NCBI GenBank assembly: GCA_028286345.1
Contig: JAQBRT010000003.1
Coordinates: 1 to 48,271, forward strand
DNA length: 48,271 bases
DNA from: Candidatus Saccharimonadota bacterium
GTDB taxonomy: Bacteria > Patescibacteriota > Saccharimonadia > Saccharimonadales > UBA4665
Reading direction: 5' to 3'
Shown: one piece after another, positions 1 to 48,271 of the stretch
How positions within the stretch are numbered: position 1 is the first letter of the stretch
Layout: each line of letters opens with the position of its first letter
Notes under the pieces: generated by a model
Seen by the model: only the letters and a program-made list of their open reading frames with translations
What the model was told of the DNA's origin: nothing
Databases searched by the model: none
Position numbers and translations under genes: made by a program

Positions 1-679
1 CCTTAGTTACGCATGGTGAAGCCACGGCAAGTTGCTGGTTGGTGCCGCGGGCTGTCATAACGTAGCTATAGCTAACACCGGCGGTGGCTTGGCCATCAAC
101 GGCACTATTGCCTGAGGGGGTGGTGTAGGCCACAACTACTACATCGCTAGCGCCCGATTGCTTCTTTATAAGGTAAACGCCATTCGCAGTATTGCTAAAA
201 CTGTACGAAAGCGTGATGTGTGACGTGTCTGATGCGCAGGTTAGCGTGCCGGATGGCGGTGGCGTTGTCGAAGGAGGTGGCGTTGTAGTTGTAGTCGATG
301 ACTTAGTCGCACAGGGTGTCGAGTCCAACAGTTGGTTAGTTCCGCGGGCTGTCATAACATAGGTGTAATTAACACCGGCGGTGGCTTGGCCATCAATGGC
401 ACCATTGCCGGAGGGTGTAGTGTACCCTGCAACGACGACGTCGCTGGCGCCTGATTGTTTTTTGATGAGATAGACTCCGTTTGTGGTGCCGCTAAAGTTG
501 TAGCTGAGAGTAATGTTCGTGGTATTTGAGGCACAGGTTAAGGTGCCGGTTGGCGCTGATGTGGCAGCAGAGCTGAACGCAATATACAGCGCACCCATAA
601 TTGCCACCCCGCCCACGATAAAAAGCATCAGGCTGCGGTTGAGCGCACCGGGGCTTTTGATTTTATTCTTTTTAGGCAT
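1..679 (-). CDS. Secreted/anchored protein with tandem Ig-like repeats (partial, C-terminus outside window)
   Basis: An open frame begins with ATG at 679 and runs off the left edge of the window (226 codons visible). The N-terminus is basic (MPKKNKIK), followed by one hydrophobic segment at about residues 14-31, which suits a signal anchor. Two near-identical ~99-aa units follow. Each begins GTLTCAS, contains GVYLIKKQSGASDVVV and Y-x-YVMTARGTNQ, and has two cysteines (TC near its start, PC near its end). A Thr/Pro-rich linker separates them. The units look like Ig or fibronectin III-like beta-sandwiches; that fold assignment is inference from the alternating pattern and length. No Shine-Dalgarno is evident before the start. 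It is probably an envelope or adhesion protein facing outward. The exact function is unknown and the true length cannot be seen. Confidence 0.75.
   Translation of the reverse strand, partial: MPKKNKIKSPGALNRSLMLFIVGGVAIMGALYIAFSSAATSAPTGTLTCASNTTNITLSYNFSGTTNGVYLIKKQSGASDVVVAGYTTPSGNGAIDGQATAGVNYTYVMTARGTNQLLDSTPCATKSSTTTTTPPPSTTPPPSGTLTCASDTSHITLSYSFSNTANGVYLIKKQSGASDVVVVAYTTPSGNSAVDGQATAGVSYSYVMTARGTNQQLAVASPCVTK
9..548 (-). repeat. Two tandem 297-bp coding repeats
   Basis: The DNA at about 306-548 recurs at about 9-251 with a constant offset of 297 bp (for example, the stretch starting at 342 matches that starting at 45, and 531 matches 234). The offset equals 99 codons, so the repeat is in frame and duplicates one Ig-like domain. 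Confidence 0.75.
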
Positions 680-762
680 AGCTGGTGTTTGTTATTTGTC
701 GCTTTAGTAGTTCAGACCACACTAAACTAATACTCTTAATTACTTTACCACCCCTAGTGGTC

Positions 763-778
763 AAAACGCTAGCGTTTT
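763..778 (-). terminator. Possible weak terminator hairpin at prfB stop
   Basis: AAAACGCTAGCGTTTT is a perfect palindrome overlapping the prfB stop codon. Read on the minus strand it can form a 6-bp stem with a CTAG loop and a short U-rich 3' arm. A second small inverted repeat (ACCAC/GTGGT, 747-761) follows. Stem strength is modest, so termination here is only plausible. Confidence 0.35.
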
Positions 779-1862
779 ATTTACCAAGGATAAATTCAAG
801 GTACGAATCTATGAGTGGGTCAAGCTCACCGTTGAGTACCGAATCGGGATCACTGGTTTCGTAGCGTGTACGTAAATCTTTAACTTGTTTGTAGGGATGC
901 AACACATAACTACGAATCTGATTACCCCAAGCAGCCTGCTCGTTTGGGCCTTTGAGCTCACTAACCTTTTCGGCATGTTGCTCAAGTTGCAATTGCGCAA
1001 GGCGTGAACGCACAATCGTCATGGCAGTTTCCCTATTTTGCAGTTGTGAACGCTCATTCTGGATAGCGACGACGATATTAGTTGGCAGGTGCGTGATCCG
1101 AACGGCTGAATCGGTCGTGTTTACGCTCTGGCCGCCATGGCCGCCGCTGCGGTAGACATCAATTTTCAGGTCTTTTTCATCGATTTCAAGATCTTCCGGT
1201 GCATTGATTTTAGGCATGACTTCAACTTTGGCAAAGCTGGTTTGGCGCAAGTTGTCGGCGTTAAATGGGCTAAGGCGCACTAGGCGGTGGACCCCATGCT
1301 CACCCTGCAGTTTGCCGTAGGCAAAGTCGCCTTCTACCTCTAGGGTTACGCTTTTAATACCGGCTTCGTCACCAGCCGATTCATCGATCATGGTGGTTTT
1401 CCAGCCATTTTTTTCGAAGTAGCGGCTGTACATCCTCAGCAACATACCGGCCCAGTCCTGGGCATCGGTGCCCCCTGCCCCGGCGTGCAAACTAATGATT
1501 GCATCATGATCGTCATAGGGACCGTTGAACTTGAGGGCCTCTTTGAGTTGGTCAAACTGCTGGCTGGCACTATTAAGCTGTTCTGTAATATCTGCCTGGA
1601 CGCTGTCGTCATTAAGCTCAAGTAGCTCGGTGCAGTCAGCAATACTCTGCTGCAGTTCGAGCCAAGGCTGTACCCGGGCTTCGAGGCGGGAAATTTGTTT
1701 CATGGTTTCCTGGGCGGCAGCGGCCTCCTGCCAAAAGTCCGCAGCCTGGGACTCAGCACGCAAGCTGCCAAGTTCTTTGGCCAGCGATTCTATGTTGAGT
1801 TTAGCTACAGCAGCCGAAACTGCTGCCGCAAGTTCTTGGGCGTGCTTACGCTGCTCGTCCAT
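777..1862 (-). CDS. prfB: Peptide chain release factor 2
   Basis: Class I release factor that reads UGA and UAA and triggers peptidyl-tRNA hydrolysis on the ribosome. The catalytic GGQ loop is seen in [20 protein letters not shown], and the stop-codon-reading SPF tripeptide of RF2 in RLVRLSPFNADN. The N-terminal alpha-helical domain is present. I place the start at the ATG of MDEQRK (1862) because GAGG lies at 1872-1875, nine nt upstream; a longer frame reaches 1883 but lacks a ribosome site. The length of 361 aa is normal. The usual in-frame UGA programmed frameshift near codon 26 is absent: the frame is continuous. The start overlaps the end of the M16 peptidase gene by 17 nt, suggesting translational coupling in the secA-M16-prfB run. 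Confidence 0.97.
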   Translation of the reverse strand: MDEQRKHAQELAAAVSAAVAKLNIESLAKELGSLRAESQAADFWQEAAAAQETMKQISRLEARVQPWLELQQSIADCTELLELNDDSVQADITEQLNSASQQFDQLKEALKFNGPYDDHDAIISLHAGAGGTDAQDWAGMLLRMYSRYFEKNGWKTTMIDESAGDEAGIKSVTLEVEGDFAYGKLQGEHGVHRLVRLSPFNADNLRQTSFAKVEVMPKINAPEDLEIDEKDLKIDVYRSGGHGGQSVNTTDSAVRITHLPTNIVVAIQNERSQLQNRETAMTIVRSRLAQLQLEQHAEKVSELKGPNEQAAWGNQIRSYVLHPYKQVKDLRTRYETSDPDSVLNGELDPLIDSYLEFILGK

Positions 1863-3180
1863 TTTGAAGTACCTCAGACTCAAGCTGGCGGGCTGGGCTC
1901 CATAGGGCGGCTAGTTCGGCCTGGAGCTCTTGGGCAAAATGCTCACCACAATTGCCTAGGACGCCAAAGCCCCAGACGGTTTCGGCAAACATTTGGTTGG
2001 CGACCTCTATAATTTGCTCTTTGGTAACTGCCTTAATGCGCTCCGGCACTTTGTAATAATTCTCAACGACACCGTCAAAGAAGTACCGGCCAACGTAGCC
2101 GGAAGCCGTACCACCAACTGTCTGGGCACTGCGCTGGAAGCGGCCAAGGGCGTACTGTTTAGTGGCTTCGATTTCGTCTTTACTGACATCGCCGGCCAGG
2201 ACTTTGCCAAGCTCTTCAACAATAATTTGCATTAAGGCACCGGCGTTTTTGTCTGAAACCTGGGCGCCGAACCACCAGTTGCTGGCATCGCGCGTTTGGC
2301 TCAGGCCCGAACTCATACCATAAACTAATCCGCGCTCGCGGGCCGTGCCAAGGATCTTGGAATACAAGGTTTCTGTAAGCATGGTGTTAACCAGGTTGAG
2401 CGAGTCGGTTTCCGGGTCGGTTAAACGGCGCTTCATGAAAGTATCGATGTAGAAGTACAGGTTTTCGACGGTGTCGTTGGCAACGTAGACCGGCTTGTGG
2501 AGATTTTTTGGCAGCTCATGTGGCAGCTCGTAGCGCTTGCCTTTAGTAGGTAACTCGACCGACTCAAATAGGTTGGCAATACTTTCCTGGCGCTTTGGCG
2601 TTAGGTTGCCGGCAACCACAAAACGCATGTTGGGGGCAAAATGCGTCCGTTGGTAGTGTTCACGGACATCTTCGACCGTGACATTTTGCATAAGCTCCAG
2701 GCGTTCGTGGTCAGTCTTGGCAATCAGGCCAAGGGCGCCGCGCATCTCTAGGCTCAAGCGGCGGAAGTGGTTGTTGCTGCGGGCGGCCATTTCTTCTTGG
2801 ACGTTACCAAATTCGGCCTGGAATTCTTCTTCCAAAAACAGCGGCTTAGTGATGGCAATCAGCATTAGGCCAAGCACGCGGTCCCACTCAAAATCGGCAC
2901 ATTCGGCTTCGTAGGTAATGTCGTAAACGCCGGTAGTGGCGTTGCTGTAGGCGCCGTTTTTTTCGAGTTCGGCCTGGAAGTCGCGGGCACGGGGTATGAG
3001 TTCGTTGGCGCCCAGTAGCACGTGCTCCATAAGGTGCGGCACTTCCCACTTGGCTTCGCTGACTAGGTACTCACCGGCCCGGAAGTTTACGTCAAAGGTC
3101 ATGACTGATGCGTCGGGGACATGAATCAGGAGGCCTTTGGCTCCGTTCTTAAGTTCAATTTCCTGGACAGTATGCTTCAA
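1846..3180 (-). CDS. M16 family zinc metallopeptidase
   Basis: Single-domain (444 aa) member of the insulinase/processing-peptidase family. The inverted zinc motif HLMEH is at residues 49-53 and the distal Glu ligand is in NVQEEM at about 129, which matches the HxxEH-x(~75)-E pattern, so the active site looks intact. A C-terminal inactive-like M16 half is also recognisable (about residues 165-420). It starts 3 nt after the secA stop and overlaps prfB, so it belongs to that operon. The family degrades peptides and processes proteins. A role in clearing signal peptides or imported peptides would fit the secA neighbour but is inference. No signal peptide is seen, so it is probably cytoplasmic. 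Confidence 0.9.
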   Translation of the reverse strand: MKHTVQEIELKNGAKGLLIHVPDASVMTFDVNFRAGEYLVSEAKWEVPHLMEHVLLGANELIPRARDFQAELEKNGAYSNATTGVYDITYEAECADFEWDRVLGLMLIAITKPLFLEEEFQAEFGNVQEEMAARSNNHFRRLSLEMRGALGLIAKTDHERLELMQNVTVEDVREHYQRTHFAPNMRFVVAGNLTPKRQESIANLFESVELPTKGKRYELPHELPKNLHKPVYVANDTVENLYFYIDTFMKRRLTDPETDSLNLVNTMLTETLYSKILGTARERGLVYGMSSGLSQTRDASNWWFGAQVSDKNAGALMQIIVEELGKVLAGDVSKDEIEATKQYALGRFQRSAQTVGGTASGYVGRYFFDGVVENYYKVPERIKAVTKEQIIEVANQMFAETVWGFGVLGNCGEHFAQELQAELAALWSPARQLESEVLQNGRAA

Positions 3181-3183
3181 ATG

Positions 3184-5793
3184 CTACTTCTTTCTCCGCT
3201 TGGCGGTAGTCTTACGCTTGCGCTCAGTTTTGCGCGCTTGCTTGATATTGGTAGGTTTCTTCTTGTTGGCAACGTTGGCAGCTTTGTGGTTGTTAAAGTC
3301 GCCCTCGTCAAACTCGGATTGGGCATTGTTGATCTGTGATGCGTTCTCAATGGAACCACGGGCGGCGCGCGTTAGTTCGGTTTCGGTAGCCTTGTCGAGG
3401 TCTTCCTGGCTAATTGGCTGGGCGTGGAATAGGGCGCGCAGGACATCGTGACGGAGTGTATGCTGCATATCTTCAAACAACAGCTGCCCGCGGCGGCGGT
3501 ATTCGACTAATGGGTCCTGCTGGCCAACGCTCATCCAGTGGATACCTTCGCGCAAGTGGTCCATGTTTTCGAGGTGCTGCATCCACAGGTTGTCGAGCAC
3601 CTGCAGGTAGATATCGCGCTCCACTTTGCGCATAACTTCTACTGTAAAGGCAGTTTCACGGCCGTCGTAGAGTTCTTTGGCCTGGGTCAGGAAAACTTGG
3701 CTGAACTTGCTGGCATCGGTGTCAAACAAGCGGTCGAGCGTGGCTTCATCGAATGGGAAAACTTCTCGTAGGACGTCTTCAAACTGCTCGCTGCTCACCA
3801 GCGGCGAGGTGGCCATAGCGTTAACTTCTTCTTCGATGAAAATGCTGACGCGCTTTTTGATGTCATTGCTGTGGAGGATTTCGCGGCGCATGGCATAGGT
3901 GGCTTTACGGTGGCGGTTCATGACGTCGTCGTATTGCACGACGCTCTTACGCTGGTCAAAGTGGTAGCCTTCGACTTTCTTCTGGGCACCTTCGAGGCTC
4001 TTACTAATCAGGCGGTTTTCAATTGGCGTGTCATCATCGACGCTTAGGCGCTCCATAATGCTGCCGATGCGGTCACCACCAAAAATACGCATCAGGTCAT
4101 CATCAGTACTAACGAAGAACTGGGTAACGCCGGGGTCACCCTGACGGCCGGAACGGCCACGCAGCTGGTTGTCGATACGACGGGATTCGTGGCGCTCACT
4201 ACCGAGTACAAACAGGCCGCCCAGGTCTTTTGATTCTGGGTCAAGCACGATATCTGTACCACGGCCGGCAATGTTGGTAGCGAGGGTGACGGCACCCTTG
4301 CGGCCAGCTTCGGCCACGATCTTAGCTTCACGTTCGTTATTCTTGGCATTTAGGACTTGGTGCGCCACGCCAGCTTTATTTAGCATTTGGCCAAGGGCTT
4401 CGTTTTTCTCGATAGACACGGTACCTATAAGCACCGGCTGGCCTTTGGTGTGCAGCAGTTTTACTTCACGGACAATGGCCCTAAATTTAGCTTTTTCGTT
4501 TCGGTAAATGCGGTCGACGCGGTCGATACGGGCTTGGGGCCGGTTGCTCGGAATCTCCACGACGTCGATCTTGTAGATCTGGTGAAATTCTTCTGATTCG
4601 GTTTGGGCAGTACCGGTCATGCCGGACAGCTTGTCGTAAAGGCGGAAGTAGTTCTGGAACGAAATGGTCGCTAGTGTCATGCTTTCCTGCTGGACTTCGA
4701 CGCCCTCTTTGGCTTCGATGGCCTGGTGCAAGCCTTCGTTGTAACGGCGGCCGGCCAGTAAACGGCCGGTGAACTCGTCGACAATCACAACTTCCCCGTC
4801 ACCAGTAACAACGTAATCTTTGTCGCGGTGGAACAGCGCGTGGGCCCGCAGGGCTTGCTGCAAGTGGTAAATGGTGCGGATATTTTCTGAGCCGTAGAGG
4901 TTGTCGATGCCAAGGATTTTCTCGACTTTTTCGACGCCCTTGTCGGTTAGGATAACGGTTTTGCGCTTTTCGTCGGTTTCGAAGTGCTTTTCTTTAACTA
5001 ACTGGCGGACAACTTTAGAAAACTGGGCGTAGGCTGTACCACTGGTGACGCTTGGAGCGCTAATAATAAGTGGGGTCCTTGCCTCATCGATAAGGATGGA
5101 GTCAACTTCGTCGACGATGGCGTAGTGCAATGGGCGCTGGCGGAGCTGGTCTTCTTCGCGGACCATGTTGTCGCGGAGGTAGTCAAAACCGTACTCGTTG
5201 TTGGTGCCGTAGGTGACATCGGCGGCGTAGGCTTCCTGCCGTGTGCAGGGCTTGAGGTGCCTAAAGCGCTCATCTTCATGGTCGGTATTGGTGTAGGTTT
5301 TATCTACGATGTAGCTGTGGTCGCCAACAATAACACCGGTAGTGAGCCCGAGGAAGTCGTAGACTTGGCCCATCCAGCCGGCATCACGCTGTGCCAGGTA
5401 ATCGTTAACCGTTACAACATGGACGCCTTTTTCTGTCAGGGCGTTGAGGTAAACTGGTGCGGTTGCAACTAGGGTTTTACCTTCACCGGTGCGCATTTCG
5501 GCAACATTGCCTTCGTGGAGCACCATGCCACCAATTAGCTGCACATCAAAGTGACGCTGGCCAAGCACACGGGTAGCGGCCTCGCGGACAACAGCAAAAG
5601 CATCGGGCAAAATTGCGTCGATTGACTCTTTTTTGAGGCGCTTTTTGAGCACATCTGTTTGCTCACGCAGCTGTACGTCTGTCAGCTTTTTATATTTGTC
5701 ACCGAGTTCGTTAACGGCTATGGCACGCTTACGTAACCGCTTCACGGTTTTGGCCTGCGGATCACCCAAAATCTTCTTAAAGACGATGTTCAT
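3184..5793 (-). CDS. secA: Preprotein translocase ATPase SecA
   Basis: Motor ATPase that drives secretory proteins through SecYEG. Walker A RTGEGKT is at residues 101-107 and the DEAD-type box VDEVDSILIDEARTPL follows. The helicase-like NBD2 motifs (NIAGRGTDI, QLRGRSGRQGDPG) and the scaffold/wing region are present. The length is 869 aa. The C-terminal zinc-binding SecB/phospholipid motif (CxCx8C[H/C]) is missing; instead the protein ends in a Lys/Arg-rich tail with no cysteine. The start at 5793 is preceded by AGGGG six nt upstream and by a consensus promoter. It is the first gene of the secA-M16-prfB run. In this window it would serve the many secreted surface proteins, LepB and HtrA. Confidence 0.98.
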   Translation of the reverse strand: MNIVFKKILGDPQAKTVKRLRKRAIAVNELGDKYKKLTDVQLREQTDVLKKRLKKESIDAILPDAFAVVREAATRVLGQRHFDVQLIGGMVLHEGNVAEMRTGEGKTLVATAPVYLNALTEKGVHVVTVNDYLAQRDAGWMGQVYDFLGLTTGVIVGDHSYIVDKTYTNTDHEDERFRHLKPCTRQEAYAADVTYGTNNEYGFDYLRDNMVREEDQLRQRPLHYAIVDEVDSILIDEARTPLIISAPSVTSGTAYAQFSKVVRQLVKEKHFETDEKRKTVILTDKGVEKVEKILGIDNLYGSENIRTIYHLQQALRAHALFHRDKDYVVTGDGEVVIVDEFTGRLLAGRRYNEGLHQAIEAKEGVEVQQESMTLATISFQNYFRLYDKLSGMTGTAQTESEEFHQIYKIDVVEIPSNRPQARIDRVDRIYRNEKAKFRAIVREVKLLHTKGQPVLIGTVSIEKNEALGQMLNKAGVAHQVLNAKNNEREAKIVAEAGRKGAVTLATNIAGRGTDIVLDPESKDLGGLFVLGSERHESRRIDNQLRGRSGRQGDPGVTQFFVSTDDDLMRIFGGDRIGSIMERLSVDDDTPIENRLISKSLEGAQKKVEGYHFDQRKSVVQYDDVMNRHRKATYAMRREILHSNDIKKRVSIFIEEEVNAMATSPLVSSEQFEDVLREVFPFDEATLDRLFDTDASKFSQVFLTQAKELYDGRETAFTVEVMRKVERDIYLQVLDNLWMQHLENMDHLREGIHWMSVGQQDPLVEYRRRGQLLFEDMQHTLRHDVLRALFHAQPISQEDLDKATETELTRAARGSIENASQINNAQSEFDEGDFNNHKAANVANKKKPTNIKQARKTERKRKTTAKRRKK

Positions 5794-5810
5794 CTATCCC
5801 CTATCTCCCA

Positions 5811-5839
5811 GTATTAGAAACTCTAGAAAGTAATGTCAA
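5811..5839 (-). promoter_or_regulatory. secA promoter, consensus sigma70-type
   Basis: On the minus strand, TTGACA (5834-5839), a 17-bp spacer and TAATAC (5811-5816). The predicted start point gives a ~10-nt leader with the AGGGG ribosome site. The -35 box sits within the spacer of an imperfect DNA palindrome (5818-5831 and 5853-5865). Confidence 0.75.
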
Positions 5840-5865
5840 TTTAGTATAGATGACTTTCAGAGTTT
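5818..5865. promoter_or_regulatory. Inverted repeat around the secA -35 box, candidate operator
   Basis: AAACTCTAGAAAGT (5818-5831) and ACTTTCAGAGTTT (5853-5865) are reverse complements apart from one extra base, separated by 21 bp that contain TTGACA. The repeat lies upstream of the expected transcript, so it would act as DNA rather than RNA. No regulator is known. Confidence 0.4.
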
Positions 5866-5887
5866 TGACTACGGTAATACAGCCGAT

Positions 5888-6280
5888 TTAGGCTTCGGGC
5901 TGAGGCATTTGCTCCGGCAAGAGGCCTTTGCGGCTAAAGCGGCCAAAGAGATGACGGTGCATTTTGCCGTTCTCATGCTTATCTTTGTGCTTTTTGAGCT
6001 GGTTCTTGAGCTTAGTTTCAACAATATCAACAGCCGCAAACGAATTGAGCGTTGATTCTTTGATAATCAGGGTCTCACGCGGGAGCATGAGTTTTACTTC
6101 GCAGGTAAAGCGGTTCTTATCCTTGGCCTTTCCCTCTTTTAGGAAGACTGAGGCGTGGACACTTTGGCGGTCATGACGGGAGAGGTATTTATCTAGGCCA
6201 CCGATTTTTTTGGTGACGTATTTGCGCAAATTATCGTCAATTGTGGTGTGAACACCGTTGATTTCGAATTTTTGCAGCAT
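5888..6280 (-). CDS. raiA: Ribosome hibernation/translation inhibition factor (RaiA/HPF family)
   Basis: Small protein of the S30AE fold that binds the 30S decoding region of idle ribosomes. The N-terminal LQKFEINGVHTTIDDNLRKYV and following VHASVFLKEG and LIIKESTLNSFAAVDIVETKLKNQ regions match the family. The start was set at 6280 (130 aa) because AAAAGGAGG lies at 6286-6294, five nt before the ATG; a longer frame to 6337 has no support. The C-terminal extension after the core is basic and short, not the full dimerisation domain of long HPF. A -10-like TATACT is visible farther upstream (about 6318-6323). It lies between serS and secA on the same strand. Confidence 0.9.
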   Translation of the reverse strand: MLQKFEINGVHTTIDDNLRKYVTKKIGGLDKYLSRHDRQSVHASVFLKEGKAKDKNRFTCEVKLMLPRETLIIKESTLNSFAAVDIVETKLKNQLKKHKDKHENGKMHRHLFGRFSRKGLLPEQMPQPEA

Positions 6281-6361
6281 GAATGCCTCCTTTTGTTTAT
6301 GTACGTCTGTACTACCTAGTATACGCCCGACCGGCAAGGCTGGGTATGGAAAGAATCACAA

Positions 6362-7657
6362 TTACAGCTGTGATATTCCGCCCATAAATGGCCGCAACAC
6401 TTCTGGAACGGTTACGTTGCCATCGGCGGTTTGGTAGTTTTCCATGATGGCAATCATGATCCGGCCGAGGGCGAAAGCTGTGGCGTCATTAGTATGAACA
6501 AGCTCAGTTGTGTCACTACGTTTGACGCGGATTTTGAGGTCGCGGGCCTGGTAATCAGTCATGTAATCGGCGGTGTGAGTTTCGCGGTATTGGCCCTGCC
6601 CTGGCATCCAGGTGTCGATATCTATACCGCGGGCGTTGGGCTTACCAATGTCGGCGGTACATTTCTGAACAACGCGGTACGGCAAGCCAAGCTGCTGAAC
6701 CAAATATTCCTGGATAGCAACGAGCAATAAATGCTCTTGGAGGCCGGTTTCGCCAGTACTAAAGACTTCCATTTCGAGTTTGTCGAATTGGTGCATGCGC
6801 AGGATGCCTTCGGTGTCTTTGCCATAGGTACCGGCTTCGCGCCGGAAGCTAGTGGAGTACCCCAGGTATCTTATAGGCAATTCGGATTCTGGCAGGATTT
6901 CGTTCCAGTACATGGTGCAAAGCGTGTGCTCAGCACTAGCGTTAAGCCAGAGGTCGTCCTGCTCGATTTTGTAGGTAACTTCTTCGGCATTGAGCCTGGC
7001 ACTGGCAATGTAGGGTTCGGTGCGCAGCATGGCTGGAGGCAGGATTGGCGTGAATGGCTTGGCGCTGAGGCTTAGGCCGTTTTCGTCAACCAGTTTTTGG
7101 ATAACGGTTTGGTCACCCAGCGTCTGCATAACCCACTGGATGATAGCGAATTGCAACCTTACAAGGTCACCTTTAAGGTAGGCAAAGCGGCTGCCGGCAA
7201 TTTTGGCAGCCCGTTCCTTGTCTATTAGTCCTTTTGGTTCGGCCAGTTCAAAGTGCTGCTTTGGCTCAAAATCAAAGTGTGGCTTGTCGCCCACCTCTTT
7301 TGCAACGACGTTTTCGTCTTCGCTGGCACCAACTGGCACGTCATCGATGGGCATATTAGGGATGGCCTTAAGCAGCTCATTGTACTGCCCTTCTATAAGT
7401 GTCAGGTCTGCTTCAATTTTGGTGAGTTCTTCTTTAAGTTGGCGGCCAGCGTTAAGCTGTTCTTCCGAAGGCCTTTGGCCTTTGGCTTCTGCCGCCTGTA
7501 AATTGCGACGTTGTCGCAATTCATCAGCCTGCGTTAAGCGTGCGCGGCGGGTGCCGTCGAGCGCGAGGAGCTTATCAACATCAACTTTATAACCCTTTTG
7601 GGCGGACTTATTCTTAACAAGGTCGGCATTGTCGCGGATGAACTGAATATCAAGCAT
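6362..7657 (-). CDS. serS: Seryl-tRNA synthetase
   Basis: Class II aminoacyl-tRNA synthetase that charges tRNA-Ser with serine. The N-terminal antiparallel coiled-coil arm that grips the long variable arm of tRNA-Ser is at about residues 30-105. Motif 2 is FRREAGTYGKDTEGILRMHQF and motif 3 lies in ATAFALGRIMIAIMENYQ. At 431 aa it is the usual bacterial size. No Shine-Dalgarno is present; instead a TATAAT box ends 6 nt before the ATG, predicting a leaderless message. The -10 box lies just past the stop codon of the upstream nuclease gene. Confidence 0.97.
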   Translation of the reverse strand: MLDIQFIRDNADLVKNKSAQKGYKVDVDKLLALDGTRRARLTQADELRQRRNLQAAEAKGQRPSEEQLNAGRQLKEELTKIEADLTLIEGQYNELLKAIPNMPIDDVPVGASEDENVVAKEVGDKPHFDFEPKQHFELAEPKGLIDKERAAKIAGSRFAYLKGDLVRLQFAIIQWVMQTLGDQTVIQKLVDENGLSLSAKPFTPILPPAMLRTEPYIASARLNAEEVTYKIEQDDLWLNASAEHTLCTMYWNEILPESELPIRYLGYSTSFRREAGTYGKDTEGILRMHQFDKLEMEVFSTGETGLQEHLLLVAIQEYLVQQLGLPYRVVQKCTADIGKPNARGIDIDTWMPGQGQYRETHTADYMTDYQARDLKIRVKRSDTTELVHTNDATAFALGRIMIAIMENYQTADGNVTVPEVLRPFMGGISQL

Positions 7658-7663
7658 GGGATT

Positions 7664-7669
7664 ATTATA
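7664..7669 (-). promoter_or_regulatory. -10 box of serS, leaderless
   Basis: TATAAT on the minus strand with 6 nt (AATCCC) to the serS ATG. The -35 region is poor. Confidence 0.6.
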
Positions 7670-7671
7670 GC

Positions 7672-8451
7672 CTACTTCTTAAGCGCTTTAAGTGTGAGTT
7701 CGGTGCGTTGGCGGGCGTAGGTGCAATATTGGCATGGGCCGCCCATGATGTCGTCGCCGATTGGCGGCATGGTATCAGAGTCCATGCAGGCTTTCATTTT
7801 GGCGAGGGTTGGTTCTACCCAGGAGTCGCTGCCAGTGTATGGGATAAGTTTTGTACGGAACTCCAGGCGGTCGTTAAAGCCGTCCAGGTCCATGCGGCCG
7901 TTGGTGTAGACAAAGTAGCCGGTGTTGCTGACCGGGAAGCCGTTTTGCCGGAGTAGCCATTGGTAGACTTCGATTTGGCGTTTGTAACTGATCTGCCAGT
8001 CGCTATCGATGCTAACTTCTTTGTCCTTTGATGTGGCTTTGTAGTCAACGACGATCAGTTCCCCGTCTTCGTTTATCCAGACGTCATCAATGGCGCCAAA
8101 AACATGCAAATTGGTGAGCTGGTGCAGTGTGGTAACACCGGTAAAATTGTAACGCCAGGTATCTAGGTCGGCGTGCTGGTATGGCACTGCTTTGACCTGG
8201 TTGTCGGTCATGATCGGATGTGGCTGCTTGGCTGCACGGTAGCGGTCAAACTCTTTTTTGAACAGTTCGTCGATGGCTTTGTTGATGTTGAACGGCGGCG
8301 AGCTGGGGCGCGTAATTTTGAGGCGTACATCGAGCCAGAAGCAGCGCGGGCACTGCATAAATAGCTCGATTTTGGAGCGTGAAACTTTGAACGGTGCCAC
8401 CTGCCCTGGTTGGTAGGGTTGGCTGCGCTCCCGGAAGTAGTTGTTGGCCAT
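7672..8451 (-). CDS. Cas4/RecB-like PD-(D/E)XK nuclease
   Basis: Predicted nuclease of 259 aa. The catalytic core is visible as GAIDDVW (D122) and ELIVVDYKATS (D136, K138), followed by a QIEVYQWLL helix that matches the QxxxY motif of the RecB/Cas4 group. Two cysteine pairs, CPRC at 34-37 and CQYC at 240-243, could hold an iron-sulfur cluster or zinc across the N- and C-terminal ends; Cas4 usually has one N-terminal and three C-terminal cysteines. No cas genes, CRISPR array or AddAB/RecBCD partners are nearby. It is probably a genomic DNA repair or end-processing nuclease; that is inference. An extended -10 (TGCTATACT) lies 7 nt before the ATG. Confidence 0.8.
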   Translation of the reverse strand: MANNYFRERSQPYQPGQVAPFKVSRSKIELFMQCPRCFWLDVRLKITRPSSPPFNINKAIDELFKKEFDRYRAAKQPHPIMTDNQVKAVPYQHADLDTWRYNFTGVTTLHQLTNLHVFGAIDDVWINEDGELIVVDYKATSKDKEVSIDSDWQISYKRQIEVYQWLLRQNGFPVSNTGYFVYTNGRMDLDGFNDRLEFRTKLIPYTGSDSWVEPTLAKMKACMDSDTMPPIGDDIMGGPCQYCTYARQRTELTLKALKK

Positions 8452-8458
8452 GGCTAAC

Positions 8459-8467
8459 AGTATAGCA
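8459..8467 (-). promoter_or_regulatory. Extended -10 of the Cas4-like gene, leaderless
   Basis: TGC-TATACT on the minus strand, 7 nt before the start codon at 8451. No ribosome site lies between. Confidence 0.6.
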
Positions 8468-8478
8468 AGCGATGGCAG

Positions 8479-9105
8479 CTAATTTGTCAGCGTCTGGGAA
8501 CTTGAGGAGTTGGTGCCGTTCTTGATGCAGGCGAAGTACTCGGTTGTTTGGGAAGAGTCAGGATAGAGTTTGTCGCATTTGGTGTAAATATCGTCAACCG
8601 AACTTGAGCTCGATGAACTGCCGCCGAAATAACTAGAACTAGTGTAAATATATGGCTTGATCGTTTGGCAGGTCTGGCCTTTTTTGTGGTTGGGGGTGAG
8701 GTAAAGGTAACTGGATTCAGTGGCATCTGCCCCGCTCTTGCTACTAAAGCTTGAGCCGTAGACTCCCGAGAGGAGGCGCGATTGGACATCGCTACTGCTA
8801 AAGGCGCTCTCGGATTTGTAGGTGACGCAGAACTGGTACTTAGTAGATGAGAGTTTGGTGTATTTGATGCTGTCTGGGGCACTATTAACTCCGGCTGCGG
8901 CCAGTGAGGCTGGAATGCTGTCTTTGGCTGTGGTGTAAGCTTGAAGTTTTTCAGCAGCATTTTGGGCGGCCTTATATGTAACGTCATCGGCTTTGGCAGC
9001 TTGGGCTTGCACTACAGTAATTGCCAGCATGGCTAATGTAACAGCGCCGAGTACCGCCAAACCAATTTGATATTTACGCAGTCCTTTAGGTGTAGGGGTT
9101 CGCAT
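8479..9105 (-). CDS. Pilin-like secreted or anchored protein
   Basis: 208 aa. A basic N-terminus (MRTPTPKGLRKYQ) precedes one long hydrophobic helix (about residues 13-35), then an extracytoplasmic region. The pattern of a hydrophobic N-terminal helix continuing into a soluble helix, then a small domain with YQFCVTYKS and a later TCQTIKPY pair of cysteines, resembles pilin-like proteins of Patescibacteria. A canonical prepilin peptidase site (G-FxxxE) is not seen, so type IV pilin assignment is uncertain. The tail is Ser-rich. It starts 3 nt after the stop of the upstream four-helix membrane protein, so the two form an operon. Confidence 0.6.
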   Translation of the reverse strand: MRTPTPKGLRKYQIGLAVLGAVTLAMLAITVVQAQAAKADDVTYKAAQNAAEKLQAYTTAKDSIPASLAAAGVNSAPDSIKYTKLSSTKYQFCVTYKSESAFSSSDVQSRLLSGVYGSSFSSKSGADATESSYLYLTPNHKKGQTCQTIKPYIYTSSSYFGGSSSSSSSVDDIYTKCDKLYPDSSQTTEYFACIKNGTNSSSSQTLTN

Positions 9106-9108
9106 GGT

Positions 9109-9729
9109 TTAGGCCTTGTGTTCGTCGCGCCAGTAATAAGCCAGGATGCCGCCGAATACGACTAGCAGTACTAGGACATCGAGGATAATTTTGACAATGC
9201 TCTCACCAAGATTGCCACCGATCTTAGCCATGACGGCTGTTACTAAGCCAATTAGCGTAAATAATACGACTAGGAAACAAATAATTTGGGTTGTCTGGGT
9301 GCTACGGCGCTTTGAAGCGTCGAGTGCCGCGCCCGGATCAAGGAGCTCGGCTTTTTTGAGGCGCAGGAATAGCCAGGCAAACAACGGCAACGAAACAAGC
9401 AAAAGCGCCGTTGGGAACGACAAGCTGCTAAAACTTAAAGCACCGTTAACGGCTGCTAACAGGCCGCTGCTCAGGCCAATTGCCGCCGTGAACAGCGTAA
9501 TAACTAGGAACACGTATTCAACGCCGCGCGGGCTAAGTACATTTACCACTGGCTGTGGCACTAAAGAAGTTGGGGCTGCAGTGGTGGCCGCTACTAGTGC
9601 CGTCGAAGCCGCTGGTTCGGGCTGCCAACTTGGCTCACTCGATACCACTACTGGCGGACTTGGCTGCTCAGGAGTCGGGCTGTCATTATATTCTTGCTGA
9701 TTCTGCGGTTGCTGCTGGTCTTGATCCAT
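9109..9729 (-). CDS. Membrane protein with Pro/Gln-rich N-terminus (DUF5671-like)
   Basis: 206 aa. Residues 1-60 are polar and Pro/Gln/Ala-rich, probably disordered. Four hydrophobic segments follow from LSPRGVEYVF onward (about residues 70-95, 98-120, 147-168 and 178-198), with a conserved-looking charged loop LRLKKAELLDPGAALDASKRR. The arrangement resembles the DUF5671 membrane family; I judge this from memory of the pattern, so it is tentative. Translation is supported by GAGG seven nt before the ATG, and a TAGAAT box lies about 18 nt upstream. It is co-transcribed with the pilin-like gene downstream. Function unknown. Confidence 0.65.
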   Translation of the reverse strand: MDQDQQQPQNQQEYNDSPTPEQPSPPVVVSSEPSWQPEPAASTALVAATTAAPTSLVPQPVVNVLSPRGVEYVFLVITLFTAAIGLSSGLLAAVNGALSFSSLSFPTALLLVSLPLFAWLFLRLKKAELLDPGAALDASKRRSTQTTQIICFLVVLFTLIGLVTAVMAKIGGNLGESIVKIILDVLVLLVVFGGILAYYWRDEHKA

Positions 9730-9798
9730 TGTGGTGCCTCGTTGTTAATTCTACTCACAGAATACCACCAGCTTTAAGCAAACCACAAGCTTTTTGTT

Positions 9799-11064
9799 CT
9801 AACGCTTAAGTCCGAGTATAGCTAGGGTTTCTATGTGAGGCGTGTGCGGGAAAAAGTTGTAGATTTCGAAGAATTTAATTTCATATTTCTCTTGCAGCTT
9901 GGCAAGGTCACGGGCCTGGGTGGCTGGGTTACAGCTCAGGTAAACAACTTTTGGTGGCAGTGTTTCTAAAACGCGGTCGACGACTTTGTCGTGCAGGCCG
10001 GCACGCGGCGGGTCAAAAATGACCGGCTGTTCCCCTGTTATCATGTCTAAAGCTTTTTCTGAGGAGGCTTCAATAACCGTGACGCTTAGGCCACTGTTTT
10101 CGGCGTTAAGGCGTGCCATGGCGGCGGTTGCTGGGTCTAGTTCGATTAGGTCAACGTGTTGACTGGCAATGCTCAGGCCAATCGAGCCAACACCAGCGTA
10201 CATATCAGTTATTGTTGGCTCGGTGATGTGCTCTTTGATGCGGCCCAAGGCCTTTTCAAAAATTGGTATGCCAACTTGAAAGAATGAGTCGGCGTCGTAG
10301 GTAAATACTTGGCCAAGCAGCTCATCCTGGAGTGTGACATCACCAAGTTCGTAGAGCAATTTAGTTGGGACGCTGGCCGGGCTTTTGGGGTTGGAGTGGT
10401 AAACACGCAGGCCTTTAAGTTCCGATGGCAGCTCCAGTTTTTTGAAGCCGTCGAGTTTAGTGAACAGTGCGGCTACTGCCTCGCCTTTTTGGTTGCAGCG
10501 GACAATGACTGTTTTTAAATCGCCGGCCCTGGCGCCTAGGCGTGACAATTCAGCGGCCACGGCATTGGCAGCGGCGTCAATTGCCGGCAGTGCCAGCCTG
10601 CTGCCGGTGACAATTTGCTTGCCATGGCTGCCGCGGCGGTACAAAGCCAAGTGCAGGCCGTCGTCATCGCCCCAAAACGAGTACTCCATTTTGTTGCGGT
10701 AGTGCCACTCACCGGCCGGTGCTACAACATCACTCACGCTTGGTAGTGACACTTTTTCGTGTTCAAATAATTCGGTTATAATTGCTTTTTTGTATCTGTT
10801 CTCTGCATCATAAGCCATCATTTGCCACGGGCTTGTGGCCAGGTAATTTTCTTCTTGGGGCTCGGCGCGTTCGGATGAGGCAGTGATGATTTCTTCGGCA
10901 ATTGCTTCGCAGTAGGAGCGCTTATTTTTGATAACCCTAATGCCGACTGTTTCGCCGGGCAGCGCGTTCCAAACAAAGACTTTGCGGCCGTCAGCCAGCT
11001 CGGCTAGGCCTTGGCCGCCATGGACTAGCTTTTGAATGGTAACTTGCTCGAGTGTTTCTGACAT
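9799..11064 (-). CDS. rlmD: RNA (uracil-C5)-methyltransferase, TrmA/RlmC/RlmD family
   Basis: SAM-dependent enzyme that makes 5-methyluridine in rRNA or tRNA. An N-terminal TRAM domain (about residues 1-60) is followed by the methyltransferase domain with SAM motif DMYAGVGSIGLS, FDPPRAGL, the catalytic cysteine in LSCNPATQARD and the closing HIETLAIL motif. At 421 aa it is family-typical. The Cys-x5-Cys-x2-Cys iron-sulfur motif that RlmD has after the TRAM domain is missing: that stretch (EENYLATSPWQMMAYD) has no cysteine. Target U1939 of 23S rRNA is therefore presumed, not shown. An extended -10 (TGATACAAT) ends 6 nt before the ATG, inside the end of the upstream protease gene. Confidence 0.85.
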   Translation of the reverse strand: MSETLEQVTIQKLVHGGQGLAELADGRKVFVWNALPGETVGIRVIKNKRSYCEAIAEEIITASSERAEPQEENYLATSPWQMMAYDAENRYKKAIITELFEHEKVSLPSVSDVVAPAGEWHYRNKMEYSFWGDDDGLHLALYRRGSHGKQIVTGSRLALPAIDAAANAVAAELSRLGARAGDLKTVIVRCNQKGEAVAALFTKLDGFKKLELPSELKGLRVYHSNPKSPASVPTKLLYELGDVTLQDELLGQVFTYDADSFFQVGIPIFEKALGRIKEHITEPTITDMYAGVGSIGLSIASQHVDLIELDPATAAMARLNAENSGLSVTVIEASSEKALDMITGEQPVIFDPPRAGLHDKVVDRVLETLPPKVVYLSCNPATQARDLAKLQEKYEIKFFEIYNFFPHTPHIETLAILGLKR

Positions 11065-11068
11065 CGCC

Positions 11069-13201
11069 CTATTGTATCAGGCTATGGGTATCCTTGTTGA
11101 CTACAAAACCAGAGGCGCCTGGTTTGCCCTCAGGCATCAACGGCTGGTATGCCTTATATAGCAAGTGGCGCAGACGGTGGCGGAAGACCATAACGACACC
11201 CGAGACGACAGCACCAACCGCTACAACTAGCACGGCAACAATAACGCCAACTGGTAACAACCTTATGTCTTTGCCCTGCTCAATGGCCGTCTTAGACGAG
11301 TCAATATAAGTAGCTGCTAGGCGATGCGATGGATAAAGTGTTTGGACTTGGCGGAAGTTCTTGAGGGCGGCGCTGTAGTGGCTTTCAGAAAACAGCTGTA
11401 AACCACTCTGCCACAATTGTTGTGTATTGCTACTACTATTAATGGCAACGTTGTTGGCTTTGGCCAAGTTAGTAAAGTCAGTAATGTCACGGATGTAGCT
11501 CTTGGCGGCATTGCCAGTGGAGTCGCCGGCCTCGCGGTAGGTTAAGAGGCCGATAACGCCGCCACTTTCATCGACCGCTGGGCCGCCGCTGTTGCCGTGC
11601 GATGCGTCGGCATCGGATTGGTAGAGCTGGCCAAAGCCACCAGCTGCTTTGCGGATCGAGCTAATTACCCCGTCGGTGACTGTGACGCTGAGGTTAGTAT
11701 TGTCGGTTAAGGCATTGTCGGCATCGCCAGGGAAACCCATTAAATATAGTTTTTCATTTTGGGTAGGCTTTTGGCTACTGACGCTAATGGTTGGTGCATT
11801 GTGAACATCAATTTTAAGCAGCGCCACATCGCTAGCGCTAAAGCCCTGCGTTGGGTTGGCGATTGCCGTCAGCATGTCTTTTGACGAGTAGTTGTAAGCT
11901 ACGATTTTGGCTACTTTATAGTCGGCATTGTCTTTTTTGAGCTTGGCTACATCGGCGGTGGTGTTGATTGATCCAAATTGCGGCACTGCTGTACCTAGTG
12001 CAACTAGTGTTACTTCGTCACTGTTCGTAAACAGCAGGTCGGAATCTGGCACATCATAGATTTTGGCAATAACAGAGGCTAAAAAGGCTGGGTTTTGGGC
12101 GGCGGTTTGGATCTGGGAGTTATTTAGGCCCATGCCTTGCAGGTAGCCCAGCAGCAGGCTCGACTGCGACGTCAGCACATCAACTAAGCGGTCTTTAGCA
12201 CTATAGACCACGACGTGGCCATTGGTTGCAACATAGCCATTACTGGTAGCCAAAAAGCCGCTGCCCGTAAAGCCCGCGCAGGTATTGGCCATGGCAGGCT
12301 GCCCGTAAATAGTCAGAGTGCCGCAAATGATGTGGTAGATTTTAACGACTGCCGGCGAAACATCGTCAGATAGATACTTAGGGTTTAACTTGCTTGGGTC
12401 GGCGGCCACTTTAGGCGCAATCAAACTCGTAAACGCACCTTTAACCCCTTGGTTGGAGACAATTGTCAGGCTATCGAGAACTTTTACGTAGGCTGCTGGC
12501 ATGTTTGAAGAGCCAACCAGGCCAACAAGTTTTACGGCAAATGCCCTGCCCTGGCTTTCGCCCGTCCAAACAGTGGCGTAGCTATTGCCGCCATTAAACT
12601 TGGGCGTGTACTGGTAGGTGGTTTTGAGCACCGGCACACCGTTTAGGGTGTCGGGCTTTGCAGATAGTGCACTGACGTCGAGGTCATTAGTTGGGGTTTG
12701 CGGGAAAAGCGTGGCCGCTACTTCACCGGCGCTGGCCGTAGCCGCAGATTTAGCTTTGGCAGTGTCGTAGGCGCTGGTGCTCGGATTAACCTGGACAATC
12801 AATTGGCTGGCCGATTCGCTGCGTTCGATTGTCCCGTTGCGTGGCCGAATCGTTACAGATGTCAGCGGGCTGTTGAGCTGCAGGTCGCTAGCACCGACCG
12901 TCTTGGCAACATCTTTGCTATCAAGCTGAGTAGCACTAACCGAAAACAAATTGGCATCGAGCGCCAAAGAAAAACCGTAGCTGGAGCGGACAATACTAAT
13001 ATTACTGGTGGCCGGGGCTACGGTTTGCACCACCGGAACCTGTGCTGCTTCTTTGCGGCCATACCAGGCACCAATCTTTACAAGGGCCGTGGCTAATACT
13101 ACGCAGGATAACACCAAAAATAATACCTGCCGCTTGCGGTAGGGTTTCTGGTGATGGGCCTTAAGTACAATCTGTTTTGGTCGCCGTTTTTTGATTGCCA
13201 C
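11069..13201 (-). CDS. Membrane-tethered trypsin-like (S1C) protease with C-terminal TPR-like segment
   Basis: 710 aa. The basic N-terminus leads to one membrane helix at about 26-44. Residues 60-260 form an uncharacterised extracytoplasmic region. The protease domain has His329 (VATNGHVV), Asp458 (ASDVALLKID) and Ser538 (GNSGGP), so the triad is complete. A helical repeat region (QLWQSGLQLFSESHYSAALKNF, TPR-like) precedes a second membrane helix at about 648-673 and a short cytoplasmic tail. There is no PDZ domain, unlike HtrA. The start is GTG, with AAGGA about 7 nt upstream and a TATAAC box before it. Likely role: envelope protein quality control or processing; substrates unknown. It is the second S1C protease in the window. 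Confidence 0.85.
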   Translation of the reverse strand: MAIKKRRPKQIVLKAHHQKPYRKRQVLFLVLSCVVLATALVKIGAWYGRKEAAQVPVVQTVAPATSNISIVRSSYGFSLALDANLFSVSATQLDSKDVAKTVGASDLQLNSPLTSVTIRPRNGTIERSESASQLIVQVNPSTSAYDTAKAKSAATASAGEVAATLFPQTPTNDLDVSALSAKPDTLNGVPVLKTTYQYTPKFNGGNSYATVWTGESQGRAFAVKLVGLVGSSNMPAAYVKVLDSLTIVSNQGVKGAFTSLIAPKVAADPSKLNPKYLSDDVSPAVVKIYHIICGTLTIYGQPAMANTCAGFTGSGFLATSNGYVATNGHVVVYSAKDRLVDVLTSQSSLLLGYLQGMGLNNSQIQTAAQNPAFLASVIAKIYDVPDSDLLFTNSDEVTLVALGTAVPQFGSINTTADVAKLKKDNADYKVAKIVAYNYSSKDMLTAIANPTQGFSASDVALLKIDVHNAPTISVSSQKPTQNEKLYLMGFPGDADNALTDNTNLSVTVTDGVISSIRKAAGGFGQLYQSDADASHGNSGGPAVDESGGVIGLLTYREAGDSTGNAAKSYIRDITDFTNLAKANNVAINSSSNTQQLWQSGLQLFSESHYSAALKNFRQVQTLYPSHRLAATYIDSSKTAIEQGKDIRLLPVGVIVAVLVVAVGAVVSGVVMVFRHRLRHLLYKAYQPLMPEGKPGASGFVVNKDTHSLIQ
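11071..11079 (-). promoter_or_regulatory. Extended -10 of the RNA methyltransferase gene, leaderless
   Basis: TGA-TACAAT on the minus strand, 6 nt before the ATG at 11064. It overlaps the stop codon of the upstream protease gene. Confidence 0.6.
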
Positions 13202-13256
13202 CTCTGATCCTTTTGGGTTATAACGTTGCTCTAAGCATAACCGCTCTGACCCCAGT

Positions 13257-13889
13257 TTACAAGTCTTCGGCAGCCAGAATAACAGCGATAAGGTTACCGG
13301 GCGTGGTTACCACTTTATAAGGGTTCGCCAGGCGCAAAAAACGCTCATCGGCAAAACCCCAGGTCACGCCAATGCTGCGCATCCCGGCTGCACTGGAAGC
13401 TTCAATATCCCGCACTTCGTCGCCTACATAAATACAATCAGTAGATGAGAGCCTGTACGACTTTGTTAGCCGGCGCAGGGCTGGGGCTTTACCAAAAATA
13501 CCCACATTGCCCACTACTTTCTCAAAATAGTCTTCAATTTTGTACTGGTCAAGAAACTTGCGGATAGTCGTGGCCGAATTGGTGCTCAAAATCATCAATT
13601 GATAGCCGTGGCCATGGAGCTGTTCAATAACATCGAGCATACCCTCAACCGGTTTTACGTGCAGCATGCGGCTGGCCATTTCGCGGCGGCCGCTCATCAA
13701 CAGAAGCGGCAGGCGTAGCCACGGGATACCGAGCCGCCGGGCAATACCGATCATCGAAAGCTGCCGGTAGCTATCGCGGATACCTGGGGTGTGGATTGGT
13801 TCATGCCCTGCTTCCTTTACCAGGAAATCGAACACAAAGTCAAAACTGTCGGCCACGGTTCCGTCAAAATCGAGGATAACTGTCTTCAT
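13257..13889 (-). CDS. HAD-superfamily phosphatase (phosphoglycolate phosphatase-like)
   Basis: 210 aa from the ATG at 13889, chosen because the HAD motif starts right there and a TACACT -10 box ends 6 nt before it; the frame extends farther upstream without support. Motif I is VILDFDGTVADS (nucleophile D7, D9), motif II is MILSTNSA, motif III K is in FGKAPALRR, and motif IV is YVGDEVRDIEASSAAG. A helical cap lies at about residues 15-80. The family hydrolyses small phosphorylated metabolites; the substrate cannot be read from sequence. It is divergent from msrA across 35 bp. Confidence 0.88.
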   Translation of the reverse strand: MKTVILDFDGTVADSFDFVFDFLVKEAGHEPIHTPGIRDSYRQLSMIGIARRLGIPWLRLPLLLMSGRREMASRMLHVKPVEGMLDVIEQLHGHGYQLMILSTNSATTIRKFLDQYKIEDYFEKVVGNVGIFGKAPALRRLTKSYRLSSTDCIYVGDEVRDIEASSAAGMRSIGVTWGFADERFLRLANPYKVVTTPGNLIAVILAAEDL

Positions 13890-13895
13890 GACAAT

Positions 13896-13918
13896 AGTGT
13901 ACCTGAAAATGCTATAGT
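13896..13918. promoter_or_regulatory. Back-to-back -10 boxes of the HAD and msrA genes
   Basis: On the minus strand TACACT occupies 13896-13901, 6 nt from the HAD ATG. On the plus strand TATAGT occupies 13913-13918, with TGC just before it (13910-13912), 6 nt from the msrA ATG. Both genes should yield leaderless messages from a 35-bp region. Confidence 0.65.
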
Positions 13919-13924
13919 TTAGAC

Positions 13925-14449
13925 ATGGAACAAGCAACTTTAGGTGGTGGATGTTACTGGTGCCTCGAGGCATTTTACCAACGGGTAACGGGCGTGGGTG
14001 AGGTCGTTTCGGGCTTTAGCGGCGGCACAGTTGATAATCCAACCAACGAACGCGTCTACCAGGGCGGCACTGGCCACGCCGAAGTAGTCCAACTCACCTT
14101 TGACCCATCTGTTATAGCCTACAAAGAACTGCTGGAAATCTTCTTTGTTATGCACGACCCAACCACGCTTAACCGCCAAGGCCACGATATTGGCGATGAA
14201 TACCGTTCAGTTATTTTTTATCATTCAGAGGAACAAAAAGCTATTGCTGAAGACATGATCAAAAGTTTTGCTGCCCCGCTCTACCCTGATCCGGTTGTAA
14301 CCCAACTAGAACCGCTGACCAAATTCTGGCCAGCTGGTCCGGACCAGCAAAACTTTTATAACAATAACCCGGGCGTTGGCTACTGTATGGTAGTAATTGA
14401 CCCAAAAATCCAGAAACTGCGACAGCAATTTGCTAAATATATTGTTTGA
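13925..14449 (+). CDS. msrA: Peptide methionine-(S)-sulfoxide reductase
   Basis: Repairs oxidised methionine using a catalytic cysteine. The signature GGGCYWCLEAF places the cysteine at residue 10 with a second at 13. GFSGGTVDNPTNERVYQGGT and GHAEVVQLTFDP are family motifs, and a C-terminal GVGYC cysteine could resolve the sulfenic acid. At 174 aa it is full length. The stop is TGA, which shows UGA is a stop codon here. There is no Shine-Dalgarno; the promoter gives a leaderless message. It is convergent with the DUF427 gene, with adjacent stop codons. Confidence 0.95.
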   Translation: MEQATLGGGCYWCLEAFYQRVTGVGEVVSGFSGGTVDNPTNERVYQGGTGHAEVVQLTFDPSVIAYKELLEIFFVMHDPTTLNRQGHDIGDEYRSVIFYHSEEQKAIAEDMIKSFAAPLYPDPVVTQLEPLTKFWPAGPDQQNFYNNNPGVGYCMVVIDPKIQKLRQQFAKYIV

Positions 14450-14752
14450 TTATTCGGTAACTTGGACGTCGCGCCAAAAAGCGACATAGTTAGCAAAGTC
14501 TTTTTTAACACGGTCGATGGCTCCCTCCATTGGTTCTGGGTAGCTCCAAGCGGAATCCTGGCTCCGGGTCTCGCCCTGGCCGACGTTAAAGTATTGGCAG
14601 TCACCTTTCCATGGGCAGGTGTAGGGCGTGTCGCTTTTCTGCAAGAACTCCGGCTTGACGCTACTTGGCGGGAAGTACCAGTTTTGTTCAATATAAATTA
14701 AATCTGCTTTATCGGCTTCGGCGATGACTTGATCGTTCCAGATTGCTTTCAT
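14450..14752 (-). CDS. DUF427 family protein
   Basis: 100 aa. MKAIWNDQVIAEAD, the tryptophan-rich NWYFPPSS, and TCPWKGDCQYFNV followed by AWSYPEP match the DUF427 fold (small beta-barrel proteins of unknown function found widely in bacteria). GGAGG lies 8 nt before the ATG and TATACC farther upstream, within the end of the preceding gene (stop at 14780). The role is unknown; proximity to msrA might suggest stress response, but the genes are convergent. Confidence 0.85.
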   Translation of the reverse strand: MKAIWNDQVIAEADKADLIYIEQNWYFPPSSVKPEFLQKSDTPYTCPWKGDCQYFNVGQGETRSQDSAWSYPEPMEGAIDRVKKDFANYVAFWRDVQVTE

Positions 14753-14779
14753 GTGTTGTCCTCCAACTTTACCGGTATA

Positions 14780-15901
14780 TTATGCAGCATCTTGCTCGGA
14801 GCGGCCAAAAAGTGCAACAAAATCTTGGCCAGATATTGGTACGTGTAGCAGACTGCCCCGCTCTAGTATGCGCGAATCATGCAGCTCAAGCGCGTCGCGT
14901 AAATCTACGGTTAGAACCATGCCAGCATACTTGGTCACTAAATCTTTGTCGCAGCGGATGGCTTTAGTTTGCAGGCGCTCGCGGCCGATCATGCCAAGTG
15001 CAACACAGATACCCGAAACTAAGATATCTCCGTGCAATCCAATTTTTTCATACTCAACACCGCTCTGGCCGTAGAGGGATGGATGGCTAATATAGGCATA
15101 CTGGGGCTCCATTATGGCTTCAGATTCACGAATACGAGTCTCGGCTTCCGTATTTGCTAACAGCCGGTCCACGGTGTAAATCTGCTGTTTGTGGTTCATG
15201 CGGCGGAAGCCTGTCCAGCGTAGTAGCCGGGCAAATGCATCAGAATGCTTGCTGAGTATTTGCTGGACGTCACCGCCCTGATATCCGGCGGCAAGAGCCG
15301 TGAGGTCAAAAGCATTTTCTTCAAGTTCCGCCAGAACGTTATGGGCATATTCATCTGGGTCTTCAATTGATGGGCCCTCATCTGGCAACGGCATTATCCG
15401 GCAGTCGTGCCCAAAATGGGCTAGCATTGTTTTGCTTTCGATAACACTGGGGTTTGGCCGGTTATCAATAATGTCCGTCTGAAACCTATACCAGATCATG
15501 GAAGGCGTTTCATCGCTTGGGGTCCAATATTCAAAGCCCTCGCTGACTGCCTCAAGGCCGGTTTTGCCAAAGGCGGTGGCATACAGTTGTATTCGTGGCT
15601 GCGCTTGCTGCTCGAGTGTGTCGCCGGCATCAATCAGTGCCGCCTCAAGGTCTTCGTCGGCTTCTTCTTCGTCCTCATCGACGGGGCGCATCCAAATACC
15701 AGTACCGGTTACCAGGCAGTCGAGGCCCATATAATCCAATGCTTCCCACCGGTCATCAAGTTCGTGCTGTGCAGCGTAGCCCATTTCATCACGCTCCGGT
15801 CCAGGCCGCATCCCAAGTATCAGCTGATTGAGGGCTCGAAAACGCTCATTAATCGCCTCCAGGCTGTCGGCTACGGGTTCCCCTTCTGGACTCCTAGTCA
15901 T
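14780..15901 (-). CDS. Conserved-looking protein of unknown function (373 aa)
   Basis: I do not recognise this family. The protein is acidic and soluble-looking with no membrane helix or signal. Visible parts are an N-terminal helical stretch (SLEAINERFRALNQLILGM), an acidic segment of Glu and Asp (about residues 75-88), and a C-terminal beta-rich half ending in LLHVPISGQDFVALFG. It is a monocistronic unit with its own promoter (TTGCAG, 16 bp, TATGCT) whose -10 lies only 6 nt from the ATG. The next gene upstream encodes a zincin on the same strand. Confidence 0.7.
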   Translation of the reverse strand: MTRSPEGEPVADSLEAINERFRALNQLILGMRPGPERDEMGYAAQHELDDRWEALDYMGLDCLVTGTGIWMRPVDEDEEEADEDLEAALIDAGDTLEQQAQPRIQLYATAFGKTGLEAVSEGFEYWTPSDETPSMIWYRFQTDIIDNRPNPSVIESKTMLAHFGHDCRIMPLPDEGPSIEDPDEYAHNVLAELEENAFDLTALAAGYQGGDVQQILSKHSDAFARLLRWTGFRRMNHKQQIYTVDRLLANTEAETRIRESEAIMEPQYAYISHPSLYGQSGVEYEKIGLHGDILVSGICVALGMIGRERLQTKAIRCDKDLVTKYAGMVLTVDLRDALELHDSRILERGSLLHVPISGQDFVALFGRSEQDAA

Positions 15902-15907
15902 GAGTTC

Positions 15908-15935
15908 AGCATACGCTGTTTATGCTTGGCTGCAA
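15908..15935 (-). promoter_or_regulatory. Promoter of the 373-aa unknown gene, leaderless
   Basis: TTGCAG (15930-15935), a 16-bp spacer and TATGCT (15908-15913) on the minus strand, 6 nt before the ATG at 15901. Confidence 0.6.
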
Positions 15936-15955
15936 GCAGTGGTTTTTGCAACACG

Positions 15956-16321
15956 CTATTCGAGCTCGCGGATTTTGTCGTGGTCAAGCCCATAATAGTG
16001 GGCAATCTCGTGCCAAAGGGTATGCTTGATGGCTTCTTTGATGCCTTCCCAGGTATCAGACTGCGCCAGCAACGGTAGTTTGAAGAGTGTAATTTTGTCT
16101 GGGAATAAGCGGCCGCTGCCCTGCCGTTGCGGCAATGGTACGCCTTCGTACAACCCTAGGAGCGTTTGGTCGTTGCGGAGCGCTAACTTTTGGCGCTGTT
16201 CTGGAGTGGGAATGTCTTCGTATAAAATGGCAATGTTCTTGATGTTTTGGACGTGCTCACCAGGCAGCTCTTGGAGTGCCATATCGATTAGGTTCTGGAA
16301 TTCGTTGTCGCTGAGCTGCAC
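15956..16321 (-). CDS. Zincin-like metallopeptidase family protein
   Basis: 121 aa. The zinc motif TLWHEIAHYYGLDHDKI gives HExxH at 104-108 with a third ligand His114, the pattern of the short metallopeptidase family once called DUF1025. NIAILYEDIP and LLGLYEGVPLPQR are also family-like. The start is GTG and shares one base with the stop of the upstream gene (TAGTG), so translation is coupled. The family's substrates are not established. No signal peptide, so probably cytoplasmic. Confidence 0.88.
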   Translation of the reverse strand: MQLSDNEFQNLIDMALQELPGEHVQNIKNIAILYEDIPTPEQRQKLALRNDQTLLGLYEGVPLPQRQGSGRLFPDKITLFKLPLLAQSDTWEGIKEAIKHTLWHEIAHYYGLDHDKIRELE

Positions 16322-16974
16322 TAGAGGCCCAGCTCGCTCAGGGCAGCTGACCAGTCACCTCCCGACTGGTCATGGATCTCGGCCTGGAAAATCGTCATAT
16401 CGGCAGTATGGATGGCTTCAGCCTCGGCTTCCCGGGCGCGCAGTGCCATGATTTCGTGGCTCATGTTCAATACAAACCCAAAGCCACGCCGTGCATAATG
16501 CTGGTAACGATAATCTTCGGTGACCGCTTCTTCCCAGCGCTCCATGATTACCGAGTTCGGGTCGCCGGCTGCCATACCTTTGTCGGCCATTGAAAAGATT
16601 GTTGCTACAACTATTCCACTGCGGTCTTCGTCTGGCTTTGCCGAATCCGCTTCAACATCGTATTCCGTAAAGTGAATACCACTTATTACTTCACTTAAGA
16701 ACGTGCTGCCTTTAGCGCCGTGAACGACCCGTAGCCCAAGGTCAACACCGAGCGAAAAGTTCACATATCCCGGTTTGCTAGGGTCGGCGCAAGCTGGATC
16801 TTGCACATCAACAAGCTCGCAAAACCCAGCGAGTAACCCTTTCCAGGTTCGTTGGCGATAGATATCACTGAGGGTTTCGATATATCTTGCAACTGAAGGG
16901 TGGCGCTGCTGTTCCTTAAAAATAACGCTACTCACGTCTTGTAGGAGTCGTACCGATTGCTCGTTACCTGCCAT
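16321..16974 (-). CDS. Protein of unknown function, coupled to the zincin
   Basis: 217 aa from the ATG of MAGNEQSV. I do not recognise a family. The longer frame to 17013 would start at TTG, but a consensus promoter occupies that stretch, so the inner ATG is favoured. The protein looks soluble and mixed alpha/beta, with helices such as SVARYIETLSDIYRQ and an acidic patch (EADSAKPDEDRS). Its stop overlaps the GTG start of the zincin by one base, so the pair forms an operon and may act together; a substrate or inhibitor relation is possible but unproven. Confidence 0.7.
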   Translation of the reverse strand: MAGNEQSVRLLQDVSSVIFKEQQRHPSVARYIETLSDIYRQRTWKGLLAGFCELVDVQDPACADPSKPGYVNFSLGVDLGLRVVHGAKGSTFLSEVISGIHFTEYDVEADSAKPDEDRSGIVVATIFSMADKGMAAGDPNSVIMERWEEAVTEDYRYQHYARRGFGFVLNMSHEIMALRAREAEAEAIHTADMTIFQAEIHDQSGGDWSAALSELGL

Positions 16975-16984
16975 GTTGCTGCCG

Positions 16985-17013
16985 ATTATAAGCGCTAGCG
17001 GCCGGGCTGGCAA
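16985..17013 (-). promoter_or_regulatory. Promoter of the unknown-zincin operon, overlapping the lysS end
   Basis: TTGCCA (17008-17013), exactly 17 bp, then TATAAT (16985-16990) on the minus strand. The -35 box touches the lysS stop codon. The ATG is 10 nt beyond the -10, so the leader would be about 3-4 nt. Confidence 0.75.
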
Positions 17014-18534
17014 CTAGGAAAATAATTCTGGGTAAATTGTTTTAGTCGTGTCGTCGACTTCGCGGCGCAATTGCGGGAATGGGACGCCTTCGCGGGCAGT
17101 TACGCCCTCTAGTACCCAGAAAAGACGCTCGGAGTATCCAAGGCCACAGGCTGGTGGCATACCGTACTCTAGGGCTTCTACGTAGTCGATGTCTAGCATT
17201 TGGGCTTCGTCATCGCCGGCGTCGCGCAGGGCTTGCTGCTCGGCAAAGCGGTTGAGCTGATCAACCGGGTCATTGAGCTCTGAAAAGGCCTTACACAGCT
17301 CGCTACCACCTAGTAACAGGTTAAATTGCTCAGTAAGTTCCGGGCGCGCTTGCTGCATTTTGGCTAACGGCTGCATGAAAGTTGGGATGTCTACTAAGAA
17401 TGCAGGCCCAGCGATCTCGGTGCGGACTTTCTTCCAGAGTTTGTCGATACCACGGCCCAGGTTGTCTTGCTTTTCAACTTCCAGGTTGCTGGCCTTGAGC
17501 TGTTCTTTGACTTGGTCGATGGTGGTGTTAAAGACATCTATGCCGTATTTTTCTTTGATAACGTCTACAAAACTGACGCGCGGCCACTCTTGGCCATCGG
17601 GTCCAAGGTCAACATCTTGGCCGTTAGCCAATTTGAACTGGCGCGTGCCCCAGGTTTTATCGGCGACAGCGCGGACAAGCTGCTCGGTAAAACGCATGCC
17701 CTGCTCCCAATCAGCGTAGGCCCAGTACCATTCCATGGCGACGTGTTCTGGCAGATGTTCGTCGGAATAGTTTTCGTTCCTAAAACGCGGGCCAATATCG
17801 AAAACTTTTTCGTAGCCGCCTACCAGCAAACGCTTCAATGGCAGTTCGTGGCTGATACGGAGGTAAAACTCCTGGTCTAGGGCGTCCATGTGCGTCACGA
17901 ATGGGTTAGCATCGGCACCACCAGCAGTGTTTTCGAGAACTGGGATGTTTATTTCCACAAAATTGTTTTCTAGGAGGACGTTACGGGTTGTTTGCCAAAA
18001 AGTGCTGCGGCGCAAGTAGCGCTCAAAAACATCTTTATTAGCGTTTGTATCAACGTAGCGGCGGCGTAGGCGCTCTTCTTTGTTAGTAAAGCCGTCCTGG
18101 GCGGATGGCAATGGCCGCAAGCTCTTGGTAAGTAGTTTAAAGCTCTGGACTTCGATTGAAATCTCACCTGTTTGGGTTTTGATAACTGGGCCGTGGGCTT
18201 CTATGAAGTCACCGCTGTCGAGCAGCGGTAATTGGTCAAAGCCGAGCTGGCTTTTGGCTGCATCAAGTGGTGCAACTTTGTCTTGGCCGAGAAATAATTG
18301 CAGCTGGCCGCTTTGGTCGCGGATAACCACAAAAGCGATCTTGCCAAATTTGCGAATACCAACAACGCGGCCAACAACCGATACTTCCTGGCCTTGCAGT
18401 TCGTCGAAATGGCCGGAGATGTCATTTAAAACGTGGCTGCGTTCGGCCTGGGCCGGGTATGGGTTTACGCCAAGTTTCTTTATGTCTTCGAGTTTACGGA
18501 CACGTTCGTCACGGAGTTCTTTAAGCGTTGCCAT
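17014..18534 (-). CDS. lysS: Lysyl-tRNA synthetase (class II)
   Basis: 506 aa. An N-terminal OB-fold anticodon-binding domain (about residues 50-140, VVGRVVGIRKFGKIAFVVIRD) precedes the class II catalytic core. Motif 2 is in FDIGPRFRNENYSDEHLPEH and motif 3 in ACGLGYSERLFWVLEG. The loop GGADANPFVTHMDALDQEFYLRIS is typical of LysRS. Motif 3 reads GYSERL where most LysRS have GIDRL; the arginine is kept. The -10 TATACT lies 10 nt before the ATG, with AGGGG between them. It is downstream of greA on the same strand with a 36-nt gap. Confidence 0.97.
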   Translation of the reverse strand: MATLKELRDERVRKLEDIKKLGVNPYPAQAERSHVLNDISGHFDELQGQEVSVVGRVVGIRKFGKIAFVVIRDQSGQLQLFLGQDKVAPLDAAKSQLGFDQLPLLDSGDFIEAHGPVIKTQTGEISIEVQSFKLLTKSLRPLPSAQDGFTNKEERLRRRYVDTNANKDVFERYLRRSTFWQTTRNVLLENNFVEINIPVLENTAGGADANPFVTHMDALDQEFYLRISHELPLKRLLVGGYEKVFDIGPRFRNENYSDEHLPEHVAMEWYWAYADWEQGMRFTEQLVRAVADKTWGTRQFKLANGQDVDLGPDGQEWPRVSFVDVIKEKYGIDVFNTTIDQVKEQLKASNLEVEKQDNLGRGIDKLWKKVRTEIAGPAFLVDIPTFMQPLAKMQQARPELTEQFNLLLGGSELCKAFSELNDPVDQLNRFAEQQALRDAGDDEAQMLDIDYVEALEYGMPPACGLGYSERLFWVLEGVTAREGVPFPQLRREVDDTTKTIYPELFS

Positions 18535-18544
18535 AATTGCCCCT

Positions 18545-18550
18545 AGTATA
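18545..18550 (-). promoter_or_regulatory. -10 box of lysS
   Basis: TATACT on the minus strand, 10 nt before the lysS ATG. The sequence between is AGGGGCAATT, almost the same as at proS. Confidence 0.55.
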
Positions 18551-18570
18551 CCGAAATAACGGTACGGCGG

Positions 18571-19026
18571 CTAGCCGATTGCGACAACTTCATAAGAAGT
18601 TATATCAACAGGGGTCTTGATTTCGACGAGTTCACCGACTTTTTTACCAAGCAAGGCTTGGCCAATTGGTGATTCGTCGGAGATTTTGCCGCTTAGCGGG
18701 TCGGCTTCTACTGTGCCAACGATCTGGAACTCTTTGGTCTTAGCGCCACCTTTAAGCTTTACCTGCGAGCCAAGTTGGACTTTAACACCGGTTGGCTTCT
18801 TAATGACTTCTACATTAGCCAAGATGACTTCGATCTCGGCAATACGGGATTCATTGCGCTCTTGGTCGGAGCGGGCAGACTGGTATTCGGCGTTTTCTGA
18901 GAGGTCACCAAATTCGCGGGCAGTCTTAATAGCTTCAGCGATGGCGCTGCGTTCGCCAATAAGTGTCTGAAGCTCTTGTTTTAGCTCGTCGACCCCGGCT
19001 TGGGTTAAGCGGAAATGCTTCTTCAT
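18571..19026 (-). CDS. greA: Transcription elongation factor GreA
   Basis: Rescues backtracked RNA polymerase by stimulating transcript cleavage. The N-terminal coiled coil carries the acidic tip FGDLSENAEY (D41, E44), and the C-terminal FKBP-like domain ends with SPIGQALLGKKVGELVEI. At 151 aa it is slightly short but complete. The ATG follows AGGAGGG at about 12 nt, longer spacing than usual. A TATAAT box at 19111-19116 gives a leader of roughly 80 nt. Confidence 0.97.
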   Translation of the reverse strand: MKKHFRLTQAGVDELKQELQTLIGERSAIAEAIKTAREFGDLSENAEYQSARSDQERNESRIAEIEVILANVEVIKKPTGVKVQLGSQVKLKGGAKTKEFQIVGTVEADPLSGKISDESPIGQALLGKKVGELVEIKTPVDITSYEVVAIG

Positions 19027-19110
19027 AGTCTTAGGATTCCCTCCTTAGTTTGCACATTCTGATCTGTTACTCGCTTCTCTGCATCCGTATCTGTATGAGC
19101 TGATGCGCCC

Positions 19111-19116
19111 ATTATA
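19111..19116 (-). promoter_or_regulatory. -10 box of greA with an ~80-nt leader
   Basis: TATAAT on the minus strand, upstream of greA. The leader includes a possible GCATC/GATGC hairpin before the ribosome site. The -35 is weak. Confidence 0.5.
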
Positions 19117-19128
19117 GAACGACGCTTG

Positions 19129-20379
19129 TTAAATACCTAGTGTTTTAAGTAGTTCGGCTCTTGAGACCATACTTGCCTCTGCTGATGTACGGGCTTTGAG
19201 CTCGTAATTACCCGCAGCGACGGTCTTATCGCTAATCACAACGCGATATGGGATTCCCATTAAGTCGGCGTCAGCGAACTTTTCTCCCGGGCGCAATGCT
19301 CGGTCGTCATATAATACGTCAAGATTCTTGTCTGTCAACTCTTTATATAGCTCATCGGCGGCTTTTAGGGTGTCTTCACTCTCGCCAAGCCGGGCAATGT
19401 ATACCGTAGCCGGAGCAATCGAAGCGGGCCAAACCAGGCCTTTTTCATCCGAAAACTTCTCGGCCACTACGCCCATTAAACGGGTAATGCCAATACCGTA
19501 GGAGCCGAGGTGCACAAATTGCTTCTCGCCTGCCTCATTAGTAAAGGCAAAGTCGGTGTCTTGGCTTTTTTGGGTGCCAAAGTTAAAAATATTGCCAACT
19601 TCGGCGCTTTTAACTTTTTCGAGTTCATCGCGGGCAATGCCGAGTTTGGACAGTGTTTCGTCATCTAAAACTTCTTCGTTAATGGCAATATTCTTGCCGC
19701 GGTGCAGGTAAATTACGTCTTCGCCGGCGTCACAGATGGTCTGAAACTCGTGGCTAAACTGAGTGAAAGCCCCGCCGCTGGCAAAAGTTACGTAGGTGTC
19801 CTCGCCGATACCGACGCGGTCAAAAACGCGGTTGTAGGCTTCGATGGTGGCTTGGTAAAAAGCTTCGTGCTGCTCGGCATTAACGCTACAAGAATACATG
19901 TCTTTCATGACGAATTCGCGGCCACGCATAATACCGCTCTTGGCGCGCAGTTCGTTGCGCATTTTAGTCTGGAACTGGTAGACCTTGATCGGCAGGTCTT
20001 TATAGCTGCTGAGGTGCTGTTTGACCATTTCGATGATGGCTTCCTCGTGGGACCAGCCAAAACCAACCTCGGTGCCGTCTTTGAGCTTGGACTTAAACCA
20101 GATATCAACGACGACGTCATCCCAACGTCCGGTATTTTCCCAGGTATCTTTGCGCTGGAGGCTGCTCATAATTAGTTCTTGGCCACCGATGGCATTCATT
20201 TCTTCGCGGACAATCTGCTTAATTTTTTCGAGTACCCGCAGGCCCATAGGCGTATAGGCGTAAACGCCGGCCATGACTTTATACACAAAGCCAGCCTTAA
20301 TTAGAAGCTGGGCGTTCTTAGATGTTTCGTCAGCTGGTACGGTTTTACTAGTTTTCGTGAAAAGTTGTGAAAGTCTCAT
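19129..20379 (-). CDS. proS: Prolyl-tRNA synthetase, compact form lacking the editing insertion
   Basis: 416 aa, against about 570 aa for the common bacterial ProRS. Motif 1 region RVLEKIKQIVREEMN, motif 2 KMRNELRAKSGIMRGREFVMKDMYS and motif 3 GSYGIGITRLMG are intact, and an anticodon-binding domain closes the protein. Between FSHEFQTICDAGED and the later VGNIFNFGT there are only about 50 residues, where other ProRS hold the ~180-residue INS domain that hydrolyses Ala-tRNA-Pro. The enzyme should charge proline but cannot edit in cis. A TACAAT box is 10 nt before the ATG with GGGGAG between them. Confidence 0.96.
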   Translation of the reverse strand: MRLSQLFTKTSKTVPADETSKNAQLLIKAGFVYKVMAGVYAYTPMGLRVLEKIKQIVREEMNAIGGQELIMSSLQRKDTWENTGRWDDVVVDIWFKSKLKDGTEVGFGWSHEEAIIEMVKQHLSSYKDLPIKVYQFQTKMRNELRAKSGIMRGREFVMKDMYSCSVNAEQHEAFYQATIEAYNRVFDRVGIGEDTYVTFASGGAFTQFSHEFQTICDAGEDVIYLHRGKNIAINEEVLDDETLSKLGIARDELEKVKSAEVGNIFNFGTQKSQDTDFAFTNEAGEKQFVHLGSYGIGITRLMGVVAEKFSDEKGLVWPASIAPATVYIARLGESEDTLKAADELYKELTDKNLDVLYDDRALRPGEKFADADLMGIPYRVVISDKTVAAGNYELKARTSAEASMVSRAELLKTLGI

Positions 20380-20389
20380 AATCTCCCCT

Positions 20390-20395
20390 ATTGTA
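20390..20395 (-). promoter_or_regulatory. -10 box of proS
   Basis: TACAAT on the minus strand, 10 nt before the proS ATG, just past the stop of the CPBP protease gene. The intervening bases are AGGGGAGATT. Confidence 0.55.
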
Positions 20396-20397
20396 CG

Positions 20398-21156
20398 CTA
20401 GCGGCCACCGAAGACAAAGAGCGCAAAAAAGGCGATGCTATTTTTGATAGCGTGCAGCGTGATACTAGCCCACAAACTGCCGGTTTTTTCACGCAGGTAA
20501 ATCAGCACCAGGCTCAGTACAAACGTATCAATAAAACCAATCCACAGCAGCCCGCTGGCACCACCTTCCGGCAAGTGGGCGGCAGCAAAGATTAAGCTGG
20601 TGGCCAGCACAGCCCCAAGGCCGGGCATAAGTTTTTTAAGGCTGGAGTACAGGAAACCACGGACCATGATTTCTTCGGCTAGTGGCGGCAAGACTGCCAA
20701 GCTAATAAAAGTCATGATCATTTGTAGTGGGCCATGAACGCTAACAAAACCAATTTGCTGTTCCTGGTTGACGTTCAGGCCATGGATAAACGACGTTGCA
20801 CCACTGACTACCAACAAATAGATAACATAGTAAAATGGCGCGGCGATAAAGCCCGCTGCAATGTCTTTAAGGCGCGGGCGGTGCAAGCCAATACTCCCCC
20901 ACCCCTGTTTATAATGCTGAATAAAGCGATAGATAGCGCCGATTGTTAGCGCCTCGGCAAGCAGCACAAATACAAATTGAGCAGCGACCGAGTTGGACAG
21001 CCAGTTAATAGTCCGGTCGTGTGACCAATGAAATAAGGTTGGGTAAATTGATAGCGCGACCCCGGCGACGATCTGCGCTGCATAAAAGACCGCCAGTGCG
21101 TAGAAAATTGCCCAGAACGGATTCCAGGGTACCTGCTTAGAAGAATCGGTGGACAT
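20398..21156 (-). CDS. CPBP family intramembrane metalloprotease (CAAX/Abi type)
   Basis: About 252 aa with six to eight membrane helices. The family's catalytic motif AEEIMVRGFLYSSL (EExxxR at about residues 161-166) is present, with a second motif around FAAAHLPEG and the third His in SITLHAIKNS. The start was set at the ATG at 21156; two TTG codons just upstream are less likely. It overlaps the rseP end by 20 nt, so the two membrane proteases are translated from one message. Family members cleave within membranes and in some bacteria give immunity to bacteriocins; the substrate here is unknown. Confidence 0.88.
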   Translation of the reverse strand: MSTDSSKQVPWNPFWAIFYALAVFYAAQIVAGVALSIYPTLFHWSHDRTINWLSNSVAAQFVFVLLAEALTIGAIYRFIQHYKQGWGSIGLHRPRLKDIAAGFIAAPFYYVIYLLVVSGATSFIHGLNVNQEQQIGFVSVHGPLQMIMTFISLAVLPPLAEEIMVRGFLYSSLKKLMPGLGAVLATSLIFAAAHLPEGGASGLLWIGFIDTFVLSLVLIYLREKTGSLWASITLHAIKNSIAFFALFVFGGR

Positions 21157-22306
21157 CAACAAAGGTTATAGCAATTACCAAGCTGATCAACAATACAAAG
21201 CCGATGACGTTGACGAGCTCTTCGGTACGGGCCGAAAGCGGGCGCTTTAAGGCCCGGGCAGCCAGGGTGATCCATAGCCGCCCGCCATCAAGCGCCGGGA
21301 TTGGCAGGATGTTCATAATGGCCAGGGTTAACGAAATAATGCCAATGATTAGCAACATGTACTGGTAACCGAGGGCGCTGCCGCTCTGCAAGATAACGAA
21401 AATGCCAACTGGGCCAGAAACCTGGCTAGACGCTGTTTGCTGGCCGTGCTGCCTGGCTGCGGTATTGCCCGTTACGGCACCAGCAAGCAGGCTGCCAAGC
21501 CCAGCCAATGCGTGTCCCAGCCCCTGGAACGTTAAGGCTGTAATCTGGGCGCTAAAGCCCAAGGCAACGATTGGCGCCGACCAGGTCGACTTTTGCAGGA
21601 CGAAGTCGCTTGGAGAGATACCCAGGTAGCCAACCGGGTGGGCAGTTTTTTTGCTGGCCTCGACTACTTTTGCGCTATTGAGCGTCAAGGTAGCTTTGTT
21701 GTCTTGCCCGCCGCGCTCATAAAAAACGTAGACCGTTTTGCCGGCAAAACTTTTAGTAATAGCTGGCAGTGTTTTTGAACTGGTAACACCTACTGGGCTG
21801 TAGCCGGGCAGCTGTAATGCCCGCAAATTGTCAGCCGCTTTAAGGCCGGCCTTGGCGGCTGGCGAGCCGGGCTCCACATAGCCAACCAGCACTTCTTGTT
21901 TGGTAACAGCTGTGTCTTTGGCGACCGTATATTGGTTGTCGATCAGTTTTGGCATACCAAGCAAGGCGACAATTGTCAGTAGTACAAAGGCTGTGAGCAA
22001 GTTCATGACAACACCGGCACCCATGATTTTGGTCTTTACCCACAGCGATGCGGCACCAAAGCTGCCCGGCTCGGTGTCGCTGTCGTGCTCACCTTTGAGC
22101 TTGACGAAGCCGCCGAGCGGCAGCAAGTTAATCGTAAAGTTCCAGCCGCCTTTGGTTTTGTGCTTATAAAGGCGTGGCGGGAAAAAGATACCAAACTCTT
22201 CAACTTCGACACCGCCGCGGCGGGCCATAATAAAATGCCCAAATTCATGGATCACGACCAGGCCGATAAATAAGATAAGGCCGATAACTAACAGCAGTAC
22301 AGACAT
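21137..22306 (-). CDS. rseP: Site-2 protease RseP family (M50)
   Basis: 389 aa. Zinc motif HEFGH at residues 20-24 lies in the first membrane helix, and the third ligand motif NILPIPALDGGRLW is near the C-terminus. A central PDZ domain (about 130-215, VEPGSPAAKAGLKAADNLRAL) lies between membrane helices. Such enzymes perform regulated intramembrane proteolysis, for example of anti-sigma factors, or clear signal peptides. No anti-sigma factor is visible in this window. An extended -10 (TGGTACAAT) lies 8 nt before the ATG, so the message should be leaderless. Confidence 0.94.
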   Translation of the reverse strand: MSVLLLVIGLILFIGLVVIHEFGHFIMARRGGVEVEEFGIFFPPRLYKHKTKGGWNFTINLLPLGGFVKLKGEHDSDTEPGSFGAASLWVKTKIMGAGVVMNLLTAFVLLTIVALLGMPKLIDNQYTVAKDTAVTKQEVLVGYVEPGSPAAKAGLKAADNLRALQLPGYSPVGVTSSKTLPAITKSFAGKTVYVFYERGGQDNKATLTLNSAKVVEASKKTAHPVGYLGISPSDFVLQKSTWSAPIVALGFSAQITALTFQGLGHALAGLGSLLAGAVTGNTAARQHGQQTASSQVSGPVGIFVILQSGSALGYQYMLLIIGIISLTLAIMNILPIPALDGGRLWITLAARALKRPLSARTEELVNVIGFVLLISLVIAITFVDVHRFF

Positions 22307-22314
22307 GTCTGTCT

Positions 22315-22323
22315 ATTGTACCA
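22315..22323 (-). promoter_or_regulatory. Extended -10 of rseP, leaderless
   Basis: TGG-TACAAT on the minus strand, 8 nt before the ATG at 22306, with no ribosome site between. Confidence 0.6.
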
Positions 22324-22388
22324 AAAATCTTACAGATAATCCGGCAACTTCTAGTTAAGATGAATGTGATAAATAAGGAGATCCGCAT

Positions 22389-22613
22389 ATGGCCCATGTT
22401 ATTGAAAGCCGCGAACCCGTAGTTATTGATGACCGCGATGAACACGTACATATGGTAGAAGACCGTGGTAGCAACACCGGCGTTATTATCGCCGTTGTCG
22501 TACTGCTCCTATTACTCTTGCTGCTCTTTGGCGGCTCCCGCCTCTTTGGTGGTGGCGGTGGTGGCTCTACCAATGTGACTGTCCCTACTCCATCGACTAG
22601 CACCGGAAAGTAG
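22389..22613 (+). CDS. Small single-pass membrane protein with oligo-Leu helix and Gly run
   Basis: 74 aa. Residues 1-30 are charged and His-rich, then comes one hydrophobic segment (VIIAVVVLLLLLLLLFGG), a short FGGGGGG hinge and a Thr/Ser/Pro tail. AAGGAG sits 8 nt before the ATG, so translation is well supported. The gene stands alone on the plus strand between divergent rseP and convergent frr. I recognise no family. The design suggests a small bitopic membrane protein; function unknown. Confidence 0.75.
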   Translation: MAHVIESREPVVIDDRDEHVHMVEDRGSNTGVIIAVVVLLLLLLLLFGGSRLFGGGGGGSTNVTVPTPSTSTGK

Positions 22614-22615
22614 GC

Positions 22616-23179
22616 CTAAATTGTCATTATTTCGGCTTCTTTGGCTCTTGCAGCAGCTTCGGCTTTTCCTCGAGCGTCATTCATCGAATCGTCGACTTGT
22701 TTCTCTAGTCGCTTCGCGTCGTCTTCGCCTAGCTCTTTCTCTTTTTTGGATTTGGCGATGGCATCGAGCGCGTCGTGGCGCACACCCCGTAAGCTAACCA
22801 TACATTCTTCTTGCTTCTGGCCTACTTGCTTGGCAAGGTCGCGCCGGCGTTCTTCGTTGAGCGGTGGTACCGGTACGCGGATAACACGCCCGTCGTCGGT
22901 AGGGTTGAGGCCAAGTGACGGGTTGTTGCGGATTGCCGTAGCAATAGCGGCGACGTTACTGGGGTCAAAAGGGCTAATTTGGATAAGTTGGGCTTCTGGC
23001 GTGGTGACAGTTGCAACCTGGTTTAGTGGCATTGGCGTGCCGTAGGCTTCAACCGTTACACTATCAAGCATGCTCGGATGGGCACGGCCGGTGCGTAATT
23101 TTTTAAGCTCTGCCTCAAAGTGCCCGAGGGCGGTGGCAAATTTGTTCTTAGCTTGGTCAACAACTTGGGTTGGGTTCAT
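22616..23179 (-). CDS. frr: Ribosome recycling factor
   Basis: 187 aa. With EF-G it splits post-termination ribosomes. The two-domain pattern is visible: a helical domain starting LRTGRAHPSMLDSVTVEAYGTPMPLNQVATV, and a C-terminal three-helix bundle with PPLNEERRRDLAKQVGQ. The ATG follows AAGGA six nt upstream. It lies 29 nt below the stop of an unknown gene, itself below tsf and rpsB: the classic rpsB-tsf-(pyrH)-frr order, but with an unknown gene where pyrH often sits. Confidence 0.97.
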   Translation of the reverse strand: MNPTQVVDQAKNKFATALGHFEAELKKLRTGRAHPSMLDSVTVEAYGTPMPLNQVATVTTPEAQLIQISPFDPSNVAAIATAIRNNPSLGLNPTDDGRVIRVPVPPLNEERRRDLAKQVGQKQEECMVSLRGVRHDALDAIAKSKKEKELGEDDAKRLEKQVDDSMNDARGKAEAAARAKEAEIMTI

Positions 23180-23208
23180 GGAGGTCCTTATTTATAAGCT
23201 CTATTTTA

Positions 23209-23898
23209 CTACGAGCGGCCGCGATCGGCGTAACTACGCGGCACGTTGGCCGTGCGAACACCGCTGCTCCGCGAGCCCACGCCAGTATATGCCTGGGCCT
23301 GGAACTTATAGGCGCTGTCACTAACTGCGGGCTGCATAACAACACGGGCTACTGCTAGGCCGCCATATGATTCAATTAGTTGCTGCTGATACTTAATACG
23401 CCCGGTTTCATTTGTTGAAAAACGGAATGGTACTGGCGCGAGATATACTTCGCTCCTAACAGCGTGACCACCTTGCCCACGAACCTGGACGGTGTAGTCC
23501 AGTGCAAATCCGACAGTGAGGGCACGAAGAATATGCTCGTTCACTTGATTGTGCTGTTGCTTGACTGCAAAACGCTTACCTTCGTTACTGCGCACAACGC
23601 CCCGCTCTTTAGAAGTGAGAAGCATGTCATAGGGGCTTTCAAGCGGGGTGAGGACCACGTTTGCCAAAGGACCAACAAAATCTTTTGGCTGCATTAAGCG
23701 GGCCAATGGTTGGCGTGCTGCCCAATCATGGAAGCTAAAAATGCCACCGACAAGGTCCATTTTTTCGTTGGGCTCGGGCAGTGTCAATTCATGAATGCCG
23801 GCAACTATCTCATGGGCATGGTTAGTTTCAAAGTTCGCAAGTTCTTGTAGTGGGAGAGTGATTTGCCCAGGGTGCAGGGTTTCTGGCGTAGTTATCAT
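23209..23898 (-). CDS. Protein of unknown function between tsf and frr
   Basis: 229 aa, no family recognised. No signal peptide or membrane helix is clear. The C-terminal third is notable: VGSRSSGVRTANVPRSYADR is Arg/Ser-rich and basic, which might suggest nucleic-acid binding (inference only). It occupies the place where pyrH commonly lies in the rpsB-tsf-frr neighbourhood but bears no kinase motif. It has its own near-consensus promoter reaching into the tsf stop codon, so it is expressed apart from rpsB-tsf. The ATG is 8 nt beyond the -10. Confidence 0.7.
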   Translation of the reverse strand: MITTPETLHPGQITLPLQELANFETNHAHEIVAGIHELTLPEPNEKMDLVGGIFSFHDWAARQPLARLMQPKDFVGPLANVVLTPLESPYDMLLTSKERGVVRSNEGKRFAVKQQHNQVNEHILRALTVGFALDYTVQVRGQGGHAVRSEVYLAPVPFRFSTNETGRIKYQQQLIESYGGLAVARVVMQPAVSDSAYKFQAQAYTGVGSRSSGVRTANVPRSYADRGRS

Positions 23899-23906
23899 GA
23901 TGGGCG

Positions 23907-23935
23907 ATTATAGGCCTATGCGTTTGCTTAGGCAA
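23907..23935 (-). promoter_or_regulatory. Promoter of the unknown gene, overlapping the tsf end
   Basis: TTGCCT (23930-23935), exactly 17 bp, then TATAAT (23907-23912) on the minus strand. The -35 overlaps the tsf stop codon. The start codon is 8 nt from the -10, so the mRNA should be leaderless. Confidence 0.75.
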
Positions 23936-24524
23936 CTTCGCCGAGGGCGAGGCGTGTAAAGCGGCGGACGACGACGTTTTCGTTCATCAAAGCAGCTTGC
24001 TGCTTGACGTGGTCACCGACTGTGATGTCCGGGTTCTTAACGAATGGCTGGTCGAGTAAGCAACGCTCTGCAAAGTATTTTTTAAGCTGGCCTTCTACGA
24101 TCTTTTCGACCATGTCGGCTGGCTTGCCATCGGCAGTTGCCTTTTCGATGAATTCAGCTTTGGCTTTTTCCTGCTCTTCGGCTGGGACTTCATTGATGCT
24201 GACAAATTGCGGGCTGGCGGCAGCGATGTGCATGGCAACGTCTTTGACGAGGCCGGCAAAGATTTCGCCGCGGGCTACAAAGTCGGTTTCGCAGTTAACT
24301 TCTACCAGGACGCCGATACGGCCGTCGTGGTTGTAGGTGCCAATCATGCCTTCGCGGGCTTCTTTTTCGCCGCGCTTTTCGGCTTTGGTTAGGCCTTTTT
24401 TGCGCATTTCGGCCAGGGCTTTATCAAAGTCGCCGCTGGCTTCTTCTAGAGCTTTTTTGGCATCGGTCAGGCCAACACCGGTTAGTTCTTTGAGGCGCTT
24501 AATAGTGTCGATGTCTACTGCCAT
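23928..24524 (-). CDS. tsf: Elongation factor Ts (short form)
   Basis: 198 aa, the compact form without the extra C-terminal subdomain of E. coli (283 aa). The N-terminal UBA-like domain IKRLKELTGVGLTDAKKAL and the TDFVA motif (VNCETDFVARG) that drives GDP release from EF-Tu are present. AGGAG lies 7 nt before the ATG. It follows rpsB by 23 nt in an operon. Confidence 0.97.
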   Translation of the reverse strand: MAVDIDTIKRLKELTGVGLTDAKKALEEASGDFDKALAEMRKKGLTKAEKRGEKEAREGMIGTYNHDGRIGVLVEVNCETDFVARGEIFAGLVKDVAMHIAAASPQFVSINEVPAEEQEKAKAEFIEKATADGKPADMVEKIVEGQLKKYFAERCLLDQPFVKNPDITVGDHVKQQAALMNENVVVRRFTRLALGEVA

Positions 24525-24547
24525 TGTGGTTCTCCTATGGTTTAGTT

Positions 24548-25297
24548 TTAGCCGAGTACGACTGGTTTTTCAGTTGGAGCTGCTTCGGTCTTATCTACAG
24601 CTTTGGTAGCCTTGGCTTTGCCAGTTTCGATTGCGCTTTTTACGTAATCAGCGATTAGCTGGATGGTCTTGATGGCGTCATCGTTGGCAGGAATTGGGTA
24701 AGTTACCAGGCTTGGGTCGGCGTTAGTGTCGCAGATAGCTACAATTGGGACTTTCATTTTGATAGCTTCGCGGACGGCGTTGATGTCGTTGACAACGTCA
24801 ACAACAAAAACAGCGCCTGGGCGGCTGTTCAGCTCTTTAATGCCACCGTAGATGGTGTTCATGGCGTCTATTTCTTCCTGGAAGCGCTGGACTTCGAGCT
24901 TGTTGAACTTGTTAGCAAGTTCGCCGGTAGCCATGCGTTCTTCTAGGGATTTGAGGTGCTTAACGCGGCCGCCAATAGTGTTGACGTTGGTAAGCATACC
25001 GCCAAGCCAACGCTCGGTAACAAATGGCATGCCAGTGTCTTCGGCCAATTTCTTGATGATGTCCTGGCTCTGGCGCTTGGTGCCAACCAATAGGATCTGC
25101 TTGCCCTCGCTTGCGGTCTGAGTAATAAAGCTCAGGGCTTCTTCGAGATTAGCGACCGTCTTGGCCAGGTCGATAATGTGCGTACCATCGCGCTTAGAGT
25201 GGATGTACTGCGCCATTTTAGGGTGCCAGCGGCTGGTCTTGTGACCAAAATGCGCGCCTGCGGCTAATAGATCTTTAATGTCGACATCTGTCGCCAT
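24548..25297 (-). CDS. rpsB: 30S ribosomal protein uS2
   Basis: 249 aa. The N-terminal LLAAGAHFGHKTSRWHPKMAQYI and VVDVVNDINAVREA motifs are those of S2, and the coiled-coil insert is present. The C-terminal tail is Lys/Ala/Thr-rich and low complexity. AAGGAAGGA lies ahead of the ATG. A structured leader (below) may autoregulate the rpsB-tsf operon. Confidence 0.98.
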   Translation of the reverse strand: MATDVDIKDLLAAGAHFGHKTSRWHPKMAQYIHSKRDGTHIIDLAKTVANLEEALSFITQTASEGKQILLVGTKRQSQDIIKKLAEDTGMPFVTERWLGGMLTNVNTIGGRVKHLKSLEERMATGELANKFNKLEVQRFQEEIDAMNTIYGGIKELNSRPGAVFVVDVVNDINAVREAIKMKVPIVAICDTNADPSLVTYPIPANDDAIKTIQLIADYVKSAIETGKAKATKAVDKTEAAPTEKPVVLG

Positions 25298-25339
25298 AGG
25301 GTTTGTCCTTCCTTTATCTTCGGATGAGTGCCCTGCTGG

Positions 25340-25370
25340 CCCTACACGGGTGGCAGCGGGGAGGATTTGT
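25340..25370 (-). ncRNA. Candidate structured leader of rpsB
   Basis: On the minus strand the leader contains nested complementary segments: an outer CCCGCTG paired with CAGCAGGG (one bulged A) and an inner CCC/GGG pair with a GTGTA loop. It ends about 40 nt before the rpsB ATG. Autoregulatory S2 leaders are known in other bacteria. This one is proposed from fold alone and is not matched to a known class. Confidence 0.4.
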
Positions 25371-25414
25371 TCTCAACCTGCTTAATAAAATACTTGTTCA
25401 GTTTAACAGATCGG

Positions 25415-26107
25415 CTACGCTGTTGCAAGCTCTAGTGCCTGCTGGATGGCCAGGATCCCACCAAGATGGATAATGGAATGTTCGAGGTTAGATGTCCGCC
25501 CTGCAAGATAAACTTCTTGTTGGTCTTCAGTGAATGGCTGTGAGCGCATCAGTTCGCGCGGCTTACCAACGCCCAGATATATGCCCTCAACTGGGTAAAT
25601 GTTTGCCGTAGCCATACTTTGGGCAGTCCCATTGCCCTCACCGCGGCAAATAATATCTGAATACATGCTTGCCATAGTCGCCTGCGCCACAGCGCTGGCC
25701 TGCTCAAACTGCTCAGGCTTAGCCCCGCCCCAGGCCAAAACCGCGTTTGAGCGGTACTCGCCATTGTGCTTACTAGGAATTGGACGAAGTCGTACGAGCG
25801 GGTTTAACTCGCCCCGGGCACTCGCAGCCTGGTCAACCAAGAATAATAGAGTTACCGCCGTTTTGAGTGCATGCTCGCCCAAAACCTGCCCCAAGCGTCC
25901 TATTACAAGCGGGTCAATCACGAACTCAGCTCCCTCGTCAAGCCTCTTATACGATATGGTTTTATTTCTGCTATGCCGAATTTTATTAATTAAGCTCGCA
26001 CTGTCGTCGTACCGGAGTTTGCCGAACGATGTCTCTGGTAAGCTCACAGCAATACGCGGAGCATGGCCGGTTTCTCCTGGCCTAAGGTTATAAACAAGTG
26101 TTTCCAT
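25415..26107 (-). CDS. Protein of unknown function upstream of rpsB
   Basis: 230 aa from the ATG of METLVYNLRP; the frame continues upstream to 26143 but that part lies within the promoter. I do not recognise a family. It looks soluble, with a central helix LGEHALKTAVTLLFLVDQA and a C-terminal Ala/Gly-rich region. A TTGCAA box, 17 bp and AACAAT end 7 nt before this ATG, suggesting a leaderless message, though the -10 is weak. It is divergent from rpmE. Confidence 0.65.
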   Translation of the reverse strand: METLVYNLRPGETGHAPRIAVSLPETSFGKLRYDDSASLINKIRHSRNKTISYKRLDEGAEFVIDPLVIGRLGQVLGEHALKTAVTLLFLVDQAASARGELNPLVRLRPIPSKHNGEYRSNAVLAWGGAKPEQFEQASAVAQATMASMYSDIICRGEGNGTAQSMATANIYPVEGIYLGVGKPRELMRSQPFTEDQQEVYLAGRTSNLEHSIIHLGGILAIQQALELATA

Positions 26108-26162
26108 CGGCGCTATTGTTATCCTATTTTTGGAACTTTGCAAGCATAAGCGCGCCTTTGGC

Positions 26163-26191
26163 TTGACTGGGAGCTAACAGAGGTGTACAAT
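26163..26191 (+). promoter_or_regulatory. rpmE promoter
   Basis: TTGACT (26163-26168), 17 bp and TACAAT (26186-26191). The leader is about 75 nt and carries a GCGG/CCGC inverted repeat near 26219-26236, which may be regulatory. Confidence 0.7.
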
Positions 26192-26274
26192 ACTACGGAT
26201 TAACTTCAACCGTTGACTGCGGCGACGCTCACCGCTAACCAACTAAACCTAAACGAGCAAGAGGAATAACCCTA

Positions 26275-26616
26275 ATGAAAAAAGATTTGCACCCTGCAAA
26301 CTACCGCGCCGTCGTCTTTGAAGACCTAAACAATGGTTTTCGCTTTTTGACACGCTCAACCGTCACTACCGAAGAAAGCACTAAATGGGAAGACGGTGCT
26401 GAGTACCCGTTGGTCAAAGTCCACATCACCAGCACATCACACCCTTTCTTCACCGGTGAAGAACGTATTCTCGACATCGAAGGCCGCGTCGACAAGTTTA
26501 AAGCGCGCGCCGCTGCCGGCCAAGCCGCCAAAGACAAGCGTGCCGCTGCCGCTCAAAAAGCCTCTAAGCGCGTCGCTGCCAAAATCGAAAAAGCCGAAGC
26601 CAAAGCCAACGCTTAA
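26275..26616 (+). CDS. rpmE: 50S ribosomal protein bL31, type B, with extended tail
   Basis: 113 aa. MKKDLHPANYRAVVFED, EYPLVKVHITSTSHPFFTG and GRVDKF match type B bL31, the form without zinc cysteines. Type B proteins are usually about 80-90 aa; here about 35 residues of Ala/Lys-rich sequence extend the C-terminus, probably contacting rRNA. AGAGGA precedes the ATG. It is transcribed alone between a consensus promoter and a strong terminator. Confidence 0.95.
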   Translation: MKKDLHPANYRAVVFEDLNNGFRFLTRSTVTTEESTKWEDGAEYPLVKVHITSTSHPFFTGEERILDIEGRVDKFKARAAAGQAAKDKRAAAAQKASKRVAAKIEKAEAKANA

Positions 26617-26632
26617 CCCAGTCTATGCTTGC

Positions 26633-26658
26633 AAATGGGCGCTGCGGCGCCCATTTTT
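26633..26658 (+). terminator. Intrinsic terminator of rpmE
   Basis: AAATGGGCGC and GCGCCCATTT form a perfect 10-bp stem with a TGCG loop, ending in a T run. Confidence 0.9.
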
Positions 26659-26701
26659 CATGGCCGCTTATTAACTTAGTTAAGATTTTCGCCACTAACT
26701 T

Positions 26702-26740
26702 TTGCAAGCGTATCGACACTGTATATACAATGCATATACA
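26702..26740 (+). promoter_or_regulatory. Promoter and tandem operator of the RHH regulator gene
   Basis: TTGCAA (26702-26707), 18 bp, TACAAT (26726-26731). Overlapping the -10 are two related 10-mers, TGTATATACA (26720-26729, a perfect palindrome) and TGCATATACA (26731-26740), repeated every 11 bp. Tandem sites one helical turn apart are typical of ribbon-helix-helix operators, so autoregulation is likely. Confidence 0.65.
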
Positions 26741-26768
26741 CAACGCAAAAGGTTAATACAACTTCGCC

Positions 26769-27053
26769 ATGACCCGCCGACTTTCACCTCAAATATGCAT
26801 CACTTTGGATCCGTTTCTTATAGAGCAAATGGCTAAATACGGCCAACAGCTGGGCATGAGGCGCAGCACAATTATCCAAACCGCCATACGCGAATGGCTC
26901 GTAGCAAATAGGGTGCCTGAAGGGCCAAAATTTGTTGGTAGCAAGCTGTACGATCCGCACAAAGATTTCCGCTACTATATGCGCCCAGGCATGACAGTAG
27001 ATGAACACCTGCAGCTATTAGACGAATATGAAGCGGCGCGTAAAGCTAAATAA
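26769..27053 (+). CDS. Ribbon-helix-helix (CopG/Arc-type) DNA-binding protein
   Basis: 94 aa. The N-terminal beta strand QICITLDPFLIEQMAKYGQQ followed by MRRSTIIQTAIREWL is the RHH pattern; residues 46-94 form a Tyr/Pro-rich then helical tail. No toxin gene accompanies it: the next gene is prfA, so it is not an obvious antitoxin. Tandem operator-like boxes overlap its own promoter, suggesting autorepression and possibly influence on the downstream prfA-prmC genes, which start 18 nt after its stop. Confidence 0.8.
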   Translation: MTRRLSPQICITLDPFLIEQMAKYGQQLGMRRSTIIQTAIREWLVANRVPEGPKFVGSKLYDPHKDFRYYMRPGMTVDEHLQLLDEYEAARKAK

Positions 27054-27055
27054 GG

Positions 27056-27061
27056 TATACT
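27056..27061 (+). promoter_or_regulatory. -10 box of prfA
   Basis: TATACT just past the RHH stop codon, 9 nt before the prfA ATG. No ribosome site is seen, so a near-leaderless transcript or readthrough from the RHH gene is expected. Confidence 0.5.
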
Positions 27062-27070
27062 TGATCTGTT

Positions 27071-28123
27071 ATGGACGCCAAAGAGCAAAATTTACGGGCT
27101 GAGCTGCAAGAGCTGGATGCCAAATTACAGGATCCGGCTATTTATAGTGACCCGAGCTACCCTAAATTCGCCAAGCGCAAAAGCCAGCTCGACGATATCA
27201 TTGCCCTGTTTGATGAGCGTAAACATTTAGCTGGGCAAATTATTCAGACACAAGAAATGGTCGATGCTGGTGGCGAACTGTCCGACCTCGCTCTCGAGGA
27301 ATTACACGATCTGGAACGCAGCCGACTGGCTGCCGATCAAGCACTGAACCTGGCGTTGACGCCCACTGATCCGAACAATGACCGCGACGTGATTATGGAA
27401 ATCCGGGCAGCGGCCGGCGGTGACGAGTCTAGCCTGTTTGCTGGCGAACTGTACCGCATGTATATGCGCTGGGCAGAAACGCATGGGCTGAAAGCCGAAC
27501 TATTAAGTGAAAGCCCGAGTGAAGTTGGTGGTTTTAAGGATATTACTTTTGCACTGCGCGGCGTCGAGGCCTACAAGCACCTCAAGTTTGAAGCCGGTGT
27601 CCACCGGGTTCAGCGCGTCCCGAGTACTGAGAGCCAGGGTCGGATTCACACTTCAACCACCACTGTTGCAGTGCTGCCTGAAGCCGAGGAATCTGATATA
27701 GAAATCAACCCAAACGATTTACGAATTGACGTCTACCGGTCCGGCGGCCATGGCGGACAGTCCGTGAACACCACCGACTCAGCGGTCAGAATTACGCACA
27801 TCCCTTCCGGCTTGGTTGTTAGTAACCAGGACGAGAAGTCACAGACCAAGAATAAGGCCAAAGCCATGGGCGTACTGCGGTCACGCCTGCTTCAGCAAAA
27901 AATTGATGCCGAGCAGCAAAGTTCATCTGAGGCGCGCAAAAAACTGATCGGCTCCGGCGACCGTTCTGAAAAAATCCGCACCTACAACTTTCCCCAGGAC
28001 CGTATCACTGACCATCGGATTGGCTACAGCCGTTCCAACATACCTGCTGCCCTGGCCGGCGACATTGACGATTTGATCGAAGCCTTGCTGGCTGCCGAAT
28101 ACGAACTGCTCAGCGAAGAATAA
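27071..28123 (+). CDS. prfA: Peptide chain release factor 1
   Basis: 350 aa, reads UAG and UAA. The RF1 anticodon-like PxT tripeptide is seen in [18 protein letters not shown], and the catalytic GGQ in [20 protein letters not shown]. The N-terminal helical domain is complete. Its stop is one base from the prmC start, the common prfA-prmC order in which PrmC methylates the GGQ glutamine. With prfB in the same window, both stop-decoding factors are present. Confidence 0.98.
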
Positions 28124-28124
28124 T

Positions 28125-28979
28125 ATGACCACTAGCTATTGGCTTAGGACTGCCACCAACTTTTTGCAAAGCAAAGGCATGACTACTGCCCGGCTTGATG
28201 CGCTGGTATTACTGGAAGACGTGATGCAGATAAACCGTGCCCAACTGCTGGCAGAGCCGGACATGGAAATGCGCGACGGCGTGGTACACCACTTGCAAGA
28301 GTTACTCGGCCGGCGCGGTAGGCATGAGCCGCTTAGCTACATTCGCGGCCGGTCCGAGTTCTATGGGCGCAATTTTGTGATCAAGCCGGGAGTGCTGACG
28401 CCACGGCCGGAATCGGAGACAATGATCGACCTGCTCAAAGGCCTCTACCCAGACCGCTTTACAAAAAATGTGAGCGATTTTTCTGGCACTAACCAGCCCA
28501 ACAAGCTGTGGATTGCGGATGTAGGGGCTGGTAGCGGCGCCTTGGGTATAACGGCAGTCCTGGAGCTCCAAAATGCCTCATGTGACCTGTTAGAGCTTGA
28601 TCCGGCTGCCTTAAAGATTGCTGAAATGAATGTAGATTTATTAACATCACATGCCTATGCCCGTCAAAGCGACTTGCTTAGTGGTGCGGGGCACGACTAC
28701 GAAGTTCTGCTCTGCAACTTGCCATACGTGCCAGATGGTTATCAGATAAACAAGGCTGCGGGCTTTGAGCCACCGATAGCACTGTTTGGCGGCGAAGATG
28801 GACTGGATTTATTTCGTAAGCTGTTTGCCCAGGTAGCAAAAGCCCAGAATAAGCCGTTGTACATAATGTCGGAGGCTTTACCGCAGTCGCACGGGGCTTT
28901 GTTAGGCCTGGCAGCAGCGGCTGGCTACCGGGAGCGCCAAAAGCAGGACTTTATCCAAGTCTTTGAACGAGCCACCTAA
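28125..28979 (+). CDS. prmC: Release factor glutamine N5-methyltransferase
   Basis: 284 aa. Methylates the GGQ glutamine of release factors, using SAM. An N-terminal helical domain (about residues 1-85) precedes the Rossmann methyltransferase with SAM motif DVGAGSGALGIT and LLELDPAALKIAEMN. The catalytic tetrapeptide, NPPY in most members, reads NLPY (CNLPYVP), which still fits the general [NDS]-x-P-[YFW] motif. It is directly coupled to prfA and ends at a strong terminator. Confidence 0.94.
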   Translation: MTTSYWLRTATNFLQSKGMTTARLDALVLLEDVMQINRAQLLAEPDMEMRDGVVHHLQELLGRRGRHEPLSYIRGRSEFYGRNFVIKPGVLTPRPESETMIDLLKGLYPDRFTKNVSDFSGTNQPNKLWIADVGAGSGALGITAVLELQNASCDLLELDPAALKIAEMNVDLLTSHAYARQSDLLSGAGHDYEVLLCNLPYVPDGYQINKAAGFEPPIALFGGEDGLDLFRKLFAQVAKAQNKPLYIMSEALPQSHGALLGLAAAAGYRERQKQDFIQVFERAT

Positions 28980-29002
28980 GTTCGTGCATCAATAAGTTGC
29001 TG

Positions 29003-29048
29003 ACACCTAAAACCGGCTTTTAGTAAGCCGGTTTTAGGTGTTTTGTTT
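29003..29048 (+). terminator. Intrinsic terminator after prmC
   Basis: A perfect 17-bp stem, ACACCTAAAACCGGCTT with its complement, TTAGT loop, then TTTTGTTTT. It lies between convergent prmC and htrA. The T run is on the plus strand. Confidence 0.92.
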
Positions 29049-29065
29049 TGAACAAATTTTATGGT

Positions 29066-30328
29066 CTAGCTGCTTGGTGCGGCTTCGAGCGTGGCATCTA
29101 TTGTTACGGTTTTGCCGTCACGGACAACCGTCAACTTAATTGAGTCACCAACCGAGTGCTGTCCGAGCAAACTGAGCAAACTATGGGTCTGGTCAAGTTT
29201 AGTACCGTCAACTGCCGTGATGATGTCCTTTTCTTGCAAGCCAGCTTTCTCTGCAGGGCTGCCAGAAACAATCGGGCTTGAGCCGTCGGCGGAAGGAGCT
29301 ATGTAGGCACCGCTAGAGACTGGCAGGTTGTATTGGTAGGCCACATCGGCAGTTAGCATGACGTAGTGGACACCAAGGTAGGCGCGCTCAAATTTACCGG
29401 TCTTGAGGACTTGGTTGATGATGCCCTTAATGTCGTTAACCGGAATAGAGAAGCCAATATTCTGGGCACCACTGCCGGCTACGGCGGTGTTAATACCAAT
29501 CACCTGCCCGTTTAAGTTAACTAGGGGGCCGCCAGAGTTACCGGAGTTAATGGCGGCATCAGTCTGGATGAGGTCGGCTAGGCTTTCGCTGGAGCTGCTG
29601 CTACCGCTGTCGCTGGCTTGGATACTTCGGCCATAGCCTGAGACAATACCGCTGGTTACGCTGTTTTGGAACTGGCCGAGAGCGTTACCAATGGCTACGA
29701 CATTATCGCCAACCTGGATATTGCTGGAGTCACCTATGGTAGCTGGAACCAATTTGTGGCCCTTGGCATCGTTGACTTTAAGTATGGCTACATCGAGTGA
29801 GTCGGTTTCGGCTGTGCGGCCGACTACGCTAACATCTTTGAGTTCGGTACCGTCACTCAGCGTTACAGAAATTTTGGTTGTTCCGGCCGGGACCACGTGG
29901 CGGTTGGTCACAATAATACCTTTGGAGGAAATAATAATGCCTGTGCCGGCAGCTTGCTGGGTGGTTGGTGTGGTGTAGCCAAATAGGCTGCCGAGGCTAT
30001 CGGTGCTGGTGGTTGTTACGTCAACATTGACGCTCACGACGCTCGGGCTAAGGTTCTTAGCGATCTGACTGATCAGCTTACTTTCACCGGTCACGATTTT
30101 TTGGCCACTTAGCGAGGTTGTGCCCAGGCCAAGGTCACTATTATGATTCTCGAGTACTGCACCGCCATAGCCAGCAATAACAGCGGTCAGAATGAACGCT
30201 ACCGCGAGCAGGCCATGGCGTAGACGGCCATCGGTTGGCCGCTTAAACTGTGGCCGCGACATGGTTGGTACCGTAAAACTAATCGTCCGCGGTGATGATT
30301 GTTTTGATGAGGATTTATTTGCGCCCAT
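29066..30328 (-). CDS. htrA: HtrA/DegP-type serine protease with PDZ domain
   Basis: 420 aa. One N-terminal membrane helix (about 38-58) exports the protease domain. The triad is His144 (TNRHVV), Asp179 (SLDVAILK) and Ser265 (NSGNSGGP). A single PDZ domain follows at about 310-405 (GSPAEKAGLQEKDIITAVDG). The start at 30328 is preceded by AAAGGGGGG seven nt upstream. It is last in the LCP-membrane protein-htrA run on the minus strand. Role: degradation or refolding of misfolded envelope proteins, fitting the heavy export load of this region. Confidence 0.94.
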   Translation of the reverse strand: MGANKSSSKQSSPRTISFTVPTMSRPQFKRPTDGRLRHGLLAVAFILTAVIAGYGGAVLENHNSDLGLGTTSLSGQKIVTGESKLISQIAKNLSPSVVSVNVDVTTTSTDSLGSLFGYTTPTTQQAAGTGIIISSKGIIVTNRHVVPAGTTKISVTLSDGTELKDVSVVGRTAETDSLDVAILKVNDAKGHKLVPATIGDSSNIQVGDNVVAIGNALGQFQNSVTSGIVSGYGRSIQASDSGSSSSSESLADLIQTDAAINSGNSGGPLVNLNGQVIGINTAVAGSGAQNIGFSIPVNDIKGIINQVLKTGKFERAYLGVHYVMLTADVAYQYNLPVSSGAYIAPSADGSSPIVSGSPAEKAGLQEKDIITAVDGTKLDQTHSLLSLLGQHSVGDSIKLTVVRDGKTVTIDATLEAAPSS

Positions 30329-30343
30329 CTTATTCCCCCTTTT

Positions 30344-31099
30344 TTATCCTGATACGACTTTGTCGCCCCAGTCCGAGAAGGTCAAGACCAACAGGACTAT
30401 GGCAAGCATGATGAAGACAAACTGACGGCGTGTGGATTTGCTGAGACGGTCATTGTGATCGAGGTAGTAAAGCGAAGCCAGGCCGTAACCAAGCGTGCTG
30501 AGTAACAGTGTAACCTGCGACACCAAGCCGTAAAACAGCAGCCAGTGGCCAAGCAGCCAGGCCAATGCGGCACCAAAGTAGGCCCAGATGTAGGCTAGCA
30601 GCCGGTTATATGGCTCGTCGAAGCTCTCAAAGAAGTGCCGCGCCGACAAGAAGCAGATCAATCCCGTGATCAGCGTCAAGCCATAGAGTGGCCCATCACC
30701 CCAAACCAAGTACAGCGCCATCAGCCCGGTGAATTGGCCAATAAAGGCCTGCAAGGACACCATAAACAGCGTTGATTTTGGCTTGATGACGATCAGCCAG
30801 ACAGCGTAAAGCACCGCCCACAGTAACTTAAAGAGCTCCCCATCCGAATGGTACATAAACATGACCATCGGGATACCTACCAGTAGGTCCACAGAGTTTG
30901 CCCGGATGTTGGTGGGCCAGAACCGTGGCCTGACCGCAAACATCCTCCACTTACTTAATACGACAATGCTTAGAGCAAGCTGAAAGAAGCCGAGGCTAAC
31001 CAGCACAAAGACGATTGCTGGCAAAAGCACCAGCAAACCCAAGTAAAAAAAGTGTGCAAAACCGGTGGCTGGTTTAATTTTGGCTACTAGTGGACGCAT
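30344..31099 (-). CDS. Polytopic membrane protein of unknown function
   Basis: 251 aa with about seven hydrophobic helices and short loops (FLSARHFFESFDEPYNRLLAYIW is one conserved-looking loop). No enzymatic motif is recognised. Its start overlaps the LCP gene by 26 nt and its stop is 15 nt from htrA, so the three are one transcription unit. It may assist envelope polymer assembly or surface protein export, inferred only from neighbours. Confidence 0.75.
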   Translation of the reverse strand: MRPLVAKIKPATGFAHFFYLGLLVLLPAIVFVLVSLGFFQLALSIVVLSKWRMFAVRPRFWPTNIRANSVDLLVGIPMVMFMYHSDGELFKLLWAVLYAVWLIVIKPKSTLFMVSLQAFIGQFTGLMALYLVWGDGPLYGLTLITGLICFLSARHFFESFDEPYNRLLAYIWAYFGAALAWLLGHWLLFYGLVSQVTLLLSTLGYGLASLYYLDHNDRLSKSTRRQFVFIMLAIVLLVLTFSDWGDKVVSG

Positions 31100-32708
31100 C
31101 GCTACCTAATATGATAACAAAGTCTGCGCCATTTGGTTGAATTGTTGCGTCAGGTAGTGTGGTAACACTTGTGGTCTTGTAGCGTTGCTCGAGGTAATTC
31201 TTGGTGTATTTGTACTTGCCGGCACTAAGGTCAACAATTGTGGTCTTGGTGTAAGTCTTAGTTGGGGCGTTGGCAGCACCAACGATGTTATAGCCATAGG
31301 TCTTGAGCTCCGCAGCCTTAGTAGCCGCTAAACCAACGGTTGTACTGCCGTTCAGTACCAGGATTTTAGAATCCTCTTTAACAATGTAGCCATCTTTGAG
31401 CTGCTGGCGGATAAAGGTCTGGATATCACCGTAGTTAAATAGCCCGGCTTTAGGTAATACGACTGATTGGCCGTTCATATTGCCCGTTGTTACAAAGCCG
31501 TTAGCACCCTTGTCATCACCCGCCAGGCTGAGTGACGTCACTTTGCTGCCAACACTCTTCATAATCTGTACCAAGCGCGAGGCATCCCCGAGCGATAAAT
31601 CGGTCTGGGCATTGTCGGCGAAAGAACTCATAAGGCCAGACAGTTTAACCGGGTTACTGAGCGTGCCGGCGGTCAGGACCTTGTCTTTGAGGGCCATTAG
31701 CACCGAACGCTGGCGCTGGGCACGGGCGAAATCACTGGTGGTTTCACGGGAGCGGACATATATAAGGGCGTGTTTGCCATCAAATGCCTGGACACCGGCC
31801 TTGGCCAGTACCGGGTTGTTGGCGTTTTCCCAAGCCATGGTTGGGTCGATGAGATCTGTTGGAACGTTAACGGTCACGCCACCAACGGTGTCGATTGCCT
31901 GGCTAAAGGCATGAAAGTCTACCAGCATGTTGTAGTGCACCGGCAAACCGGTCACAGCCAGGATTTCTTGGTCAACCAGCTCAAAGCCTGCTTGGTTGCC
32001 GGCCGTATCCTTCATATCGTGGGTAATCTTGCCGGCATACTTATATTTACCGCTTTCCCAGACGGCGTTGAGCTTCATGGCGTTAAAGTTTGGCACGTCA
32101 ACCCAGAGGTCGCGCGGCAAACTCAGCAATGTGGCCGTGTTATTCACCGGGTCGATGCTGGCCAGCATGATGGTATCTGTTAAGTCCGGGGCTTGGTGTG
32201 TGCCACCACCGCGGCCAAGTAACAAGATGTTAACCCGGCCATCGCCCTCACCTTTGAGGCGGCTAGGGTCAACATTAGCGGTTAATGCGGCGGCGGATGC
32301 AGTACCGCCCTTAAAGACTTTTCTGGCCTTAAAATAGCCCTGAGAACCAAGGAAACCACCGGTAGCTAATAATATGACGAGTAGTGTGGCCGAGCTACGC
32401 ATAACAAATGGACGGATGCGGCGCCACCTGCTGGTTTTGACCTGCATTTGCGCCTGAAAATCGCTCTCGCCGCCAGGCAGCCCCATATCAATTGGGGTGC
32501 GCTTCTTAGGTTCTGGGGCGGCAACAGCTTCTTCGGCCCGTAAGCGGTCGCGGGTGGTCAGCGCTGAATGGGAGGTTAGTGGTGCCGAATGCGGGCGCCA
32601 TGAAGTGGCCGGGGCACCAAATCCATCGATAGAACCCCCAGATACTTTTTTGAATGATTGGCGTGCCGCAGGCTTAACGTCATGCCGTTTGAATCTTGAA
32701 CTATCCAT
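31074..32708 (-). CDS. LytR-CpsA-Psr (LCP) family protein with LytR_C domain
   Basis: 544 aa. A cytoplasmic, Arg/Ser/Pro-rich N-terminus (1-98) leads to one membrane helix (about 101-121). The LCP domain follows (about 155-320) with NILLLGRGGGTH, DLTDTIMLASIDP, LSLPRDLWV and a YVRSRETTSDFARAQRQR motif carrying the conserved arginines. A C-terminal LytR_C domain begins around KILVLNGSTTVG. LCP enzymes transfer polyprenyl-linked glycopolymers onto peptidoglycan or proteins, so the host envelope should bear such polymers. The start is divergent from lepB; a TATACT box lies 15 nt before the ATG. Confidence 0.93.
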   Translation of the reverse strand: MDSSRFKRHDVKPAARQSFKKVSGGSIDGFGAPATSWRPHSAPLTSHSALTTRDRLRAEEAVAAPEPKKRTPIDMGLPGGESDFQAQMQVKTSRWRRIRPFVMRSSATLLVILLATGGFLGSQGYFKARKVFKGGTASAAALTANVDPSRLKGEGDGRVNILLLGRGGGTHQAPDLTDTIMLASIDPVNNTATLLSLPRDLWVDVPNFNAMKLNAVWESGKYKYAGKITHDMKDTAGNQAGFELVDQEILAVTGLPVHYNMLVDFHAFSQAIDTVGGVTVNVPTDLIDPTMAWENANNPVLAKAGVQAFDGKHALIYVRSRETTSDFARAQRQRSVLMALKDKVLTAGTLSNPVKLSGLMSSFADNAQTDLSLGDASRLVQIMKSVGSKVTSLSLAGDDKGANGFVTTGNMNGQSVVLPKAGLFNYGDIQTFIRQQLKDGYIVKEDSKILVLNGSTTVGLAATKAAELKTYGYNIVGAANAPTKTYTKTTIVDLSAGKYKYTKNYLEQRYKTTSVTTLPDATIQPNGADFVIILGSDASTSSQN

Positions 32709-32765
32709 CTCTAACTATGTTCTAGTATAGCGTTTGTGCTTCGTCCGGACAACCCCTCACGCTTA

Positions 32766-32774
32766 TGCTATAGT
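32766..32774 (+). promoter_or_regulatory. Extended -10 of lepB
   Basis: TGC-TATAGT, 9 nt before the lepB ATG, with no ribosome site. Confidence 0.55.
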
Positions 32775-32783
32775 AAGTGACTG

Positions 32784-33506
32784 ATGGACAATAATCCAAA
32801 TCCCAAGCCAACTGATCCGTTACAGCCACATGTGGTCGAGCCAGTGCTTCCTCCGCAATCACCGGCGCCTGTCGTGTTGGCACAGAAACCCCCAGAAGAC
32901 GATCATGGCGCCAAGGGCGACGTAGGCTCTGGTGGTGGTTTTGGCGAGTTTATTTCTACCATTGGCATACTTTTAACCGCCCTAGCCGTTGCAGTACTGA
33001 TGATCCTGTTTGTTTTCCGCTCCTACCAGGTCGACGGCCCCAGCATGCAATCCACCCTGCAAAATGCCGACAAGCTTATCATCTGGAAAGTCCCGCGCAC
33101 CATCGCCAGAATCACCCATCATACGTACATCCCTAACCGCGGCGACGTGATTGTCTTTACCGAAAGTGGCCTCTCTGCCTTTGGCCAATCAGACACCAAG
33201 CAGCTAATTAAGCGCGTGGTCGGGCTGCCAGGCGAGCGCGTTGTCGTTGCAAGCGGCGTGGTTACCATCTTTAATAAAGCGCACCCAACTGGCTTCCAGC
33301 CCGACAAAACTCTGCCATACGGCAAAGTTATTCCAAACACCTCTGGTGATGTTGATGTTACGCTGCGCCCGGGACAGGTGTTTGTCTGCGGCGACAACCG
33401 TCCGGATTCACTCGATTCCCGCGCTTTTGGCCCAATCGACGCCAACCAAATCATCGGCAAGCTCGTCCTGCGCGTTTTCCCACTCGGCCAAGCTAAAGCC
33501 TTCTAG
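32784..33506 (+). CDS. lepB: Signal peptidase I
   Basis: 240 aa. A Pro-rich cytoplasmic N-terminus precedes one membrane helix (about 58-78). The catalytic serine is in VDGPSMQSTL (S87) and the general-base lysine in KQLIKRVVGLPGE (K143); the GDNRPDSLDSRAFGPID box is also intact. It removes signal peptides of Sec substrates on the outer face of the membrane. Given the number of anchored proteins here lacking obvious cleavage sites, many substrates may be elsewhere. Near-leaderless start. Confidence 0.96.
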   Translation: MDNNPNPKPTDPLQPHVVEPVLPPQSPAPVVLAQKPPEDDHGAKGDVGSGGGFGEFISTIGILLTALAVAVLMILFVFRSYQVDGPSMQSTLQNADKLIIWKVPRTIARITHHTYIPNRGDVIVFTESGLSAFGQSDTKQLIKRVVGLPGERVVVASGVVTIFNKAHPTGFQPDKTLPYGKVIPNTSGDVDVTLRPGQVFVCGDNRPDSLDSRAFGPIDANQIIGKLVLRVFPLGQAKAF

Positions 33507-33526
33507 TCACACCGCCCGCTTTCCTG

Positions 33527-33532
33527 TATATT
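33527..33532 (+). promoter_or_regulatory. -10 box of parB, leaderless
   Basis: TATATT, 7 nt before the parB ATG at 33540, 20 nt past the lepB stop. Confidence 0.5.
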
Positions 33533-33539
33533 CATAGGC

Positions 33540-34421
33540 ATGAGCGCAACACCAAAACGAGGGCTCGGACGGGGCTTTGGCGCCTTATTGCCAACCGACT
33601 ACGCCGAAACAAACCTTCTCCTAACCCCTGAAGACCGCATTGAGCAGGTTCCCTTAACGTCCATTCAGCCCAACCCGCACCAACCGCGCCATACATTTGA
33701 TGCTGACGCCCTTCAGGAACTGGCCGCCTCTATTAAAACCTACGGGATTATCCAACCAATCGTTGTCTCGCCGGCCTCTGGCGGCACCTACACACTAATA
33801 GCCGGTGAACGCCGTTGGCGCGCCGCAGCCCTAGCCAAGCTGACACATATCCCAGCTATTGTCCGTACCGGCAAAGAGTTAGAGCGCCTCGAGATTGCCC
33901 TTTTGGAAAACGTCCAGCGGGTTGACCTATCACCAATTGACCAGGCTATAAGCATCGAGCGCTGGCACCAGCAGTTCTCTGTTTCCTACGACACTATTTC
34001 TAAGCGCCTCGGCAAAGCCGTCTCAACCATCAATAACACTGTACGTTTACTTGGTTTACCAGAAGCCGCCCGCCGCTCCCTGGAAGCTGAAAACATCACC
34101 GAAGGCCACGCCCGCGCCATCTTATCGTTAAAAGACCACCCCGAACAGCAGGACCATTTACTTGAAGGCATTGTCACTAACGGCTGGAGCGTCCGCCAAG
34201 CCGAGCGCTACGCTACCGGTGTTAAGTCTGGCGCCGCCACCGATGCTGGCACCGCTAAAGCCCGTGTTTCTAACGAAACCCCGGCCACCAAAGCACTTTC
34301 CAAGCGCATCGGCACACCCGTCACCATTAAGCGCACCGCCCGAGGCGGCAAACTCGAACTCGCTTTTGGATCCGATGAAGAACTCGAAAGCCTAATCGGC
34401 CGCTTAAATACCCTCAACTAG
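33540..34421 (+). CDS. parB: Chromosome partitioning protein ParB
   Basis: 293 aa. The N-terminal ParB/Srx CTPase-type domain has IQPNPHQPRHTFDADALQELAASI, the box ending GERRWRAAALA, and IALLENVQRVDLSPI; a helix-turn-helix domain follows (SYDTISKRLGKAVSTINNTVRLL), then a C-terminal dimerisation segment. It binds parS and loads around the origin. Unusually it converges with parA, their stop codons sharing the CTAG at 34418-34421. No parS match was noticed in the window. Confidence 0.95.
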   Translation: MSATPKRGLGRGFGALLPTDYAETNLLLTPEDRIEQVPLTSIQPNPHQPRHTFDADALQELAASIKTYGIIQPIVVSPASGGTYTLIAGERRWRAAALAKLTHIPAIVRTGKELERLEIALLENVQRVDLSPIDQAISIERWHQQFSVSYDTISKRLGKAVSTINNTVRLLGLPEAARRSLEAENITEGHARAILSLKDHPEQQDHLLEGIVTNGWSVRQAERYATGVKSGAATDAGTAKARVSNETPATKALSKRIGTPVTIKRTARGGKLELAFGSDEELESLIGRLNTLN

Positions 34422-35179
34422 GTAGTGCGCTTTAGGACTTCTTTGGCTAGGGCTTTATAGGCGCGGGCGCCTTTGCTCCAGCGGTCGTGCTCATAAATGG
34501 TGCGGCCGTAACTTGGCGCTTCGGCCAGGCGGACATTACGTGGAATCAATGTCTTGAATACTTTATCGCCAAAGTACTGGTTTACTTCGGCCAGTACCTG
34601 CTCGCTTAAGGAGTTACGCTTATCAAACATGGTGACGGCGATGCCCAAAAGCTCCAGCGCCGGGTTGGTGCTGCCGCGCACCGCTTGGATAGTGTTGAGC
34701 AATTGGCTTAAGCCTTCGAGTGCGTAATACTCAGCTTGGACCGGGATCAGGACTTGGTCGGCGGCAGTTAGGGCGTTAATGGTCAAAAGTCCGAGCGACG
34801 GCGGGCAGTCAATAAAAATGTAGTCATAGCTGGCGAGCTCCAAAGCTTTCTTGAGCGCGAACTCACGTTTTGGTTGTTCAACCAGTTCGATCTCGGCTCC
34901 GGCCAAGTCGGCGGTAGTTGGCAAGACAAATAATTGTGCGACGTTGGTTTCGTGGACGGCATCGGCTAGTTTTACCGTTCCGCTAATCACATCGTATGAT
35001 GTTGCCCGGACTTTTTCTTTTAAAATCCCAAGCCCACTACTGGCGTTGCCTTGGGGGTCAAGATCGACGAGCAAAACCGACTTGCCCTCTTCGGCGAGCT
35101 GGGCGGCAATATTAATAGTAGACGTGGTTTTGCCGACGCCCCCTTTTTGGTTCACCACCGCGATCATTGTTTGTGTCAT
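34418..35179 (-). CDS. parA: Chromosome partitioning ATPase ParA/Soj
   Basis: 253 aa. Deviant Walker A KGGVGKTTST near residues 12-21, the LLVDLDPQGNASSG motif and FIDCPPSLGLLTINAL define the ParA family. AGAGGA lies five nt before the ATG, and an extended -10 (TGGTATACT) lies upstream with a leader of about 15 nt. It segregates chromosomes with ParB. It is convergent with parB rather than in the usual parAB operon, so the two must be regulated separately. Confidence 0.96.
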   Translation of the reverse strand: MTQTMIAVVNQKGGVGKTTSTINIAAQLAEEGKSVLLVDLDPQGNASSGLGILKEKVRATSYDVISGTVKLADAVHETNVAQLFVLPTTADLAGAEIELVEQPKREFALKKALELASYDYIFIDCPPSLGLLTINALTAADQVLIPVQAEYYALEGLSQLLNTIQAVRGSTNPALELLGIAVTMFDKRNSLSEQVLAEVNQYFGDKVFKTLIPRNVRLAEAPSYGRTIYEHDRWSKGARAYKALAKEVLKRTT

Positions 35180-35277
35180 CAGGTTCCTCTTATGCTCAAG
35201 TATACCATCAATTTGTGTGCAACCTAGCCGCTGTTCTGCCCTCTGTTAACTAGCCGTATAATACTAGTCTTAGGTGG

Positions 35278-36180
35278 CTAATTCTGCTTAAGGTTTTCGA
35301 GGTAGACTTTCCAGTCTCCCGACTGCTGGCTGAACGGGCTATTAATGAAAATTAGCAGGTTGTTAAAGCTATACACCACCGTTTGGGCATGGGACTTAGG
35401 GTCAGTGGCGATGTAGCCTGTACCCCTGTTAGTCACGACCGCCTGGGTGGCGCTGAGGCTTTTAGCGATGCTGGTGACAGCTTTCTCGGCACTGCCAAAG
35501 CTGGTCGGTAGCGGCTGTTGGCTGACGGTAATATCCATACCCTTGATGCTGTCAGCGTAACTAAAGGTCTTTTTGGCAGTGTCGTAGGAGGTCTTCCCTG
35601 CTTCGCCATCGGCCAGCTCGGTTTTTGCAGCCGGGGTAACTGGCTTAAAGGCTGGTTTTACGGTAACGGTCGACTGTTGTTTGACCTTGGCCGTGGCAGC
35701 GGCGGTCAGTGCTTCCTGCCGGGCAGTTTGGTGATTTTGCCAGAGGTGGTTGCTGCCAGCAACCAGTCCAATACCCAGCGCCAGCACAGCACTGGCCTTG
35801 GCCACCGACCGATAAGGCATGTGACGGGCCGCTAGGGCCGCCTTTTGCTGGAGATGCGTCAGATATGGCCTAGAGTGTTTTACGGCCGCCTGAGCGGCTC
35901 CTAAAAGCTTAAGCGTGATGTTCTTGGCCTTGTCGGCACTAATAGTTGGCAAGCTGATGTTGATCGAGACCGTTGTGGCTGTAGCCGCCGATGCTTCCGC
36001 GACCGGTGTTGGGGCAGGAACAGCTGGCGTGGCGAGTTCGTTCCACTGAGGCACCACGGGCCGCTCAACCGTTGGTATAGCAACCGGCTGGCGGCTGGCA
36101 AAAGCCTGTTGGAGCGCGGCCTTCCTGGCCTGCTCTTCTGCTGCGATTACCTCTGGTGTTCTGAATTTTATTTCCGTCAT
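35278..36180 (-). CDS. Single-pass membrane protein sharing its N-terminal module with the Kelch protein
   Basis: 300 aa. A charged N-terminus gives way to a Pro/Ala-rich stretch with VPQWNELATP, then the motif TTVSINISLP (69-78), a basic amphipathic region and one membrane helix (about 128-146). The outer domain (150-300) is small and mixed alpha/beta, ending YSFNNLLIFINSPFSQQSGDWKVYLENL. I recognise no family. The cytoplasmic part parallels that of the Kelch protein directly upstream. A TATAAT box precedes it by about 50 nt. Function unknown; a partner or assembly factor of the surface proteins is possible. Confidence 0.7.
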   Translation of the reverse strand: MTEIKFRTPEVIAAEEQARKAALQQAFASRQPVAIPTVERPVVPQWNELATPAVPAPTPVAEASAATATTVSINISLPTISADKAKNITLKLLGAAQAAVKHSRPYLTHLQQKAALAARHMPYRSVAKASAVLALGIGLVAGSNHLWQNHQTARQEALTAAATAKVKQQSTVTVKPAFKPVTPAAKTELADGEAGKTSYDTAKKTFSYADSIKGMDITVSQQPLPTSFGSAEKAVTSIAKSLSATQAVVTNRGTGYIATDPKSHAQTVVYSFNNLLIFINSPFSQQSGDWKVYLENLKQN

Positions 36181-36258
36181 ATTGCCGGTGTTTATTTACT
36201 GCGCTCACATTACGCTCTTAACGTAAGTACTATTATAGCGGACTTGGCAAGATTTTGC

Positions 36259-39200
36259 CTATGGGTGCGCGTCTAACCCCTGCTTTGTCTGGTCTTGGAA
36301 GATGCGGCCGTTGCGCAGGCGGGTGTTGCCGGAGGGAGAATAGTAGAAACTGTAGGCTGTGATTGCGGGCTGCGTGCTATCGATGAACGCAAAAGATTGG
36401 CTCTGGTCGATATCAAATGTAATTGACCAGTAGCGAGCCACGCCTTCATCCACACCGGAAGTGTTGTAGGCAGTCATAGTAAAAGGATTTGGCCCGAATG
36501 GCAGGTTTGTATTACTGGTCACCGTCCCAAAGCCGGATCCAACATTGCCTATACGGCATGACTGGTAGCGCATGCGCCAATAGTCAATATCAATGCCATT
36601 CACCTGAGCATTACCACCGTTAATGACAAATTTTTGTGGCGTTGCATCACCAACAAGGTCAATATAACGGGTAAAGATGCTGCGGATTGCCTGGGATTGT
36701 TCGCCAGTATAATAGTTTGTCGTCTGAATTACAGGTGTGGCAGTACAATCAGCTCCGCCAATCATGTAGTAATAGCCATTGTAATATGCAGTGCCTATAC
36801 CAAAACGTGCGCTAAAGCTGGTTGCAACACCTTGTGTCCAGGCACCGATATAACCACTACTGCCGACACTTGCTACATACGTCGTATTAAGGCACCCGGT
36901 ACTGGCACCCGTAGAGCCGCCCATCAGGTATATGTATCCATTAGCGGCATACGCAGCCGCGGCTCGCATTTTGTATGGGAGGTCGTTTGCAAACGTCCAG
37001 GTACCAAGATCGCCAGTGCTGGTATTAATCTGTGAGAATTGCACGTCGCCAAGCGTGTTACTGCCATCAAAACCTCCCATGACATACAGGTAGCCCGCAA
37101 CCGCCACAACGCTAAGATAACTCCGGGCCGTGGTAAAAGTGTTGCTACTATTAAGCGTCCAACTAATTGTAGTACCACCACTCGGCAACGATGAGCTGTA
37201 ATAGTAGTTGTTGCTTACGTTTCCGATAGCATTACCTGTCTGTCCACCAACGACATAAATGCGATTATTATAGGTTGCGCATGATGTAGCCCCACGGTTC
37301 GTGCCCAGTGCAGTACTCGTGGTAAAGCTACCCGGCACACCACTGGTGATATTGCTGATATAGACATCGGGTTGTGGCGGACCATTGTTGTAGCCACCTA
37401 TGTAATAGAGTGAGCCGTTGAGCGCCACCATGCACCCGAAACCTCTTGCCTGCCCCAAAGCCGGTCCATTTGTGAACGAAGCTGCCAAGGACCCATCGGG
37501 ATTAATTGCAGAATACTGTGTGGTGGTGGTTGTACTACCACAGTTTGTTCCTGTAAAGCTATTACAGCCACCAGCAAGATATAAATAGCCTTTGTAGGCA
37601 GCGGCAGCCACACCCGTGTAGGCGGTTCCCAATGCTGTTGTACTTGCTACAGATCGGGTTGCAGAGTTAGTGGCATTATAAATCTGAAAGTATTCGGTGT
37701 GGTTATCGCGCGACGAACAAGTTGTAGGAGGATTGCCGGCGATACAGCCACCAACGGTATAGATGTTACCGTTTGCAAATGCACTTGCGGTATCCCATTT
37801 AGCTGTAAACTGGGTGGTCGAAATGGTCATGTCTGATTGGGCTATGTCGCCACCGCTAGCAATTTTACCGATATTAATTGTACCGATTGAGACATTGTTC
37901 TGGCCATCGTGACCACTAAATACGTAGAGGTAACCGTTTGCTGCATAGGCTTGGTTACGACGAATCGGGTGGTTCGCAGTACTCACGGCACCTGGCTCGT
38001 AGTTCAGGAGTGCAGTAACGAATGACCAAGCACTGTCATCGACATTGGCTCCTGACAACGACAATGTCGTGTAGATACAGCGCTGCGTCTGGCCCTGCGC
38101 ACTTGCCGCTCCACCACACAGGTACACACGGTTATTATAAAAAGCCAAGCCCATGGCAGCATTTGGGGCACCAGCTGAAGTTGGCAGCTGGTTGGTTAGG
38201 TTACCTCCGCTGGTCAACGTTGTTCCGGAAACGGTGTAACGGGTCACAAGCTGGGAGTAGCTACTGCACCCAAAGCCACCACTTGCAATACACCCACCAA
38301 ACAATAAGAATGAACCCTTGTAGTAAATAGCGCTAACAGCGTGGCGTGCTGTGCCGATACCGCCGGTCATGGATGTCCATGCACCGGGCAGCGCGCCAGT
38401 TGATGCACTCGGAGTAACGGTCCAGGCAGTGGCTAAGTCGCCTGTGGTGCCGCCGTCATAATACCCGCCAAATGCATATAAATTACCGTTTGCAGCTACG
38501 AGAGATGTTTCGGCAACACCGCTATTGAGGCCAGTTCCGTTAATAGTGGCTGTCGATGTGTTTGCCCAAGAACCAAGTGTGCCATCGGTCTGAATGGGTG
38601 CGTAGTAGGTTTGGTTTGTGACATTTGGGTTGCCTGAACCACAGGTGTTAGTGATACAGCCACCGACGACGTATATATAGCCATTGAGTACTGCGGCGGA
38701 TGAGCCAAAGACACTTATAGGCAGTATTTGATTAGGGCTGGCAGTTGAGACTAGCCTGGTCAAGACGCTCGCCTGTCCTGGCGTATTAACTGTTGCGTAC
38801 TGATTAGCTGCCAGCGTCGTAGCACAAGTCAGGCTGGTAGTGCCGGTTGTCACGCACCCAAATAGGCTATAGATCGTGCCCCTCCAGGCAATCTCGGCAC
38901 CCCCAACACGCGCTCCGGTGAGGGATGTGGTTGTGGCCCATTGCCCGAGACTACCATCGGCGTTAATCTGGGCAAGCTGATTGTCACTCATGGAGTCTGC
39001 AGAGCTGCTACAGTTTGAGGTAGCAGACACGACAGTCTTACACCCCCCTGATAAATAGATATATCCATTTTTTACCGTAGTATATGTACCGCCAAAATTT
39101 TCACGAGCCGTTGTAAATACATTGGTGCTGAGCCAGTTGCTAGTACCGGTACCATAAATAGTTCCATCATCGTTAAGGGCAACATAGAGCACTGTATTTG

Positions 39201-41205
39201 TTAGCGTACCGTTCAGGTTCCCGCCAACCATGTATAAATAGCCGTTGTAGGCTTGCATATCGCCGCCGTAGCGAGCTGCTGGCAAGTTAACTGCATTCGT
39301 GTTGTTTGGTGCGCCCGTTGCTAAGGTACTGTTCGTCCATGTAAGTGTTCCGTCCGGGTTAACCGTCGCATAGCTTACATCTGCTGTGCCAGTTGCTGTG
39401 CTGGCAGTTTTACCGCCAGCAATATAGATTTTGCCGTTGTAGGCAGCCAGGCCAAAATCACAACGGGCCGTGCCGGGCGCATCAGTTGTTGACCAGTTAC
39501 TGAGTACGCCGTTAACTTGTACGGATGCATAGTAAACGGTAGTCGAAAGAGTACTGCATGTGTCGTCTGTGGTTGAGCCGCCAATGGCGTATAGAAATCC
39601 TTTGTAGCCAACCAGCTGGAACCGGGATAAGCCTCCTGAGGGAAGACCGCTATTATTACCTGCTAACCATGAACCCAGCGTTGATGGGCTGCTGACCGTG
39701 CCACCGGTGCTTGCCTGGGAGTAGGTAGCCGCTGCTATTGAAGGGTCGGTCGCGGAAATTTGGCTGTACTCGACCATATTGGTATTGCTGCCGGTAATAT
39801 TTGACGTAGTTGTACCACCAACGCCACCGACAACATACATGTAACCATTAAAGGCAGTTGCTCCAGCCAAAAATCGTGCTTGATTGAGTGAGTTACCACC
39901 ATTTGTCCAGCTATTTGGGGTACCGCCCGTAAGCGCTCCACGGGTAATTTTGTTACCGGTGACATTAAAGTCAGCGTTTGACTCTACGCTAGTGTTGCGA
40001 TAAAACTCAGCAGTTGTCGAGATTTGTACTGTAGGGTCAATACTCAGGGGATAATTTGCTTTTTTGAGGTGTACTGCCGTAACAGTTAACTCATCATTCT
40101 TCAGGCTATATGTCGCTTTTACGCCGCTAGCTAGCGGGCCTTCTGCCTGACGAATAGTCGGTGCAGGAATAATAAATAACAGTTTATCTTTTTTGGATTG
40201 TTGTTGAAGTTTTTTGGCCAATGCTGCATCTTGCGCGGTACTCGTACTGATGGTAGTTGGCAACGTGCTACTTCCGTAAATACCAAGTGAACCATCATTC
40301 AAAATTCTGGCAGCATACGTAACTCCCAAACCAAGCTTATATTTAAAACGAAGCGTGTCAGCACTCCTCTGCTTCAATAAAATATCTTCTTTTATCCCGC
40401 TCGCTTGAGCCGTGTAAATAACAGTTTTACTACCGTCGATCGGAAAGCTAACCTGGTTTTTATTTTGGCGTCCCTGCATCGCCCCAAACAGAGGTGAAAT
40501 CTTTATCTCTGCTTGCGTTTGAGCATCGGTAATACTCACACCCTTGGTGATATCTTGTGCAATCGTGGCACTCATAACGGTGCCGCCTCCCGTAACGGCA
40601 TTGCCACCATCGAGCTGTGTGGCCTGTGTCGCGGCAAAGTTGAAGACGCTGCTTTGACTATCAAACTTTAAGTTTGCAGCCATATCGTCGTCTGTTTTTG
40701 CAACCACCGCCATATCATCAGTGCTTAAAGCATAGGCGGTTGATTGCCATCGATGGTCAAGGAATGGCATGGCAACCTCAAGCAGTAATACAAACACCAA
40801 GGCAAACGACAGTATCGAAAAGCTATACCGTGGCCATCGTCCAATTCGCAAAGTATCATAGACTGTCTTGCCTATTCGGTTACGTGGGCGCTTGGGGCCG
40901 TTTTTGATAGCCAGCATGACCACCTCTTTGGAGATGTGGTACGGCAAACGGAAATTGATTGTGACCGTGGTTTTTTTGGGACGGTTAACATGATGGGCTG
41001 GGTCTCGGCGCTTTGGTGCCGGGCGCTCGACGGCGGCCGGCTTGGGCTCGCTGGCCGTTGCACCCACCTGCTCTTTCTCAGATACTGGCGGTACCCACCA
41101 CTGGCGGGTCACCGGGTTCCACTCAGGAGTTGGGCGTTTTGCAGCTGCATCAAATGAGCGCCCGGTATGGGCGCGCGTTGGTCGCGACCGCTTAAAATCA
41201 TCCAT
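36259..41205 (-). CDS. Giant membrane-anchored Kelch-repeat surface protein
   Basis: 1648 aa. The N-terminus is Arg/Pro-rich with PTPEWNPVTRQWWVPP and TTVTINFRLP (79-88), and one membrane helix follows (about 128-148). Residues 160-400 form a domain ending LSIDPTVQIST, a pattern seen before beta-propellers in other CPR surface proteins. From about 430 on I count eighteen Kelch motifs of the GYLYVMGG type, spaced about 45-80 residues, enough for three six-bladed propellers. The C-terminus (about 1535-1648) is a separate beta-rich domain. The protein would sit outside the cell as a ligand- or glycan-binding surface display; adhesion to a host cell is inference. ATG at 41205 without a clear ribosome site. 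Confidence 0.9.
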   Translation of the reverse strand: MDDFKRSRPTRAHTGRSFDAAAKRPTPEWNPVTRQWWVPPVSEKEQVGATASEPKPAAVERPAPKRRDPAHHVNRPKKTTVTINFRLPYHISKEVVMLAIKNGPKRPRNRIGKTVYDTLRIGRWPRYSFSILSFALVFVLLLEVAMPFLDHRWQSTAYALSTDDMAVVAKTDDDMAANLKFDSQSSVFNFAATQATQLDGGNAVTGGGTVMSATIAQDITKGVSITDAQTQAEIKISPLFGAMQGRQNKNQVSFPIDGSKTVIYTAQASGIKEDILLKQRSADTLRFKYKLGLGVTYAARILNDGSLGIYGSSTLPTTISTSTAQDAALAKKLQQQSKKDKLLFIIPAPTIRQAEGPLASGVKATYSLKNDELTVTAVHLKKANYPLSIDPTVQISTTAEFYRNTSVESNADFNVTGNKITRGALTGGTPNSWTNGGNSLNQARFLAGATAFNGYMYVVGGVGGTTTSNITGSNTNMVEYSQISATDPSIAAATYSQASTGGTVSSPSTLGSWLAGNNSGLPSGGLSRFQLVGYKGFLYAIGGSTTDDTCSTLSTTVYYASVQVNGVLSNWSTTDAPGTARCDFGLAAYNGKIYIAGGKTASTATGTADVSYATVNPDGTLTWTNSTLATGAPNNTNAVNLPAARYGGDMQAYNGYLYMVGGNLNGTLTNTVLYVALNDDGTIYGTGTSNWLSTNVFTTARENFGGTYTTVKNGYIYLSGGCKTVVSATSNCSSSADSMSDNQLAQINADGSLGQWATTTSLTGARVGGAEIAWRGTIYSLFGCVTTGTTSLTCATTLAANQYATVNTPGQASVLTRLVSTASPNQILPISVFGSSAAVLNGYIYVVGGCITNTCGSGNPNVTNQTYYAPIQTDGTLGSWANTSTATINGTGLNSGVAETSLVAANGNLYAFGGYYDGGTTGDLATAWTVTPSASTGALPGAWTSMTGGIGTARHAVSAIYYKGSFLLFGGCIASGGFGCSSYSQLVTRYTVSGTTLTSGGNLTNQLPTSAGAPNAAMGLAFYNNRVYLCGGAASAQGQTQRCIYTTLSLSGANVDDSAWSFVTALLNYEPGAVSTANHPIRRNQAYAANGYLYVFSGHDGQNNVSIGTINIGKIASGGDIAQSDMTISTTQFTAKWDTASAFANGNIYTVGGCIAGNPPTTCSSRDNHTEYFQIYNATNSATRSVASTTALGTAYTGVAAAAYKGYLYLAGGCNSFTGTNCGSTTTTTQYSAINPDGSLAASFTNGPALGQARGFGCMVALNGSLYYIGGYNNGPPQPDVYISNITSGVPGSFTTSTALGTNRGATSCATYNNRIYVVGGQTGNAIGNVSNNYYYSSSLPSGGTTISWTLNSSNTFTTARSYLSVVAVAGYLYVMGGFDGSNTLGDVQFSQINTSTGDLGTWTFANDLPYKMRAAAAYAANGYIYLMGGSTGASTGCLNTTYVASVGSSGYIGAWTQGVATSFSARFGIGTAYYNGYYYMIGGADCTATPVIQTTNYYTGEQSQAIRSIFTRYIDLVGDATPQKFVINGGNAQVNGIDIDYWRMRYQSCRIGNVGSGFGTVTSNTNLPFGPNPFTMTAYNTSGVDEGVARYWSITFDIDQSQSFAFIDSTQPAITAYSFYYSPSGNTRLRNGRIFQDQTKQGLDAHP

Positions 41206-41278
41206 CTCTGTTTTTTGTACCTGTGGCTTACCCTCTAATACCCTGTTATTTTAACATAAGCGTTCTCTGTAAAACAGC

Positions 41279-41310
41279 AAAAACGTGGTCACATTTAAGA
41301 CCACGTTTTT
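41279..41310 (-). terminator. Intrinsic terminator after the small ORF
   Basis: AAAAACGTGGTC and GACCACGTTTTT form a perfect 12-bp stem with an 8-nt loop; the minus-strand reading ends in a T run. It separates the small-ORF/fibre unit from the Kelch gene. Confidence 0.88.
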
Positions 41311-41342
41311 GTTTCCCGTGTGTTGTTTGTTTTTAGGGAGTT

Positions 41343-41465
41343 TTAGGCCGTCTGAAAGATCGGGTCGCTGAGGATCATTTTGCGCAGGTTTTCCTGCTCT
41401 TTACGTTCCACGCGTGACAGCCTCTTTAAGAGGCGGTCGTCTTGCTTTTTGCGGTCTTTTTTCAT
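41343..41465 (-). CDS. Small charged protein, 40 aa
   Basis: The frame begins ATG at 41465 and ends TAA at 41343. It encodes a very charged peptide: KKDRKKQDDRLLKRL at the start, a helical VERKEQENLRKMILSD middle and FQTA at the end. About half of all residues are charged and a single amphipathic helix is likely. AAGGGA lies about 12 nt upstream, a weak ribosome site. It sits between a giant fibre gene and an intrinsic terminator, so it is the last gene of that transcript. I recognise no homolog. Reality is supported by position and codon continuity, not by family. Confidence 0.55.
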   Translation of the reverse strand: MKKDRKKQDDRLLKRLSRVERKEQENLRKMILSDPIFQTA

Positions 41466-41513
41466 ATTTGCTGCTTTCCCTTTATTTGTTTTTGAATCCC
41501 GGTTTTTGTGTTC

Positions 41514-41547
41514 CCTAACCTTCCGCTTACGGTGGCGGACGGTTAGG
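41514..41547. other. Stable intergenic hairpin after the fibre gene
   Basis: CCTAACC and GGTTAGG (7 bp), one mismatch, then TCCGC/GCGGA (5 bp) around an 8-nt loop. Neither strand has a following T run, so it is not a classic terminator; it may protect or process the fibre mRNA 3' end or attenuate the small ORF. Confidence 0.5.
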
Positions 41548-41573
41548 TAGGGGTTTGTAAGTATATTTCATGG

Positions 41574-44500
41574 TTATTGGCCTTTCGCCAGGAAGCTTAG
41601 GTTGCTGACATAAACTGGCTGGGCAGCACCACCACCGCTAGCGACGGCGGTTACATCAATCTTGAACAGGATTATATCGTTGGCAACGAGGCTACAGTTG
41701 TTAGTGATGTTTAGCGCCGCCCAGGTGTTGGCTGCCACACTACCACCGCTAAGTGAAGCCGTACTACCACACTGCGTACCACTGGCGTTGTACATACTAA
41801 AGGCTACGTCGTCACCGGTTGTGGCCGTGCGACGGGCGTTCAATGAAACGTTGCCCGAAATACTCTTGTAGGTAGCTGGCAGCTGGTAACGTATGTAGAT
41901 GCTATACGACTGGTTCGTTGGCTGGATAGTGCTCCAGTTGTAGTAGTTGTAGAAGTCGCCGGAGGTTGAACAGACACCTGAGTTAATAGCCGAGCCGCCT
42001 GTGAAGGCGCCGACATTAGCACAGAGGTCAGAGGTCAGTGAACCAATGCCGCTACCGTTCAAAACGGCACCGGTGTATTCAGGGACTAGGTTGACGGATA
42101 CGTCAGGTGATGCACCACAGTAGCCCCAGCCAGTAGCTTCGTAACACTGCATCTTGCCAAGTGTAGTGTCGTAGTACATTGAGCCTAGTAGCGCGCTGTT
42201 TGGCGTGCTACTAGTGGTTGGCCGGCCGGCAAACGTATCAAGCGTCAGGAGTGAGAGGCCCTGGCCGGCAGCACCACCGAGTTTTACTTGTGAAACGGTC
42301 AGGGTGTTCGTGGCGGTTTGGGCGATGATTGAAACGTTGTCGACGTAGAGCGTTGTGCCGGTGGTTCCAACTTCGTAGATGGCCAGTGATGGTGACGTGA
42401 ACGTGTTGGTGCTACCAGTTGTAAAGGTACAGCTAAACTTCTGGAATGTAGTGGTTATTGTCAGGCTGGTACAGCCGTTAACGGCACCCGTACCGGCATC
42501 GACACTCGTGCTGTTGAAGAGGATGGCGGCGGCATAGTCGGAAGCGCTACCAGCGGCGGCCTTGGCCGTAAAGCTAATCAGGTAGGTGGTACTGGCAGCT
42601 AGGGCGCTGGTGGTGCCCTTAAGGCCGGAGCTGGCACCGCTGAGGGTAGCCTTACCACCGGCTACACCGCTGATGAATTCATTGGCCGCGTTAGCGAGGT
42701 TAGCAGTAGCGGCGCCGTAAGCACTCCAGCCAGTCAAACTTTCGATACCGCCGTTGGTCATCAAGTTAGTGCCGCTGTTGCTGTTAGTGGTGTTAACCGT
42801 AAACAGCCCGGCGCCAACGCTGTTCTGAATAGTGAAGGCGCTGCTGGTGTCGGTGGTCGCTTTGTTGGCGAGGCCCAGTGAGTCGTATGTAGTCTTGGTG
42901 TTGATACCTTGCAGGATCAGGGTGCTTCCAGTAGTCGTACCGCCGATGGTGGTGTTAGTAACAGAGGCGGCCGTTGAGTTATTGCCAATGCCGATCGTCT
43001 GTGTAACGGCGTTGGCGGTGCTGCCAATCTGAATAGTCTTGGAGTTGTTGCTAGTACCGATGTTGATCGTTCCGGAAGCACCAGTGTCCAGGGCGGCTGT
43101 AGAAGCAGCACCGGCAGTCAGGCTGGCACCAGCCGTACTGGTAGCAACCAGGCCGTTACTGCCGGCGGTCAGGTTCAAGCCAGTCGAGCCGGTGTTGTTA
43201 CCGATAGAAATTGAACGGGCGGTGCTAGTTGAACCGATACCTATGGCTGTGGCAGTTGCACCAATCGTGACCGTACCAGCGCCAGTTGTGTCGAGCAGCG
43301 CGGTGGCTGTGCCGGTAGCTTTGAGGCTCAAGTTGTTGGTGGCACCACCGGCCTGGACAGTGACATCGGCGTTGCCGGTGACGGTCTGGCCAACGATCAA
43401 GTTACCATTGTTATCAACCTGGAAAGCGCCGTTAGTACCGGCACCGGCACCAACAGATAGCAAGCCAGCTGGCGCGGTAACACCGATACCAACATTACCG
43501 CCGCGGAAAATACCACTGTAGAAGTTAGTGATGGCACCAGTGGTGACCGGAACATCGACATAGACACCATAGCCTGTGGTGATAGCACCAGTAGCGTTGG
43601 TGTTCTGGAGCTTGGTGTAGAGGCCGTAGGCGGTGGTGATAACGCCGTTACCGCTCTTGATGACGCCGGCGTTGACGCCATAAGCCGTACCGATAGTACC
43701 GACGTTGCTGTTAGTGACCGTGAAGTTGCCACCGTAGGCGTTGGTAACAGCATCTGTGGCCTGGGTACTGTTGTGAGTGACTCCGCCTTGCAAACCGTAA
43801 ATGGCTGAGGCAGTCTTGCTGGCGGTACCACTGGCAAAGACAGCTGAGAAGTTACCACCAAACAGTGAGCCGGTGTAGTTAACGCCTGAGCCACCAGCCG
43901 TAATACCACCCTGGATGCCATTAAAGGTGTTGGCGTTATCGGCAGCATCAGTGAGAGTACTGCCAACCTTTAGGGCGTTGCCGCCAGCGGCGCTGGTTGG
44001 GGTACTGGCGATTTCGACAGTGTTGGTGGCTGTTACCGTGTTGGTGCCGATGACAACATTGCCTCCGCCGCCTTGGATCTTCACGGCACCCTTAGTACCG
44101 GCACCGCCACCTGAAGCACCACCGTCGATTGTGGTATCGCCGCCGTTTTGGCCACTGCCAGTACCAGCTCCAGCAGTCAGCGACAAGTTACCGCCAACCG
44201 CACCGGTACTGCCGCCAGCACCAGCGGAGATAGAAACGTTACGGCCAGCGGTCGCGCCAGTGCTCTGGGCAACGCTGATAGTTGCGTTTGCACTGTTAGC
44301 GAACTGCAGCTGGTTAACGCTCAGGACTGTACCGCTGACATCAAGCCCTGTGGTGGTTGAGCTGGAGGTAAAGTAGCCGGTGCCAAAACGGGCGCCGCTA
44401 GTGCCAACATCTACAACGCTGCTGGCGTTTAGCCGCTGGTTGAGGAACAGTGCGCCAGTAGAGTCAAAGTAGGCTTGCAGGTTTTGGGTGGTGCCGGAGT

Positions 44501-47500
44501 TATAGACTTCAAGGGTGTTCGCTGCCGAGGCTACGTTTGCGCCCTTAACTGTCAGCGAGACGATAGCGGCTGCGGTTGGCATGATGATGTTGTCGGAGGT
44601 TGCGGCTGGCGTGTTGCGGATGAACTGGCCGGCACCATCGCTGCCTTGGATTGCTGCACCGACATAGGCTGTACCGTTACTGCGCAGGACAAAGCCAGTG
44701 GTGTTGGCGCTACCGTTGTACAAGAAGCCGGCAGCACCGCTAACTGTGCCAGCGGTGTTACTGATGTTACCGCCAAACTGGGCAGTACTACTTGCAGTTA
44801 GTGCGCCGGTATTGGTGACCTTAAAGACGCTGGCTGGAACAGCGCCAACCTGTAAGTTCAGAAGGTCAGCCGTGCTCGTGCCGGCACCAATCCCAAGCCA
44901 GGTGCCGTTTGCGCTACCGCCGCTAAGTGCCGCGCCAAATTGGACCAATGGCTGGGTAGTGCTAGAGCTTGGCACGCCGCTGACTTTAAGCTGGGTGCCT
45001 GTCGAGCCATTGCCAGTCAGGAATAGGCTACCGGAACTGCTGTAGTTACCAGAACTATCAATTATCAATTGGCCAGTGACGCCATGTGTTAAGCTGCCGA
45101 CTTCAACAACGTTACCGCTGTTGTCGACAGTAAACTTGTTGTAGCTGGATGTGCCGATAGCCAAACTGTCGCCCTTGATTGAGGCTGCGGTCTGAATGCG
45201 GCTGGTACCAGTCTGAATAATGTCACCAAAGCCGCCAGCGATGCTACCACCGACCAAAGCACCAACCTGGGTTAAGTTGCTGTAGTTAACGGTTGAATCG
45301 ACAGCAAAGTTCTGGAGCTTGCCGGTGCCGCTGATCAGCTGGTTGCCGTTGTAGTTCAGGATATCGTTGTAGCCGGTGCCGAAGTACAGGCCACGGAATG
45401 TGTTGCCCGTAATTGGTGCACTGGCAATGCTATTAAAGTTGAGGGCATTAGTGATGTTTGTACCACTAGCATTAGTAACACCAGCAAGGTTGTAGGTTGA
45501 GGCACTAATGGTCGATGTGCCACCACCAGCATTCTTGTTGTTGATGATAAAGCTAGCAACATCGGCGTTACTGCTACCGTTATACGTGAAAGTTGCGCGG
45601 CCGCCGGAATCAACTACCAGGTATTCTGGGTTAGCGCCGCCGGTTGTACCAACAGTTAGGGTTGTCGTAGTACTAACATCGCCGGTTGCATTAACCTGGA
45701 ACTGGTTGCTGCTACCAACCTTGAGCACACCGGTAGAGCCAGTTATGACAACTGGCCCGGCTGCCGACAAGCTATTCGTGGTGTTGGTCAGGTCGAGCTT
45801 GCCGGCAATAGTAGTAGTACCCGTACCGTTGACGTTCAAGACACCGGCGGTGCTGATCTGGCTGGCGGTAACATCGAAGTACTTAGTTGTACCAGGCGTA
45901 CCGTTACCGTTGGCAACAGTAAACAGGCTGGCACCAAGTGGCGTCGCGTTATCGTAAATTTTGAGGCCGCCGTAGGTGCTGCTCAGCGTGATCTGTGGGG
46001 CAGACGTGCCTGAGTTGTCGTAGGCATTTTGTAAAGTAACAAAGCCTGATGGGCTGGAACAGGTACCACCGGTAGCGGCAATACCGCCGGCATAGTTAGC
46101 GCCAGTTAGGATTTGGCCAGAGCTACAAGTATATGTACCGCCAGTGGTAGCCCCAACAGCAAAGCCTTGGGCTGTGCTTACCAAACCAGTGCTGTCGACC
46201 TTGAGCTTATAAGTGCCGTTAACCTGGAAGTTCAGGAAGTCGGCAGTAGCACCAGTTGTCTGGTTAACACCAAGGTATGTACCGCTGGCAGAGCCACTGG
46301 CAATGGCATTTGGACCAAAGCGGACAAGTGAGCTGGTGCTGGTTGCACCTGGAGTGTTATCGAAGATGTTGCTGGCACCCTTAACAAGAATACCGCCAGC
46401 GCTCTGCAATGTGGTGACACCAGAGTTGGTTGAACCAATGTTGACTGTCTGGGTAGCAGCACCTGTACCAATGCTAATCGTGCGAGCAAAGGCATCTGTA
46501 CCAATGCCCAAGGCACCGGTACCACCGTTAATACTGACAGCAGTGCTGTTAGTTGAGTTACCGATCGTCACGCTGTTGGCGTTGGTGCTACCAATCTGAA
46601 TGGAGTTGGCACCACCGGTGTCGAGCGTCAAAGTGTTTGCCCCATTTGACTGCACTGCCAACGTGCCAGCACTGGTTGGCTTGATGGTATTGCCAACAGT
46701 AATATCTGCACCTGTGACGGTCAAGGTGCGGCTAGTAGTACCGCCGGCCAGCGTGAAGCCATCGGCAGCAGATGCGACCGTAATGCCGTTGTAGGTGCCA
46801 GCCGTAACGGCGCCGGTGGTAGCAACGTTAAAATTGCTTGAAGTGACTTGCAGTGTGTGGGTTGCACCAGCACTAATTGAGCTATTAGCACCACTGAGTA
46901 GGCTGAAGGCACCGGCGCTGGAGTTACCAATGGTGGTGCTAGACGTACTTGAACCACCGTTAATTGTGGTTGGGCCAGCGATGGTTACCGAGCTGCCACC
47001 TTGCAAAGCTAGTGTGCTGCTAGTGTTGGTTGAACCGATGGTTACAGTTTGGGCGGCTGCACCAGTAGCAAACTGGATAGCGTGGGCAGTGCCACCGTTA
47101 AACAAAGCTGTGGTGTTGCCACCGTTATTTTCGAGGCTAAAGCCAGTCGTTGCCGTGTTACCAATGCTGACCGTGCCGGTGCTGGTACCGCCGTTAATAC
47201 TGGTATTGAAGTTACTGGAGTCGTTGATCGAAGCTGCGGCGCCGGTGATAGTCAAACCAAGCTGGCCAGTGAGCAGTTGCTGTGAAGTAAAGGAGCCGTA
47301 GTTGGTTGTTGGGTTGCCACCCTTACCAATATTAACGCCACTGGCATTGGTGCGGCCGAGCTCAACGGTGCTTGGGCCGCCGGCGTCGAGCGTCAAAGTG
47401 TTGGTGCCATTTGATTGGACAGTCAAGGCGCCAGTGCTGGTTGGCTTGATAGTGCTGCCAATAGTGATATCTGCACCTGTGACGGTCAAGGTGCGGCTAG

Positions 47501-48271
47501 CCGTGCCGCCGGCCAGAGTAAAGCCATCTGCGGCTGATGCCACCGTTATGCCGTTGTAGGTACCAGCCGTAACGGCGCCAGTTGTAGCGACGTTGAAGTT
47601 GCTAGAAGTAACTTGCAATGTGTGAGTTGCGCCAGCGCTGATGGCGCTGTTTGCACCGCTAAGCAAGCTGAAAGCGCCGGCTGAAGTGTTGCCAATAGTT
47701 GTGCTAGCCGTGCTTGAACCGCCGTTAATTGTGGTTGGGCCAGCGATGGTTACCGAGCTACCCCCCTGAAGTGCCAAGGTGCTATTAACGTTGTTGGAGC
47801 CGATAGTAACAGCTTGGGTAGCTGCACCAGTTGCAAATTGGAGGGTATGGGCCGAGGCACTGTTAAACAGTGTGGCAGTAGTGCCGGCCTCGACCGTAAA
47901 GCCAGTGTTGCTAGTGCTACCGATGCTGACTGTGCCAGTGCTTGTACCAGTGTTTATGCTGGTGTTGAAGTTGGAGTTGTCGTTGAGTGAAACGGCGGCT
48001 CCAGCTGAGGTAATGCCGGTTGAGGTCAACTTGCCGGTGCCGTCGATGCTTGCCACTACTGCACCAGTTGCATTGTTCTGGAACTGGGCAATGTCCTGGC
48101 CAGATGCGCCACGGATCTGGGCAGCAACGTTACTTGATGCAAAGACATTAAAGTTACCGGTCTGGGCAGCTGTCTGGTTGCGGATGAAGTTAGTGGTGTC
48201 ATTAGTTTGGGCGTATATGTTGGTACAGCCAGCGAGTAGGCCACTGCCGTTCTGACAGACTAGTGTTGTGC
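41574..48271 (-). CDS. Giant fibre-like surface protein (partial; N-terminus outside window)
   Basis: The frame stays open from the stop at 41574 to the right edge, 2232 codons, so the true start is beyond the window; the GTG at 48056 is internal, since the frame continues upstream with NATGAVVAS. Composition is dominated by Gly, Ser, Thr, Ala and Asn in short strand-forming units such as TVTIGSTN and ATQAVTIG, like phage tail-fibre or beta-helix stalks. It includes a 255-aa tandem duplication. Near the C-terminus lie a carbohydrate-binding-module-like jelly roll (NLMTNGGIESLTGW, about 42290-42770), a SMYYDTTLGKMQCYEATGWGYCG knob motif and a final beta-sandwich ending FLAKGQ. It has very few charged residues. 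Probable extracellular adhesin or stalk; partner unknown. Confidence 0.85.
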   Translation of the reverse strand, partial: TTLVCQNGSGLLAGCTNIYAQTNDTTNFIRNQTAAQTGNFNVFASSNVAAQIRGASGQDIAQFQNNATGAVVASIDGTGKLTSTGITSAGAAVSLNDNSNFNTSINTGTSTGTVSIGSTSNTGFTVEAGTTATLFNSASAHTLQFATGAATQAVTIGSNNVNSTLALQGGSSVTIAGPTTINGGSSTASTTIGNTSAGAFSLLSGANSAISAGATHTLQVTSSNFNVATTGAVTAGTYNGITVASAADGFTLAGGTASRTLTVTGADITIGSTIKPTSTGALTVQSNGTNTLTLDAGGPSTVELGRTNASGVNIGKGGNPTTNYGSFTSQQLLTGQLGLTITGAAASINDSSNFNTSINGGTSTGTVSIGNTATTGFSLENNGGNTTALFNGGTAHAIQFATGAAAQTVTIGSTNTSSTLALQGGSSVTIAGPTTINGGSSTSSTTIGNSSAGAFSLLSGANSSISAGATHTLQVTSSNFNVATTGAVTAGTYNGITVASAADGFTLAGGTTSRTLTVTGADITVGNTIKPTSAGTLAVQSNGANTLTLDTGGANSIQIGSTNANSVTIGNSTNSTAVSINGGTGALGIGTDAFARTISIGTGAATQTVNIGSTNSGVTTLQSAGGILVKGASNIFDNTPGATSTSSLVRFGPNAIASGSASGTYLGVNQTTGATADFLNFQVNGTYKLKVDSTGLVSTAQGFAVGATTGGTYTCSSGQILTGANYAGGIAATGGTCSSPSGFVTLQNAYDNSGTSAPQITLSSTYGGLKIYDNATPLGASLFTVANGNGTPGTTKYFDVTASQISTAGVLNVNGTGTTTIAGKLDLTNTTNSLSAAGPVVITGSTGVLKVGSSNQFQVNATGDVSTTTTLTVGTTGGANPEYLVVDSGGRATFTYNGSSNADVASFIINNKNAGGGTSTISASTYNLAGVTNASGTNITNALNFNSIASAPITGNTFRGLYFGTGYNDILNYNGNQLISGTGKLQNFAVDSTVNYSNLTQVGALVGGSIAGGFGDIIQTGTSRIQTAASIKGDSLAIGTSSYNKFTVDNSGNVVEVGSLTHGVTGQLIIDSSGNYSSSGSLFLTGNGSTGTQLKVSGVPSSSTTQPLVQFGAALSGGSANGTWLGIGAGTSTADLLNLQVGAVPASVFKVTNTGALTASSTAQFGGNISNTAGTVSGAAGFLYNGSANTTGFVLRSNGTAYVGAAIQGSDGAGQFIRNTPAATSDNIIMPTAAAIVSLTVKGANVASAANTLEVYNSGTTQNLQAYFDSTGALFLNQRLNASSVVDVGTSGARFGTGYFTSSSTTTGLDVSGTVLSVNQLQFANSANATISVAQSTGATAGRNVSISAGAGGSTGAVGGNLSLTAGAGTGSGQNGGDTTIDGGASGGGAGTKGAVKIQGGGGNVVIGTNTVTATNTVEIASTPTSAAGGNALKVGSTLTDAADNANTFNGIQGGITAGGSGVNYTGSLFGGNFSAVFASGTASKTASAIYGLQGGVTHNSTQATDAVTNAYGGNFTVTNSNVGTIGTAYGVNAGVIKSGNGVITTAYGLYTKLQNTNATGAITTGYGVYVDVPVTTGAITNFYSGIFRGGNVGIGVTAPAGLLSVGAGAGTNGAFQVDNNGNLIVGQTVTGNADVTVQAGGATNNLSLKATGTATALLDTTGAGTVTIGATATAIGIGSTSTARSISIGNNTGSTGLNLTAGSNGLVATSTAGASLTAGAASTAALDTGASGTINIGTSNNSKTIQIGSTANAVTQTIGIGNNSTAASVTNTTIGGTTTGSTLILQGINTKTTYDSLGLANKATTDTSSAFTIQNSVGAGLFTVNTTNSNSGTNLMTNGGIESLTGWSAYGAATANLANAANEFISGVAGGKATLSGASSGLKGTTSALAASTTYLISFTAKAAAGSASDYAAAILFNSTSVDAGTGAVNGCTSLTITTTFQKFSCTFTTGSTNTFTSPSLAIYEVGTTGTTLYVDNVSIIAQTATNTLTVSQVKLGGAAGQGLSLLTLDTFAGRPTTSSTPNSALLGSMYYDTTLGKMQCYEATGWGYCGASPDVSVNLVPEYTGAVLNGSGIGSLTSDLCANVGAFTGGSAINSGVCSTSGDFYNYYNWSTIQPTNQSYSIYIRYQLPATYKSISGNVSLNARRTATTGDDVAFSMYNASGTQCGSTASLSGGSVAANTWAALNITNNCSLVANDIILFKIDVTAVASGGGAAQPVYVSNLSFLAKGQ
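46535..48050 (-). repeat. Tandem 765-bp in-frame duplication in the fibre gene
   Basis: The DNA at roughly 46535-47285 and 47300-48050 aligns with a constant offset of 765 bp, checked at two places (46785/47550 and 46959/47724). The protein units share long identical stretches such as GGSSVTIAGPTTINGGSS and VTAGTYNGITVASAADGF. The period is 255 codons, so it preserves the frame. Confidence 0.85.

Follow-up and report, generated by a model that had tools for sequence, protein, structure and literature searches.

Two neighbouring genes in a Saccharibacteria genome encode surface proteins with unrelated outer parts and a common short motif in their cytoplasmic N-terminal tails, which raises the question of what this motif does. 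The genes lie in a 48,271-nucleotide stretch of one contig, hereafter the window. Saccharibacteria are ultra-small bacteria, and their cultivated members live on other bacteria. For how giant surface proteins are placed, we found no description in Saccharibacteria/Patescibacteria literature, in a search that left most subscription journals and preprints outside its coverage. We show here that the motif, like other short elements, is found again in families that are not homologous, mostly in the tails ahead of the membrane helix. What the tails share is several short linear motifs in juxtamembrane position, not one alignable domain. The reading we favour is tentative, falling a little short of probable: that the tail motifs of these single-pass envelope proteins are docking sites for one or more cytoplasmic partners.

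The two surface proteins and their gene cluster

All coordinates refer to the window and to its minus strand unless marked (+). The smaller gene (35278..36180) encodes a bitopic protein of 300 aa with an N-terminal tail, one helix and a small outer α/β domain (about residues 175–300); the Saccharibacteria family to which it belongs has no name. Its neighbour (36259..41205) encodes a Kelch surface protein of 1648 aa with a cytoplasmic N-tail of about 130 residues. Both open reading frames are as the first-pass annotation gave them, and so is the motif TTVxINxxLP, which reads TTVSINISLP at residues 69–78 of the 300-aa protein (35947..35976) and TTVTINFRLP at residues 79–88 of the Kelch protein (40942..40971). 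Over the whole 901,885-bp genome, which the pattern scans covered, the DNA pattern for TT[VI]xINxxLP matches twice, in exactly these two tails, and its reversed control not at all.

The outer parts proved unrelated, as had been claimed, with Kelch repeats in one protein and no Pfam family in the other. Of the single membrane helix proposed for each, that of the Kelch protein was recovered at about residues 131–149 (approximately 40759..40815), and that of the 300-aa protein is weaker (approximately 35752..35811), being missed at the first cut-off and found at about residue 124 with a laxer one. In the AF2 model of the 300-aa protein, a helix at 123–164 includes the predicted membrane helix, and the strand motif is disordered, with residues 74–77 below pLDDT 50. 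A P-W-N element is likewise present in both proteins, although this form was seen by eye in these two only; of the 33 long-tailed 300-aa family members that were scored, 21 have a Trp in the tail, whereas among other bitopic tails 16 of 108 do.

The two tails had been expected to align better than shuffled sequence, which they did not. Their local score of 41 was equalled in 561 of 5000 shuffles of the tails without the helix and in 417 of 5000 with it, and the pair alone is therefore not significant. This closeness to shuffled sequence, together with the basic pre-helix stretches of the carriers, speaks for an alternative that we regard as doubtful, namely that composition and physics close to the membrane give rise to the motif incidentally, as an amphipathic basic/Pro strand that lies on the membrane or aids positive-inside insertion, with no dedicated reader.

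The motif is found in further tails nearby. An HtrA-like protease (Trypsin_2 + PDZ; 29066..30328) and an LCP (LytR_cpsA_psr) protein with the start MDSSRFKR (31074..32708) belong to the same cluster; the former has RTISFTVPTMSRPQFKRP at residues 14–31 (30236..30289) and the latter IDMGLP at residues 73–78 (32475..32492). In this one cluster of 12 kb inside the window, four tails carry the strand and LP: those of HtrA, LCP, the 300-aa protein and the Kelch protein. The context includes a ParA, recognised by its KGGVGKTT motif (34418..35179), and, by sequence, a ParB (33540..34421, +) and a signal peptidase I-like protein (32784..33506, +), in whose tail the motif was not seen. On the far side of the Kelch gene lies a fibre-like protein with a repetitive sequence of 2231 aa or more (41574..48269), whose N-tail is out of view because its frame runs open to the contig end.

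That HtrA and a signal peptidase belong to this cluster, and that the carriers are exported single-pass proteins, would suit a reading of the tails in biogenesis, by a chaperone, SecA/SRP or a protease, as a signal for the targeting or quality control of long tails and not as positional docking. Hydrophobic stretches between basic residues do resemble chaperone sites. However, the cluster signal peptidase and most other bitopic proteins lack the motif, and many orthologous HtrA and LCP proteins manage without it. We consider this explanation unlikely.

The strand and LP motif across tails

The profile of the 300-aa family matches 84 of 392 genomes of the class, some of them in the tail only. 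The window protein has no curated family in Pfam or NCBIfam at E ≤ 0.1, and the 16 members of alignment A1 gave single-member matches only (best E 0.013 in Pfam, 0.0025 in NCBIfam); a PDB sequence search with A1 returned no match. For the outer domain, the best Foldseek match was a weak one to PsbP (E 1.4e-3). Comparison with Mog1/PsbP/LpqN-like folds reached Z 7.4 (BT_1490), at best, and Z was 6–7 against Apa, LpqN, DcrB, Mog1, RseB and others; none of these values exceeds what common arrangements give.

The long tails of the family are divergent, yet the strand and LP motif is often kept. A strand like the motif is present in 15 of 16 A1 rows, all but that of L026, where there is hardly any tail, and the motif Pro in 7 of 7 rows of alignment A3. 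Relatives outside the family to which the source genome belongs (the own genome family) are often without LP, as in KISFDSL and ININFGS.

The counts below depend on how tails were defined. Starts and helices are approximate, since genes were taken as greedy longest ORFs and helices were called with a Kyte-Doolittle threshold. A tail was counted only with 20–259 residues ahead of the first helix, and the tail ends of three 300-aa family members were placed by hand. The counts draw on a subset of the profile matches. Among loci L044–L073, 11 duplicate earlier loci, 13 were re-taken with more flank, and L059, L061, L065, L068, L070 and L071 are unscored. The 31 LCP proteins, a subset of LCP places, come from 29 of 30 loci (L152 has no tail), the window and L029; the 23 HtrA proteins come from 22 of 30 loci and L103, short or other ORFs (L193 and L210 among them) being dropped. 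The patterns were picked after inspecting the tails and family members are mutually related, and the counts are therefore not independent tests.

The pattern phi.phi.phiP occurs in the tails of 18 of the 33 family members first scored (shuffle mean 3.2); none of nine further members has it, three of them having tails under 20 aa, which gives 18 of 42 overall. LCP tails match in 16 of 31 cases (shuffle mean 2.9), with 8 of 31 matching when reversed, and HtrA tails in 4 of 23 (shuffle mean 0.43), where carriers are few and the comparison with other bitopic proteins gives a Fisher P of 0.13. Giants of the own genome family match in 6 of 14 (shuffle mean 1.4, shuffle maximum also 6), and in two of the six (L034, L038) the match lies elsewhere in the tail, closer to the helix. 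Other bitopic tails stand at 8 of 108, against a shuffle mean of 7.1; these controls retain some LCP, DUF3048 and 300-aa family proteins, and the same 8 matches are found among the 102 left on removal of the 300-aa family. As the shuffles preserve composition, the shuffle-level count in other bitopic tails argues against a purely compositional origin.

The longer pattern phi.phi.phiP.phi..P points the same way. Pre-helix sequence, which amounts to 15,544 aa, has 12 matches, and the remaining 216,233 aa have 5; reversed sequence gives none in tails and one in the others, so that reversed tails lack it. When the 300-aa family is set aside, 0.28 matches would be expected and 5 are found, of which one is doubtful (P about 1e-5, and 2e-4 if four are counted). 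In the scan of the source genome it gave 31 matches against 34 for reversed-pattern controls; 30 of the matches have a locus, and HtrA is the sole one among them in a pre-helix tail.

With a leave-one-locus-out PSSM, 6 of 13 giants of the own genome family reach p ≤ 0.05, compared with 2 of 56 other bitopic proteins of that family, both from one locus (its LCP and HtrA). Outside that family only 1 of 16 giants does so, and 8 of 47 bitopic proteins not belonging to the 300-aa family do, above the expected 5%, although 5 of the 8 lie in loci chosen for a profile-matching tail. That as many as 8 of 47 unrelated tails score in this way is a point for composition, as are the tail-only matches to the A1 profile: proteins of 400–530 aa, considered as strand carriers and rejected, which on inspection resembled Pro/basic composition. 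At a score of 12 or more, an 18-column PSSM matched 14 times in tails, 5 times outside them and 3 times in reversed sequence, with the window Kelch and HtrA proteins scoring below its listing threshold of 9.

The highest strand and LP scores belong to the 300-aa family and neighbouring giants, and in 21 of 33 scored loci the direct neighbour of the family gene encodes a giant of 1300 aa or more. Both facts would fit a likeness private to the 300-aa protein and its neighbour, such as strand pairing between tails, with the LCP and HtrA cases a coincidence. This is very unlikely in our judgement: the long pattern exceeds expectation in HtrA and LCP tails, and a second element, described below, is common to LCP, DUF3048 and Kelch proteins.

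Two further short elements and the fate of a common module

The Kelch protein begins with MDDFKR (41188..41205), and the tails of LCP, DUF3048 and other Kelch proteins start in a similar way. At the N-terminus, DDF[KR] or RF[KR][KR] was found in 16 of 182 tail-type proteins and in 2 of 364 others, one of which is an LCP. The 300-aa protein in turn has FRTPEVIA at residues 6–13 (36142..36165), an instance of the FxTPExVA element that it has in common with the cytoplasmic tails of DUF3048 proteins; F[RKQ]TPE occurs four times in 546 ORFs, always in tails, one being that of the 300-aa protein. Three of the tail-only A1-profile matches are DUF3048 proteins with FxTPExVA. Membrane insertion does not account for either element.

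The first-pass annotation had suggested a common inner module, serving as a dedicated anchoring or export signal in a possible sorting system for surface display. Further carriers do exist, namely 300-aa family members, Kelch giants, LCP and a few HtrA, with the motif on the predicted inner side ahead of the single helix and with unrelated outer domains. Common descent of one module was not borne out: the shared elements are only some 5–15 residues long, and a search of 92 other genomes from the own genome family gave nothing at E ≤ 0.01 for Kelch residues 1–159. Sorting or export would be a possible role; the carriers include envelope enzymes (LCP, HtrA), and docking or co-localisation is therefore indicated at least as much as display.

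Proposed tail docking and its precedents

We propose that the tails may offer three kinds of putative docking site, to which one cytoplasmic protein or a small number of them would bind. The first would be an amphipathic beta-strand ending in LP, roughly 13–45 residues ahead of the helix, often continued by x-phi-x-x-P and then a basic stretch; the second an N-terminal D-D-F-[KR] or R-F-[KR]-[KR]; and the third F-x-T-P-E-x-[VI]-A. Docking would hold the surface pair of 300-aa protein and Kelch giant at common sites together with the LCP ligase, DUF3048 and some HtrA proteases, perhaps as the actin-like proteins FtsA and PilM hold the tails of FtsN and PilN. By this analogy FtsA and PilM are candidate partners. 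A specific tail code, in which FtsA and/or PilM read the strand-LP and DDFKR-type motifs and so place giants, LCP, HtrA and DUF3048 at the division or pilus site, seems rather unlikely. If docking is true, the shared cytoplasmic tag would give a direct handle on which envelope proteins belong to one site.

Three other candidates were set aside. ParA as the reader had its presence in the locus in some cases and no other support. A type I protein of the source genome with FRIKMHLPALPQP after its helix was considered as a carrier, but the stretch is absent from its closest homologs (L220–L222) and is therefore taken as chance. The FtsZ C-terminal peptide was considered as a model; the FtsZ of the source genome, recognised by sequence, has DLEKPSFLRR close to its C-terminus, which is like PxF in part only.

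LPXTG, PEP-CTERM and MYXO-CTERM are sorting tags at the C-terminus, on the outer side, of proteins with unrelated outer domains. The window elements resemble them as short tags common to such proteins, but are N-terminal, inside the cell and ahead of the first helix, and occur on envelope enzymes too.

Closer precedents for tail docking are FtsA/FtsN and PilM/PilN, as described in PMC7613929, PilM being an actin-like relative of FtsA (PMC7613929 and PMC5805733). The source genome encodes two homologs of PilM and one of FtsA. The matches that pass the cut-off are on contig C2 for PilM and C1 for FtsA, with none on the window contig C3, and a third weak actin-like match lies at C2:384467. The PilN proteins of the source genome, named by position beside PilM and by sequence, start with MIQFNLLPDVK and MMLNLMPPELK; a PDB sequence search with a 30-aa PilN peptide gave no match. 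The likeness is that of a bitopic protein with a short cytoplasmic tail in which a hydrophobic strand ends in LP ahead of the helix. The differences are that the spacing is off by one residue (INIxLP/INFxLP here, FNLLP in PilN), that the window motif lies deep in a long tail (residues 69–88) and not at the extreme N-terminus, that the window genes are not next to pilM, and that the 300-aa protein has no Pfam match to any family, PilN included.

For FtsN, the comparison concerns the second element. In the Kelch tail this element is short and low in information, and LCP and many small-protein starts lack an Asp directly before the Phe. An acidic-aromatic-x-Arg arrangement close to the start of a basic tail, a weak criterion, is present in MDDFKR of the window Kelch protein and in MDDFRR of L031. 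The nearest PDB relatives of the source genome's FtsA are the FtsA entries 7q6d/f/g, from the same work as PMC7613929. There, FtsN D5, Y6 and R8 lie in the modelled contact, again in the tail of a bitopic protein, and it is these residues that the D-F-[KR]-R of the Kelch start resembles.

Short tail elements in the focal pair and the 300-aa family

Short elements recur in the cytoplasmic N-terminal tails of protein families whose outer parts are unrelated. The 300-aa bitopic protein (window 35278-36180, minus strand) and the neighbouring 1648-aa Kelch protein (36259-41205, minus strand) are encoded in a genome of 901,885 bp (98% complete), whose contig C3 is the entire window. The motifs TTVSINISLP and TTVTINFRLP, an amphipathic strand ending in LP, occur in the two tails at the residues where the first-pass annotation had placed them, and the motif DNA pattern has no other match in the genome. 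The local alignment of the two tails scores 41, a value reached by 561 of 5000 shuffles without the helix and 417 of 5000 with it. As a single pair alone, the resemblance is weak.

The window 300-aa protein has no match in Pfam or NCBIfam. Seven named records contain relatives, six of them Candidatus Saccharibacteria or Saccharimonadales metagenome-assembled genomes; sequence searching found the protein in 16 of 93 genomes of the taxonomic family (own included), and A1, a 16-row profile, matches in 84 of 392 class genomes, the weakest matches spanning the tail part only. The outer domain, to which known chains match weakly, is the conserved part; the tails diverge, apart from a recurring strand (VSINISLPKFKKP, VSIEIKLPEFKLP, IEINIGLPSLRLPK, VSIQISMPSFRPP, VSINIHMPEFRIP). 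The motif proline is present in all seven rows of alignment A3, and a tail with a recognisable strand in 15 of 16 A1 rows, L026 being almost tailless. Among relatives outside the taxonomic family, the LP is often lost and the strand often retained. The looser pattern phi.phi.phiP (phi, hydrophobic) occurs in the tails of 18 of 42 members from all fetched loci; all 18 are among the 33 scored first, and the nine others, three of which have tails shorter than 20 residues, are without it. An AF2 model of the 300-aa protein (7 sequences, mean pLDDT 67) predicts the outer domain confidently, places a helix at residues 9-28 and leaves the strand motif disordered.

Tryptophan is present in 21 of the 33 scored tails of this family, compared with 16 of 108 other bitopic tails. 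A Trp element is apparent in several (ADWLGDEP, PEWLRD, ADWLADDG, VDWLADDP; e.g. L030, L034, L038, L084). Bitopic proteins of ~187-212 aa adjoin the 300-aa homologue in loci L076-L079, L082, L083, L085 and L086; several start MDxGPFRxxRPTDRR-like, and the three tested against Pfam gave no match.

The strand-LP motif in giants, HtrA and LCP proteins

The 300-aa gene lies directly next to an ORF of 1300 aa or more in 21 of the 33 loci scored first, and likewise in L043, L090 and L093 among the nine members added later. Pfam identifies Kelch repeats in all four giants tested near this gene (window, L029, L034, L041), as well as in the genome's second giant (1538 aa, 110-aa tail, one helix; G000:C2:621413-626029, equivalent to L028:4414-9030), in whose tail the strand-LP motif was not found (matrix p 0.16). 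The window also encodes a repetitive fibre-like protein (41574-48269, minus strand), which has no Pfam match and runs past the contig end, its N-terminal tail lying outside the contig. Between the Kelch and fibre genes, a 40-aa Lys/Arg/Glu-rich ORF (41343-41465, minus strand) was noted by eye.

With patterns picked after the tails had been read, and with related family members, the strict form phi-x-phi-x-phi-P-x-phi-x-x-P has 12 matches in the 15,544 residues preceding a first helix versus 5 in 216,233 residues of other sequence; reversal gave 0 matches in the tails and 1 in the rest. Seven of the 12 belong to the 300-aa family; the rest are a Kelch giant, two HtrA proteins (window, L103), an LCP protein and L039 (196 aa), whose case is doubtful. 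The expectation without the 300-aa family is 0.28. For the looser pattern, the 300-aa family, LCP and HtrA each have tail counts above all 300 of their own shuffles; reversed LCP tails also match (8/31), and HtrA compared with other bitopic proteins is not significant (P 0.13). Giants of the taxonomic family match in 6 of 14 cases, above the shuffle mean and not above its maximum, two of the six in a different stretch. Other bitopic tails show no excess (8/108 vs 7.1 by shuffle).

Four window tails within 12 kb have the motif: HtrA (ISFTVP), LCP (IDMGLP), the 300-aa protein (INISLP) and Kelch (INFRLP). Their shuffle frequencies are 0.02, 0.07, 0.13 and 0.08, with a product of 1.6e-5 for a pattern chosen afterwards. 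The cluster at 29066-36180 comprises HtrA, LCP, signal peptidase I, ParB, ParA and the 300-aa protein, plus Kelch, and its order is partly retained in L029, L034, L084, L089 and L103.

A position-specific matrix from 15 small proteins, applied leave-one-locus-out with a cut-off of p ≤ 0.05, accepted 6 of 13 giant tails of the taxonomic family (window Kelch p 0.007) and 2 of 56 other bitopic proteins there, namely the LCP and HtrA of L103. The giant tails of L029 (SITIKFTVPGW) and L035 (VILRVRFRFRTP) look alike by eye and fall below scoring. Outside the taxonomic family, the matrix accepted 1 of 16 giants and, among other bitopic proteins, 11 of 50. Three of the 11 belong to the 300-aa family; without that family, 8 of 47 unrelated tails pass, above the 5% expected, which counts against motif specificity, with the caveat that five come from loci selected on a tail match. 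This excess favours the motif being a by-product of membrane-proximal composition, an account we consider rather unlikely. Separately, an ORF of 132 aa with no predicted helix (L098:4602-5000, minus strand) reaches 20.3 on the 18-column motif matrix (PEIEVQIRIPELEKYKGY); this match outside a tail is unexplained.

Further elements and a possible docking role

Two more short elements were seen on reading the tails side by side. The first, DD[FIV][KRQM] or [RKN]F[KR][RKSNH] within 10 residues of the start, is present in 16 of 182 tail-type proteins versus 2 of 364 others (one an LCP); among the starts of this kind are MDDFKR (window Kelch), MDSSRFKR (window LCP), MIDNSRFRR (L029, 300-aa family) and MIDDFK (DUF3048). 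The second, [FY][RKQ]TPE, is confined to tails among 546 ORFs, with four occurrences: one in the window 300-aa protein, the others in three proteins identified by Pfam as DUF3048. As a DNA pattern, FxTPExVA was found at 18 places in 17 of the 392 class genomes; 15 of the 59 genomes belonging to our own family account for 16 of these places. The reversed pattern gave eight places, one in the family. At 15 of the 18 places the encoded protein has 405-470 aa and a pre-helix tail, and the three of these compared with Pfam are DUF3048; the remainder are the window 300-aa protein, one soluble protein and one unrelated ORF. The genome itself encodes a protein of this 405-470-aa type at C2:751774. FxTPE is absent from other members of the 300-aa family and is therefore a single case there. 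The tails of the 405-470-aa proteins (L249, L251-L255, L257-L265; three of them DUF3048 by Pfam) often have a MIDDF-like start and a W-P-P-x-K-like stretch at the helix.

The shared inner module proposed in the first-pass annotation holds as an observation, more broadly than claimed, but as a set of short linear motifs and not as a domain. These elements may serve as docking sites, a reading to which we give slightly less than an even chance. Among LCP tails a separate form is shared, phi-x-[MF]-x-L-P, lying 20-39 residues ahead of the helix. The variable motif-helix distance speaks for a soluble reader rather than the translocon. A surface sorting system is possible, but the spread to LCP and HtrA fits docking or co-localisation at least as well.

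Comparison with actin-like adaptors

FtsA and PilM are actin-like adaptors whose IA-IC cleft is described as binding the tail of a bitopic protein, FtsN and PilN respectively (PMC7613929, PMC5805733). In a PDB comparison, the genome's own FtsA comes nearest to FtsA from the former study, and of its two PilM homologues the one compared with the PDB matches PilM; two pilus systems have been reported in a cultivated Saccharibacterium (PMC12206443). Docking of tails with these elements on an adaptor of this FtsA/PilM type, an idea drawn from analogy, is considered improbable. The genome's PilN proteins start MIQFNLLPDVK and MMLNLMPPELK, with a strand and LP one residue shorter than the strand-LP motif of the window tails. 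The modelled FtsN contact with FtsA involves D5, Y6 and R8 (PMC7613929), resembling D-F-x-R at the start of the window Kelch protein. FtsN/FtsA and PilN/PilM would be the nearest known mechanisms, through resemblances of a few residues.
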